Positions 1 through 42,502 of a stretch of DNA of 42,502 nucleotides are shown one piece after another. A model generated the notes under the pieces. That model saw only the letters and a list, made by a program, of their open reading frames with translations, was not told the origin of the DNA and did no database searches. The stretch lies in assembly GCF_030532265.1 (NCBI RefSeq), contig NZ_JAUNLM010000015.1, positions 1 through 42,502 on the forward strand. The letters run 5' to 3'. The translations under genes and the position numbers were made by a program. Origin of the DNA: Clostridium sp. Lineage in GTDB: Bacteria; Bacillota; Clostridia; Clostridiales; Clostridiaceae. Within the stretch, counting starts at the first letter, position 1, and each line of letters opens with the position of its first letter.

Positions 1-2
1 GT

Positions 3-68
3 AAAGCAACTTTGTTGCCATTTAAAGTTATAATAGAAAAATATAATAATAATGAAAAAACTAATTAA
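3..68 (+). CDS. C-terminal end of an unidentified protein (partial)
   Basis: Reading frame 3 is open from the window edge to a TAA at 66-68 and encodes about 21 residues ending in IIEKYNNNEKTN. The other two forward frames stop early, and a strong terminator follows 6 bases after the stop, which is what the end of a real gene would look like. The LLPFKVI stretch resembles the C-terminal tail of LacI-type regulators, but the fragment is too short to assign a family. Confidence 0.5.
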   Translation, partial: KATLLPFKVIIEKYNNNEKTN

Positions 69-73
69 TTTTT

Positions 74-109
74 AAAAGCAAAGTCTAAATTATAGGCTTT
101 GCTTTTTTT
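74..109 (+). terminator. Rho-independent terminator
   Basis: AAAGCAAAG...CTTTGCTTT stem followed by a run of T. It ends the partial gene at the left edge and separates it from the ABC exporter promoter. Confidence 0.85.
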
Positions 110-127
110 ATGATAAATAATTAATTG

Positions 128-157
128 TTAAGATAAACTTTGAATTTTTGATATAAT
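128..157 (+). promoter_or_regulatory. Probable sigma-A promoter of the ABC exporter
   Basis: A perfect TATAAT -10 box lies at 152-157, with TTAAGA (four of six consensus bases) 18 bp upstream. It sits between the terminator and the 203 gene, about 45 bp before the start codon. Confidence 0.45.
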
Positions 158-202
158 GTATATTAAACGGCTAAAATTTAATACGAATGAGAGGGATAAA
201 TT

Positions 203-1903
203 ATGTTAAAAGAATTTATAAAATATTATAAGCCCTATAAGAAGTTATTTATATTAGATTTATTTGCAGCATTTACAGTATCGTTGTGTGATTTGGTATA
301 TCCTATGATAACAAGAAACATAATGGATGATGTTGTTCCTAATAAAAATTTTAGAATGCTTGTAATATTTGGTGTGGCATTATTACTAATATTTATACTT
401 AAAGCAGGATTAAATTACTTTATGCAATATTGGGGTCATGTTGTAGGGGTTAGAATGCAAGCAGATATGCGAAAAAAAGTATTTATACATCTTCAAAAAC
501 TTCCAAACTCATATTTTAGTAACAACAAAACTGGTGTTATAATGTCTAGAATAATAAATGATCTTATGGACATATCAGAACTTGCACATCATGGTCCAGA
601 AGATTTATTTATATCTTTAGTAATTATATTAGGATCTTTCTTTATATTACTAGGAATAAATATTCCACTTACAATAATAGTTTTTTCTATACTTCCATTT
701 ATAATTTTATTTGCAATAACTCAAAGAAAAAGAATGAGTAGAGCTTTTAAGGAAACTAGAGTTAAAATTGGTGAAGTAAATGCTACTTTAGAAAATAGTA
801 TAGCAGGAATTAGAGTTACTAAATCTTTTTGTAATGAAGAAGAAGAATTAAAAAAGATGGAAGAATCCAATAATATATTTAAAAAAGCTAGAGAAAAAGC
901 ATATAGAGTAATGGCTGGTTATTTTTCAGGTATGTTTTTTGGAACTGACTTTTTAGAATTAGTTGTTTTAATAGTTGCAGGATATTTTACTTATATGGAT
1001 TATATTACTTTAGGAGATTTTGCAGCATATTTACTTTACGTAAAAATGTTTATGCAACCTATTAGAAAACTAATAAACTTTACAGAACAATATCAAAATG
1101 GTATGACTGGTTTTGAAAGATTTATGGAAATAATAAATCAAGAAACAGAAAAAGAAAGTGAAAACCCAATAGAGCTTAAAGATGTAAAAGGAGATATTGA
1201 AATACAAAATTTATCTTTTACCTATGAAGATAATAATGAAGTGCTTAATAATATTAATTTAAAAATAGATGCGGGAAAAACAGTAGCACTTGTTGGGCCA
1301 TCTGGTGGTGGAAAAACAACTTTATGTAGTCTTATACCAAGATTTTTTGAATTTGAAGATGGGGATATAAAAATAGATGGAACAAGTATTAAAGATGTTA
1401 GCTTAAATTCACTTAGAAATAATATTGGAGTTGTAGCACAAGATGTATTTTTATTTACAGGTACAGTAAAAGAAAATATAACTATAGGAGATAGGAATGC
1501 TACAGATGAAGAAATTATAGAGGCTTGTAAAAAAGCTAAGATACATGATTTTATAATGTCTCTTCCAAATGGATATGATACTTATATAGGAGAAAGAGGA
1601 GTTAAGCTATCTGGAGGTCAAAAGCAAAGAGTATCAATAGCTAGAATATTTTTGAAGAATCCACCTATTATGATTTTAGATGAAGCTACATCAGCTCTTG
1701 ATAATGTAACAGAGAAAGAAATACAAAAATCATTAGAGGAATTAAGTAAAGATAGAACAAATTTAGTTGTAGCTCATAGATTGTCAACAATAAAAAATGC
1801 AGATGAAATAGTTGTTTTAACAGAGAATGGAATAGAAGAAAGAGGAACACATAAAGAACTTATAGAAAAAGGTGGAGTGTATTCTAAACTTCATAGAAAA
1901 TAA
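203..1903 (+). CDS. ABC exporter half-transporter (MsbA/LmrA/MDR type)
   Basis: Membrane protein of 566 residues that couples ATP hydrolysis to export of a lipid, drug or peptide. The substrate cannot be read from the sequence. Residues about 15-290 form the six-helix exporter membrane domain. The nucleotide-binding domain follows, with Walker A GPSGGGKTT near 363-371, signature LSGGQKQ near 469, Walker B IMILDEATSALD near 488 and a switch histidine in VVAHRLST. Length fits a half-transporter that works as a dimer. Heterodimeric members come as adjacent pairs, and no partner is beside it here, so a homodimer is likely. GAGAGGG before ATG 203 is the ribosome binding site. It is a single-gene transcription unit with its own promoter and terminator. 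Confidence 0.9.
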   Translation: MLKEFIKYYKPYKKLFILDLFAAFTVSLCDLVYPMITRNIMDDVVPNKNFRMLVIFGVALLLIFILKAGLNYFMQYWGHVVGVRMQADMRKKVFIHLQKLPNSYFSNNKTGVIMSRIINDLMDISELAHHGPEDLFISLVIILGSFFILLGINIPLTIIVFSILPFIILFAITQRKRMSRAFKETRVKIGEVNATLENSIAGIRVTKSFCNEEEELKKMEESNNIFKKAREKAYRVMAGYFSGMFFGTDFLELVVLIVAGYFTYMDYITLGDFAAYLLYVKMFMQPIRKLINFTEQYQNGMTGFERFMEIINQETEKESENPIELKDVKGDIEIQNLSFTYEDNNEVLNNINLKIDAGKTVALVGPSGGGKTTLCSLIPRFFEFEDGDIKIDGTSIKDVSLNSLRNNIGVVAQDVFLFTGTVKENITIGDRNATDEEIIEACKKAKIHDFIMSLPNGYDTYIGERGVKLSGGQKQRVSIARIFLKNPPIMILDEATSALDNVTEKEIQKSLEELSKDRTNLVVAHRLSTIKNADEIVVLTENGIEERGTHKELIEKGGVYSKLHRK

Positions 1904-1910
1904 ATAATGG

Positions 1911-1974
1911 TAGAAATCTTTTTAAATTAATTTAAATATTAAGGTTATATTTAAAAAAGATTTCTACTTTTTTT
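1911..1974 (+). terminator. Rho-independent terminator
   Basis: Long hairpin TAGAAATCTTTTT...AAAAAAGATTTCTA followed by C and seven T. It ends the ABC exporter gene. Confidence 0.8.
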
Positions 1975-2070
1975 ATTATATAAAAATATATAAATACGAA
2001 TATTGACTAATGAATATAAGTATAATATTATGTATATATACGAAATATAATATAAAAAATATAAAAAAAT

Positions 2071-2137
2071 ATCGTATAATATCGCAAATAAGGTTCGATA
2101 GTTTCTACCAGATCACCGTAAATGGTCTGACTACGAT
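2071..2137 (+). ncRNA. Purine riboswitch aptamer, guanine/hypoxanthine class
   Basis: All conserved parts of the purine aptamer are present. P1 is ATCGTA (2071-2076) paired with TACGAT (2132-2137). J1/2 is TATAAT. P2 is ATCGCA/TTCGAT with L2 AATAAGG. J2/3 is the invariant TTTCTACC. P3 is CAGATCA/TGGTCTG with L3 CCGTAAA. The specificity base just before the 3' strand of P1 (position 74 in B. subtilis xpt numbering) is C2131, in the string CTGACTACG. This means guanine or hypoxanthine; adenine riboswitches have U there. The gene downstream is a PbuG-like purine permease, which agrees with the ligand. Confidence 0.93.
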
Positions 2138-2140
2138 TTT

Positions 2141-2208
2141 TCTAAAGATTATATGGACAATCCTTTAGATTAATCAAAGCTTAAAAAGATTTCAAAAACT
2201 AAAGGAGG
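2141..2208 (+). promoter_or_regulatory. Riboswitch expression platform, probably translational (SD-sequestering)
   Basis: No hairpin followed by a T run lies between the aptamer and the start codon. Instead TCCTTTAG (2161-2168) is perfectly complementary to CTAAAGGA (2199-2206), which contains the ribosome binding site of the permease. The same stretch can also pair with the upstream TCTAAAG (2141-2147). These mutually exclusive pairings are what a sequestor and anti-sequestor switch needs. Which ligand state favours which pairing is inference. Confidence 0.6.
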
Positions 2209-2219
2209 AAATATTAAAG

Positions 2220-3530
2220 ATGAACTTTATATCAAAATTTTTCAAATTTGAAAAAAGAAATACTACTTTAAAAGGGGAATTAATTGGAGGGATAACAACA
2301 TTTATAACAATGTCATATGTTTTATTTGTTATACCAGATATATTAAGTACAACAGGAATGGATAAAAATAGTGTTTTTGTTGCAACAGCATTAGCCGCAG
2401 CATTTGGAACACTAATAATGGGGATATATGCAAACTTTCCAATGGCACTTGCACCAGGCATGGGACTAAATGCCTTCTTTGCTTTTACTGTTTGTGGAGA
2501 GATGGGAATCTCATGGCAAGTTGCTCTTTCAGGAATTTTAGTTTCAGGAATAATTTTTGTAATAATTTCAGTATCAGGACTTAGAGAGCTTATTATAAAA
2601 GCAATACCTCAAAATTTAAAATCAGCAGTTACAGCTGGAATAGGATTATTTATAGCATTTATAGGTTTTAAAGGTGCAGGAATAGTAGTACAAAATGATG
2701 CTACTTTTGTTTCAATAGGTAATTTAACAAGTCCTAAAGTATTACTTGCTATATTTGGACTTTTATTAACAGGAGCATTAATGGCAAGAAAAGTTAAAGT
2801 TGCAATTTTTGTTGGAATGATATGTACAGTAATAGTTGGAATAATATCAGGGCTTATAGATACTCCAAGTAGAGTAATTTCATCAGTACCATCAATAGCA
2901 CCTACTTTTGGATATGCACTTTCAAATATAAAAGAAGTTTTTACACCACAAATGCTTATGGTTGTTTTTACAATGTTATTTATGGATTTCTTTGATACTG
3001 CAGGGACTTTAGTAGCAGTTGGAGCAAAGGTTGGACTTGTTAAAGAAGATGGATCTATAGAAAATGGCTCTAGGGCTTTAGTTGCTGATTCAATTGCAAC
3101 ATGTGTTGGTTCTATATTTGGAACAACTAATACAACATCATATATTGAATCATTATCAGGTGCTTCTGTAGGAGCTAAAACTGGATTTTCAAGCGTTGTT
3201 GTAGGAGGAATGTTTTTATTATCAACATTCTTCTCACCACTTCTTTCAGTAGTAACTTCTGAAGTTACGGCACCAGCTCTTATAATTGTTGGATCACTTA
3301 TGTGCGCTTCATTAGCTGATATTAATTGGAAAGAACCAGAAGTTGCAATTCCAGCATTTTTAACAGTTATATTAATGCCTTTATCATATAGTATAGCTAT
3401 AGGAATTGCTTTTGGATTTTGTGCTTATGTTGTATTAATGGTTTTAAAAGGTAACTTTAAATCTGTTCATCCTATAATGTATACTTTAGCAGGTTTATTT
3501 ACATTTTACTTTATATTTGGACTATCTTAA
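2220..3530 (+). CDS. pbuG: NCS2/AzgA-type guanine/hypoxanthine permease
   Basis: Imports hypoxanthine and guanine across the cytoplasmic membrane by proton symport (family knowledge). The 436-residue protein has the AzgA/PbuG subfamily signature: GGITTFITMSYVLFVIP near the N-terminus, APGMGLNAFFAF near residue 80 and MDFFDTAGTL near residue 255, within about 12-14 hydrophobic segments. Length is typical. ATG 2220 follows AAAGGAGG by 11 bases. It is the only gene behind the guanine riboswitch and is followed by its own terminator, so it should be shut down when guanine is plentiful. The AzgA adenine permeases are close relatives; the C at the riboswitch specificity position favours guanine/hypoxanthine. 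Confidence 0.88.
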   Translation: MNFISKFFKFEKRNTTLKGELIGGITTFITMSYVLFVIPDILSTTGMDKNSVFVATALAAAFGTLIMGIYANFPMALAPGMGLNAFFAFTVCGEMGISWQVALSGILVSGIIFVIISVSGLRELIIKAIPQNLKSAVTAGIGLFIAFIGFKGAGIVVQNDATFVSIGNLTSPKVLLAIFGLLLTGALMARKVKVAIFVGMICTVIVGIISGLIDTPSRVISSVPSIAPTFGYALSNIKEVFTPQMLMVVFTMLFMDFFDTAGTLVAVGAKVGLVKEDGSIENGSRALVADSIATCVGSIFGTTNTTSYIESLSGASVGAKTGFSSVVVGGMFLLSTFFSPLLSVVTSEVTAPALIIVGSLMCASLADINWKEPEVAIPAFLTVILMPLSYSIAIGIAFGFCAYVVLMVLKGNFKSVHPIMYTLAGLFTFYFIFGLS

Positions 3531-3570
3531 TTGATTCGATTAAATTTAATATAAAATTATGACTTTTATA

Positions 3571-3606
3571 AGGAAGCTATTAAAAATAGTTTCCTTTGAT
3601 TTTTAT
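3571..3606 (+). terminator. Rho-independent terminator
   Basis: Ten-base-pair stem GGAAGCTATT/AATAGTTTCC with a short A loop and a T-rich tail, just after the purine permease. Confidence 0.8.
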
Positions 3607-3914
3607 TAAATTTACTAATAAAGAAATTTTAACTAAATAGTAATTGGCAAAATAGGAAAATACGAATATAATTAAATATGTTTTTATATATTAAAATTAA
3701 AATATTTTAAATTGTTTAAAATATATTTTTTAATATTATAATGCATTTTAATATTATTAAGTCAATTTTTAAGTAATAACATTAAAATAATTAAATTTAT
3801 TATTTAAAAATTGATTAAATTGTAAATAAAAATTTAATATAGCGTTACTGTATTAAAAAAGGACAACCTTTGAAGAAAAATTTTGGTATAGTATTATAGG
3901 GAGGAATTGTTAAT
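3607..3914 (+). other. AT-rich intergenic region; weak promoter only
   Basis: About 300 bp with no convincing ORF on either strand. The best promoter for the next gene is TTGATT (3811-3816), 18 bp, then TAATAT (3835-3840), which is weak. A closer match, TTGAAG/TATTAT at 3870-3897, would start transcription inside the ribosome binding site and is unlikely. Otherwise only poly-A/T tracts are seen. Confidence 0.4.
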
Positions 3915-5330
3915 ATGGAAAAAGATAGCGATAAAGGAAGTAGAAAAATGAGAAGGGATATTAATCGTAAAAAAACTATAATAGGAATTATAATTTCTAT
4001 ATCTATTTTACTTGCTATATATTTAGGAATGTCCATGTATTTTATTAATCATTTTTATTTTGGTTCATCTGTTAATTCAATAAGTATATCAGGATGTACT
4101 GTGGAAGAAGCTAATAAGAAAATTGAAGATAAAATCGGAAATTATAAATTAGAATTAGAAGGCAGAGATGGAGCTAATGAAGTAATAACTTCAAAAGAAA
4201 TAGGATTAAAATATGATGCAGCTCAAACAGTTAAAGAGCTAAAAGAAGAGCAAAGCCCTTTTAAATGGATTATAAAAATATTTAGTAATAAAGACACTGA
4301 AATAGATCTTTTAGCATCATATGATAAAAATCTTTTAAAGAAAACTATAAATAAGATGGTTTATTTTAATAAGAATAAAATTGTTAATCCTAAAAATGCT
4401 AGTTTTAAATATACTGATGGAAAGTATGAAATAGTAAAAGAAGTCTATGGTAATAAGGTTAATAAAGAAAAATTGTATAATGTAATAGTAGATGCAATTC
4501 ATAATGGACAAAAAAGTGTAAACTTAGATAAAGCAAATTGTTATGATAACCCTAAATATTTAGCTGATTCAAAGAAGGTTATAGAAGCTAAGGATAAATT
4601 AGATAAATATGTATCTTCAGATATAACATACACTATAGGAGATAATAAAATAAATTTAAATGGTTCTATAATTCATAATTGGGTTAATGTAGATAAAGAT
4701 ATGAATGTTGTAATTGATGATCAAGCAGTTTCAAATTATGTAAATGGGTTAGCTAATGAATATAATACAGTTGGAAAAACAAGAGAATTTAAAACTTCAT
4801 TAGGAACTGTTGTAAAAGTAAGTGGTGGATCTTATGGATGGAAAATAAATGTGCCACAAGAAGTTCAAACATTAATTTCAGAAATAAAAGAAGGTGCAAA
4901 GGTTACAAGAAAACCAGTATACTCTCAAACTTCTTTATCTTATGGAACTAATGATATAGGAAATACATATGTTGAAGTTAATTTAGATAAACAACATGTT
5001 TGGTATTATAAAGATGGAGCTCTTATTACAGAAGGTGATATTGTTACAGGTAATGCAAGTAGAAATTGGGCAACACCACCAGGAGTGTATTACTTAAACT
5101 ATAAGGAAAAAGATGCAACATTAAAAGGTGAAGATTATAAAACACCAGTTAAGTTCTGGATGCCATTTAATGGGGGGATAGGACTTCATGATGCGTGGTG
5201 GAGAAATAAGTTTGGTGGAAATATATATCAAAATCAAGGCTCACATGGTTGTGTAAATTTACCACCTCCAGTTGCAGAAGCAATATTTAATAATATAACA
5301 TCAGGAACACCTATTGTTTGTTATAAGTAA
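3915..5330 (+). CDS. Membrane-anchored L,D-transpeptidase (YkuD) with PG-binding-like domain
   Basis: Cell-wall enzyme that forms 3-3 cross-links in peptidoglycan or attaches groups to it, acting outside the membrane. Residues 1-23 are charged and cytoplasmic, about 24-44 form one membrane anchor, 60-340 a long extracellular region resembling the PG_binding_4 arrangement, and 345-471 the YkuD catalytic domain. The catalytic motif is complete: H425 followed by SHGCVN with nucleophile C446. At 471 residues it is typical of clostridial membrane-anchored Ldt proteins. GGGAGG at 3899-3904 sets ATG 3915. It is followed by a strong bidirectional terminator. A second, unanchored YkuD protein lies 300 bp downstream. 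Confidence 0.9.
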   Translation: MEKDSDKGSRKMRRDINRKKTIIGIIISISILLAIYLGMSMYFINHFYFGSSVNSISISGCTVEEANKKIEDKIGNYKLELEGRDGANEVITSKEIGLKYDAAQTVKELKEEQSPFKWIIKIFSNKDTEIDLLASYDKNLLKKTINKMVYFNKNKIVNPKNASFKYTDGKYEIVKEVYGNKVNKEKLYNVIVDAIHNGQKSVNLDKANCYDNPKYLADSKKVIEAKDKLDKYVSSDITYTIGDNKINLNGSIIHNWVNVDKDMNVVIDDQAVSNYVNGLANEYNTVGKTREFKTSLGTVVKVSGGSYGWKINVPQEVQTLISEIKEGAKVTRKPVYSQTSLSYGTNDIGNTYVEVNLDKQHVWYYKDGALITEGDIVTGNASRNWATPPGVYYLNYKEKDATLKGEDYKTPVKFWMPFNGGIGLHDAWWRNKFGGNIYQNQGSHGCVNLPPPVAEAIFNNITSGTPIVCYK

Positions 5331-5334
5331 GTAA

Positions 5335-5366
5335 AATACGAGTGAATTTATTCACTCGTATTTTTA
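5335..5366. terminator. Bidirectional terminator between convergent genes
   Basis: Near-perfect stem AATACGAGTGAA/TTCACTCGTATT with A-rich and T-rich flanks, so it works in both directions. It closes the L,D-transpeptidase gene on the plus strand and the small gene ending at 5368 on the minus strand. Confidence 0.85.
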
Positions 5367-5367
5367 T

Positions 5368-5523
5368 TTAATTTATATGTTGATTTTGAAAGCCTTCACG
5401 TTTTACAGAATGTTTTTTTTGAGTTCTGTTGTGATTTTTTCCTTCTTCACTAGTAAGGGAAGTTTGACAATTACATTTTGGCATTCTTGAAGCTTTTTTA
5501 TCTGGTTGACTATCTTTTGGCAT
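5368..5523 (-). CDS. Small basic protein of 51 residues, unknown function
   Basis: Reading from ATG at 5523 the protein begins MPKDSQPDKKASRMPKCNC and ends FQNQHIN. It is very hydrophilic, rich in Lys, Gln, Asn and Ser, with one CxC pair and no signal peptide or membrane segment. The gene is supported by a strong ribosome binding site (GGAGGTGAT, 5-10 bases before ATG), a bidirectional terminator directly after the stop, and a -10 like element CATACTA upstream on the same strand that matches the forespore sigma-G consensus. A small spore-associated protein is therefore a reasonable guess, but I do not recognise the family. It lies between two L,D-transpeptidase genes on the opposite strand. 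Confidence 0.7.
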   Translation of the reverse strand: MPKDSQPDKKASRMPKCNCQTSLTSEEGKNHNRTQKKHSVKREGFQNQHIN

Positions 5524-5551
5524 AATATCACCTCCACAAGTAATTCAGTAT

Positions 5552-5580
5552 TAGTATGCCTTAAAATCACAAAATATAAA
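5552..5580 (-). promoter_or_regulatory. Possible sigma-G/sigma-F type promoter of the 51-residue gene
   Basis: On the minus strand, CATACTA (5558-5552) equals the consensus -10 of forespore sigma-G. TTTATA (5580-5575) lies 16 bp upstream, a partial match to the TGAATA -35 with slightly short spacing. Transcription would start about 20 bases before the ATG, upstream of GGAGG. Evidence is motif only. Confidence 0.35.
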
Positions 5581-5628
5581 TAGTTAATATTATAATATAA
5601 AGGAAAAAATATTTTAAGGAGTAAGTTT

Positions 5629-6096
5629 ATGAAAAATCCTGTTGAAATATATAATTCTCTTGATTTTAAAAATTTTAATATTGATATGTTAAAGTTTGTT
5701 AATGAAAATAATATAAAAAGTGATACTGGATATTTAATTACAACATCATTAAAAACAAAGTATACTTATATATTTAAAGAAGATGGTGGTAAATGGGAAC
5801 AAATTTATAAATGGAGATGTACGGTTGGAAAAAAGACTACACCAACAATAAAAGGATATTTTTATATAACAGGCAGAAAACCTTACTTTGGAACTACTCA
5901 GTATAGGGCTAAGTATGCAACGAGATTTATAGGAAGATATTATTATCATTCAATTTTATATGATAGTACAGGCAAGTATGTAATAGATTCTAGACTTGGA
6001 ATGCAAATTAGTCACGGATGTATAAGGCTTTTAACTCAAAATGCTAAATGGATATATGATAATATACCAAATTCAACACCTGTTATTATTGCGTAA
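5629..6096 (+). CDS. Small L,D-transpeptidase (YkuD) without export signal
   Basis: This 155-residue protein is almost only a YkuD catalytic domain. The nucleophile motif SHGCIRL (C131) and the upstream catalytic histidine in YYYHSILYD are present, so it looks active. Family members act on peptidoglycan outside the membrane, yet the N-terminus (MKNPVEIYNS) has no signal peptide, lipobox or membrane segment. AAGGAG at 5616-5621 fixes ATG 5629, and no upstream in-frame start would add a signal. It may be released on mother-cell lysis, exported by another route, or used inside a sporulating cell. TATAAT at 5591-5596 is a possible -10. Confidence 0.85.
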   Translation: MKNPVEIYNSLDFKNFNIDMLKFVNENNIKSDTGYLITTSLKTKYTYIFKEDGGKWEQIYKWRCTVGKKTTPTIKGYFYITGRKPYFGTTQYRAKYATRFIGRYYYHSILYDSTGKYVIDSRLGMQISHGCIRLLTQNAKWIYDNIPNSTPVIIA

Positions 6097-6257
6097 GACA
6101 AGTATTAATAATAAATATGATACTATTAATTTTTTTGTGTATTAAATAAAGAAATCAAAAGAGCTATATTTGGAGAGAGAAAAGGAAAGATTATAATATT
6201 ATGATTTTTAATTTTAAAAGTAAATTTAAAATTTAATATTAAAAATAAGAAAATATT

Positions 6258-6290
6258 AATGGTATCTATTTTTTATAGATACCATTTTAT
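6258..6290. terminator. Bidirectional terminator between convergent genes
   Basis: AATGGTATCTAT/ATAGATACCATT stem with T-rich sequence on both outer sides. It sits directly after the stop of the minus-strand methyltransferase and downstream of the small YkuD gene. Confidence 0.7.
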
Positions 6291-6294
6291 AATT

Positions 6295-6906
6295 TTAATT
6301 TATATAAGCTAGCTTATATATTAAAAATCTTTCTCTTGAATCAGTTTTAAAGCTTTCAAGTCGTATTTCTTTATATAACATAAAAAATGTATAATTTTCT
6401 AAAAAGAAAATATAATCATCTGATGGATAAAATAATATAAGTTCTATATCTCTTTTATATTCATAAACTGATTCTAAAATATTATCTAAAACTTTCATAA
6501 ATATTTGAATAGAAAATGGATTAAAAAAATAAAATTTATTATCTTCTTTATTAATTTTATATTCTTCAGCTAAAATACAAGAAAAATTAATTTTACATTG
6601 ATCCTTATTATATTTTTCAAGAAAATGTTCTTTATTAATTAAAGCTTGCTTATAAAAGTAATGATTCATTTCAATTCCTGTAACTTTAGAATTAAATAAA
6701 TAACTTATAAAAAAATTAAGCCTTCCCATACCACATCCAAAATCAATTATTGAATCACTTTCTTTTAATTTATAATGTTTAAATAATTCGTTTAATGCCG
6801 AATATTCAGTAGGTTCGTATCTGTTATAGTGTATTGATGTTTCATCTAAATCTTGCTTTTTATTAGTTTTTATATTTAGTAATTCTTCATAATATTGTTC
6901 ATTCAT
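6295..6906 (-). CDS. Class I SAM-dependent methyltransferase
   Basis: A 203-residue cytoplasmic protein with the SAM-binding motif I SIIDFGCGMGRL at 52-63 and the acidic residue closing the second strand in VTGIEMN (E79). YFFNPFS at 126-132 takes the place of motif IV, similar to the NPP[FY] loop of amino-group methyltransferases. The substrate is not identifiable: DNA, RNA, protein and small molecules are all possible. It starts at ATG 6906 with AAGAGGT upstream on the minus strand and forms a transcription unit of its own, convergent with the YkuD gene and divergent from the ABC/EET operon. Confidence 0.75.
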   Translation of the reverse strand: MNEQYYEELLNIKTNKKQDLDETSIHYNRYEPTEYSALNELFKHYKLKESDSIIDFGCGMGRLNFFISYLFNSKVTGIEMNHYFYKQALINKEHFLEKYNKDQCKINFSCILAEEYKINKEDNKFYFFNPFSIQIFMKVLDNILESVYEYKRDIELILFYPSDDYIFFLENYTFFMLYKEIRLESFKTDSRERFLIYKLAYIN

Positions 6907-7046
6907 TAAAATACCTCTTAAGTTTTTTATACATAAAAATAATATTATTAAATATTAATATAGTCAATTACAGAAAAGATATATAAAATAAAAGATTTTG
7001 ATTGCTTAGTTATTTAAGATTTTTATATTGTATAGAATAAAAGTAT

Positions 7047-7075
7047 TTCTAAATAATTTCATATATTTGTATAAT
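7047..7075 (+). promoter_or_regulatory. Probable promoter of the ABC-transporter/prenyltransferase operon
   Basis: Perfect TATAAT at 7070-7075, with a weak TTCTAA -35 at 7047-7052 and 17 bp between. The predicted start is about 25 bases upstream of the ATPase gene. It would drive the six genes up to the terminator at 12936. Confidence 0.45.
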
Positions 7076-7106
7076 TTAAAATGCTTTAAGATAGATTAAT
7101 TTGGAG

Positions 7107-8189
7107 ATGATAAAAATTAGTTATGTAGTGTTTAAGGAACTATTTAAAAGGTATAAAGGGAAAAAATTTAATACTTTGGAAAATATCAATTTAGAAATTA
7201 GTAAAGGAGAATTTGTTGTAATAGTTGGTCCAAGTGGTAGTGGAAAGTCTACTCTTTTAGAAATAATTTGTGGATTTGAAGAAGTTACAAGTGGAATTAT
7301 AGAACTAGATGGCAAAGTTATAAATGATATTGAACCAAAGGATAGAAATATATCAATGGTTTTTCAAAACTATGCTTTATTACCACATTTAACAGCATAT
7401 GAAAATATTGCATTTGGAATGAAAATAAGAAAAGTTGATAAAAAAGGAATTCATAATAAAGTTATGTGGGCTGCTAGTATATTAAATCTTCAAGATTGCT
7501 TAAATGCTAAACCTAAAAACTTATCTGGTGGTCAAAGACAGAGAATAGCATTAGCACGTGCCATTGTTAGAGAACCTAAATTATTTTTAATGGATGAGCC
7601 TTTATCTAATTTAGATTCAAAACTTAGAAATCAAACATCAAATGAAATAACAACATTACATAAAAAAATAAATGCAACAACTATATATGTAACTCATGAT
7701 CAAGTGGAAGCCTTAACTATGGCAGACAAAATTGTCATTTTAAATGATGGAGTTATTCAACAAATAGGAAGTCCAAAAGAAATTTATAAAAATCCAAATA
7801 ATATATTTGTAGCACAATTTATAGGAAAACCCGAAATTAATTTGTTTGATTTAGAAATTAAAAAGGATGAGTTAATTATTGAAGGGACAATAAAACTAAA
7901 AAAGAATGATTTATTAAATAATATAGATGAGGGTAAGTATATCTTAGGAGTTAGGTCAGAAAATATAAAAATTAATTTAAATAGTGGAAATATAAAAGCA
8001 AAAGTTGAAAAAATAGAATACTTAGGTAGCGAATATATTGTTTATTTAAATTATTTAAATAAGAAATTTACTAGTAAGGTAATTAATTTAGAAAATATTA
8101 ATTTAAATGATGAATTATATATTAGTTTTGATTTAAATGAAGCTAATATTTTTAATAAAAATAACAAAAGAAATATGAGGGGAGAATGA
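7107..8189 (+). CDS. ABC transporter ATPase, MalK/PotA type
   Basis: Energises the two permeases encoded at 9461 and 10320. The nucleotide-binding domain carries Walker A GPSGSGKST (about 41-49), the Q-loop in MVFQNYALLP, the signature LSGGQRQR and Walker B LFLMDEPLSNLD. The C-terminal 110 residues form a TOBE-like domain, as in sugar and polyamine importers. The start is uncertain. The frame is open from TTG 7101 and ATG 7107 follows six bases later, but the only good ribosome binding site, GGAGATGAT (7103-7111), overlaps both and points to an ATT at 7116. ATG 7107 is given here by convention. The next gene begins 1 base after the stop. Confidence 0.88.
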   Translation: MIKISYVVFKELFKRYKGKKFNTLENINLEISKGEFVVIVGPSGSGKSTLLEIICGFEEVTSGIIELDGKVINDIEPKDRNISMVFQNYALLPHLTAYENIAFGMKIRKVDKKGIHNKVMWAASILNLQDCLNAKPKNLSGGQRQRIALARAIVREPKLFLMDEPLSNLDSKLRNQTSNEITTLHKKINATTIYVTHDQVEALTMADKIVILNDGVIQQIGSPKEIYKNPNNIFVAQFIGKPEINLFDLEIKKDELIIEGTIKLKKNDLLNNIDEGKYILGVRSENIKINLNSGNIKAKVEKIEYLGSEYIVYLNYLNKKFTSKVINLENINLNDELYISFDLNEANIFNKNNKRNMRGE

Positions 8190-8190
8190 A

Positions 8191-9471
8191 ATGAGAAAAA
8201 AATTACTTAGTATTTTAATATTATTACCACTTATTCTTACTGGATGTGGAACAGAGAAAAAAGAAGCAGCAGGAAAGATTGGAGGAACTATAACAGTTGT
8301 AACTGATAGAACTGATGCTGATAAGTTATTCGAGGATATAGAAACAAAATTTAAAGAAAAATATCCAGAAGTTGAGGATGTAGTATTTGAATCATCAAAT
8401 GATTACACAAATTATATTACAACAAGAATGAACACTAAAAACTATGGTGATGTCTTATTTGTACCGTTTAGTATGAATGCAACTCCAGAGGAATATGAAA
8501 ATTATTTTGAACCATTAGGAAATGTTAAGGATTTAGAAGAAAAATATATAGATGTTACAGAAGCTGATTATAATGGAGTATCTTATGGACTTCCAGCTGC
8601 ATTAAATTCATTAGGTATAATTTATAATGAAAATGTTTTAAAGAAAGCTGGAGTAGAAAAAATGCCTACATCTTTAGAAGAAATGATAGAAGCTTGTGAA
8701 AAAATAAAAAAGAATACTGATGCTATACCATTTTATACAAACTATAACAATACTTTAGGTGTATGGGGTGGAGCATTAACTTCATATGGTGGAGAGCAAT
8801 ATAGATCAGAAATGCTTAAAAAAGGAACAGCATTTAAGGAAGGACAGCCTATAAGAGAAGTTATGGATTTATTTTATAATTTATCCTCAAAAGGATTAAC
8901 AGAAAAGGATCCTATAACTGGAGATTACGGAAAGTCAATGCAATTGCTTGCTGATGGGAAAGTGGCAATGTTTATGATGGGATCTCAAGAGGTGCCAGAT
9001 ATACAAAAGTTAGCTAAAGGTGACAATAAAGAAGCAATAAAAATAGCTCCATTTCCAGTAAAATTTAATGGACAAACAAGCATACCATTTGGGGCGCCAG
9101 CAGTTGTTGGAATAAATAAAAATAGTGAAAATAAAGAAACTGCAAAAGCATTTTTAGAATTCTTTATTTCAAATGAAAGTGGTTATGCAAAAGAATTTGG
9201 TGGAATGAGCCCAGATAAAAATAGTTTAAGTGCTGATCAAAAGAAAATGTTTGAAGAAAATAATATAATACTTACAGTTCCAAAGGAAACACCAGAAACA
9301 GATAAATTATATAGCGATATAGCTAATGAAGTTGGTGTTGGAAGACTTAATGACGTTCTTCAAAATACTATAAATATAGGCTTATATCCAAATCAAAATA
9401 AAAGTTATAATGATTATATAAAAGAATTAGAAAATAAGTGGGAAAAAGCAGTAAAAAATAATGAAAAGTAA
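8191..9471 (+). CDS. Substrate-binding lipoprotein of a CUT1-type ABC importer
   Basis: Extracellular solute-binding protein family 1, 426 residues. A lipoprotein signal ends in the lipobox ILTGC with C19 as the lipidated residue, so the protein is anchored to the outer face of the membrane. The mature protein has the two-lobe binding-protein pattern, including YGLPAALNSLGIIYN near 130-145 and GAPAVVGINKNS near 305. Relatives bind sugars or oligosaccharides, but the ligand cannot be predicted here. It overlaps the following permease gene by 11 bases. Its operon continues into a prenyltransferase of the EET locus, so a non-sugar ligand such as a quinone precursor or flavin should be considered (inference). 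Confidence 0.88.
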   Translation: MRKKLLSILILLPLILTGCGTEKKEAAGKIGGTITVVTDRTDADKLFEDIETKFKEKYPEVEDVVFESSNDYTNYITTRMNTKNYGDVLFVPFSMNATPEEYENYFEPLGNVKDLEEKYIDVTEADYNGVSYGLPAALNSLGIIYNENVLKKAGVEKMPTSLEEMIEACEKIKKNTDAIPFYTNYNNTLGVWGGALTSYGGEQYRSEMLKKGTAFKEGQPIREVMDLFYNLSSKGLTEKDPITGDYGKSMQLLADGKVAMFMMGSQEVPDIQKLAKGDNKEAIKIAPFPVKFNGQTSIPFGAPAVVGINKNSENKETAKAFLEFFISNESGYAKEFGGMSPDKNSLSADQKKMFEENNIILTVPKETPETDKLYSDIANEVGVGRLNDVLQNTINIGLYPNQNKSYNDYIKELENKWEKAVKNNEK

Positions 9472-10339
9472 GCTTTTAAAAAAAGAAAGAAAGATTATCT
9501 TTTTCTTTCTTTTTTTTCCTATATTATTGTTAGTATTATTTGGTTTTTTGCCTATTATATCGTTAATAAATTATAGTTTTACTTCATGGAATGGATTATC
9601 TAGTAACAAAGAGTTTGTAGGTTTTGATAACTTTATAAAAATATTTACAGATCCTAATTATATAGAAGTTTTTAAAAATAGTTTGTATTATTTTATATCT
9701 GGAGTTGTTCAAATTGTTATTGGATTATATCTTGCAATAATTTTATCTTTTAAGGTGAAATTAAAAAACTTTTTTAAAGGAATTTATATATTTCCATTAT
9801 TAATTAGTGGAGTGGCAATTTCTATGATTTTTAGAATGTTTTTTACACCTGATGGAACTTTTGATCAAATATTAACTTTTTTAGGACTTGAAAATATTAT
9901 AAATTATTGGCTTGGTGACCCAAGATTTGTTAATTATACTTTAGCTAGTATATCCTTATGGAGATTTACAGGATTTAGTTTTATTATGTATTTTGGTGCT
10001 ATACAGACTATACCAAAGGAATATTTAAAAATAGCAGAAATTGAAGGAGCAACAGTATTCCAAAAAGTTAGATATATTATATTACCTAATATACATACAG
10101 TATTAAAGATTAATTTTACATTACTTATAATAGGTGCTATATCAGCATTTGAAATACCTATGATAATGACAAATGGTTCAAATGGAACAACAACATTTTT
10201 ATTAATGACTATGAAAACTGCTTTTGAAAATAAAAAAATAGGGCTTGCAGCAAGTATGGCAGTAATAATTAGTATTGTGATTATTGTTATGACATTTATA
10301 CAGAAAAGAGTTTGTAAAAATGATGAATATGAATATTAA
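9461..10339 (+). CDS. ABC transporter permease, MalF type
   Basis: First membrane subunit of the importer, 292 residues with six predicted membrane helices. The coupling-helix EAA motif is visible as EIEGATVFQKVRYIILPN near 188-205, the site that docks on the ATPase. It begins inside the end of the binding-protein gene and overlaps the next permease by 20 bases, so the subunits are translationally coupled. Confidence 0.88.
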   Translation: MKSKLLKKERKIIFFFLFFPILLLVLFGFLPIISLINYSFTSWNGLSSNKEFVGFDNFIKIFTDPNYIEVFKNSLYYFISGVVQIVIGLYLAIILSFKVKLKNFFKGIYIFPLLISGVAISMIFRMFFTPDGTFDQILTFLGLENIINYWLGDPRFVNYTLASISLWRFTGFSFIMYFGAIQTIPKEYLKIAEIEGATVFQKVRYIILPNIHTVLKINFTLLIIGAISAFEIPMIMTNGSNGTTTFLLMTMKTAFENKKIGLAASMAVIISIVIIVMTFIQKRVCKNDEYEY

Positions 10340-11159
10340 AAATATAATTTTAAAAATAATTAAATATATAATTTTAATTTTATGGGCTTTAATTATATTA
10401 ATTCCACTTATAACAGTATTTTTTGGGTCATTTAAAACTTTAAATGAGTTTAATTCAACTAATGGAATAGATATTCCTAATAGTTTTTTAAACTTTGAAA
10501 ATTATAAAAAGGCTTTTATTGATGGAAAAATGTTTATAGGATTTTTTAATACTTTTGTATTAATTTTATTTGGAGTAGGTGGAAGTATACTTATAGGATC
10601 TATGGTTGCTTTTATTATTAATCGTTTCCAGTTTAAATACAAAAAAATTATTTTATTTATGTATCTTTTAGTATCTATAGTACCTATGGAAATATCACAA
10701 GTTGCAACATTCAAAATAATAGATGCAATAGGTATATACAATACTAGATTAGCTCCAATAATTTTATATTTAAGTGCTGATGTTTTAATGATTTATATTT
10801 ATTTGCAAATGCTTGAAAAAATACCTAAGGACATAGATAAGGCTGTTTTGTTAGAAGGAGGAAATTATTTTACATTATATAAAAAAGTTATATTTCCTTT
10901 ACTTAAACCAGCCACTGCAACTATTGCAATGATTAAAGTTATATCAATATATAATGATTTTTACATTCCTTTTTTATATATGCCAGGAGAAAACTTAAAT
11001 ACTGTTTCAACTACAATATTCAAATTTATAGGTCCAGATAAAATAGAGTGGAATGTTATATGCGCAGCAGTAATAATAAGTATAATACCAATGATTTTAA
11101 TTTTTTTATTTTTACAAAAGTATATATACAGAGGAATAACAGCAGGGAGTATTAAATAA
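10320..11159 (+). CDS. ABC transporter permease, MalG type
   Basis: Second membrane subunit, 279 residues with six predicted helices and the EAA motif AVLLEGGNYFTLYKKVIFP near 174-192. Starts are possible at ATG 10320, 10323 and 10329; the first is given. Its stop codon shares one base with the start of the UbiA gene (TAATG at 11157-11161), which ties the transporter to quinone biosynthesis in one transcript. Confidence 0.88.
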   Translation: MMNMNIKNIILKIIKYIILILWALIILIPLITVFFGSFKTLNEFNSTNGIDIPNSFLNFENYKKAFIDGKMFIGFFNTFVLILFGVGGSILIGSMVAFIINRFQFKYKKIILFMYLLVSIVPMEISQVATFKIIDAIGIYNTRLAPIILYLSADVLMIYIYLQMLEKIPKDIDKAVLLEGGNYFTLYKKVIFPLLKPATATIAMIKVISIYNDFYIPFLYMPGENLNTVSTTIFKFIGPDKIEWNVICAAVIISIIPMILIFLFLQKYIYRGITAGSIK

Positions 11160-12088
11160 TGAAAGATAGAAATTTTTTTAAAAGAGCATATACTGTTATG
11201 GAAATAAGGACAGGCTTTGCAACTGGACTTCCAGTTTTAAGTGGAGGACTTTTTGGAGCTTACTTATGTGGTGATATAAAGGTTTTATTATTACTACTTA
11301 TGTTTATTTCAGGGTTTTGTTTCAACATTGTAGCTAATATTGCTAATGAAATAAGAGCTTATATAAAACATGAAGAGAATGAAGATACATTTACAGGTCA
11401 TAAAGGTAGTGAAGGTTTAGTAAGGGGAGACGCAAAGATTAGAGATGCGATTATAGCACTTATGCTTATGATTGCATTAGGTGGAGCAACTGGGATTTTA
11501 ATTGTATTAATAACAAAAGATATAAAAATACTTATTATAGGAATTTTAAGTTTAATTGCAGCTATATGTTATTCTTTAGGACCTAAACCATATATACTTT
11601 ATCCAGTTGGAGAAATTGTTTCAGGAATTTTTGTTGGATTAATAAGTTCATTAGTATCAGCTTATATACAACTAGGAAGCTTTAAATTAGAAATTTTTAT
11701 ATATTCTTTAATTTCAATGATAATGACTGTGTTTTTGATGTCTACAAATAATACATCAGATTATATAAAAGACAAGGGAGTAAGGATAACGCTTCCTCAT
11801 GTAATTGGATTTAGAAATTCAATAAAAATACTTATTCCAGAAGGAATAGTAATGGTAGTTTCTTGGATAATCTTATATTTTATTGGAAGTATAAATTTAA
11901 TAATTTTTATTACGGGATTATTTACATTTTACTATTATGGATATGTAAAGTTCTATAAAGATTATTATAAAATACAGGAAGTTTATAAAGAAATGGGAAG
12001 AGAATGGGGTCCTAGACCACTTCTTCTTATATATTCTTTTCATATTTTAGTATCAATAGAGTTTTTATTTTTTATAGTATTTAAGTAA
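11159..12088 (+). CDS. UbiA-family prenyltransferase with altered first Asp motif (MenA/DmkA-like)
   Basis: Membrane enzyme family that transfers a polyprenyl chain onto an aromatic acceptor; in EET loci the acceptor is 1,4-dihydroxy-2-naphthoate (DHNA), giving demethylmenaquinone. The 309-residue protein has 8-9 membrane segments and the MenA-type stretch YSLGPKPYILYPVGE near 138-152. The second Asp motif is intact (N197, D201, D205). The first is not: where MenA has NDxxD this protein has NEIRA (63-67), so the usual second Asp is Ala. Activity may differ from that of the paralogue at 16797, which keeps the Asp. It starts at ATG 11159, overlapping the permease stop by one base. It could be DmkA, a second prenyltransferase, or a specificity variant. 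Confidence 0.8.
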   Translation: MKDRNFFKRAYTVMEIRTGFATGLPVLSGGLFGAYLCGDIKVLLLLLMFISGFCFNIVANIANEIRAYIKHEENEDTFTGHKGSEGLVRGDAKIRDAIIALMLMIALGGATGILIVLITKDIKILIIGILSLIAAICYSLGPKPYILYPVGEIVSGIFVGLISSLVSAYIQLGSFKLEIFIYSLISMIMTVFLMSTNNTSDYIKDKGVRITLPHVIGFRNSIKILIPEGIVMVVSWIILYFIGSINLIIFITGLFTFYYYGYVKFYKDYYKIQEVYKEMGREWGPRPLLLIYSFHILVSIEFLFFIVFK

Positions 12089-12104
12089 AGGAAGGAAAGC
12101 TATT

Positions 12105-12935
12105 ATGGATAAAATGAATTTAATATTAATTAGAAAAAATCCACTATCTATTCCAGCTATTCTTGCAAAGGAACTTGGAATATTTAAAAAGTATAATATA
12201 GATGTTAATTTAAAAGTTCCATATGATTTTAATTTTGGTAGTAAAAGTCCATTTTTAGAAAATGAATCTGATGCTATGATGGGAGATTTAACTTTCTTTT
12301 TTTATATGTTAGATAGAGGGAAAAGATGTATTATAACATCAAATTTAACTAGAACAATAAGTTTAGTTGTATCAAAAAGATTTGATAGTAAAAAAGAAAA
12401 AATAAAATTTGGTGTTAATAGAAAAGGGATGTTTAGGTTGTTTTTAGAAGATGATTTAAAAGATATAGTAAAAAAACCGGAAATTATATGGATTAATAAT
12501 ACTTATGAGCGCATGGAAGCTTTAAAAAGTGGAAAAATAGACGGTTTAGTTGCTATAGAACCTTTTATAACAGAAATGGAAGATTATGGTTTTAAAAAAG
12601 TATGGAGTTTAAGAGAAAGTAAAAGAAACCTTGTTATGTGGTGTTTTGATGAAGATTATTATATAGAAAATAAAGAAGCAGTTAAAAATTTTCATAAGTC
12701 TTTAGAAGAAGCTAAAAAAATATTTAATGAAAGTACAGATAAAGAAAAGGTTGAAATAGGACTAAAATATGCAAAATATGATACTAAAGAAGCGGAGAGA
12801 TTAAAAGAATTTGAGTTTGAATATGGAAAAAATTTCGAGTTAGATGATTTTAATTTTTGTAATGAATGGATGTATAAAAATAATGAAATAAAAAATATGT
12901 ATGATGGCGAAAAGCTTATAGCAAAAATATTTTAA
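12105..12935 (+). CDS. Periplasmic-binding-fold protein (NMT1/THI5/SsuA-like) without export signal
   Basis: A 276-residue protein with the NMT1/SsuA-like N-terminal pattern (ILIRKNPLSIPAILAKELGIF, then a Gly/Asp region DAMMGDL near 58-64, then a second-lobe pattern IDGLVAIEPF near 145-154). Such proteins are normally exported ligand binders. Here the start MDKMNLILIRKN has no signal peptide or lipobox, and AAAGGAAGG before ATG 12105 leaves no room for one. The same fold serves as cytoplasmic enzymes in MqnA and MqnD of the futalosine menaquinone pathway and in THI5. Given its place 16 bases after a DHNA-type prenyltransferase, a role in making or handling the quinone head group is a reasonable but untested idea. 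It is the last gene of the operon. Confidence 0.65.
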   Translation: MDKMNLILIRKNPLSIPAILAKELGIFKKYNIDVNLKVPYDFNFGSKSPFLENESDAMMGDLTFFFYMLDRGKRCIITSNLTRTISLVVSKRFDSKKEKIKFGVNRKGMFRLFLEDDLKDIVKKPEIIWINNTYERMEALKSGKIDGLVAIEPFITEMEDYGFKKVWSLRESKRNLVMWCFDEDYYIENKEAVKNFHKSLEEAKKIFNESTDKEKVEIGLKYAKYDTKEAERLKEFEFEYGKNFELDDFNFCNEWMYKNNEIKNMYDGEKLIAKIF

Positions 12936-12977
12936 TAAAAAACACAGATATAAAATTTTATATCTGTGTTTTTTTTA
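12936..12977. terminator. Strong bidirectional terminator
   Basis: AAAAAACACAGATATAAAA/TTTTATATCTGTGTTTTTT, an almost perfect palindrome with A and T runs. It separates the plus-strand ABC/UbiA operon from the convergent eetA-eetB pair. Confidence 0.92.
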
Positions 12978-12995
12978 TATAAAGTGTAGTTAGTG

Positions 12996-13517
12996 TTAAT
13001 TTTTAAAATAAGGTAATTTTCTTAAGTGAGCTAGTAAGTAATTTGCTGATATTCCAACAAATATTCCAGTTCCTATTCCTGCTATAGATAATATAGGTAA
13101 ATAAAGAAAAATACCAAAATTATTTAAGATTAAAGATGCTACAAGGAGCTGTCCAACATTATGAAAAACAGCAGCAGAAGCACTTACCCCAATTATAGAA
13201 ACTTTATCTTTAAAAAGTTCTTTAACTAAAATTGCTACAAAAAAGCTTAAAATTCCGCCAACTGAACTATAAATTAATGTAGATAAATTCCCTACTAATA
13301 AGCTTGAGAGAATTATTCTTAAAGCTAAAACTAAAAAGGCTTGCTTATAGTTGTCTAATGTATATATTGCAATCATTATAACTAAATTTGCTAGTCCAAG
13401 TTTTGCTCCTGGAGTTATAAATGGTACAGGTATCATATTTTCAATTGTAAAAAGAATTAAAGCCATAGATACTAAAGAAGATATATAAATCATTTTACTA
13501 GTTTTACTTAACTTCAT
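12996..13517 (-). CDS. eetB: EetB: Gx-transporter / 'heptaprenyl diphosphate synthase component I' family membrane protein
   Basis: Small integral membrane protein of 173 residues with five or six hydrophobic segments and the family signature FITPGAKLGLANLVIMIA near 34-51. Databases often name this family heptaprenyl diphosphate synthase component I. In Listeria the homologue EetB works with EetA and Ndh2 in extracellular electron transfer, which fits this neighbourhood far better. It starts 5 bases after the eetA stop on the same strand with no clear ribosome binding site, so it is probably translationally coupled to eetA. Gene order eetA-eetB is as in other EET loci. Confidence 0.85.
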   Translation of the reverse strand: MKLSKTSKMIYISSLVSMALILFTIENMIPVPFITPGAKLGLANLVIMIAIYTLDNYKQAFLVLALRIILSSLLVGNLSTLIYSSVGGILSFFVAILVKELFKDKVSIIGVSASAAVFHNVGQLLVASLILNNFGIFLYLPILSIAGIGTGIFVGISANYLLAHLRKLPYFKN

Positions 13518-13522
13518 ATTTA

Positions 13523-13918
13523 TTAATGTGAAAGTATAATATCATCATCATTAGTACTTTCATCTCCTTTAATTTCAATGATTAATTCGTGTGGTAAGCA
13601 AACTAAACTTTCTGTTACTTTATTTATAGTTCCTTGTTTTACACAAAGTTCATCTTTACAATCTGCATGAATCATCTTAATACCTGATTTATTTATAAGT
13701 ATAGTATTAGTTCCTTTATCTGTGTTTATAACTATTTTTTCATCATTTTTAATAGATGATAAATTAATAGTTTTATATAATTTTCCAGACACCTTTATAT
13801 TAGCGTAAGTGGAAGAATAGTTTTTATTTAAAGCCTTAGCAGATATAAAATAAGGCGTAAAGGATATTATTATAAGAAAAATTATTATAACAATATCTAA
13901 TTTTTTGAATATTTTCAT
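13523..13918 (-). CDS. eetA: EetA: membrane-anchored NusG domain II protein
   Basis: A 131-residue protein with one N-terminal membrane segment (about 8-26) and an extracellular NusG domain II fold. The family cysteines are present: DCKDELC (C87, C92) and LVCLPHELIIEIKG (C107). In Listeria EetA is needed for electron transfer from the quinone to external acceptors; the exact chemistry is unknown. It starts at ATG 13918 with AGGAGAAA upstream and is transcribed divergently from the FMN lipoprotein gene, so one intergenic region of about 196 bp can control both. Confidence 0.87.
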   Translation of the reverse strand: MKIFKKLDIVIIIFLIIISFTPYFISAKALNKNYSSTYANIKVSGKLYKTINLSSIKNDEKIVINTDKGTNTILINKSGIKMIHADCKDELCVKQGTINKVTESLVCLPHELIIEIKGDESTNDDDIILSH

Positions 13919-13955
13919 TAGTTTTCTCCTGATAAATTAATTTTATTAATAAATC

Positions 13956-13980
13956 TGTAATTAAAGTTTAATTTATTACA
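13956..13980. repeat. Inverted repeat in the eetA/pplA divergent control region
   Basis: TGTAAT (13956-13961) and ATTACA (13975-13980) frame a nearly continuous palindrome whose centre is AATTAAAGTTTAATT (13959-13973). It lies about 38 bp upstream of the eetA start. It could be an operator, for example for the LysR protein encoded at 15908, but the background is AT-rich and the match is to no specific known site. Confidence 0.35.
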
Positions 13981-14051
13981 AGAAAAATTGGTAATAGAAA
14001 ATTTTTATACTATATAAAAATATACGTTAATAAAGTTTTATTATTTCAGTG

Positions 14052-14057
14052 TATAAT
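14052..14057 (+). promoter_or_regulatory. Probable -10 box of the FMN lipoprotein gene
   Basis: Perfect TATAAT, 57 bp before ATG 14115. The -35 is poor; TTAATA at 14027-14032 with 19 bp spacing is the best I find, so an activator may be needed. Confidence 0.4.
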
Positions 14058-14114
14058 CCTTGATGAAAATAGTTAATTTTTTTATTTATTTATAAATTTT
14101 TAGGAGGAATAATA

Positions 14115-14594
14115 ATGAAAAGAAAATTATTAGTAGGATTATTTGCAGCTGCATTATCATTATCATTAGTTGCTTGTGGAGGAGATAAACAAACTGATGC
14201 ACCAGCAGCTGATAATAGTAAACAAGAAGCAACTATGAAAGATGGAACATACGAAGTTGAAACAAAAAATGCAGATGATAATGGTGGAAAAGCTAGAGCT
14301 TCAGTTACAATAAAAGACGGAAAAATAACAGAAGCTAAATATAATGAGTTTACTGATAAAGGTGATAAGAGAGAAGATAAAGAATACAATAAAATGATGA
14401 AAGAAAAAGCAGGCACTAATCCTTCAGAATATGAAGTTAAAATTGAAGAAGGTGTAGTTAAAGCTCAATCAGCAGATTTTGATGCAGTAACTGGTGCTAC
14501 AAATTCATCAGCTAAAGCTAAAACTTTATTTGAAGAAGCTTTAAATAATGCAAAAGAAGGAAAAACTGATAAAGAATTAGTTGAAGTTAAATAA
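14115..14594 (+). CDS. pplA: PplA-like FMN-binding lipoprotein (single flavinylation domain)
   Basis: Surface electron carrier of the EET system. A lipoprotein signal peptide ends at SLVAC with lipidated C21. A short linker rich in Ala and Asp follows, then one FMN_bind domain (about 41-143) ending in the flavinylation motif DAVTGATNSS (123-132), where T129 should receive FMN through a phosphoester bond made by FmnB. Listeria PplA carries two such domains; this protein is 159 residues long and has one. AGGAGG before ATG 14115 is strong. It is monocistronic with a strong terminator, suggesting high expression relative to its neighbours. Confidence 0.9.
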   Translation: MKRKLLVGLFAAALSLSLVACGGDKQTDAPAADNSKQEATMKDGTYEVETKNADDNGGKARASVTIKDGKITEAKYNEFTDKGDKREDKEYNKMMKEKAGTNPSEYEVKIEEGVVKAQSADFDAVTGATNSSAKAKTLFEEALNNAKEGKTDKELVEVK

Positions 14595-14608
14595 TATTAT
14601 ATATTTTT

Positions 14609-14642
14609 AAGCCAATGATTTAAGATCATTGGCTTATTTTTA
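14609..14642 (+). terminator. Rho-independent terminator
   Basis: Perfect 11 bp stem AAGCCAATGAT/ATCATTGGCTT followed by a T-rich tail, after the FMN lipoprotein gene. Confidence 0.9.
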
Positions 14643-14798
14643 TTATTTATAAAAATGATTGAATAAAAATGATTATTTAATAAATAATTTAATTTATAAA
14701 AAATAATTTTATATATATATATAGTGAATTTAAAATAAAAAATAAAAATAAGAATTTATATTGTAAAAGTTTAATAAAAAAAGTAAAATATAAACGAA

Positions 14799-14827
14799 CT
14801 GTAAACAAAATGTTAATACAGTATAAG
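14799..14827 (+). promoter_or_regulatory. Possible promoter of the fmnB-lysR-ubiA operon with a spacer-spanning inverted repeat
   Basis: CTGTAA (14799-14804), 17 bp, TATAAG (14822-14827). CTGTA (14799-14803) and TACAG (14817-14821) form an inverted repeat lying between the two boxes, where a bound regulator would block or remodel the promoter. The LysR gene of the same operon is a candidate regulator (inference). Confidence 0.35.
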
Positions 14828-14856
14828 AAAAATTAATAATAAAGGGGAAGAATTTA

Positions 14857-15894
14857 ATGAGGAAAAAAACTAAAATTATAACATTTTTAATGCTTATAGT
14901 ATTTAGTATAGGATTTTATGGATGTAAAAGTAAAAATGATAATGAACCTATAAGTAGAACTGAGCTTTTTATGGGAACATCTATAAAGGTAACTCTTTAT
15001 GAGGGTGGAAGTGAAAAAATATTGGACAAGGTATTTAATAAAATAGTAGAATTGGAAAATTTAGTAAGTATAAATAAATCAAATACAGAAATAGATAATT
15101 TAAATAAAAACTCAGGAATAAAAGCTGTAAAGTTAAGTGAAGATAGTTTTAATATAGTTAAGAAAGGGCTAGAATACTCAAAACTTTCTAACGGGGATTA
15201 TGATATTACAATAGGACCATTAGTTAAACTTTGGAGCATAGGATTACCTGAGGCGAAAGTTCCTACAAAAAAAGAAATTTCACAAGCTATTAAAAGTATA
15301 GATTACTCGAATGTTTACATAGATGAAAATAATAGAGAAGTTTTTTTGAAAGAAAAAGGAATGATGTTAGACTTAGGAAGTATTGCAAAAGGATATGCAG
15401 CTGATGAAATAGCAAAAATACTTAAAGAAGAAGGTGTTAATTCAGCAATTATAGATCTTGGTGGAAACATATATGCATTAGGTTATAAAAAAGAAAATAA
15501 TAAATGGAAGATAGGTATACAAGATCCATTTACTGATAGAGGTAATGCAATTGGTACAGTTACTGTAGCTAATAAATCTGTTGTAACTAGTGGTATTTAT
15601 GAAAGGTATATAGAAAAGAATGGTAAAAAATATCATCATATATTAAATCCTAAAACGGGGTACCCATATGAAACAAATATTGCTGGAGTATCTATAATAT
15701 CAGATAAATCAATAGATGGAGATGCACTATCTACATTAGTTTTTACCAAAGGAATAGATAAAGGAATAGAGTTTGTTAATAAAATTGATGGAGTAGATGC
15801 AATTTTTATAACTAATGATAAGAAGGTTTATGTTACAGATGGTATAAAAGAAGACTTTAAAATAATTAATGAAAATTATAAATTAGTTAATTAA
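14857..15894 (+). CDS. fmnB: FmnB: ApbE-family FAD:protein FMN transferase (lipoprotein)
   Basis: Covalently attaches the FMN half of FAD to Thr in DxxTGAT motifs, here most likely T129 of the neighbouring lipoprotein. The 345-residue protein has an N-terminal signal ending in GFYGC (C23), so it acts on the outer surface; the lipobox is atypical with Phe at -3. ApbE landmarks are RTELFMGTSIKVTLY near 35-49, the DLGSIAKGYAADEIA nucleotide-binding stretch near 172-186, IDLGGNIYALG near 200-210 and the metal-binding DGDALST near 287. It is first in an apparent operon with lysR (13 bases on) and the second ubiA. Confidence 0.92.
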   Translation: MRKKTKIITFLMLIVFSIGFYGCKSKNDNEPISRTELFMGTSIKVTLYEGGSEKILDKVFNKIVELENLVSINKSNTEIDNLNKNSGIKAVKLSEDSFNIVKKGLEYSKLSNGDYDITIGPLVKLWSIGLPEAKVPTKKEISQAIKSIDYSNVYIDENNREVFLKEKGMMLDLGSIAKGYAADEIAKILKEEGVNSAIIDLGGNIYALGYKKENNKWKIGIQDPFTDRGNAIGTVTVANKSVVTSGIYERYIEKNGKKYHHILNPKTGYPYETNIAGVSIISDKSIDGDALSTLVFTKGIDKGIEFVNKIDGVDAIFITNDKKVYVTDGIKEDFKIINENYKLVN

Positions 15895-15907
15895 AGGGGG
15901 AAGGAAC

Positions 15908-16783
15908 ATGCAAATAGATAGTTTAAAATATTTTTATGAAGTAGCGGAGTTAAAAAGTATATCTAAGGTGGCAAATAATTCACATATATCTCAACCCGCA
16001 CTAAGTCATCAACTTTTAAAATTAGAAAAAGAGCTTGGAGCAAAATTATTAGAAAGAAGTAATAGAGGTGTAGAATTAACAGAGCAAGGGAAGATAGTGT
16101 ATAATTACGCAAAGAAAATTTTAAATTATCATAATAATATGGTACAAGATGTAAATATAAAAAATTCTTTAAAATACGACCTTGAAATAACAAATGCTAA
16201 TATATCAGCAAATTTCTTAGTTTCTAGAATTGCAAAAGATATAGGGAAAATATTTAAAAATTTTAATGTTAATATAAATAATAATTGGGAAAGTAATCAA
16301 CAATCTTTATTACTTCATAATAAGTCAGATATAGTTGTAGGGTGCAATATGATATATGATGTAGATTTATCATCAAATTATATAGGAAGTGATAACCTTA
16401 TATTTATAAGCAGAGAAAAAATAAAAGAAGAAAACATATCTAATCAATCAGTAGCTATATTAGATGATGGAAGAAGTAATATTTTAAATAGCATTAGAGA
16501 CTTTGATAACATTAATATAACCTTAAGAAGTAATTGCTTAAGCACTATAAAAGAATATTTAAATAATAGCAATACTTTAGCAATAGTTCCTAAAATAGCT
16601 GTAAGGTCAGAGATAGAGTCAGGGGAGTTTATAGATTTAGGCTTTAAAAATTATGAAAAGTCATATGACTTATTTATAACTTATAGAAAAAATATTGAGA
16701 ATAGAATTAAAAAGAAAATAAATATATTTATTAAAGATTTAGAAAAAGTTTTAAATTATGATAATAAAAATATAGCGGTTTAA
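15908..16783 (+). CDS. LysR-family transcriptional regulator
   Basis: A 291-residue regulator with an N-terminal winged helix-turn-helix (about 1-60; the recognition region includes SKVANNSHISQPALSHQLLKLE) and a LysR-type ligand-binding domain from about 90 on. It lies between fmnB and the second ubiA, 13 bases after the former and about 13 before the ATG of the latter, so it is co-transcribed with EET genes and probably controls them. The ligand is unknown; quinone precursors, flavins or a redox-linked metabolite are candidates. LysR proteins usually regulate a divergent neighbour. Here none is directly divergent, which makes targets at the eetA/pplA intergenic region or the fmnB promoter more likely. 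Confidence 0.88.
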   Translation: MQIDSLKYFYEVAELKSISKVANNSHISQPALSHQLLKLEKELGAKLLERSNRGVELTEQGKIVYNYAKKILNYHNNMVQDVNIKNSLKYDLEITNANISANFLVSRIAKDIGKIFKNFNVNINNNWESNQQSLLLHNKSDIVVGCNMIYDVDLSSNYIGSDNLIFISREKIKEENISNQSVAILDDGRSNILNSIRDFDNINITLRSNCLSTIKEYLNNSNTLAIVPKIAVRSEIESGEFIDLGFKNYEKSYDLFITYRKNIENRIKKKINIFIKDLEKVLNYDNKNIAV

Positions 16784-16796
16784 ATAGGTGAGCAAT

Positions 16797-17759
16797 ATGA
16801 CTTTAAAAGGATATTTAAGTTTTGTTGAAATACAGACAAAAATAGCTAGCTTAATTCCATTTTTATTTGGAACTTTATATAGTATATACAGATATGGAAA
16901 GGTAGACTTAGCGAATTTAATATTTATGTTTATATCAATGATATGTTTTGATATGGTAACAACTGCAATAAATAATTATTGTGATTATGAAAATGAAATA
17001 AAACATAGTAATGGAAAATATTTTGGTAAAAATCCAATGTTTATTCATAAAATTTCTAAAAAGAAAGGGATTATAACTATATATACATTACTATTTATAT
17101 CTATAATATTTGGAATAATATTAACTGTTAGGACAAGTTTGTTAGTATTATTTTTAGGAGTAATATGCTTTTTTATAGGAATATTTTATACTTTTGGACC
17201 AATACCTATATCAAGAATGCCTCTTGGAGAAGTTTTTTCAGGATTATTTATGGGGTTCTTAATTACATTTTTAACTATATATATTAATATATTTGATTTA
17301 GGATATTTTTCGATAAGTATATTAAATGGTGAATTTATAGCAAAAATCAATATTTTTGAAACTATTAGCATATTTTTAGTAAGTATACCTTTAATAACAG
17401 GAATAGCTAATATAATGTTATCTAATAACATATGTGATTTAGAAGATGATAAAAAAGTATCAAGGTTCACGTTGCCATATTATATAGGAGAAGATTTTGC
17501 TATAAAATTATATAAAATACTATATTATTTTGGATACTTTGCAATTTTAATATCAATTATTTTAAAAATTTTACCTATAACATCAATTATAGTTTTTTTT
17601 ACTATTCCTATCGTAAACAAGAATATAAAAGAATTTGAAAATAAGCAAATTAAATCAGAAACTTTTGTATTGGCAGTAAAAAATTTTGTCATTATAAATT
17701 TTGTATATATACTAGCTTTAATTGGCAATTTTGTTATTTTTAATATATTAGATATTTAA
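16797..17759 (+). CDS. UbiA-family prenyltransferase (MenA/DmkA-like), second copy
   Basis: Integral membrane prenyltransferase of 320 residues expected to join a polyprenyl diphosphate to a quinone head group such as DHNA. Both Asp-rich sites are recognisable: NNYCDYENE (N59, N60, D63) and NNICDLEDD (N210, D214, D218). MenA-like YTFGPIPISRMPLGEVFSG is near 131-149. The frame also opens at GTG 16788, but this GTG is part of the AGGTGAG ribosome binding site, so ATG 16797 is the better start. Of the two UbiA proteins in the locus this one keeps the first-motif Asp and is the stronger candidate for the DHNA prenyltransferase. It is probably last in the fmnB-lysR-ubiA operon; no clear terminator follows. 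Confidence 0.83.
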   Translation: MTLKGYLSFVEIQTKIASLIPFLFGTLYSIYRYGKVDLANLIFMFISMICFDMVTTAINNYCDYENEIKHSNGKYFGKNPMFIHKISKKKGIITIYTLLFISIIFGIILTVRTSLLVLFLGVICFFIGIFYTFGPIPISRMPLGEVFSGLFMGFLITFLTIYINIFDLGYFSISILNGEFIAKINIFETISIFLVSIPLITGIANIMLSNNICDLEDDKKVSRFTLPYYIGEDFAIKLYKILYYFGYFAILISIILKILPITSIIVFFTIPIVNKNIKEFENKQIKSETFVLAVKNFVIINFVYILALIGNFVIFNILDI

Positions 17760-17808
17760 ATTTATTATGATATATAAAAAAAAATTATGATATTCATTGA
17801 AATTAGTA

Positions 17809-17842
17809 GGGGATTAGTTGGCTATTCTTAAGGGGTAAGGGG
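17809..17842 (+). other. Cluster of G4 tracts upstream of ndh2
   Basis: GGGG occurs three times (17809-17812, 17832-17835, 17839-17842) with a further GG between, within an intergenic region that is otherwise about 80 percent A/T. It lies about 36 bp before the Rex operator. No known motif was recognised. Confidence 0.35.
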
Positions 17843-17873
17843 AATTTAAATATAAGTTTTACATTTAAAAAGA

Positions 17874-17902
17874 TTGTTTGTTAATTAATAAACAAATATA
17901 GA
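17874..17902 (+). promoter_or_regulatory. Promoter of ndh2
   Basis: TTGTTT (17874-17879), 17 bp, TATAGA (17897-17902). The predicted start leaves a leader of about 80 bases before ATG 17990. The Rex-like operator fills the spacer. Confidence 0.55.
17878..17895. promoter_or_regulatory. Rex (NADH/NAD+ sensor) operator
   Basis: TTGTTAATTAATAAACAA matches the clostridial Rex consensus TTGTTAAnnnnTTAACAA at 13 of its 14 defined positions. It lies exactly between the -35 and -10 of the ndh2 promoter, where bound Rex would block RNA polymerase. Rex leaves DNA when NADH rises, so ndh2 would be induced when the cell needs an electron sink. The gene downstream is an NADH dehydrogenase, which makes the match functionally coherent. 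Confidence 0.78.
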
Positions 17903-17989
17903 CAGTAATAAGTTTAACTTATAGAATAAACATGCTAAAGAAGTTAAATTAAAATATTAAAAACAAAATTAAAGAAGAGAGGGAATAAT

Positions 17990-19912
17990 ATGTCAACTAA
18001 AATTGTTATTTTGGGTGCAGGTTATGCAGGGGTTCATGCAGCTAAAAAATTAGCAAAAAAGTATAAAAAGAATAACGATGTTGAAATTACATTAATTGAT
18101 AAAAATCCGTATCATACACTAATGACAGAATTACATGAAGTTGCTGGTGGAAGAGTACCAGAGGAATCTGTTAAAGTAGAACTTTCAAGAATATTTCATA
18201 GAACGAAAGTAAAAGTTGTTGTTGATTTTATTGAAAATGTAGATACTGATAATAATGTAGTTACTACAAAGCAAGGTGAATACAAATATGATTATCTAAT
18301 GGTTGGAATAGGTAGTGAGCCTGCATTTTTTGGAGTTCCAGGTGTAAAGGAAAATGGATTTACTTTATGGTCTTTAGAAGATGCCCTAAAAATAAAGAAG
18401 CATATTAAAAATAGAGTTAAAGAAGCTTCATTTGAAAGAAATTCAGAAAAAAGAAAAAGAATGCTTACATTTGTTGTGGCAGGATCTGGGTTTACTGGAA
18501 TAGAAATGGCTGGAGAGTTACTAGAGTGGAAAACTACTTTAGCTAGAGAATATAGAGTTTGTGAAGATGAAATAAAGATATTAGTTGTTGAAGCTATGTC
18601 AACAATATTAAATATGCTTGATAGAAAGCAAGCAGATAAAGCTGAAAAATATATGGTTAAGCATGGTGTTTCTATTCTTAAAAACTCGCCAATAGTTGAA
18701 GTAACTAAAAATACTATTAAATTAAAAGATGGAAAAGTGATTCCAACAGAAACATTAATATGGACGTGTGGTGTACAAGCAAATCAAGACTTAGAAGATG
18801 TTGATGTAAAGAAAGCTAAAGCAGGAAGATACTTAGCTAATAAATATATGCAAGCTGAAGGAAAAGAAAATGTATATGTTGTTGGAGATGTAGCATATGT
18901 TGAGGAAAATGGAGGAAAATCAAATCCTCAAATAGTTGAAGCAGCAGAACAAACTGCAACAACAGCTGCTAAAAATATAATAGCATCAATAGAAAATAAA
19001 GAAAAAGTTGAATTTAAATCAAGTTATCATGGTTTCATGGTATCTATAGGTGGAAGATATGCAGTAGCAGACCTTATGGGAATTAAGTTATCAGGATTTT
19101 TTGCTATGGTGATGAAACATCTTATAAATATGGTCTATTTATTCGGAGTTAATAATGTACATGCCGTATATAATTATCTTCAACATGAGTTCTTTGCTAT
19201 GAAGGAAAGAAGATGTATAATGCGAGGTCATTTATCTTCAAAAGGAAATAGGTTATGGCTTGTTCCTCTTAGAATATATATAGGATCTTTATGGCTTATT
19301 GAAGGTCTTAAAAAATTAATTGGAGAAGAAACATGGAAGAAAGCATTTGAATCTGCATCAAGTGCATCAGATGCAGCTGGTGGAAGTATAGGTGCTTACA
19401 TCCAATCTTTATTTGATAATATGACAATCGGATGGGATAGCTGGATGAAGATGGGTAATGTAAAGATGCCATTTTCTTGGCTTCAAGATACTGTTACTGG
19501 AGCATCAGCAGCTACAACTGATGCAGCTGTATCAAATATGCCAACACCTATATTTGATAGTATGCCAAAGTTTTATGAATCTATAATGGAGATATTTATG
19601 CCAAATCCTGAAGTGGCAGTTTGGTTCCAAAGGATAGTTGTGTTAACAGAAATTGCTATAGGGTTATGTTTAATAGCTGGATTATTTACATTTTTAGCAT
19701 CAGCAGCATCAGCATTTATGACTGTTAACTTTATATTCTCTGCAATGGCAGGATGGGATATATTATGGTTTACATTTGGTAGTATTGCTTTAATGTGTGG
19801 AGCTGGAAGAACATTTGGATTAGACTATTATGTAATGCCTTGGATTAATAAATTTGTTGGTAACTTATGGATGGGAAAAAGAGAACCAATATATGAAATA
19901 CATGGTAAGTAA
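17990..19912 (+). CDS. ndh2: Ndh2: type II NADH dehydrogenase with C-terminal membrane domain
   Basis: Oxidises NADH and reduces a membrane quinone; it is the electron entry point of the EET chain. Residues 1-400 form the NDH-2 flavoprotein: FAD-binding GAGYAG at 9-14, NADH-binding GSGFTG at 165-170, and the FAD-contacting VYVVGDVAYV near 297-306. Classical NDH-2 proteins end near 400. This one is 640 residues, with a C-terminal part (about 415-640) holding several hydrophobic helices (for example near 420-435, 545-590 and 595-615) in a DoxX-like pattern. Listeria EET Ndh2 has the same extra membrane domain. GAGAGGGA precedes ATG 17990. It is transcribed alone from a promoter with a Rex operator. 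Confidence 0.93.
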   Translation: MSTKIVILGAGYAGVHAAKKLAKKYKKNNDVEITLIDKNPYHTLMTELHEVAGGRVPEESVKVELSRIFHRTKVKVVVDFIENVDTDNNVVTTKQGEYKYDYLMVGIGSEPAFFGVPGVKENGFTLWSLEDALKIKKHIKNRVKEASFERNSEKRKRMLTFVVAGSGFTGIEMAGELLEWKTTLAREYRVCEDEIKILVVEAMSTILNMLDRKQADKAEKYMVKHGVSILKNSPIVEVTKNTIKLKDGKVIPTETLIWTCGVQANQDLEDVDVKKAKAGRYLANKYMQAEGKENVYVVGDVAYVEENGGKSNPQIVEAAEQTATTAAKNIIASIENKEKVEFKSSYHGFMVSIGGRYAVADLMGIKLSGFFAMVMKHLINMVYLFGVNNVHAVYNYLQHEFFAMKERRCIMRGHLSSKGNRLWLVPLRIYIGSLWLIEGLKKLIGEETWKKAFESASSASDAAGGSIGAYIQSLFDNMTIGWDSWMKMGNVKMPFSWLQDTVTGASAATTDAAVSNMPTPIFDSMPKFYESIMEIFMPNPEVAVWFQRIVVLTEIAIGLCLIAGLFTFLASAASAFMTVNFIFSAMAGWDILWFTFGSIALMCGAGRTFGLDYYVMPWINKFVGNLWMGKREPIYEIHGK

Positions 19913-19929
19913 TTAGTATTTAATTATTA

Positions 19930-19962
19930 TAAAGTAGAGAATGATTTATTCTCTACTTTATA
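19930..19962 (+). terminator. Rho-independent terminator
   Basis: TAAAGTAGAGAAT/ATTCTCTACTTTA perfect 13 bp stem with a 5-base loop after ndh2. The T tract is short. Confidence 0.72.
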
Positions 19963-19995
19963 TAAAAATATTAATGTAGTGTGTGATAATAGTAT

Positions 19996-20026
19996 TTGTA
20001 TAAGTTATATTATCAGACTTTATATT
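19996..20026 (+). promoter_or_regulatory. Possible promoter of dmkB
   Basis: TTGTAT (19996-20001) and TATATT (20021-20026) with 19 bp spacing. GATAATA (19985-19991) and TATTATC (20008-20014) form an inverted repeat over the -35 region. Confidence 0.3.
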
Positions 20027-20060
20027 AATAAAGTATTTATATAGAAAACGAGGGAGAAAA

Positions 20061-21029
20061 ATGGGGAATTTTTGGACTGATTATCCTATTATAAATAAAG
20101 AAATAGAAGAAGTAAAAAAACAAATAAGTTTAAATGCAAAATGTAAGGACAAAGTTATAGAAAAGAGTATATTAGATTTATTAAATTCAGGTGGTAAAAT
20201 GTTAAGGCCTGCCTTTTTGATTATTGCTTCAAAATTTGGAGATTATAATGAGGAAAGAGTAAGGGCACTTGCTTCTGTTGTAGAGATGTTTCATATGGCA
20301 ACATTAGTTCATGATGATGTAATAGATGATGCACCTCTTAGAAGGGGAAAGGAAACTGTTCAATCTAAATATGGTAAAAATTATGCTGTATATATAGGTG
20401 ATTATTTATTTTGTTTATGTTTTAGGATACTTGGGACAACATCATCAATAGAAAGGGGAATTGATGTTGATGCTAAAGTTATGTCTAGAATTTGTTTGGG
20501 AGAGGTTGAGCAGTTAAATTCAAGATTTAATAGAAATGTATCAATAAAAGATTATTTAAAGAGAATATCAGGAAAAACAGCAGAACTTTTTTCGCTTAGT
20601 TTTTATATAGGTGCAGCTGAAAGTTCATGTGATAAAAAGATTTGTAGACTGTTTTGGGAGATAGGACATAATATAGGGATGGCATTTCAAATAATTGATG
20701 ATATATTAGATTACATAGGTACAGATGAGGAAATAGGAAAAAAATCAGGAAATGATTTAAAGGATGGAATATATACTTTACCATTATTATTAGCATTAAA
20801 AAATAATAAAGAAGTATTTGAAAATTTATTAGATAAGGAATTTTATTCTAATGAGGAAGTTAATAAAATAATAAATTTAGTCAAGGAAAATGATGGTATA
20901 AGTGAATCTATAATTCTTGCTGAAAAGTATTCAAATAAGGCATTTAAAAATATAGATAAATTGCCAGAAAATGAGTATAAATATATATTAAAAGAAGTAA
21001 CTGAAAAGTTACTTAAAAGAAGCTATTAA
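20061..21029 (+). CDS. dmkB: DmkB: trans-polyprenyl diphosphate synthase
   Basis: Makes the long isoprenoid chain (probably hepta- or octaprenyl diphosphate) for demethylmenaquinone. The 322-residue protein has both Asp-rich motifs, DDVIDD at 85-90 (with LRRG just after) and DDILD at 213-217, plus GGKMLRP at 44-50 that binds IPP. The residue five places before the first motif is Ala80, a small residue, as in long-chain enzymes. Its product is the donor for the UbiA enzymes at 11159 and 16797. GAGGGAG precedes ATG 20061, and it is a single gene between two terminators. Confidence 0.9.
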   Translation: MGNFWTDYPIINKEIEEVKKQISLNAKCKDKVIEKSILDLLNSGGKMLRPAFLIIASKFGDYNEERVRALASVVEMFHMATLVHDDVIDDAPLRRGKETVQSKYGKNYAVYIGDYLFCLCFRILGTTSSIERGIDVDAKVMSRICLGEVEQLNSRFNRNVSIKDYLKRISGKTAELFSLSFYIGAAESSCDKKICRLFWEIGHNIGMAFQIIDDILDYIGTDEEIGKKSGNDLKDGIYTLPLLLALKNNKEVFENLLDKEFYSNEEVNKIINLVKENDGISESIILAEKYSNKAFKNIDKLPENEYKYILKEVTEKLLKRSY

Positions 21030-21036
21030 ATGGAGG

Positions 21037-21080
21037 TCTATATTAAGTTAAAATTACTTAATATAGACTACTTTATTTTT
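21037..21080 (+). terminator. Rho-independent terminator
   Basis: GTCTATATTAAGT/ACTTAATATAGAC perfect 13 bp stem followed by T-rich sequence; end of dmkB and of the EET locus. Confidence 0.75.
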
Positions 21081-21127
21081 AGAAATATAATTATAAGAAT
21101 TATTTTAGAATTACTTAATTAAATTTA

Positions 21128-21136
21128 TGTTATAAT
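21128..21136 (+). promoter_or_regulatory. Extended -10 promoter
   Basis: TGTTATAAT is a perfect extended -10 element. Transcription would begin near 21143, which rules out ATG 21142 as a start and supports ATG 21172 for the next gene. Confidence 0.55.
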
Positions 21137-21171
21137 AAAAAATGATACTAAATGGAAAAAGAGGTAATACA

Positions 21172-22329
21172 ATGAAAGTAGATTGGAATAGAAAATATAC
21201 AACTATATCAGTTTATGCTGTTATTTCTGTATGTGCAGTAATAGTATTTTATTTAGCTATGTCTCAACTTGGACATTTATTAGATAAAATAAGTGGTGTA
21301 GTTAATATATTTAAACCATTTATATGGGGATTTGCAATGGCTTATCTTTTAGATTTTGTTCTAAGATTTTATGAAAATAAAATATTAAAAAAAGGTGTAT
21401 TTAAAAAGCTTAAATCAAAAAGAGGTATTGGATTATTATTTACATATATGACTGCGTTTATAGTAATAGGATTGTTTATTCAATTTGTACTTCCACAACT
21501 TATTGATAGCATAGTTGGATTAGTAAATGATATACCAAGTTATATTGATAATACTAGTAAATTTATAAATCAAACTATCGCAAGTCTTGACCTTCAAGAG
21601 CATTATTTAACTATAATAAATGAAAAATTTAATAATATATTAGATTATGTAATAAAAGCATCTACTAATTTATTACCAATGCTTGGTGCAGGATTAACTA
21701 CTGTTTTATCAAGCATATGGAATATAGTTTTAGGTATTATAGTATCTATTTATTTATTAATAGAAAAAGAAAAGTTTTTTGCATTAGCAAAAAAAATAAC
21801 TTATGCAATATTTAATAAAAAGGCAGCCGAAAAGACTATTGAATTAACACATAGAAGCAATGAAACATTTGGAAAGTTTTTAAGTGGAAAAATTTTGGAT
21901 TCATTTATAATTGCCATTTTAACATTCATAATATTAACTATAGTAAAAATGCCATATACACTTCTATTGTCAGTAATAATAGGAATAACTAACATAATTC
22001 CTTTTTTTGGACCATTTATAGGGGCTATACCATCAGTTATAATAGTATTATTTGTTTCACCAACAAAAGCTTTTTGGCTTATTGTTATAATATTTATAAT
22101 TCAACAACTAGACGGTAATATTATTGGTCCTAAAATACTTGGTGATTCAATTGGAATATCTGCATTTTGGATTTTATTTTCAATATTAGTAGCAGGGAAG
22201 TTTTTAGGATTTGTAGGAATGGTAATAGGAGTTCCACTTTTTGCAGTATTATATTCTATAATTAAAGAAATTGTTGAAGCTAGACTTGATAAAAAAGGTC
22301 TAAAGACAGACACTAAAGATTATATGTAG
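21172..22329 (+). CDS. AI-2E (UPF0118) family membrane transporter
   Basis: A 385-residue membrane protein with about 7-8 helices and the family pattern ITNIIPFFGPFIGAIPSVI near 265-283, QQLDGNIIGPKILG near 306-319 and GVPLFAVLY near 356. Family members include the AI-2 exporter TqsA and Na+/H+ antiporters, so the substrate is open. The frame is also open from ATG 21142, but the AGAGGTAA ribosome binding site (21160-21167) and the promoter position fit ATG 21172. aroQ begins 25 bases after its stop and is probably co-transcribed. Confidence 0.85.
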   Translation: MKVDWNRKYTTISVYAVISVCAVIVFYLAMSQLGHLLDKISGVVNIFKPFIWGFAMAYLLDFVLRFYENKILKKGVFKKLKSKRGIGLLFTYMTAFIVIGLFIQFVLPQLIDSIVGLVNDIPSYIDNTSKFINQTIASLDLQEHYLTIINEKFNNILDYVIKASTNLLPMLGAGLTTVLSSIWNIVLGIIVSIYLLIEKEKFFALAKKITYAIFNKKAAEKTIELTHRSNETFGKFLSGKILDSFIIAILTFIILTIVKMPYTLLLSVIIGITNIIPFFGPFIGAIPSVIIVLFVSPTKAFWLIVIIFIIQQLDGNIIGPKILGDSIGISAFWILFSILVAGKFLGFVGMVIGVPLFAVLYSIIKEIVEARLDKKGLKTDTKDYM

Positions 22330-22354
22330 CAGTTTTTGTGGAGGATTTTTATAT

Positions 22355-22795
22355 ATGAAATTTATGATAATTAATGGACCTAATTTAAATATGATAGGTG
22401 TAAGAGAAAAAGATATATATGGTATAAAAACTTTTAAAGATATTTGTGAATTTATAGAAAAAGAAGCTATAAAGAAAAATCATGAATTAGTATTATATCA
22501 AAGTAATTCAGAAGGAGAAATAATTAATTTTCTTCAAAAGGCATATTTTGAAAATTATGATGGGGTAATAATAAATCCAGGTGCATATACACATTATAGT
22601 TATGCTATACATGATGCTATAAAATCTATATATCAAGTTCCGACAGTTGAGGTTCATCTTTCTAATATACATTCAAGAGAAGAATTTAGAAGAGAATCAA
22701 AAACAGCACCAGCATGTATAGGGCAAATATCTGGCTTCGGTGAATATGGATATATTCTTGCTATGGATGCTTTAGAAAATTACATTAAGAAATAA
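22355..22795 (+). CDS. aroQ: Type II 3-dehydroquinate dehydratase
   Basis: Third step of the shikimate pathway: converts 3-dehydroquinate to 3-dehydroshikimate in the cytoplasm. At 146 residues it is typical. Active-site residues are visible: N10-L-N12 in INGPNLNMIG, R17, catalytic Y22, N74 in INPGAYTH, H80, H101 in VEVHLSN and R112. No other aro gene is nearby, so it stands apart from the main aromatic cluster. GGAGGA precedes ATG 22355. Confidence 0.93.
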   Translation: MKFMIINGPNLNMIGVREKDIYGIKTFKDICEFIEKEAIKKNHELVLYQSNSEGEIINFLQKAYFENYDGVIINPGAYTHYSYAIHDAIKSIYQVPTVEVHLSNIHSREEFRRESKTAPACIGQISGFGEYGYILAMDALENYIKK

Positions 22796-22804
22796 TTTTG
22801 TTTT

Positions 22805-22848
22805 ATAAGCTTAAGAATTGTACTTTCAATTTTTAAGCTTATTTTTAT
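22805..22848 (+). terminator. Rho-independent terminator
   Basis: ATAAGCTTAAGAATTG/CAATTTTTAAGCTTAT stem, one mismatch, then T-rich sequence after aroQ. Confidence 0.82.
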
Positions 22849-22943
22849 ATTTTATTTTGAAGAGTATATATTTAAAATATTTACAGAAACAAAAGTATAT
22901 AAGCAAAATATAATGAAATAAAAAGTAATTTTTAGGTGATATT

Positions 22944-23876
22944 ATGAGAAAAATAATTATTGATACAGATACAGCTTCAGATGATGCTGTTGCTATAATT
23001 ACAGCTCTTAGAGAAAAAAGTATAAAAGTGCTTGCTATAACAACTGTAGCTGGAAATGTAGATGTAGAAAGAGCTACAGAAAATGCATTAATTGCAATAG
23101 AAAAAGCTAAAACTTATGCACCACCAGTTTATAAGGGACTTAGTAAACCATTAATTAAGGAGCAGGTAGAAGCAAAAGATATTCATGGAAAAGATGGATT
23201 AGGTAATACAAACTTTCATCCAAATAAATTAAAGGCAGAGAGAGAGCATGCAGTAAAAGCTATTTTGAGAATTATACAGGAAAATCCCTATGAGATTGAG
23301 CTAGTAACTCTTGGACCACTTACAAATATTGCTTATGCATATTTACTTGCACCTGAAATTATGAGAAAATTAAAGTCGATAACATTAATGGTTGGAAATG
23401 GAATAGAGGGTGGAGGAAATATTACTGAATTTGCAGAATTTAATGCTTATGCTGATCCCGATGCATTAAAGATAGTTATGGAAATAGATGTTCCACAAGT
23501 AATATTAGGATGGGATGTAGCGATAGGCGATGGAATTATAACTTATGATGAAATTAATGCTTTAAAAAAATTAGATTCAAATACTGTAAAATTTGTTCTT
23601 GATATATGTAAAGAAATTTGTACAGTTTGCAAACTTAAAGGGAAAAAAGGTGTTGGATTTGCAGACCCATTGGTTATAGCAGTTTTTACTCATCCTAATT
23701 TAGTAAAAAAATCTATAGATACTAATTTAGAAGTAATAACTAATAAAGGCGAAAAAGAAGGGCAAGTTATTTTGAGTAATATAAAAAAAATTAATAAATC
23801 AACAGAAACTGTAATTACAAACGTTGATGGAGTTTCTATAAAAAAATATTTGTTATCAAAATTAATTGATGAATAA
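22944..23876 (+). CDS. Inosine-uridine-preferring nucleoside hydrolase family
   Basis: Splits ribonucleosides into base and ribose for salvage. The 310-residue protein has the calcium-binding N-terminal motif DTDTASDDA (D9, D13, D14), the substrate loop GKDGLGNT near 89-96 and a second metal-site region GFADPLVIAVF near 239-249. Pyrimidine or purine preference cannot be told. AGGTGAT precedes ATG 22944. The purine permease at 2220 is not linked to it. Confidence 0.88.
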   Translation: MRKIIIDTDTASDDAVAIITALREKSIKVLAITTVAGNVDVERATENALIAIEKAKTYAPPVYKGLSKPLIKEQVEAKDIHGKDGLGNTNFHPNKLKAEREHAVKAILRIIQENPYEIELVTLGPLTNIAYAYLLAPEIMRKLKSITLMVGNGIEGGGNITEFAEFNAYADPDALKIVMEIDVPQVILGWDVAIGDGIITYDEINALKKLDSNTVKFVLDICKEICTVCKLKGKKGVGFADPLVIAVFTHPNLVKKSIDTNLEVITNKGEKEGQVILSNIKKINKSTETVITNVDGVSIKKYLLSKLIDE

Positions 23877-23880
23877 ATTT

Positions 23881-23919
23881 TAGTGTATATTGATAAAATT
23901 TTTTCAACAATATATACTA
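23881..23919 (+). promoter_or_regulatory. Promoter embedded in a 12-bp inverted repeat
   Basis: TTGATA (23890-23895), 17 bp, TATACT (23913-23918) is a strong sigma-A match. TAGTGTATATTG (23881-23892) and CAATATATACTA (23908-23919) form an inverted repeat with one wobble that covers both boxes. It could act as operator, or as a hairpin ending the nucleoside hydrolase transcript, though no T run follows. Confidence 0.55.
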
Positions 23920-23961
23920 TTAATTAGAAATAGTGATTACTTAAGAAAAGAGGGTTTGAAT

Positions 23962-24390
23962 ATGAAATATAATTTAAATATAAATGATTTAGGAAATATA
24001 CTAAAAAAGTTAGATGAAAATTATGATTTAGAATTAATGACTAAAATAGAATTAAGTGGTGGATGGCTTACTATGCATGGAAAAGCATCTATTACTAAAA
24101 TTCCAGTAGATGGATTATCAGGATGTGCTAGTAAAGGAAATAATATTATACACATAAAGGTTAAAAGTAAATCAACTGATGGAACTATTATTAAAATTAC
24201 AGGAGCAAAAGATAAAAAATTTAATATAGATATTTCATCAACAAGATATAAAGAATTATCTCCTGGTGGAAGTTTAAGTCTTAACCAAATAAAAGTAAAT
24301 AATGAGGAATGTAAACTTAGAATTGATAATGATATAATATTTAAAATTAATACTAGTGCAAAAAATGTAGAAGATTTGATTAATTGTTAG
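23962..24390 (+). CDS. Hypothetical protein, 142 residues
   Basis: I do not recognise the family. The sequence is soluble, without signal or membrane segment, mainly beta-strand in character with many Lys, Ser, Asp and Ile; LSGGWLTMHGKASITKIPVDG (31-51) and SPGGSLSLNQIKV (about 108-120) stand out. The frame is open from TTG 23890, but that codon is the -35 box of the promoter. AAGAGGG (23947-23953) sets ATG 23962. It has its own promoter and terminator. Confidence 0.7.
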   Translation: MKYNLNINDLGNILKKLDENYDLELMTKIELSGGWLTMHGKASITKIPVDGLSGCASKGNNIIHIKVKSKSTDGTIIKITGAKDKKFNIDISSTRYKELSPGGSLSLNQIKVNNEECKLRIDNDIIFKINTSAKNVEDLINC

Positions 24391-24397
24391 ATTTTTC

Positions 24398-24436
24398 AAA
24401 GAGCTAAACTAAAAAGTTTAGCTCTTTTCTATTTAT
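24398..24436 (+). terminator. Rho-independent terminator
   Basis: Perfect 13 bp stem AAAGAGCTAAACT/AGTTTAGCTCTTT with an AAAA loop and T-rich tail. Confidence 0.85.
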
Positions 24437-24450
24437 TTTTAAAATTATAG

Positions 24451-24459
24451 TGATATAAT
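24451..24459 (+). promoter_or_regulatory. Extended -10 promoter
   Basis: TGATATAAT, a perfect extended -10, 35 bp before ATG 24494. Confidence 0.5.
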
Positions 24460-24493
24460 AAAATAGTTATTCAAATTTTCATGAGGTGATTAT

Positions 24494-24820
24494 ATGTTAA
24501 AAGATAATTATGTAGAATTACAAAGAGCATCAAACGAACTTGATAAGTATCACAATGAAGGAAAAAAGGACAAGCTTATTGAATATTTAATGGGATTAAA
24601 TATAAATATTATAAAAGATATTCATGTTATCTTGCATATTGGAAAAAATGAATTAAATAATTGTATACACAAGCCTTTTGAATTGTATAAAAAAACAATG
24701 CTTACATTTGATGCATTAAGAGGATGGCAGGAAAAAGAAGTAGAAGTTAATAAGATAGTGGAGTGTGAAGCCTCATACGCACATTTTAAAAATGGGTTAG
24801 AAATACTTGAATTAATTTAA
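24494..24820 (+). CDS. Hypothetical protein, 108 residues
   Basis: Family not recognised. A soluble, alpha-helical protein with a central hydrophobic patch (INIIKDIHVILHIG, 37-50) and single Cys residues at about 57 and 92. No signal peptide or metal-binding motif is clear. GAGGTGAT precedes ATG 24494. It is flanked by its own extended -10 promoter and a terminator, so it is a stand-alone gene. Confidence 0.7.
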   Translation: MLKDNYVELQRASNELDKYHNEGKKDKLIEYLMGLNINIIKDIHVILHIGKNELNNCIHKPFELYKKTMLTFDALRGWQEKEVEVNKIVECEASYAHFKNGLEILELI

Positions 24821-24823
24821 AGG

Positions 24824-24869
24824 AAAAAATAGCTTTGGAAACATATTATGTTTTTAAGGCTATTTTTTT
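24824..24869 (+). terminator. Rho-independent terminator
   Basis: AAAAAATAGC/GCTATTTTTTT stem enclosing a partly paired loop. Confidence 0.75.
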
Positions 24870-24949
24870 ATTTAAGTACAAATTAAATATGTGGAAAAAA
24901 ATGTTTTTTTAAAATATAATATTTATAGAGGGTATATGGGAGGGGTTTT

Positions 24950-25516
24950 ATGGCATTTGAAAATGTAGTTATATTATATAAATCTAAGTATGGAAGTTCA
25001 AAGAAGTATGCTAGTTGGATTAAAGATGAATTAAAGTGTGATATGTTTGAAAAAGACAAAGTTTCTTTAAAAGATTTAAAAAAATATGATAGTATAATTT
25101 ATGTCGGTGGTGTATATTCAAACTCTGTAAATGGATTTGATAGTTTAGTAAAAAAGTTTGATGAATTGATAAATAAAGAGATAATTTTAGTGGCTGTTGG
25201 CTTTTCATTAGGAAACGAAAATGAAATTAATAAAATAAAAGATTTTAATTTAAAAGATGCTCTTAAAAATAATGTAACCTTATTTTATTTAAGAGGTGGA
25301 TTTGATTTTGAAAAGTTAAAATTTTTCGATAAAACAGCTATGAAATTACTTAGAAATAGATTGGTAAATAAAAATAGGGCTTTAACTGAAGAAGAAAGAT
25401 TTTTATTGAGTTGTTATGAAAAATCACATGATTGGACTAATAAAAAAAGTTTAGATAAAATATTAGATTATATAAATAAAAAAACAATAAAAACAAAAAT
25501 TAAAGTAAAATGTTAA
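24950..25516 (+). CDS. Flavodoxin-domain protein (HemG/Flavodoxin_5-like)
   Basis: A 188-residue cytoplasmic protein with a flavodoxin fold. The FMN phosphate loop is YKSKYGSSKKYASWI at 10-24, the second FMN loop IIYVGGVYSNSVNGF near 49-63, and a third strand EIILVAVGFSLGN near 77-89. This pattern matches the domain found in menaquinone-linked protoporphyrinogen oxidase HemG, but no other haem genes are nearby. It may instead be a general electron carrier, which would be of interest next to the EET locus. GGGAGGGG precedes ATG 24950. Confidence 0.8.
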   Translation: MAFENVVILYKSKYGSSKKYASWIKDELKCDMFEKDKVSLKDLKKYDSIIYVGGVYSNSVNGFDSLVKKFDELINKEIILVAVGFSLGNENEINKIKDFNLKDALKNNVTLFYLRGGFDFEKLKFFDKTAMKLLRNRLVNKNRALTEEERFLLSCYEKSHDWTNKKSLDKILDYINKKTIKTKIKVKC

Positions 25517-25517
25517 T

Positions 25518-25550
25518 AAAAAAGTCATCTTTAATAAAGATGACTTTTTT
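25518..25550. terminator. Bidirectional terminator
   Basis: Perfect 15 bp stem AAAAAAGTCATCTTT/AAAGATGACTTTTTT between the convergent flavodoxin and aldolase genes. Confidence 0.92.
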
Positions 25551-25563
25551 ATTTAAATATAGA

Positions 25564-26427
25564 TTATGCTCTGTTTATTGAACCGAACATTTCCATTTTT
25601 GATTTAACCATGTCTTTGATTGCTTCAAATCCTGGTGCAAGAAGTTTTCTTGGATCGAATCCTTTTCCTTCTAGGTCTTTTCCTTCTTCAATGTATTTTC
25701 TAGTAGCTTCTTGGAAAGCTAATTGACATTCTGTATTTACGTTGATTTTTGAAACGCCAAGTGATATAGCTTTTTTAATCATTTCATCAGGAATTCCTGT
25801 ACCACCGTGAAGAACTAATGGCATTGGAGCAGTAGCTTTTTCTATAGCAGCTAAAGCATCAAAATCAAGTCCTTTCCAGTTTGCTGGATATTTTCCGTGG
25901 ATGTTTCCGATTCCAGCAGCTAACATTGTAACTCCTAAATCAGCTATTTGTTTACATTCTTGAGGATCTGCAATTTCTCCAGCTCCAACAACTCCGTCTT
26001 CTTCTCCACCAATTGAACCAACTTCAGCTTCTAATGATAAACCTTTTCCTCTAGTTAATTTAACTAACTCTGAAGTTTTTTCTATGTTTTCTGCTAATGG
26101 ATAGTGTGATCCATCAAACATTATTGATGAGAATCCAGCTTCAATAGCTTTGTGAGCTCCTTCGTAGCTACCATGGTCTAAGTGTAATGCAACTGGAACT
26201 GATATGTTTAATTCTTCTAACATTCCATTAACCATTCCTACTACTGTTTTGTAACCACACATATATTTTGCAGCACCTTCTGATACTCCTAGGATTACAG
26301 GTGATCTGTTTTCTTCTGCAGTTAATAATATAGCTTTAGTCCATTCTAAGTTGTTGATGTTGAATTGACCAACTGCGTATTTACCTTCTCTTGCTTTATT
26401 TAGCATTTCTTTTGCTGAAACTAACAT
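25564..26427 (-). CDS. fba: Class II fructose-1,6-bisphosphate aldolase
   Basis: Glycolytic enzyme that reversibly splits fructose 1,6-bisphosphate into dihydroxyacetone phosphate and glyceraldehyde 3-phosphate; zinc-dependent. In the 287-residue protein H82, D84 and H85 (LHLDHG), E135, H177 (GNIHGKYP) and H207 (LVLHGGTGIP) are the expected metal and catalytic residues. The frame is open from TTG 26442, but that stretch contains the GGAGG ribosome binding site, so ATG 26427 is the start. Codons are less biased to A/T than in the neighbours, as expected for a highly expressed gene. Confidence 0.96.
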   Translation of the reverse strand: MLVSAKEMLNKAREGKYAVGQFNINNLEWTKAILLTAEENRSPVILGVSEGAAKYMCGYKTVVGMVNGMLEELNISVPVALHLDHGSYEGAHKAIEAGFSSIMFDGSHYPLAENIEKTSELVKLTRGKGLSLEAEVGSIGGEEDGVVGAGEIADPQECKQIADLGVTMLAAGIGNIHGKYPANWKGLDFDALAAIEKATAPMPLVLHGGTGIPDEMIKKAISLGVSKINVNTECQLAFQEATRKYIEEGKDLEGKGFDPRKLLAPGFEAIKDMVKSKMEMFGSINRA

Positions 26428-26442
26428 GTGCAAAACCTCCAA

Positions 26443-26751
26443 TATTTTAATTTAATTGTTTATTTTGAGAAGTAATTGCTATTACAAAAATTTCTCTCTA
26501 TTCATTAGTATAACTCAAAATTATAATTATGAAAATAGCAAAATCGATAAAATTATTACATAAAGTATGAATAAGTAACAATATATTCAAAAATTACAAA
26601 GGTGTATACGAAGTGTTAAACTTATATGAATTAATGATTTTGTTTCCAAATAGTAATCTTTAATGAAGAATTAAAGTATAAAATAGTAATTGATTTTACA
26701 TTAAATTTACTTAAATTAAATATTTATATAGAAACAGGTGGATAAATAAAA
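26443..26751. other. Intergenic region between fba and the deacetylase gene
   Basis: About 310 bp between divergent genes. It carries the fba promoter on the minus strand and a short inverted repeat GTAAT-TGCT-ATTAC (26472-26485) in the fba leader. For the plus-strand gene I see only a weak TTTACA box at 26695-26700 without a good -10. No ORF stands out. Confidence 0.4.
26507..26535 (-). promoter_or_regulatory. Probable fba promoter
   Basis: On the minus strand, TTTTCA (26535-26530), 17 bp, TATACT (26512-26507). The predicted leader is about 75 bases. Confidence 0.5.
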
Positions 26752-27765
26752 ATGAATTATTCAAACAGAAGTAAAAGAAAAAACAAAGCATTTAAGAGAA
26801 GAAGAATTATTACAATAGGAGTGGCAGCTTTAATTGTTATTTTAGGAGCAGGAACTTATGCTTTTGCCCATCATAAAAGTGAAGCTGATTTAGAAAATAA
26901 TAAAAAAGTACAAGCTAAACAAGAAGAAGTTAAAAAACCAGAGCCAACTGATGTAATACCAGGACAAAATATTATTTATGCAGCAGATAAATATGCAGTT
27001 CCAGCAAATGATGTTTATGATATGATAGAAACTAGAAATAAAGTGAATGATGAAAAAGAAGTATTTTTAACATTTGATGATGGTCCTAGTGAAAATACAA
27101 GTAAAATATTAAAAATATTAAAAGAAAATGATGTACATGCTACTTTCTTTATAATGGGTAATCAATTAAAAGAAAGTGAAGAAAATAAACAACTTTTAAA
27201 AGAAGAATTATTAGACGGAAATGCAATAGCAAATCATACAGTAAGCCATAATTATCATAAATTATATCCAGGAAATAGTGTTAGTGTTCCAGTATTTATG
27301 AAAGAGTTAAATGAAAATAATGAAATGATGAAAGAAATTCTAGGAAAAGATTTTAGTACTAGAGTAATAAGAATGCCAGGTGGATATATGTCAAGAAAAT
27401 ATTATCGTGATTCACACTTAAAGGCTTTAAATGAGGATTTCAAAAAAGAAGGTATAATATCAATAGATTGGAATGCTGAAACTGGAGATGCTACAGGAAA
27501 TAACCTTCCTGTAAGTACTTTAATAAATGGTGCAAGAAAGTCTACAAAAGGAAGTTTAAAACATATTGTTTTATTAATGCATGATGCAGCAGCAAAGAAG
27601 ACTACAGTTGATGCTTTACCAGAGGTAATAAAAATTTATAAAGATGCTGGATATAAGTTCAAAGTAATAAAAAATGCACCTATGAGTTATTTTGAATCAA
27701 AAGATAATACTGATAAAAATAATGATAATAAAAATAGTAAAGAAAATGAAAATATAAATAAATAA
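26752..27765 (+). CDS. Membrane-anchored polysaccharide deacetylase (NodB domain)
   Basis: Removes acetyl groups from peptidoglycan or another surface polysaccharide, outside the membrane. Residues 1-18 are strongly basic, about 19-39 form one membrane anchor, then a linker, then the NodB domain (about 100-300). Catalytic motifs are complete: TFDDG (D109, D110), HTVSH (H162, H166), RMPGGYMSR, DWNAETGD and LLMHD. The tail is a low-complexity run of Asp, Asn and Lys. AGGTGG precedes ATG 26752. In Gram-positives this type often confers lysozyme resistance (PgdA); the exact substrate is not shown. Confidence 0.9.
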   Translation: MNYSNRSKRKNKAFKRRRIITIGVAALIVILGAGTYAFAHHKSEADLENNKKVQAKQEEVKKPEPTDVIPGQNIIYAADKYAVPANDVYDMIETRNKVNDEKEVFLTFDDGPSENTSKILKILKENDVHATFFIMGNQLKESEENKQLLKEELLDGNAIANHTVSHNYHKLYPGNSVSVPVFMKELNENNEMMKEILGKDFSTRVIRMPGGYMSRKYYRDSHLKALNEDFKKEGIISIDWNAETGDATGNNLPVSTLINGARKSTKGSLKHIVLLMHDAAAKKTTVDALPEVIKIYKDAGYKFKVIKNAPMSYFESKDNTDKNNDNKNSKENENINK

Positions 27766-27774
27766 TATTAAAAT

Positions 27775-27820
27775 AAAAAGATTAACAGAAAGATAAAATT
27801 TTCTAACTGTTAATCTTTTT
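27775..27820. terminator. Bidirectional terminator
   Basis: AAAAAGATTAACAG/CTGTTAATCTTTTT 14 bp stem with an 18-base loop between the convergent deacetylase and TPR genes. Confidence 0.88.
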
Positions 27821-27822
27821 TA

Positions 27823-29172
27823 TTATTTATATAAAATATCTTTAGTTACATCATTATAGTAAGGTGAGCTTGGATATGAATTTTCAATGTGTTGAGCATA
27901 TTCTTTAGCTTTCTTGTTATCACCTTTGTTATGATAATAAAGTGATAAATTATATAATATTTCAGCTGTATATAAGTCTGAATGAGGATATTTATCTAAA
28001 TATTCTTGGAAATATTTAGCTCCATCATCTTTTTTATCAATTGAATTATATGTAGATCCAAGAAAATATAAAATATGAGGTTCTAAATAACTACCATTGC
28101 AGTATTTATAAGCCTTGGTAAAACTATCTAACGCTTTATCATAAGTTTTAAATTTGTATTGCTCTAGTCCTTCGTTATAGAATTTTTCTATTCCTTTAGT
28201 TTTCATAAGTTCAAGAGCCTTATCATAATTTTCTTTAGTAGCATCAGTAATAGTATTTTGTGGATTTTCTTCTAGTAAAGTATAAATTTCATTATAATCA
28301 TTTTTTGATATTGCATCTGAAAGTTTACTATTAAGCTCCTCAGCTGACATTTTTGCTTTTTCTTCAGTTTGCTCTTGTTTAGTTTCATTATTAGCTGGTG
28401 CTTTAAAGTGTTTGATTCCAACGTAACTACTTATTACAACAATAAGAGCACAAACAGCTATTATTGCAGACTTTTTACCTTTATTTGAAGGTTTATCATT
28501 TTTTGTTTTATTTTTATCTGCTGTTTCTTCTTTAGTAGAAGCATTTAAATCTTTAGTTTTAGAATTTTCTCTATTAGAATCTTTTTCTATTTTTTTAGAA
28601 TTAGACTCATCTTTTCTTAAATCTTTTTTATTATCTTCCTTGTCATTTACTACTTGTTTATTTTCTATATTAGTTTCAAATTGTTTTTTATTATTTTTAT
28701 TTTCTAAATCTTTTTCTTTAGGTTCGTTATTTATAATGGTATTTTTTGCTAAAGGTTCTTTTTGTTCTAAAATTTTTGGATTTTTATTATCTTTAGCTTC
28801 TTCTTTTTTATGTTCTATCTTTTTAGCTTCTTTTTTTTGTTTTTCTATTTTTTTTGCTTCAGAATTAATAAACTTACTTAAATTACTTAAATTTAAAGTT
28901 AAATTTAAAGCTCTTTGTTTAGTTTCATCATCTACATCTTGAAGGCGCATTTTAGCAGTAGGGTTATTATTATATTCTGCATTTATTTGCCAATTAAGTA
29001 CAGCTTCTTCTATTCTACCAAGTTTTAAAAGAGCCTCTCCTTCAAGTTCAAGAGCTTGTTCATTATTGTATTCTTTTTCAAGTATTTTATCGCATATTTT
29101 TAAGACTTCTTTATAATTTTTATTATCATATAAATCTTTGGCTTTTTTAAGCCTTTTATCAAAATTACCCAT
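27823..29172 (-). CDS. TPR-repeat membrane protein with charged linker
   Basis: A 449-residue protein with three parts. Residues 1-75 carry TPR-like helices (LKKAKDLYDNKNYKEVLKIC). About 105-232 is a highly charged Lys/Glu/Asn linker, probably disordered or coiled. About 236-256 is a single membrane helix. The C-terminal half (about 275-449) has several more TPR units, including YNEGLEQYKFKTYDKALDSF and ILYNLSLYYHNKGDNKKA. The topology puts one TPR set inside and one outside the cell, suggesting a scaffold for a cell-envelope complex. No enzymatic motif. AAGGAGG precedes ATG 29172 on the minus strand. Confidence 0.82.
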   Translation of the reverse strand: MGNFDKRLKKAKDLYDNKNYKEVLKICDKILEKEYNNEQALELEGEALLKLGRIEEAVLNWQINAEYNNNPTAKMRLQDVDDETKQRALNLTLNLSNLSKFINSEAKKIEKQKKEAKKIEHKKEEAKDNKNPKILEQKEPLAKNTIINNEPKEKDLENKNNKKQFETNIENKQVVNDKEDNKKDLRKDESNSKKIEKDSNRENSKTKDLNASTKEETADKNKTKNDKPSNKGKKSAIIAVCALIVVISSYVGIKHFKAPANNETKQEQTEEKAKMSAEELNSKLSDAISKNDYNEIYTLLEENPQNTITDATKENYDKALELMKTKGIEKFYNEGLEQYKFKTYDKALDSFTKAYKYCNGSYLEPHILYFLGSTYNSIDKKDDGAKYFQEYLDKYPHSDLYTAEILYNLSLYYHNKGDNKKAKEYAQHIENSYPSSPYYNDVTKDILYK

Positions 29173-29409
29173 AGTTCCTCCTTATAAAATGCTTCCATAT
29201 ATTATTTTAATACATAATGTCAAGAAATTTATTTCGAAAATATTTCTTTTAATAAAAAAATATAAAAATATATTTAAAAATCATGTATTTCTTATAAAAA
29301 TAAAGTCTTTAGTATAGATTTTAAATAAATAAAACAAAAATAAATAGTAAAAATATAGATAATTTGTTAATATATTTTATAACTATTAAAATTTTTGAGG
29401 TGAGTTTAG

Positions 29410-29910
29410 ATGAATTTAGAAGTAATTTTTGAGTATTTTTCTCAATATGGATTATTATTTCTGTTTATTATAGTTTTTTTAGAATATTTAAATTTACCAG
29501 GATTACCAGCAGGGATTATAATGCCAGCTGCAGGAGTTTTAATTGATAAAGGACATATTAATTTTTTTACAGCAATAGTTGTTTCGGTATTGGCTGGATT
29601 ACTTGGTAGTATATGTTTATATGCAATAGGTAGATATGGGGGTACAGTATTATTAGAGAAGTATATAAAAAAATTTCCGAATCAAAAACAATATATTTAT
29701 AAAATATCAGAAGAAGTAAAAAGGAGAGGAAATTATGGTGTACTTATTAGTAAGTTAATTCCGGTAGCTAGAACTTTAGTATCAATACCTGCAGGAGTTT
29801 TTAAAATAAATTTTTTAGGATTTTCAATATTTTCAACTATTGGGATAATTATTTGGAATACAGCATTTATAAGTTTTGGTTATATATTTAGTGATGTTAT
29901 TTTTAAATAA
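29410..29910 (+). CDS. DedA-family membrane protein
   Basis: A 166-residue SNARE-associated/DedA protein with about five hydrophobic segments and the conserved pattern SKLIPVARTLVSIPAGVFKI near 116-135, including the essential Arg. DedA proteins act as lipid (undecaprenyl phosphate or phospholipid) flippases in several bacteria. It is on the short side for the family but ends naturally. GAGGTGAG precedes ATG 29410. The 237 bp before it are AT-rich without a clear feature. Confidence 0.87.
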   Translation: MNLEVIFEYFSQYGLLFLFIIVFLEYLNLPGLPAGIIMPAAGVLIDKGHINFFTAIVVSVLAGLLGSICLYAIGRYGGTVLLEKYIKKFPNQKQYIYKISEEVKRRGNYGVLISKLIPVARTLVSIPAGVFKINFLGFSIFSTIGIIIWNTAFISFGYIFSDVIFK

Positions 29911-29939
29911 TTATTTTAAAATTTGGATAAGATATAAGG

Positions 29940-29984
29940 AGAATTACACATATTTTAATAATTGTATAGTGTAATTCTTTTTTT
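29940..29984 (+). terminator. Rho-independent terminator
   Basis: AGAATTACAC/GTGTAATTCT stem followed by seven T. Confidence 0.88.
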
Positions 29985-30112
29985 GTTAATAGTATCTGAT
30001 AAAATTTAACAAAAAAACTATTTACAAATCTTATCTAAAGAAGTATCATTTAACTATAAAGATTATTGGATAATACTTATTAATTAATATAAAATATCGG
30101 GAGGTACTTATA

Positions 30113-31441
30113 ATGAAAGTTATAGTTGTAGGTTGTACTCATGCAGGAACTGCTGCAGTAGTAAATTTAAAAGGATTATATCCAGAATGTGAAGTTACAG
30201 TATATGAAAGAAATGATAATGTATCATTTTTATCATGTGGTATAGCACTTCATGTTGGAGATGTAGTTAAAGATTTAAATGATATGTTCTACAATTCTCC
30301 AGAAGGTTTAGCAAAATTAGGTGTAAAAACAAACATGCAACATGATGTTTTAGATATAGATTTTGACAATAAAAAAGTTAAGGTTAAAAATTTATTAACT
30401 GAAGAAGAATTTGAAGATAGTTATGATAAATTAGTTTTAACTATAGGATCATGGCCAATAGTACCAAAATTTGAAGGTGGAGATCTAGAAAATATAGTTC
30501 TTTGTAAGAATTATAACCAAGCAAAGGTTATAACAGAAAAAGGCAAAAAAGCTAAGAATGTTGTTATAATTGGAGCAGGATATATTGGAGTAGAGCTTGC
30601 AGAGGCATTCCAAATGTTAGGCAAAAATGTAACATTAGTTGATGCAGAAGAAAGAATAATGGCAAAATATTTAGATAAGGAATTTACTGATGTTGCTGAA
30701 AAGGAATTTAAAGATCATGGAGTAAAATTAGTTTTAGGTGAAAAAGTTAGTTGCTTCAAAGGAGAAGGCGGAAAAGTATCTAAGGTTGTAACTGATAAAG
30801 GTGAATATGATGGAGATTTAGTTGTATTATGTATTGGATTTAGACCAAATACAACTCTTATTAAAGATAAGCTTAAAACTTTACCAAATGGTGCAATAAT
30901 AATTGATGAATATATGAGAACAAGTGATGAAAATGTATTTGCTGCTGGGGATTGTTGTGTTGTTAAATATAATCCAACAGGAGAAGATAGATATATTCCA
31001 CTTGCAACAAATGCAGTAAGAATGGGTACTTTAGTAGCTAGAAATATTAAAAAACCAACTATAAAATATATGGGAACACAAGGTACATCAGGTATAAAAA
31101 TATATGAACAATGTATAGCTTCAACAGGATTAACTGAAGAAGGAGCTAAACTTGCAGGAATAGAATGTGAAACTTCAACAATTGAAGATAATTATAGACC
31201 AGAATTTATGCCAACTTATGAAAAAGCTATGGTTAAGATTGTATTTGATAAAAATACAAGAAGAATATTAGGTGGACAAATAATGTCAAAAGTTGATTTA
31301 ACACAATTTATGAATACTTTATCAGTAGTTATTCAAAATAAAATGACAGTAGAAGAACTTGCTATGACAGACTTTTTCTTCCAACCACACTTTAATAAAC
31401 CATGGAGTTTATTAAATCAAGTAGCACTTAATGTACTTTAA
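30113..31441 (+). CDS. nox: NADH oxidase / CoA-disulfide reductase family flavoprotein (Nox type)
   Basis: A 442-residue FAD- and NADH-dependent oxidoreductase. FAD site VVGCTHAGTAA at 5-15, redox-active Cys42 in SFLSCGIALHVGD, NADH site VIIGAGYIGVELAEAF near 153-168, and FAD-contacting VFAAGDCC near 278-285. The active-site pair H10 plus C42 is typical of water-forming NADH oxidases of streptococci and enterococci, so removal of oxygen with NADH regeneration is the likely role. CoA-disulfide or polysulfide reductases have the same architecture and cannot be excluded. GGGAGG precedes ATG 30113. No Rex operator with correct spacing was found. Confidence 0.87.
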   Translation: MKVIVVGCTHAGTAAVVNLKGLYPECEVTVYERNDNVSFLSCGIALHVGDVVKDLNDMFYNSPEGLAKLGVKTNMQHDVLDIDFDNKKVKVKNLLTEEEFEDSYDKLVLTIGSWPIVPKFEGGDLENIVLCKNYNQAKVITEKGKKAKNVVIIGAGYIGVELAEAFQMLGKNVTLVDAEERIMAKYLDKEFTDVAEKEFKDHGVKLVLGEKVSCFKGEGGKVSKVVTDKGEYDGDLVVLCIGFRPNTTLIKDKLKTLPNGAIIIDEYMRTSDENVFAAGDCCVVKYNPTGEDRYIPLATNAVRMGTLVARNIKKPTIKYMGTQGTSGIKIYEQCIASTGLTEEGAKLAGIECETSTIEDNYRPEFMPTYEKAMVKIVFDKNTRRILGGQIMSKVDLTQFMNTLSVVIQNKMTVEELAMTDFFFQPHFNKPWSLLNQVALNVL

Positions 31442-31489
31442 TAAAAAGGTTAAAATATCTTAGTATAGTATAATTTGAGGATTTGATAT

Positions 31490-31524
31490 AAGACCTATAG
31501 CATTTTATGCCGTAGGTCTTTTAT
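31490..31524 (+). terminator. Rho-independent terminator
   Basis: AAGACCTA...TAGGTCTT stem with inner GCATTTTATGC pairing and a T-rich tail, downstream of nox. Confidence 0.8.
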
Positions 31525-31600
31525 TTTGTTTTAAAATTTTAAGAGTAAAATTTATATTTTATGTTAATCCTAAATTTATATTAATTTAGGAGTGATTAAT

Positions 31601-31885
31601 TTGAATATAAAAATTGATGAAAAGGCAAAAATAGCATTAAAACAATTAATTAAAAATAGTATTGATGATTACGTTAGAATAAAAGCAAGTTTAGCTTGTG
31701 GTTCTTCTTATTATGATTTATTTATGGATTTTAAAAGAGAAAATGATAAAATGGTTGTTATAGATAATATTAAGTTTATTTTTGATGAGTATTCAGAAAA
31801 AGCTTGTAATGATATTATAATACTGTATGATAAAGATATTTACGTAAAAGGATTTTATATTAAGGAGAATAAATGCAAGATTTAG
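31601..31885 (+). CDS. HesB/IscA-like small protein
   Basis: A 94-residue protein with the HesB-like layout: N-terminal helix (DEKAKIALKQLI), strand with LACGSSYYDLFMDF, then NIKFIFDEYSEKACNDIIILYD. It keeps a Cys-Gly in the first loop (the position that is Cys or Sec in HesB-like proteins) and one further Cys, but not the full IscA CxxxC...CGC set, so Fe-S scaffold function is uncertain. The frame opens at GTG 31592, but this belongs to the ribosome binding site AGGAGTGAT (31588-31596). TTG 31601 is the better start. The next gene overlaps its end by 13 bases. Confidence 0.65.
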   Translation: MNIKIDEKAKIALKQLIKNSIDDYVRIKASLACGSSYYDLFMDFKRENDKMVVIDNIKFIFDEYSEKACNDIIILYDKDIYVKGFYIKENKCKI

Positions 31886-32904
31886 AAAATGTAAAATTAA
31901 GAAAAGAAGAGCATATAAAGTATGCAAAAGAATCCTATTCTAATGATGATTATTTTAAGGATGTAATAATATTAAATAATTCTATACCAGAAATTAATTA
32001 TGATGAAATATCTCTTAAAACAAAATTTTTAGGAAATATTATTAATATGCCTTTAATAATAAATGCTATGACTGGTGGGGCTGACTTAAGTTTTAATATA
32101 AATAGAGATTTAAGTATTATAGCAAATGAATTTAATATACCAATGGCTGTTGGATCACAATCTATAATGCTTAAAGATAAATCTTTTGAAAATAGCTTTA
32201 AAATTGCAAGAAAGAATAATAAAGATGGCATCATTATTTCTAATTTAAGTGCTATGAGTTCTCTTGAAAATGTAAAAAGGGCAGTTTCTTCATTAGAGGC
32301 TAATGCTATTCAATTACATTTAAATGTTTCTCAAGAACTTGTTATGACTGAAGGTGATAGAAATTTTAAAGGTATGCTAAATAATATAGAAAATATAATA
32401 ACAAATATAGATGTACCTGTTATAGTTAAGGAAGTAGGCAGTGGAATAAGTTTTGATGCTTGTAAAAAGCTAAAAAATATTGGAGTTAAATATATAGATG
32501 TTGGAGGAAAAGGTGGTACAAGCTTTATAAAAATTGAAGCTTTAAGAAATAATAGTGATATATGTAAAGAGCTAATGCAGCTTGAAATACCAACCCCACA
32601 ATCTATATTATTTTGTAGAGCTGTAAGTGATGATTTAAACATAATATCCTCAGGGGGAATTAGTAATTCAATACATTTAATAAAATCATTAATACTTGGG
32701 GCAAATATAGTAGGTATTTCAGGAGCAATATTAAAAGTATATTTAGAAGGTGGAATTTCTAAGGTTAGTGATTATATTAGAAAGATAGAAAATGATAGTA
32801 GAATATTTATGGGATGTTTAGGGTGCAATGAAGTTGATGATTTAAAAAATATAAAATATTATTATAAGAATCAAGAGATGGTTAATCATTTTATTAATAA
32901 TTAA
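31873..32904 (+). CDS. fni: Type 2 isopentenyl-diphosphate delta-isomerase
   Basis: FMN- and NAD(P)H-dependent enzyme that interconverts IPP and DMAPP, the starter for polyprenyl synthesis. The 343-residue protein begins with the substrate-binding RKEEHIKYA (10-18), then MTGG near 64-67, QLHLN near 143-147, the VKEVGSG stretch near 182-188, GGKGGTSF near 203-210 and a phosphate-binding SSGG/GANIVGIS region near 254-282. It overlaps the HesB-like gene by 13 bases with AGGAG before ATG 31873. It supports DmkB and undecaprenyl synthesis. Confidence 0.92.
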   Translation: MQDLENVKLRKEEHIKYAKESYSNDDYFKDVIILNNSIPEINYDEISLKTKFLGNIINMPLIINAMTGGADLSFNINRDLSIIANEFNIPMAVGSQSIMLKDKSFENSFKIARKNNKDGIIISNLSAMSSLENVKRAVSSLEANAIQLHLNVSQELVMTEGDRNFKGMLNNIENIITNIDVPVIVKEVGSGISFDACKKLKNIGVKYIDVGGKGGTSFIKIEALRNNSDICKELMQLEIPTPQSILFCRAVSDDLNIISSGGISNSIHLIKSLILGANIVGISGAILKVYLEGGISKVSDYIRKIENDSRIFMGCLGCNEVDDLKNIKYYYKNQEMVNHFINN

Positions 32905-32955
32905 ACAAAACTAATAATAACATTAATAATTACTGTGGAAGAAATGTTTGTATTG

Positions 32956-32964
32956 TGATATAAT
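32956..32964 (+). promoter_or_regulatory. Extended -10 promoter of scfA
   Basis: TGATATAAT, perfect extended -10, 36 bp before the SCIFF start codon. Confidence 0.55.
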
Positions 32965-33000
32965 TTGTATGTTATTCTTTAATGATGGAGGAGTAAGGAT

Positions 33001-33138
33001 ATGAAACATATAAAGACAATCAACAAAACAAACATCAAAAATAGTTTAAAGAAGCCTGGATGCAAAGAATGTGCAAACTCATGCCAATCAGCATGTAAGA
33101 CTTCATGCACAGTTGCAAACTTAGAGTGCGAAAACTAA
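33001..33138 (+). CDS. scfA: SCIFF ranthipeptide precursor (six cysteines in forty-five residues)
   Basis: The ORF encodes exactly 45 residues with Cys at 21, 24, 28, 32, 36 and 43, the family-defining pattern. The first 20 residues are a basic leader ending KKPG; the core is CKECANSCQSACKTSC followed by TVANLECEN. In this family the radical-SAM enzyme ScfB makes thioether bonds from the Cys residues to other residues of the core. GGAGGAG precedes ATG 33001. scfB lies directly downstream. Proposed roles in clostridia include quorum sensing and metabolic control; none is shown here. Confidence 0.97.
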   Translation: MKHIKTINKTNIKNSLKKPGCKECANSCQSACKTSCTVANLECEN

Positions 33139-33144
33139 TAAATG

Positions 33145-33174
33145 AGCAGTAACTTAAAGATTTAAGTTGCTGCT
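33145..33174 (+). terminator. Intercistronic hairpin between scfA and scfB (partial terminator?)
   Basis: AGCAGTAACTTAA/TTAAGTTGCTGCT forms a stem of about 13 bp with one wobble and a four-base loop. The tail is AT-rich but has no good T run. It may stop part of the transcripts or protect the scfA mRNA, giving more peptide than enzyme. Confidence 0.55.
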
Positions 33175-33216
33175 TAATTATTAATGTGCAAGATATATGA
33201 GGAGGAATTTTTAAAA

Positions 33217-34569
33217 ATGGCATTAATACATAAATTTAAGCAAGGAGACAATAGTTTTGTCTTAGATGTAAATACTGGAGCAGTTCATATAGTTGATGAT
33301 TTAGTTTATGATATAGTTGATGATAATGCATTAAGAGATAAAGATATAATTATAAATGAATTAAAAGATAAATATCCTGTTGAAGCTATTAGCGAAGCTT
33401 ATGATGAGATAAAGGAATTAGTAGATGAGGACATGCTTTATACTAAAGATATGTATGAAGATATAGCTCATAGTTCAATGGATGATAGAGATTATATAAA
33501 AGCTGTATGCTTAAATATAATACATGGATGTAATTTAAGATGTAAGTATTGTTTTGCAGATGAAGGAGAATACAATGGACATAAAGGGGTTATGGACATT
33601 GAAACTGCAAAGAAGGCAATTGATTATGTTGTTAAAAGAAGTGGCCCAAGAAAAAATATAGAAATTGACTTATTTGGTGGTGAGCCAACACTTATAATGG
33701 ACACAATTAAAGAAATAATAGCTTATGCAAGAGAAAATGAAGCTAAGTGGAATAAAAATATAAGATTTACAATGACAACTAATGCTACTCTTTTAAATGA
33801 AGAAATGATGGATTTTATGGATAAGGAAATGGGAAACATAATTCTTTCATTAGATGGTAGAAAAGAAGTTAATGACAATGTAAGAATAAAAGTTGATGGT
33901 TCAGGTTCATATGATGATATACTTCCAAACATTAAAAAAATGGTGGAAAAGAGAAATAAGAATAAAATGTTCTATGTAAGAGGAACATTTACAAGAGCTA
34001 ATACTGATTTTTATGAAGATGTTATGGCTATGGCAAATGAAGGTTTTAGAGAAATTTCAATAGAACCAGTTGTATTACCTGATGAGCATCCATTATCACT
34101 TAGAGAAGAAGATTTAGATACAATATTTGAAAACTATGATAAGTTATATGATGAAATGGTTAGAAGAAAGAAAGAAGGAGACGAATTTAGATTCTATCAT
34201 TTTAATGTGGATTTAAATGGTGGACCTTGTGTTTACAAGAGAATTTCAGGATGTGGAGCAGGTTTTGAATATGTAGCAATAACTCCACAAGGAGAGGTTT
34301 ATCCATGTCACCAATTTGTTGGTAAAGAAGAATACAAACTTGGAACAATATATGATGATTCATATAATTCAGAGCTTGGAAAGAAATTTAAAAAGGCACA
34401 CATATACAATAAGCCAAAATGTAGAGAATGTTGGGCAAGATTCTATTGTAGTGGAGGATGTCAAGCAAACAATGTTAATTTCAATGGCGATATAAATGTT
34501 CCTTATGAAATTGGTTGTAAAATGCAAAAGAAGAGAATTGAATGTGCAATAGCTTTAAAAGCGGAATAA
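33217..34569 (+). CDS. scfB: SCIFF maturase, radical SAM/SPASM enzyme
   Basis: Forms thioether cross-links in the SCIFF peptide encoded 79 bases upstream. Residues 1-95 form a RiPP recognition-element-like domain. The radical-SAM cluster motif is C105-x3-C109-x2-C112 (CNLRCKYCF). The C-terminal SPASM region holds the auxiliary cluster cysteines (GCGAG, YPCHQF, CRECWARFYCSGGCQ, GCKMQ) for two more [4Fe-4S] clusters. The 450-residue length is right for the family. The frame opens at ATG 33184, but GAGGAGG at 33198-33205 points to ATG 33217. Confidence 0.96.
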   Translation: MALIHKFKQGDNSFVLDVNTGAVHIVDDLVYDIVDDNALRDKDIIINELKDKYPVEAISEAYDEIKELVDEDMLYTKDMYEDIAHSSMDDRDYIKAVCLNIIHGCNLRCKYCFADEGEYNGHKGVMDIETAKKAIDYVVKRSGPRKNIEIDLFGGEPTLIMDTIKEIIAYARENEAKWNKNIRFTMTTNATLLNEEMMDFMDKEMGNIILSLDGRKEVNDNVRIKVDGSGSYDDILPNIKKMVEKRNKNKMFYVRGTFTRANTDFYEDVMAMANEGFREISIEPVVLPDEHPLSLREEDLDTIFENYDKLYDEMVRRKKEGDEFRFYHFNVDLNGGPCVYKRISGCGAGFEYVAITPQGEVYPCHQFVGKEEYKLGTIYDDSYNSELGKKFKKAHIYNKPKCRECWARFYCSGGCQANNVNFNGDINVPYEIGCKMQKKRIECAIALKAE

Positions 34570-34605
34570 TATATTAAAAAGTGTACTTAAAGGAGAGATA
34601 TTTAA

Positions 34606-35820
34606 GTGATTAAGGAATATACTTTAAAAAATGGCATTAAATTAATATATAAAAATCATAGTTCAAATCTTACATCTTTATGTGTTTCATTAAAAGGTGG
34701 AGCATTAATGGATGGAGAAAAGTATGGGGTAGCCCATGCCACAGAACATATGGTTTATAAAGGAACAAAAAATAGAACTGAAGAACAAATAAATACAGAA
34801 TTAAGTGAAATTTTTGGTTTTCAAAATGCTATGACTAATTATCCTTATGTAATATATTATGGAACCTTATTAAGTGAAGATTTATCAAAGGGAATAGATT
34901 TGTTTTCAGACATTATAATTAATCCTGTATTTGATAAAAATGGTTTTAATGATGAGAAGAAGATAATAATAGAAGAACTTAAAGAATGGGATGAAGATAT
35001 AGAACAATATTTAGAAGATAAGTTATTTATAAATTCTTTCAATAATAGAAGAATTAAATATCCAATAATAGGAACTTTTGAAAGTTTAGAAAACTTAAAG
35101 GTAGATGATATAAAGGAATTTTATAATAAAGTATATTTCCCAAGTAATATAAGTATATCTATTATTACTAATATAGAATTTGATAAAGTTATTCATATTT
35201 TAGAAAAGTACTTTGGAAGTTGGAATAAAAAAGAAGAAGAACTTAATAAAATTGTTTATGAAAAAAATGAAGAAAAATATTTTGAGGAAGAAAAACAAAA
35301 TATTAAAACAAGTAAGATTCAAATTAATTACCCTATAGATAATTTAAATAATAAAGAAATTAAGGCTCTCAAAATATTTAATGAATACTTTGGAGATGGA
35401 GTAAACTCTAAACTTTTTGATACATTAAGAACAAAATATAATTTAGTATATGATGTATTAACTAGAGTTTGCTATGAAGAAGGAATTAAGTTCTATAAAA
35501 TAACTTTAAGTACATCAAAAGAAAATTATAAAAAAGCTATAGAAATTATAGATAAATGTGTTAATGATTCATTAAAATTAAATGAAAGATTAACAGATAA
35601 AGATTTAGATAAATTTAAAAAGAGCTTTAAGCTTAAAAGATTATTTAGAGAAGAACAGAGTATAGTGCTAGCAAAAGAACTTGCTACATTTAATACTATG
35701 TTTAATGATTATAATATATATATTGATGAAACAGAAAACTTAGATGATATAGATTTAAATTTTATAGTAAAAACTATAACAAAAGTATTTGATAAAAAGT
35801 TTATTCAGGTTTTAAAATAA
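34606..35820 (+). CDS. M16-family zinc protease
   Basis: A 404-residue cytoplasmic metallopeptidase with the inverted zinc motif HATEH (H44, E47, H48) and the distal zinc ligand E124, at the expected spacing of 76 residues, so it should be active. It is one single M16 unit of two subdomains; many family enzymes work as pairs or clam-shell dimers. It starts at GTG 34606 after AAAGGAGAG, 36 bases downstream of scfB. M16 proteases process several RiPPs (PqqF/PqqG, AlbE/AlbF), so leader removal from modified SCIFF is a fair hypothesis. Confidence 0.88.
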   Translation: MIKEYTLKNGIKLIYKNHSSNLTSLCVSLKGGALMDGEKYGVAHATEHMVYKGTKNRTEEQINTELSEIFGFQNAMTNYPYVIYYGTLLSEDLSKGIDLFSDIIINPVFDKNGFNDEKKIIIEELKEWDEDIEQYLEDKLFINSFNNRRIKYPIIGTFESLENLKVDDIKEFYNKVYFPSNISISIITNIEFDKVIHILEKYFGSWNKKEEELNKIVYEKNEEKYFEEEKQNIKTSKIQINYPIDNLNNKEIKALKIFNEYFGDGVNSKLFDTLRTKYNLVYDVLTRVCYEEGIKFYKITLSTSKENYKKAIEIIDKCVNDSLKLNERLTDKDLDKFKKSFKLKRLFREEQSIVLAKELATFNTMFNDYNIYIDETENLDDIDLNFIVKTITKVFDKKFIQVLK

Positions 35821-35850
35821 AAAAGTTGCCTTAAATTAAGGCAACTTTTT
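35819..35850 (+). terminator. Rho-independent terminator
   Basis: AAAAAAGTTGCCTTA/TAAGGCAACTTTTTT perfect stem overlapping the stop codon of the M16 gene; end of the scf cluster. Confidence 0.92.
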
Positions 35851-35871
35851 TATAATAAAGGAGGAAAATAT

Positions 35872-37290
35872 ATGAAAAAAATACCTTTATTAAAAGCTTT
35901 ATTAGATTATCATAAAGAAAAAAATCTTATACTTTCCATGCCAGGAAATAAGTGTGGTATTGGATTTTTAGGAGATAAGCTAGGAGAAGAATTTGTAAAT
36001 AATTTAGGTTTTTTAGATATTACAGAAAATGATCCTTTAGATAATTTACATTATCCAGAAGGTGTTATTAAAGAAAGTGAAGAGCTTTTAGCTAAAACAT
36101 ACAATGCTAAAAATGCATTCTTTCTTGTAAATGGAAGTTCTTCTGGAAATTTAATTTCTATTTTTAGTGCCTTTAATGAAGGAGATGAAGTTTTAGTAGA
36201 AAGAAATTGTCATAAGTCTATTTATAATGGATTAATACTTAGAAAATTAAAAGTTACATATATAGAACCAGTAATAGATAATATAAATGGAATTTTCTTA
36301 CCTCCAGATGAAAATAGAATTTATGAAGCTTTTAATAAATGTAAAAAAGCAAAAGGAATAATTCTTACAAATCCTAATTATTTTGGAATAAGTTATGATA
36401 TGGAAAATATAATTAAAGACTTAAAAAGCAAAGGATTAAAAGTAATAATAGATGCTGCACATGGGGCTCACTTTATTGCAAGTGAAAGATTACCTAAAAG
36501 TTTAACTTCATTAGCTGATTATGTAGTGCTAAGTGCTCATAAAACATTACCGTCATTAACTCAAAGTGGATATTTAATTGTAAATGATAAAAATTCAGAT
36601 GTTTTATTTTATAAAAATGCATTTTTAAGTACATCACCATCATATCTTTTAATGGCATCTTTAGATTATGCAAGATATTATTTAGACGAATATGGACAGA
36701 AGAAATATGATGAATTAATAGATTTAGCAGAGTTTTGGAAAGCAAAAATTAATTGTATTGATAAAGTAAAGTTACTATCTAATTCAGATTTAAATAATGG
36801 TTATGAAATTGATAAAAGTAGATATGTACTTATATTAGAAGAAGGGTATAGTGGATATAAACTTCATGAGCTTCTTAGAAAAGAAAAGATTCAATGTGAA
36901 ATGGGATTTTTAAGAGGTGTTGTTTTAATATTATCACCATTTAATAAGGACAAAGATTTTCAGAAAATTTATGAGGCACTTTTAAAAATAAATTTTGAAG
37001 CCATAAAATATTATGGTAATATTGAAAGTTTTAATATAAATACAAAAAAGGTGTTTGAGCCTTTTGAAGTGTTTAAAAAGGATTATGAACTTATAAGATT
37101 AGAAGATTCAATAGGAAAAATAGCTAAAGAAGCAATAGTGCCATATCCACCAGGTATTCCTTTAGTATGCCAAGGAGAATTAATAACAGAAGATGCAATA
37201 AATATTGTAAAAAATTATTTAGAAAATAATAAAGATGTTATAGGTACTTTAGATGGAAAAGTTAAAATTATAAAAGACAATATGTATTAA
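35872..37290 (+). CDS. Orn/Lys/Arg decarboxylase-family PLP enzyme (YaaO/SpeA-like)
   Basis: A 472-residue fold-type I PLP enzyme. The start KALLDYHKEKNLILSMPGNK is typical of the biosynthetic decarboxylases. NGSSSGNL (88-95) binds the PLP phosphate, D194 in IIDAAHGAH the pyridine nitrogen, and K224 in SAHKTLPSLTQSG the cofactor. The C-terminal domain begins near 390 and includes VPYPPGIPLVCQGE. It probably decarboxylates arginine or lysine to make a polyamine; the choice cannot be read. GGAGG precedes ATG 35872. No other polyamine gene is near. Confidence 0.88.
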   Translation: MKKIPLLKALLDYHKEKNLILSMPGNKCGIGFLGDKLGEEFVNNLGFLDITENDPLDNLHYPEGVIKESEELLAKTYNAKNAFFLVNGSSSGNLISIFSAFNEGDEVLVERNCHKSIYNGLILRKLKVTYIEPVIDNINGIFLPPDENRIYEAFNKCKKAKGIILTNPNYFGISYDMENIIKDLKSKGLKVIIDAAHGAHFIASERLPKSLTSLADYVVLSAHKTLPSLTQSGYLIVNDKNSDVLFYKNAFLSTSPSYLLMASLDYARYYLDEYGQKKYDELIDLAEFWKAKINCIDKVKLLSNSDLNNGYEIDKSRYVLILEEGYSGYKLHELLRKEKIQCEMGFLRGVVLILSPFNKDKDFQKIYEALLKINFEAIKYYGNIESFNINTKKVFEPFEVFKKDYELIRLEDSIGKIAKEAIVPYPPGIPLVCQGELITEDAINIVKNYLENNKDVIGTLDGKVKIIKDNMY

Positions 37291-37318
37291 TATAATATAA
37301 AATTATACAAAGAAAGTA

Positions 37319-37345
37319 ACAATAGTTAAATACATTCATATATTA
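37319..37345 (+). promoter_or_regulatory. Sigma-K-like (mother cell) promoter of the Cys-rich gene
   Basis: AC (37319-37320), 16 bp, CATATATTA (37337-37345) fits the sigma-K consensus AC-N16/17-CATAnnnTA fully. It lies about 51 bp before ATG 37396. The motif is short and the region AT-rich, so the support is moderate. Confidence 0.45.
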
Positions 37346-37395
37346 TTACTAAAGAGTTTTAATTATACTAAAGAGTGAGAAAGAGAGGAATTAAA

Positions 37396-37770
37396 ATGAC
37401 TAGATGTAATAAAGGTTATGGAGAATGTAAAAAGGAAAAATGCTATTGTATACCATGCAAAGATAACAAATGTGAAAAGTATGAAAGATGTGCAGAAGAA
37501 TTAGCAGCACAAAATAGAGCATTATTAGAAGCAATAAATAAAAAATTAAGAGAAGCTAACTGCTTACAAGAAGAAGCAGCTAAATATAGATTAAAAGCAG
37601 ATCAACTATCAGAAAAAGCTGACAAAAAATTAAGAGAAGTTGAATGTCTATTAGAAAAATTTGAAGAAATAATTAGAAAAACAAATATTTTATTCTGTAA
37701 GGCTATAGAATGCTATAAAGAAGAAGCTGAAGATGATTTTGACTGTGATGGATACTGGAAGTGTAGATAA
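37396..37770 (+). CDS. Cys-rich coiled-coil protein, possible spore coat component
   Basis: A 124-residue protein with 13 cysteines and three zones. The N-terminal Cys-rich head has seven Cys in residues 4-32 (including CYCIPC). A long charged helical stretch about 33-98 follows (AEELAAQNRALLEAINKKL and onward) with coiled-coil character. The tail carries CKAIEC and DCDGYWKC. No signal peptide. I do not recognise a named family. Cys-rich composition, coiled coil and the sigma-K-like promoter together suggest a mother-cell-made, disulfide-linked spore coat protein (inference). The frame opens at GTG 37375, but AGAGAGGA sets ATG 37396. Confidence 0.75.
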   Translation: MTRCNKGYGECKKEKCYCIPCKDNKCEKYERCAEELAAQNRALLEAINKKLREANCLQEEAAKYRLKADQLSEKADKKLREVECLLEKFEEIIRKTNILFCKAIECYKEEAEDDFDCDGYWKCR

Positions 37771-37780
37771 GTAATATGTT

Positions 37781-37813
37781 GGATGTGAAAATTTAAATTT
37801 TCACATCCTTTTT
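37781..37813 (+). terminator. Rho-independent terminator
   Basis: GGATGTGAAAAT/ATTTTCACATCC perfect stem followed by five T. Confidence 0.9.
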
Positions 37814-37982
37814 ATAAAATAATTTACTCTAATTGGAAATTTTATTTGTTAAATATAAATTATATTGCAAAACAAATTATATTTAAATATTAATAATAAA
37901 TTACAAAATTTTAATTAATAAAAGTATTGAATTTATTAAAATATAGTCATATAATAGATAAAAAATAAATGTAAAAAATTTT

Positions 37983-38248
37983 GAAGAGGAAGAGTACATA
38001 AAATAGTTCCTTTAAAGAGAGCTAAAGTTTGGTGGAATTTAGCAAGGGTATTTATGGAAGCAGCCTTGGAATTGCTTATTGAGAACTAAGTTTAATGCTT
38101 AATAAAATAAGCCGTAATCCTAACGTTAAATAGGAAAGGAATAAATTTATTCTTATAGAGTGAATAAATATAGCAATATATTTATTTATTAGGGTGGTAC
38201 CGCGAATTAGTAACCTTCGTCCCTTTATTGTGGATGGAGGTTTTTTTA
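37983..38248 (+). ncRNA. T-box leader, probable alanine specifier (GCA)
   Basis: The T-box sequence AGGGTGGTACCGCG is at 38191-38204. Stem I shows AGTA (37993-37996) next to CATAAA (37997-38002), which pairs with TTTATG (38051-38056). GAA (38057-38059), the partner of AGTA in the loop E fold, follows, and the next triplet GCA (38060-38062) is the best specifier, an alanine codon. The AGAGAGC and GGTG elements of the distal stem I are at about 38017-38034. Reading the specifier one base later would give CAG (Gln). The alaR-alaT-like genes downstream support Ala. Confidence 0.88.
38212..38248 (+). terminator. T-box regulatory terminator
   Basis: AACCTTCGTCC (38212-38222) pairs with GGATGGAGGTT (38232-38242) followed by a T run. 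AGGG of the T-box motif (38191-38194) can pair with CCCT (38221-38224) instead, giving the antiterminator stabilised by uncharged tRNA. Confidence 0.85.
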
Positions 38249-38279
38249 TTTTAAATAAATTAGGGAGGATTTAAGAGAT

Positions 38280-38762
38280 ATGGAAGAAATTCTTGAGGTT
38301 TTAGAGAAAAACAGTAGATATAGTGATGAAAAAATAGCTATAATGACTGGAAAGACAGTAGAAGAAGTAAGAGAAGCTATTAGAGATTATGAAGAAAAAA
38401 ATATAATAGCAGGGTATACTACATTAATAAATTGGGAAAATACAGGAAAAGAGACAGTTACAGCATTAATTGAAGTAAAAATAACACCTCAAAGAGGTCA
38501 AGGTTTTGATAAAGTTGCAGAAAGAATATATAAATTTTCAAATGTTAAAGCTTGTTATTTAATGAGTTCTGGAGGTTTTGATTTAACTGTAATAGTAGAA
38601 GGAAAAACAATGAAAGAAGTTGCTATGTTTGTATCAGAAAAACTTGCAGTTCAAGAATATGTACAAGGTACAGCAACTCATTTTGTACTTAAAAAGTATA
38701 AAGATCATGGAACTATATTTAAAGATAAGAAGATTAGTGATAGGGAGGCTATATTTATATGA
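38280..38762 (+). CDS. alaR: Lrp/AsnC-family regulator (AlaR-like)
   Basis: A 160-residue regulator with an N-terminal helix-turn-helix (about 1-50, with DEKIAIMTGKTVEEVREAIRDYEEKNII) and a ligand-sensing RAM domain (about 62-140, ALIEVKITPQ, VKACYLMSSGGFDLTVIVEG). It overlaps the aminotransferase gene by 4 bases (ATGA), the arrangement of the B. subtilis alaR-alaT (yugG-yugH) operon. It probably senses an amino acid, likely alanine or a related one, and tunes the operon on top of the T-box control. AGGGAGGA precedes ATG 38280. Confidence 0.86.
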   Translation: MEEILEVLEKNSRYSDEKIAIMTGKTVEEVREAIRDYEEKNIIAGYTTLINWENTGKETVTALIEVKITPQRGQGFDKVAERIYKFSNVKACYLMSSGGFDLTVIVEGKTMKEVAMFVSEKLAVQEYVQGTATHFVLKKYKDHGTIFKDKKISDREAIFI

Positions 38763-39928
38763 TAATGGAAAATATGATTTTAGATAATATAAAAAATATG
38801 CCTCCATCTGGAATAAGAAAATATTTTGATATGATAAACGAAATGGAAGATGTAATATCACTTGGAGTTGGTGAGCCAGACTTTGTAACACCTTGGAATG
38901 TTGTAGAAGCTGGTATATATTCATTAGAAAAAGGACATACACATTATTCTTCTAATGCTGGATTTATTGAACTTAGAGAAGAAATAGCAAATTATTTGTA
39001 TAGAAAGTTTAATTTATCATATGACCCAAAAGAAGAAATATTAGTTACTGTTGGTGGAAGTGAGGCTATTGATTTAGCACTTAGAGCACTTGTAGGTCCT
39101 GGAGATGAAGTTATAATTCCAGAACCTAGCTTTGTTGCTTATAAAGGATGTACAACTTTTACAGGAGCAACAGCAAAAATAATAAACTTAAAGGCTGAAG
39201 ATGAATTTAAGCTTATGCCAGATGATTTAAGAGATGCTATAACAGATAAAACAAAAGTTTTAATACTTCCTTTTCCAAATAATCCAACTGGAGCTATAAT
39301 GACAAAGGAAGAATTAGAAAAAATAGTTGATGTTGTTAAAGATAAGAATATAATAATTCTTTCAGATGAGATATATGGAGAGTTATCATATGATAAAAAA
39401 CATGTATCAATTGCAGAATTTGAAGAGGTTAAAGATAAAACACTTATAATAAATGGTTTTTCAAAAGCTTATGCAATGACTGGATGGAGACTTGGATATG
39501 CTTGTGGAAATAAAGTATTAATAGATGCCATGAAAAAAATACATCAATATGCAATAATGTGCTCACCAACAACAGCACAATATGCAGCAATTGAAGCACT
39601 TAAGCATGGAGATGATAGTGTAAGAGAAATGGCATCAGAATATAATAGAAGAAGAAGAGTTTTAGTAAATGGTTTTAGAAAAATGGGACTTGAATGTTTT
39701 GAACCATTAGGTGCATTATATGTATTCCCATGTATTAAGTCGACAGGTATGACTTCAGATGAATTTTGTGAAAAACTTCTTATGGAAGAAAGGGTGTTAG
39801 CTGTTCCAGGAAATGCCTTTGGTGAATGTGGTGAAGGATTTATAAGAGCATGTTATGCTGCATCTATGGATGATTTAATAGAAGCTATAAAAAGGATAGA
39901 TAAATTTATAAATAAATATAAAGCATAG
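38759..39928 (+). CDS. alaT: PLP-dependent aminotransferase (AlaT-like, class I/II)
   Basis: A 389-residue fold-type I aminotransferase. VTVGGSEAIDLALRAL near 98-113 binds the PLP phosphate, PNNPTGA near 173-179 and SDEIYGEL near 202-209 are the Asn and Asp/Tyr sites, K236 in GFSKAYAMTGWRLG holds PLP, and FIRACYA near 361-367 carries the substrate-carboxylate Arg. Sequence alone also allows aspartate or aromatic substrates. The alanine-type T-box and the Lrp partner favour alanine synthesis from pyruvate. AGGGAGG (38742-38748) fits ATG 38759. Confidence 0.85.
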   Translation: MIMENMILDNIKNMPPSGIRKYFDMINEMEDVISLGVGEPDFVTPWNVVEAGIYSLEKGHTHYSSNAGFIELREEIANYLYRKFNLSYDPKEEILVTVGGSEAIDLALRALVGPGDEVIIPEPSFVAYKGCTTFTGATAKIINLKAEDEFKLMPDDLRDAITDKTKVLILPFPNNPTGAIMTKEELEKIVDVVKDKNIIILSDEIYGELSYDKKHVSIAEFEEVKDKTLIINGFSKAYAMTGWRLGYACGNKVLIDAMKKIHQYAIMCSPTTAQYAAIEALKHGDDSVREMASEYNRRRRVLVNGFRKMGLECFEPLGALYVFPCIKSTGMTSDEFCEKLLMEERVLAVPGNAFGECGEGFIRACYAASMDDLIEAIKRIDKFINKYKA

Positions 39929-39948
39929 TTTTTTAACTATGCTTTTTG
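39920..39948 (+). terminator. Rho-independent terminator
   Basis: AAAGCATAGTT/AACTATGCTTT stem overlapping the stop codon of the aminotransferase gene, then T-rich. Confidence 0.88.
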
Positions 39949-40013
39949 TTCACATTTTAAGTAAAATAATGTAAAATTTATAATATATTAAATTTGTGGA
40001 GGTTTTGGTTTAA

Positions 40014-41396
40014 ATGACTGATAAAAAAATAGATTTAGGTACAGGAAAGATAAATAATTTATTATTTAGATTAGCACTTCCTGCAATTATAGCTCAAATA
40101 GTTAACGTTCTATATAATATTATAGATAGAATATTTATAGGAAGAATACCAAATGGAGAAATTGCTATGGCGGGAGTTGGAGTAGCTTTTCCAATAATAA
40201 TGATAATATCAGCTTTCAGTGCGCTTATTGGTATGGGGGGAGCGCCTCTTGCAGCTATAAAGATGGGAGAGAAAAATAATGATGAAGCTGAAGAAATACT
40301 AAGTAATAGTTTTTCAGCTCTTATATTATTAGGAATTATACTTACTATAGTTTTTACTATTTTTAAAGAACAAATGCTTTGGGCTTTTGGAGCAAGTGAA
40401 GCTACAATAAAATACTCAAGTGATTATTTAGGATTATATATTTTTGGAACTATATTTGTTCAAATAGCATTAGGAATGAATCCTTTTGTTAACACACAGG
40501 GATTTGCGAAGACTGGTATGGCTACTGTTATAATAGGTGCTATAATTAATATAATTTTAGATCCTATATTTATATTTGGTTTTGGAATGGGGGTTAAAGG
40601 TGCTGCTCTTGCAACAGTTTTAGGACAATGTGTCTCAGCTATATGGGTTCTTAAATTTTTATTTAGTCAAAAAAGTATATTAAAAATAAGAAAAGAGTAC
40701 ATGATTCCAAAACTAAAAATTATATTTCAAGTAGTAGCTCTTGGAGTTTCACCTTTTATAATGCAATCAACAGAAAGTCTTGTAATGATTATAATGAATA
40801 ATCAATTATTAAGATATGGTGGAGATTTAGCAGTTAGTGCTATGACTATAATGAGTAGTATAATGCAGATAGTGTTATTACCTCTTGTAGGTTTATCCCA
40901 AGGTGCTCAACCAATAATAAGTTATAATTATGGAGCAAAAGAAGGAAATAGAGTAAAACAAACATTCAGATTATTATTTACTTATTGTTTATGTTATACA
41001 GGAGTTATGTGGATTGCTTTAATGATGGCTCCAGGTTTTTTTGTATCGATATTTAATGATAATTCAAATCTTATGGATATAACAACTTGGAGTATAAAAA
41101 TATTCTTTGGTGGAGTTATTGCATCAGGAGCACAAATAGCGTGCCAACAAACATTTTTAGCTCTTGGACAAGCTAAAACATCATTAATATTAGCTCTTTT
41201 AAGAAAGATAATACTTCTTATACCATTAGCATTAATATTACCTATGATTTTTGAAAATAAACTTAAATGGACTTTAATGGCAGAACCAATTGCAGATATA
41301 ACAGCAGCAACTATTACTGTAATATGTTTTGTATCATTTTATAATAAAAAACTTTCAGAAGATGCATTAGGTTCTGATAACGTTAGTAAAGCTTAA
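40014..41396 (+). CDS. MATE-family multidrug/metabolite exporter
   Basis: A 460-residue membrane protein with 12 predicted helices in two halves, exporting organic cations or other toxic compounds with Na+ or H+. MATE landmarks are LALPAIIAQIVNVLYNIIDRIFIG near 18-41, GMGGAPLAAIKMGE near 73-86, NPFVNTQGFAKTGM near 156-169 and the second-half LSQGAQPIISYNYGA near 299-313. The substrate is unknown. GGAGG precedes ATG 40014. It stands alone between two terminators. Confidence 0.9.
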   Translation: MTDKKIDLGTGKINNLLFRLALPAIIAQIVNVLYNIIDRIFIGRIPNGEIAMAGVGVAFPIIMIISAFSALIGMGGAPLAAIKMGEKNNDEAEEILSNSFSALILLGIILTIVFTIFKEQMLWAFGASEATIKYSSDYLGLYIFGTIFVQIALGMNPFVNTQGFAKTGMATVIIGAIINIILDPIFIFGFGMGVKGAALATVLGQCVSAIWVLKFLFSQKSILKIRKEYMIPKLKIIFQVVALGVSPFIMQSTESLVMIIMNNQLLRYGGDLAVSAMTIMSSIMQIVLLPLVGLSQGAQPIISYNYGAKEGNRVKQTFRLLFTYCLCYTGVMWIALMMAPGFFVSIFNDNSNLMDITTWSIKIFFGGVIASGAQIACQQTFLALGQAKTSLILALLRKIILLIPLALILPMIFENKLKWTLMAEPIADITAATITVICFVSFYNKKLSEDALGSDNVSKA

Positions 41397-41403
41397 TATA
41401 AAT

Positions 41404-41455
41404 AAAAAAGGACTTTTTACTTAGAGTGAATTCTTAGTAATAAAGTTCTTTTTAT
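41404..41455 (+). terminator. Rho-independent terminator
   Basis: AAAAAAGGACTTT/AAAGTTCTTTTT stem with a long, partly paired loop and T tail. Confidence 0.72.
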
Positions 41456-41527
41456 TTAATAATTATAAAATTATGATTAAAAAATTTTTTGTGGTAAAAT
41501 ATATTAGTAGTATTAAGGAGGTAAAAA

Positions 41528-42238
41528 ATGAGAGAATTAATAGACTTACATACACATACTGTGTCTAGCGGTCATGCATATAGCACAGTTAAAGAAAACA
41601 TAGATAGTGCAAGAGATAAGGGAATTAAATATTTAGGAATTTCAGATCATGCTCCTAAAATGCCAGGCACTGCACATATATATCATTTCCATAACTTAAG
41701 AGTTATTCCTAAACATATTGATGGTGTTAATGTTTTTGTTGGGGCAGAAGTTAATATATTAGACTTTGATGGAAATGTAGATTTAACAGATGATGATTTA
41801 AATAATCTAGATTATGCAATAGCAAGTTTTCATCCACCTTGTATAAATCCTGGAACAGAAGAAGAAAATACAAGAGCTGTTATAAATGTTATGAAAAAGC
41901 CAAACATAAAAATAATAGGTCATTTAGATGATTCAAGATATCCAGTTAATTATGAAGAAGTTGTAATTGCTGCAAAAGAAAATAATATTTTATTAGAATT
42001 AAATAATTCATCTTTAAGACCAAATGGTTTTAGAGTAGGAGCCTTAGAAAATGATAAAAAAATGTTAGAGTTTTGTAGAAAACATAAAGCCAAAATAATA
42101 TTTGGTAGTGACTCTCATATATGTTATGATATAGGAAAGTTTGATAACTGTATAAATTTAGTAAATGAAATAAATTTCCCAAAAGAACTTATAATTAATT
42201 ATAATGAAGAAGAAATAAAAGGTATATTTAATATATAA
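41528..42238 (+). CDS. PHP-domain phosphatase (YcdX-like)
   Basis: A 236-residue metal-dependent hydrolase of the PHP family. Metal ligands are visible in order: H8 and H10 (DLHTHT), the SDHAP motif near 39-43, E near 74 (GAEVNI), H in ASFHPPC near 102, H in IIGHLDD near 139, and the C-terminal GSDSH near 195-199. The length and motifs fit the YcdX group of trinuclear-zinc phosphatases rather than histidinol phosphatase HisK; no his genes are near. The substrate is unknown. AAGGAGG precedes ATG 41528. Confidence 0.87.
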   Translation: MRELIDLHTHTVSSGHAYSTVKENIDSARDKGIKYLGISDHAPKMPGTAHIYHFHNLRVIPKHIDGVNVFVGAEVNILDFDGNVDLTDDDLNNLDYAIASFHPPCINPGTEEENTRAVINVMKKPNIKIIGHLDDSRYPVNYEEVVIAAKENNILLELNNSSLRPNGFRVGALENDKKMLEFCRKHKAKIIFGSDSHICYDIGKFDNCINLVNEINFPKELIINYNEEEIKGIFNI

Positions 42239-42242
42239 ATTG

Positions 42243-42276
42243 TTTAGGGCTATTTTAAATAGCCCTAAATTACTTT
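42243..42276 (+). terminator. Rho-independent terminator
   Basis: TTTAGGGCTATT/AATAGCCCTAAA perfect 12 bp stem, with a modest T-rich tail. Confidence 0.72.
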
Positions 42277-42304
42277 TACATAAAAATAAGAGGGGTAAGT
42301 ATTA

Positions 42305-42502
42305 ATGGGGGATAATAAAACTGTAAATATATTTTATTCTTTAGAAAATGAAGAAAATATATTGAATAAATTCAATAGTGATATTTTTAAAGTATATAAT
42401 CATATTTTTAAAAAAGATAAAATTATAAAATTTATTAAGTATTATAATTTTTGTTTTGATATGTACAATGTGAATTTTATAAGTTTTAATGATATAAATT
42501 AT
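42305..42502 (+). CDS. Start of an unidentified protein (partial, runs off the window)
   Basis: Open from ATG 42305 to the last base (66 codons), preceded by GAGGGG at 42290-42295. The N-terminus MGDNKTVNIFYSLENEEN is followed by a Lys, Phe, Tyr and Asn-rich stretch with no recognisable domain. It is not possible to assign a function from this part. Confidence 0.6.
   Translation, partial: MGDNKTVNIFYSLENEENILNKFNSDIFKVYNHIFKKDKIIKFIKYYNFCFDMYNVNFISFNDINY

Follow-up and report, generated by a model that had tools for sequence, protein, structure and literature searches.

The window analysed here, i.e. the whole stretch of 42,502 nt, is from a Clostridium sp. (contig NZ_JAUNLM010000015.1, positions 1 to 42,502, assembly GCF_030532265.1; genome 92.7% complete), and within it a set of FLEET-type extracellular electron transfer (EET) genes extends over 12996-21029, consisting of eetB, eetA, a lipoprotein with one FMN domain, apbE, lysR, a MenA-type UbiA gene, ndh2 and hepT (Table 1). 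The sequence-only reading had placed eetA, eetB, the lipoprotein, fmnB/ApbE, ndh2, dmkB and UbiA genes together in the region 7107-21029, and profile matches locate all of them there; the same region also contains four ABC-importer genes, one NMT1-like gene and one lysR gene, and the UbiA proteins in it are two in number (16788-17759 and 11159-12088). Of the characteristics of a FLEET locus, the following are seen, viz. ndh2 with a C-terminal membrane domain, eetA together with eetB, a MenA-type prenyltransferase together with a polyprenyl synthase, and an ApbE-type FMN transferase together with a secreted FMN_bind protein carrying a flavinylation site. Family membership and the recurrence of this set of genes in many relatives lend good support to the assignment to a FLEET-type EET system, and EET activity is predicted on this basis. 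The role of EetB as a FAD exporter is taken from Listeria (available text of PMC9973259). The lipoprotein has a lipobox and, by motif reading, a single flavinylation site, DAVTGAT, at residue 123. It was rejected as a Listeria-type PplA with two flavinylation sites, and with a single FMN_bind domain and a score of 96 bits, where the Listeria PplA model requires 325, it is named PplA-like rather than PplA.

Table 1. Features of the six-gene cassette and the EET genes in the window.
Feature	Position	Strand	Evidence
Cassette gene 1, MalK/UgpC-type ABC ATPase with TOBE	7101..8189	+	PF00005 8.6e-37, TOBE_2
Cassette gene 2, family-1 solute-binding lipoprotein (SBP)	8191..9471	+	PF01547 9.8e-27; lipobox visible
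Cassette gene 3, ABC permease, MalF/UgpA type	9461..10339	+	PF00528 7.3e-17
Cassette gene 4, ABC permease, MalG/UgpE type	10320..11159	+	PF00528 1.9e-11
Cassette gene 5, UbiA2, putative divergent MenA-related prenyltransferase	11159..12088	+	PF01040 1.4e-13
Cassette gene 6, cytosolic NMT1/SBP-fold protein	12105..12935	+	without signal peptide
eetB, ECF-S-like FAD exporter subunit	12996..13517	-	PF07456 1.7e-46
eetA, NusG domain II membrane protein	13523..13918	-	PF07009 1.8e-30
PplA-like lipoprotein, one FMN_bind domain	14115..14594	+	PF04205 4.5e-8; NF041941 96 bits, cut-off 325
Terminator-like hairpin after lipoprotein gene	14608..14636	+	13-pair stem with T tail
apbE/fmnB, FMN transferase lipoprotein	14857..15894	+	PF02424 6.2e-91
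LysR-type regulator	15908..16783	+	PF00126 1.9e-20
MenA/DmkA-type DHNA prenyltransferase	16788..17759	+	NF004752 321.6 bits, cut-off 289
ndh2, C-terminal DoxX/DoxD-like membrane domain	17990..19912	+	Pyr_redox_2 PF07992 1.2e-43, DoxX 4.6e-6
hepT/dmkB polyprenyl diphosphate synthase	20061..21029	+	PF00348 5e-68; TIGR02748 287.5 bits, cut-off 456.55
Terminator-like hairpin closing the locus, 3' of hepT	21035..21069	+	14-pair stem

The strand switches and gaps agree with the earlier suggestion of five or more transcription units, and the predicted units are the cassette (+), eetBA (-), pplA (+), apbE-lysR-menA (+), ndh2 (+) and hepT (+). Seven terminator-like sites were found where 2.2 are expected; the 113 promoter-like matches are about as many as chance would give (111.4).

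Genes beyond the Listeria core set, as announced in the sequence-only reading, are indeed present, viz. lysR and the ABC importer, UbiA2 and NMT1 genes. However, while its EET gene set stands, that reading missed that the latter genes form a portable six-gene cassette with a distribution of its own, as well as the lack of MenD over the cut-off and, among the hits examined, of MqnA/MqnD in the ten cassette genomes searched. The cassette (7101-12935) consists of six conserved genes, four of them for a MalEFGK-type ABC importer and the others for UbiA2 and a cytosolic NMT1/SBP-fold protein. The importer is of the CUT1 type, with an SBP_bac_1 protein, two BPD permeases and a MalK-type ATPase with TOBE, which scores 422 bits with the NCBIfam UgpC subfamily model (cut-off 432). 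The closest solved structure to the SBP is the manno-oligosaccharide-binding protein 6fuv (E 4.7e-36), and because this relative binds mannotriose, a sugar substrate is possible. Glycosidase or sugar kinase genes were not seen inside the cassettes, as read by eye.

The cassette was found in 14 genomes, viz. 10 of the 195 relatives and additionally L006, L007, L009 and L010. Genes of relatives are labelled as orthologues on the basis of BLAST hits with proteins of the window or of L052. An EET-type Ndh2 is present in all 14 of them, from several families, as compared with 64 of the 195 relatives overall; for the 10 cassette genomes in the set, Fisher's test of this association gives p 8.7e-6 (2.2e-6 within the genus), with phylogeny ignored and the 14 genomes possibly representing only five or six lineages. 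NMT1 is a member of the cassette in 14/14 genomes and UbiA2 in 13/14; G036, the cassette of which is without UbiA2, has kept the importer and NMT1 and has a MenA-type gene elsewhere in its genome. The copy in F. dakarense (L006) is considered broken or misread, since the matches to its SBP gene, and likewise those to one of its permease genes, are split between two reading frames. Physically, the cassette adjoins EET genes in 7 of the 14 genomes, and in G039 and G053 the genes ndh2-hepT-ABC(4)-UbiA2-NMT1 follow one another on one strand as a single run, the gap from hepT to the cassette being 12 and 1 bases. If the window contained a plain FLEET locus, beside which an ordinary oligosaccharide importer is located by chance with UbiA2 and NMT1 as passengers, this would accord with the CUT1/MalEFGK type of the ABC parts and the likeness of the SBP to a mannotriose-binding protein, and also with the location of the cassette on a different contig from ndh2, or megabases away, in 5/14 genomes and its non-adjacent position in a sixth (Niameybacter, L009). 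However, this explanation is unlikely in view of the occurrence of Ndh2 in every cassette genome across several families, including those where the cassette sits elsewhere in the genome (G003, G016, G036, G052 and G058), the retention of UbiA2 and NMT1 in the units, the unbroken run with ndh2-hepT in two genomes, and the cassettes being devoid, by eye, of sugar-processing genes of the above kinds.

UbiA2 belongs to the UbiA superfamily (PF01040 51.1 bits, cut-off 34.2), and the best Foldseek match of its predicted model (pLDDT 74.5) is 4tq4 (E 3.2e-5). It was rejected as a MenA equivalog, its scores with NCBIfam MenA-type models (51-99 bits) all being below cut-off (best 98.7 against 289), and in the tree it forms a separate clade joined to the MenA rows. 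The second Asp motif, DxxxD (D201 and D205), is kept in all 12 full-length rows, the L010 row being partial due to a contig end. In the same 12 rows NxxxD, which we take to be the first Asp motif of the UbiA site, is replaced by N-E-I-R-A/G and the first canonical Asp is absent. A MenA-type gene is found alongside the cassette in 10/14 cassette genomes, the window genome among them. Both the missing first motif and the additional MenA-type genes are consistent with a UbiA2 that carries out no prenyl transfer and instead, as a UbiA-fold protein, binds quinone in partnership with the transporter, the chemistry being left to the MenA-type genes. However, in G035, G039 and G053 the sole UbiA protein appears to be UbiA2, because these genomes have one UbiA-family match each, which by elimination from the match counts is UbiA2, and yet they have retained hepT and ndh2; this alternative is thus regarded as quite improbable. 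C. sardiniense DSM 2632 is a strain in which no UbiA protein other than UbiA2 seems to be present.

With regard to the quinone ring, MenD is over the cut-off in 4 of the 195 genomes and in 0/10 cassette genomes searched, and the window genome has no match to it. MqnA/D family hits occur in 2 of the 10 cassette genomes searched, both being ABC-transporter lipoproteins (among the hits examined), and the sole PF02621 match in the window genome is G000:C50. Because neither MenD nor, among the hits examined, MqnA/MqnD was found, the ring of the electron carrier probably has to be supplied from outside the cell, as judged from gene content. A second arrangement, which does not overlap with the cassette, is seen in other clostridial EET genomes, where the last futalosine-pathway steps (MqnP/MqnL/MqnM) are located beside another ABC importer, without convincing MqnA/MqnD. 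The reading of these loci is biased in part by selection for ndh2 (the UbiD and UbiX labels in L054, L059 and L065 are from visual inspection). MqnL is over the cut-off in 22/195 genomes, 21 of them with Ndh2, and in 0/10 cassette genomes; the tally for this route summed 172 of 173 matching rows (488 matches).

In the window and in most of the relatives, the NMT1-fold protein starts directly with the first strand of its fold, although a small number of frames offer alternative starts upstream, and no signal peptide or lipobox of a secreted SBP was seen by eye. The nearest outside relatives of its family in the 195-genome set are in 14 of 15 cases ABC binding proteins of the MqnL-route loci and their cousins. 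The pocket comparison was made without rows L036, L074 and L075. It was rejected as MqnA/MqnD, there being no PF02621 match and the Z values favouring transport SBPs over both MqnD and MqnA. In another conceivable scheme, the imported compound is a futalosine-like quinone precursor carrying a ribosyl or glycosyl group, and the NMT1-fold protein acts as an enzyme, in the manner of MqnD, by which the naphthoquinol is released or formed. However, the same PF02621 and Z results stand against such an enzyme, and a 6-carboxylated product would require a decarboxylase, whereas the MqnL decarboxylase model is unmatched at 1e-30 in 10 cassette genomes, making this possibility very doubtful.

In the preferred model, a demethylmenaquinone-like pool would receive NADH electrons through Ndh2 and hand them on to the ApbE-flavinylated lipoprotein, and the cassette would supply this pool in a cell that seemingly cannot synthesize the ring of the quinone. 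A quinone headgroup, or a conjugate thereof, would be taken up by the ABC importer and coupled by UbiA2 to the polyprenyl diphosphate that HepT makes. The cytosolic NMT1-fold protein would bind the imported aromatic, most likely serving the transporter as a carrier or sensor/brake, in analogy to the cytosolic regulatory domains of NrtC/CmpC. In favour of the model are the presence of Ndh2 in all 14 cassette genomes, the unbroken run with ndh2-hepT in G039 and G053, the three genomes with UbiA2 as the apparent sole UbiA protein, the converse case of G036, the lack of MenD over the cut-off in the cassette genomes searched, and the separate MqnL route with its NMT1-related binding proteins. The observations that UbiA2 lacks the first Asp and scores below all MenA cut-offs, that a MenA-type gene is also present in 10/14 genomes and that the SBP resembles a mannotriose binder count against this model. 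A FLEET-type locus with a cassette importing a quinone headgroup, which is prenylated for EET, is given an even chance of being correct, the substrate, UbiA2 activity and NMT1 role being its proposed elements. More tentatively, and falling short of an even chance, the cassette and the ABC transporters of the MqnP/MqnL/MqnM loci may be two distinct families of menaquinone-precursor importers, by which quinone-less EET fermenters scavenge headgroups of their neighbours. In that case NMT1 would be a binding protein relocated to the cytosol as a sensor or shuttle for the headgroup, and UbiA2 would be a prenyltransferase whose metal site has been rebuilt.

Quinones are growth factors passed between gut bacteria. 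Menaquinone-precursor importers were called undescribed in 2017 (PMC5738691) and, in the available text of a 2016 study, still to be annotated (PMC4746308), and no report of a quinone importer of the predicted kind was found in the literature. The six-gene unit may serve both to import and to complete the quinone required by the EET system. If true, it would provide named genes, some in named strains, for the question of menaquinone-precursor import, and EET in these clostridia would rely on quinone-making neighbours.

When the locus is compared with the lmo2634-lmo2641 cluster, the complete gene list of which is presumed here, common to both are ndh2, apbE/fmnB, a flavinylated lipoprotein, eetA, eetB, a DHNA prenyltransferase and a polyprenyl synthase. 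However, Listeria PplA is flavinylated at two sites, whereas the window lipoprotein has one domain, and the window locus differs further in its extra lysR gene, the added cassette of ABC importer, UbiA2 and NMT1, the lack of an ECF-T/A gene among the scanned proteins and the lack of a MenD match in its genome. The Listeria monocytogenes FLEET/EET genes are described as an eight-gene cluster in the available parts of PMC9973259 and PMC8837199. In NrtC/CmpC a cytosolic regulatory domain is fused to the ATPase, whereas in the window NMT1 is encoded on its own, alongside an ATPase of the MalK type. The late futalosine pathway MqnP/MqnL/MqnM, predicted in PMC4746308 (available text), combines an MqnP-like UbiA protein with a decarboxylase, whereas the cassette has UbiA2 and no decarboxylase. 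Lastly, Lactiplantibacillus plantarum is, according to the accessible portion of PMC10746273 (2023), a quinone auxotroph with FLEET genes that uses exogenous DHNA, and the uptake route is called unidentified there, whereas in the window the genes of a candidate importer accompany those for EET.

The sequence-only reading described a Listeria-like locus for flavin-based extracellular electron transfer (EET), and in Pfam and NCBIfam scans every gene that it named was found in the window. The scans identify EetB, EetA, an FMN_bind lipoprotein, ApbE, LysR and a polyprenyl diphosphate synthase (HepT), and assign a DoxX/DoxD-like C-terminal domain to Ndh2; the MenA-type UbiA protein passes the MenA subfamily cut-off (321.6 bits vs 289). 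The lipoprotein has a single FMN domain with a single D-A-V-T-G-A-T site, which we take to be the ApbE target motif, and it gives the sole FMN_bind match of the genome (2.48 Mb, 131 contigs, 92.7% complete). Two RNA elements in the window are listed in the table.

The six genes of the neighbouring cassette are all on the same strand, in the order ATPase, family-1 binding lipoprotein (SBP), two permeases, UbiA2 (a divergent MenA-related UbiA protein) and a small NMT1-like protein, with successive gaps of 1, -11, -20, -1 and 16 bases. A UbiA2 scan of the named genomes yielded ten loci, in nine of which all six genes are retained in this order; the tenth, from Romboutsia weinsteinii (L010), begins within UbiA2 close to a contig end. 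The Faecalimicrobium dakarense copy (L006) is broken or misread, through either decay or sequencing error: its SBP match and the match to one permease are each spread over two reading frames. EET genes lie directly downstream of the cassette in four of the ten loci (viz. Clostridium sp. Ade.TY, C. sardiniense, F. dakarense and R. weinsteinii), the flanks in L003, L004, L005, L008 and L009 are unrelated genes as read by eye, and the L007 stretch stops just beyond the cassette.

Coordinates of the features discussed, by locus
Feature	Locus	Position	Score
Cassette (+)	window	7101-12935	
Purine riboswitch, RF00167 (+)	window	2052-2153	87 bits
T-box leader, RF00230 (+)	window	37972-38227	131.3 bits
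SBP matching in two frames	L006	1837-3068	
Permease matching in two frames	L006	4016-4760	
ABC transporter with PF02621-matching lipoprotein	L066 (own genome)	8053-10445	41.3 bits
ABC transporter with PF02621-matching lipoprotein	L093 (G024)	1891-4283	38.4 bits
Small lipoprotein gene beside MenA-type gene	L079	6628-7197	
Small lipoprotein gene beside MenA-type gene	L090	2658-3170	
Small lipoprotein gene beside MenA-type gene	L091	2718-3203	
Small lipoprotein gene beside MenA-type gene	L092	2746-3243	

Among 195 relatives, an EET-type Ndh2 (E up to 1e-100) is present in 64, and a full-strength match to the NMT1-protein profile (E below 1e-90) in 10, all of which carry Ndh2 (Fisher p 8.7e-6; p 2.2e-6 for the association of cassette and Ndh2 when only the genus, with 68 genomes, is counted). 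Ndh2 is likewise present in the cassette genomes L006, L007, L009 and L010, which were tested apart, giving 14 of 14. The counts are not independent of each other; by our judgement the 14 genomes may represent five or six lineages, for which uniform presence of Ndh2 at a one-third base rate would be an event of about 1 in 250 to 1 in 750. The genes eetA, eetB, the PplA-like gene, apbE and hepT surround ndh2 in 12 of the 14; for the other two the reading covered just the nearest genes of ndh2, which are menA-type and hepT in CCUG 7971, and PplA-like, apbE and hepT in Niameybacter. The cassette is directly linked to EET genes in seven genomes (the window, L001, L002, L006, L010, L050 and L051). 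Elsewhere, it lies on a separate contig from ndh2 (G003, G016, G036 and G058), 2.6 Mb away (G052) or non-adjacent (Niameybacter), and for CCUG 7971 any link is obscured because the contig ends there. In G039 and G053, the genes apbE-lysR-ndh2-hepT-ABC-SBP-P1-P2-UbiA2-NMT1 follow each other on one strand; 12 bases and 1 base, respectively, separate the cassette from the hepT frame, and the stretch contains no MenA gene. A polyprenyl synthase, an importer and a UbiA-type transferase placed side by side are what a unit for headgroup import and prenylation would be expected to look like.

PF01040 matches occur in 63 of the 64 Ndh2-positive genomes vs 42 of the remaining 131. G035, G039 and G053 have one match apiece, and because the loci of all three contain UbiA2, that match must be UbiA2. 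Of the 14 cassette genomes, all but Niameybacter were checked for a MenA-type gene, and 10 have one (window, L001, L006, L010, G003, G052, G196, G016, G036 and G058); G036 shows the reverse case, retaining the importer and NMT1 without UbiA2 and with a MenA-type gene elsewhere. Based on these cases, UbiA2 and MenA-type UbiA look partly exchangeable, and the NMT1 protein appears to track the importer rather than UbiA2. In the UbiA2-less cassette of G036 (L067), the NMT1 gene follows the ABC genes directly and its open frame starts early. A tree built from 36 UbiA rows recovers UbiA2 as a single, long-stemmed clade (100/98), which falls within a supported group (99/98) together with MenA rows and stands apart from MqnP-like rows, although with such long branches this placing is unsure. 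All 12 full-length UbiA2 rows retain the DxxxD motif and have N-E-I-R-A/G as first motif, and it is mainly this alteration that leaves the chemistry of UbiA2 in doubt. In C. sartagoforme-like genomes, a small lipoprotein gene adjoins the distant MenA-type gene, with weak PplA-like similarity in two cases.

Searches for quinone-ring synthesis covered the 195-genome set, outside of which L006, L007, L009 and L010 lie. MenD exceeds the cut-off in four genomes (G027, G051, G080 and G096) and in none of the 10 cassette genomes of the set. PF02621 (MqnA/MqnD) exceeds its 26-bit cut-off in eight, reaching at most 41.3 bits; the matches in two cassette genomes (G000, the window's own, and G024) are lipoprotein genes adjoining an ABC permease and ATPase, and encode the binding protein of that transporter. 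A MenB search of the own genome gave a weak fragment at a contig edge. Gene content, linkage and the absence of recognised ring-synthesis genes are what is directly established. As judged from sequence, the window system most likely works by import, prenylation and reduction: the lipoprotein SBP and ABC complex would bring in a naphthoate headgroup or conjugate, which the NMT1 protein may sense or carry; UbiA2, or MenA where present, would prenylate it using the HepT product; and Ndh2 would reduce the quinone, from which electrons would pass to the flavinylated lipoprotein.

A second route is indicated in other clostridial EET genomes. MqnL (TIGR03701) exceeds the cut-off in 22 of the 195 genomes, 21 of them Ndh2-positive (p 8.8e-11), and in none of the 10 cassette genomes of the set (p 0.013 within Ndh2-positive genomes); PF02621 matches two of the 22 (G019, 36.7 bits; G147, 35.5 bits) and MenD one (G080). 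All ten loci read contain UbiD-UbiA-UbiX genes, directly followed in nine by an NMT1-type ABC-transporter binding protein. EET genes lie within six of these stretches, five of which (L052, L053, L054, L059 and L065) were fetched for holding ndh2; among those fetched for other reasons (L071, L072, L073, L075 and L076) the count is one of five. In L052, UbiD scores 679 bits with the menaquinone decarboxylase model (cut-off 495.9), and UbiA is MqnP-like but below the MqnP cut-off (294.5 vs 430). These loci, with MqnP-like, MqnL and MqnM genes, suggest a futalosine pathway truncated to its last steps and accompanied by a candidate importer, and hence uptake of 1,4-dihydroxy-6-naphthoate or a relative; a rival reading is that the transporter imports riboflavin instead. 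Separately, L068, L069 and L070 have an arylsulfotransferase-like gene (PF05935, 3.3e-88 in L068, the one tested) immediately followed by a related NMT1-type ABC transporter, an arrangement that suggests uptake of phenolic compounds.

As to known systems, Listeria EetB is described as an ECF-S subunit exporting FAD (PMC9973259). Among the literature matches listed, from a search outside of which most subscription papers lie, none describes a menaquinone-precursor importer or a comparable cassette. Such transporters are stated to be undescribed in 2017 (PMC5738691), quinone uptake by L. plantarum is expected via yet unidentified pathways (PMC10746273), and menaquinone-precursor importers are held to exist and to be awaiting annotation (Ravcheev and Thiele 2016, PMC4746308).
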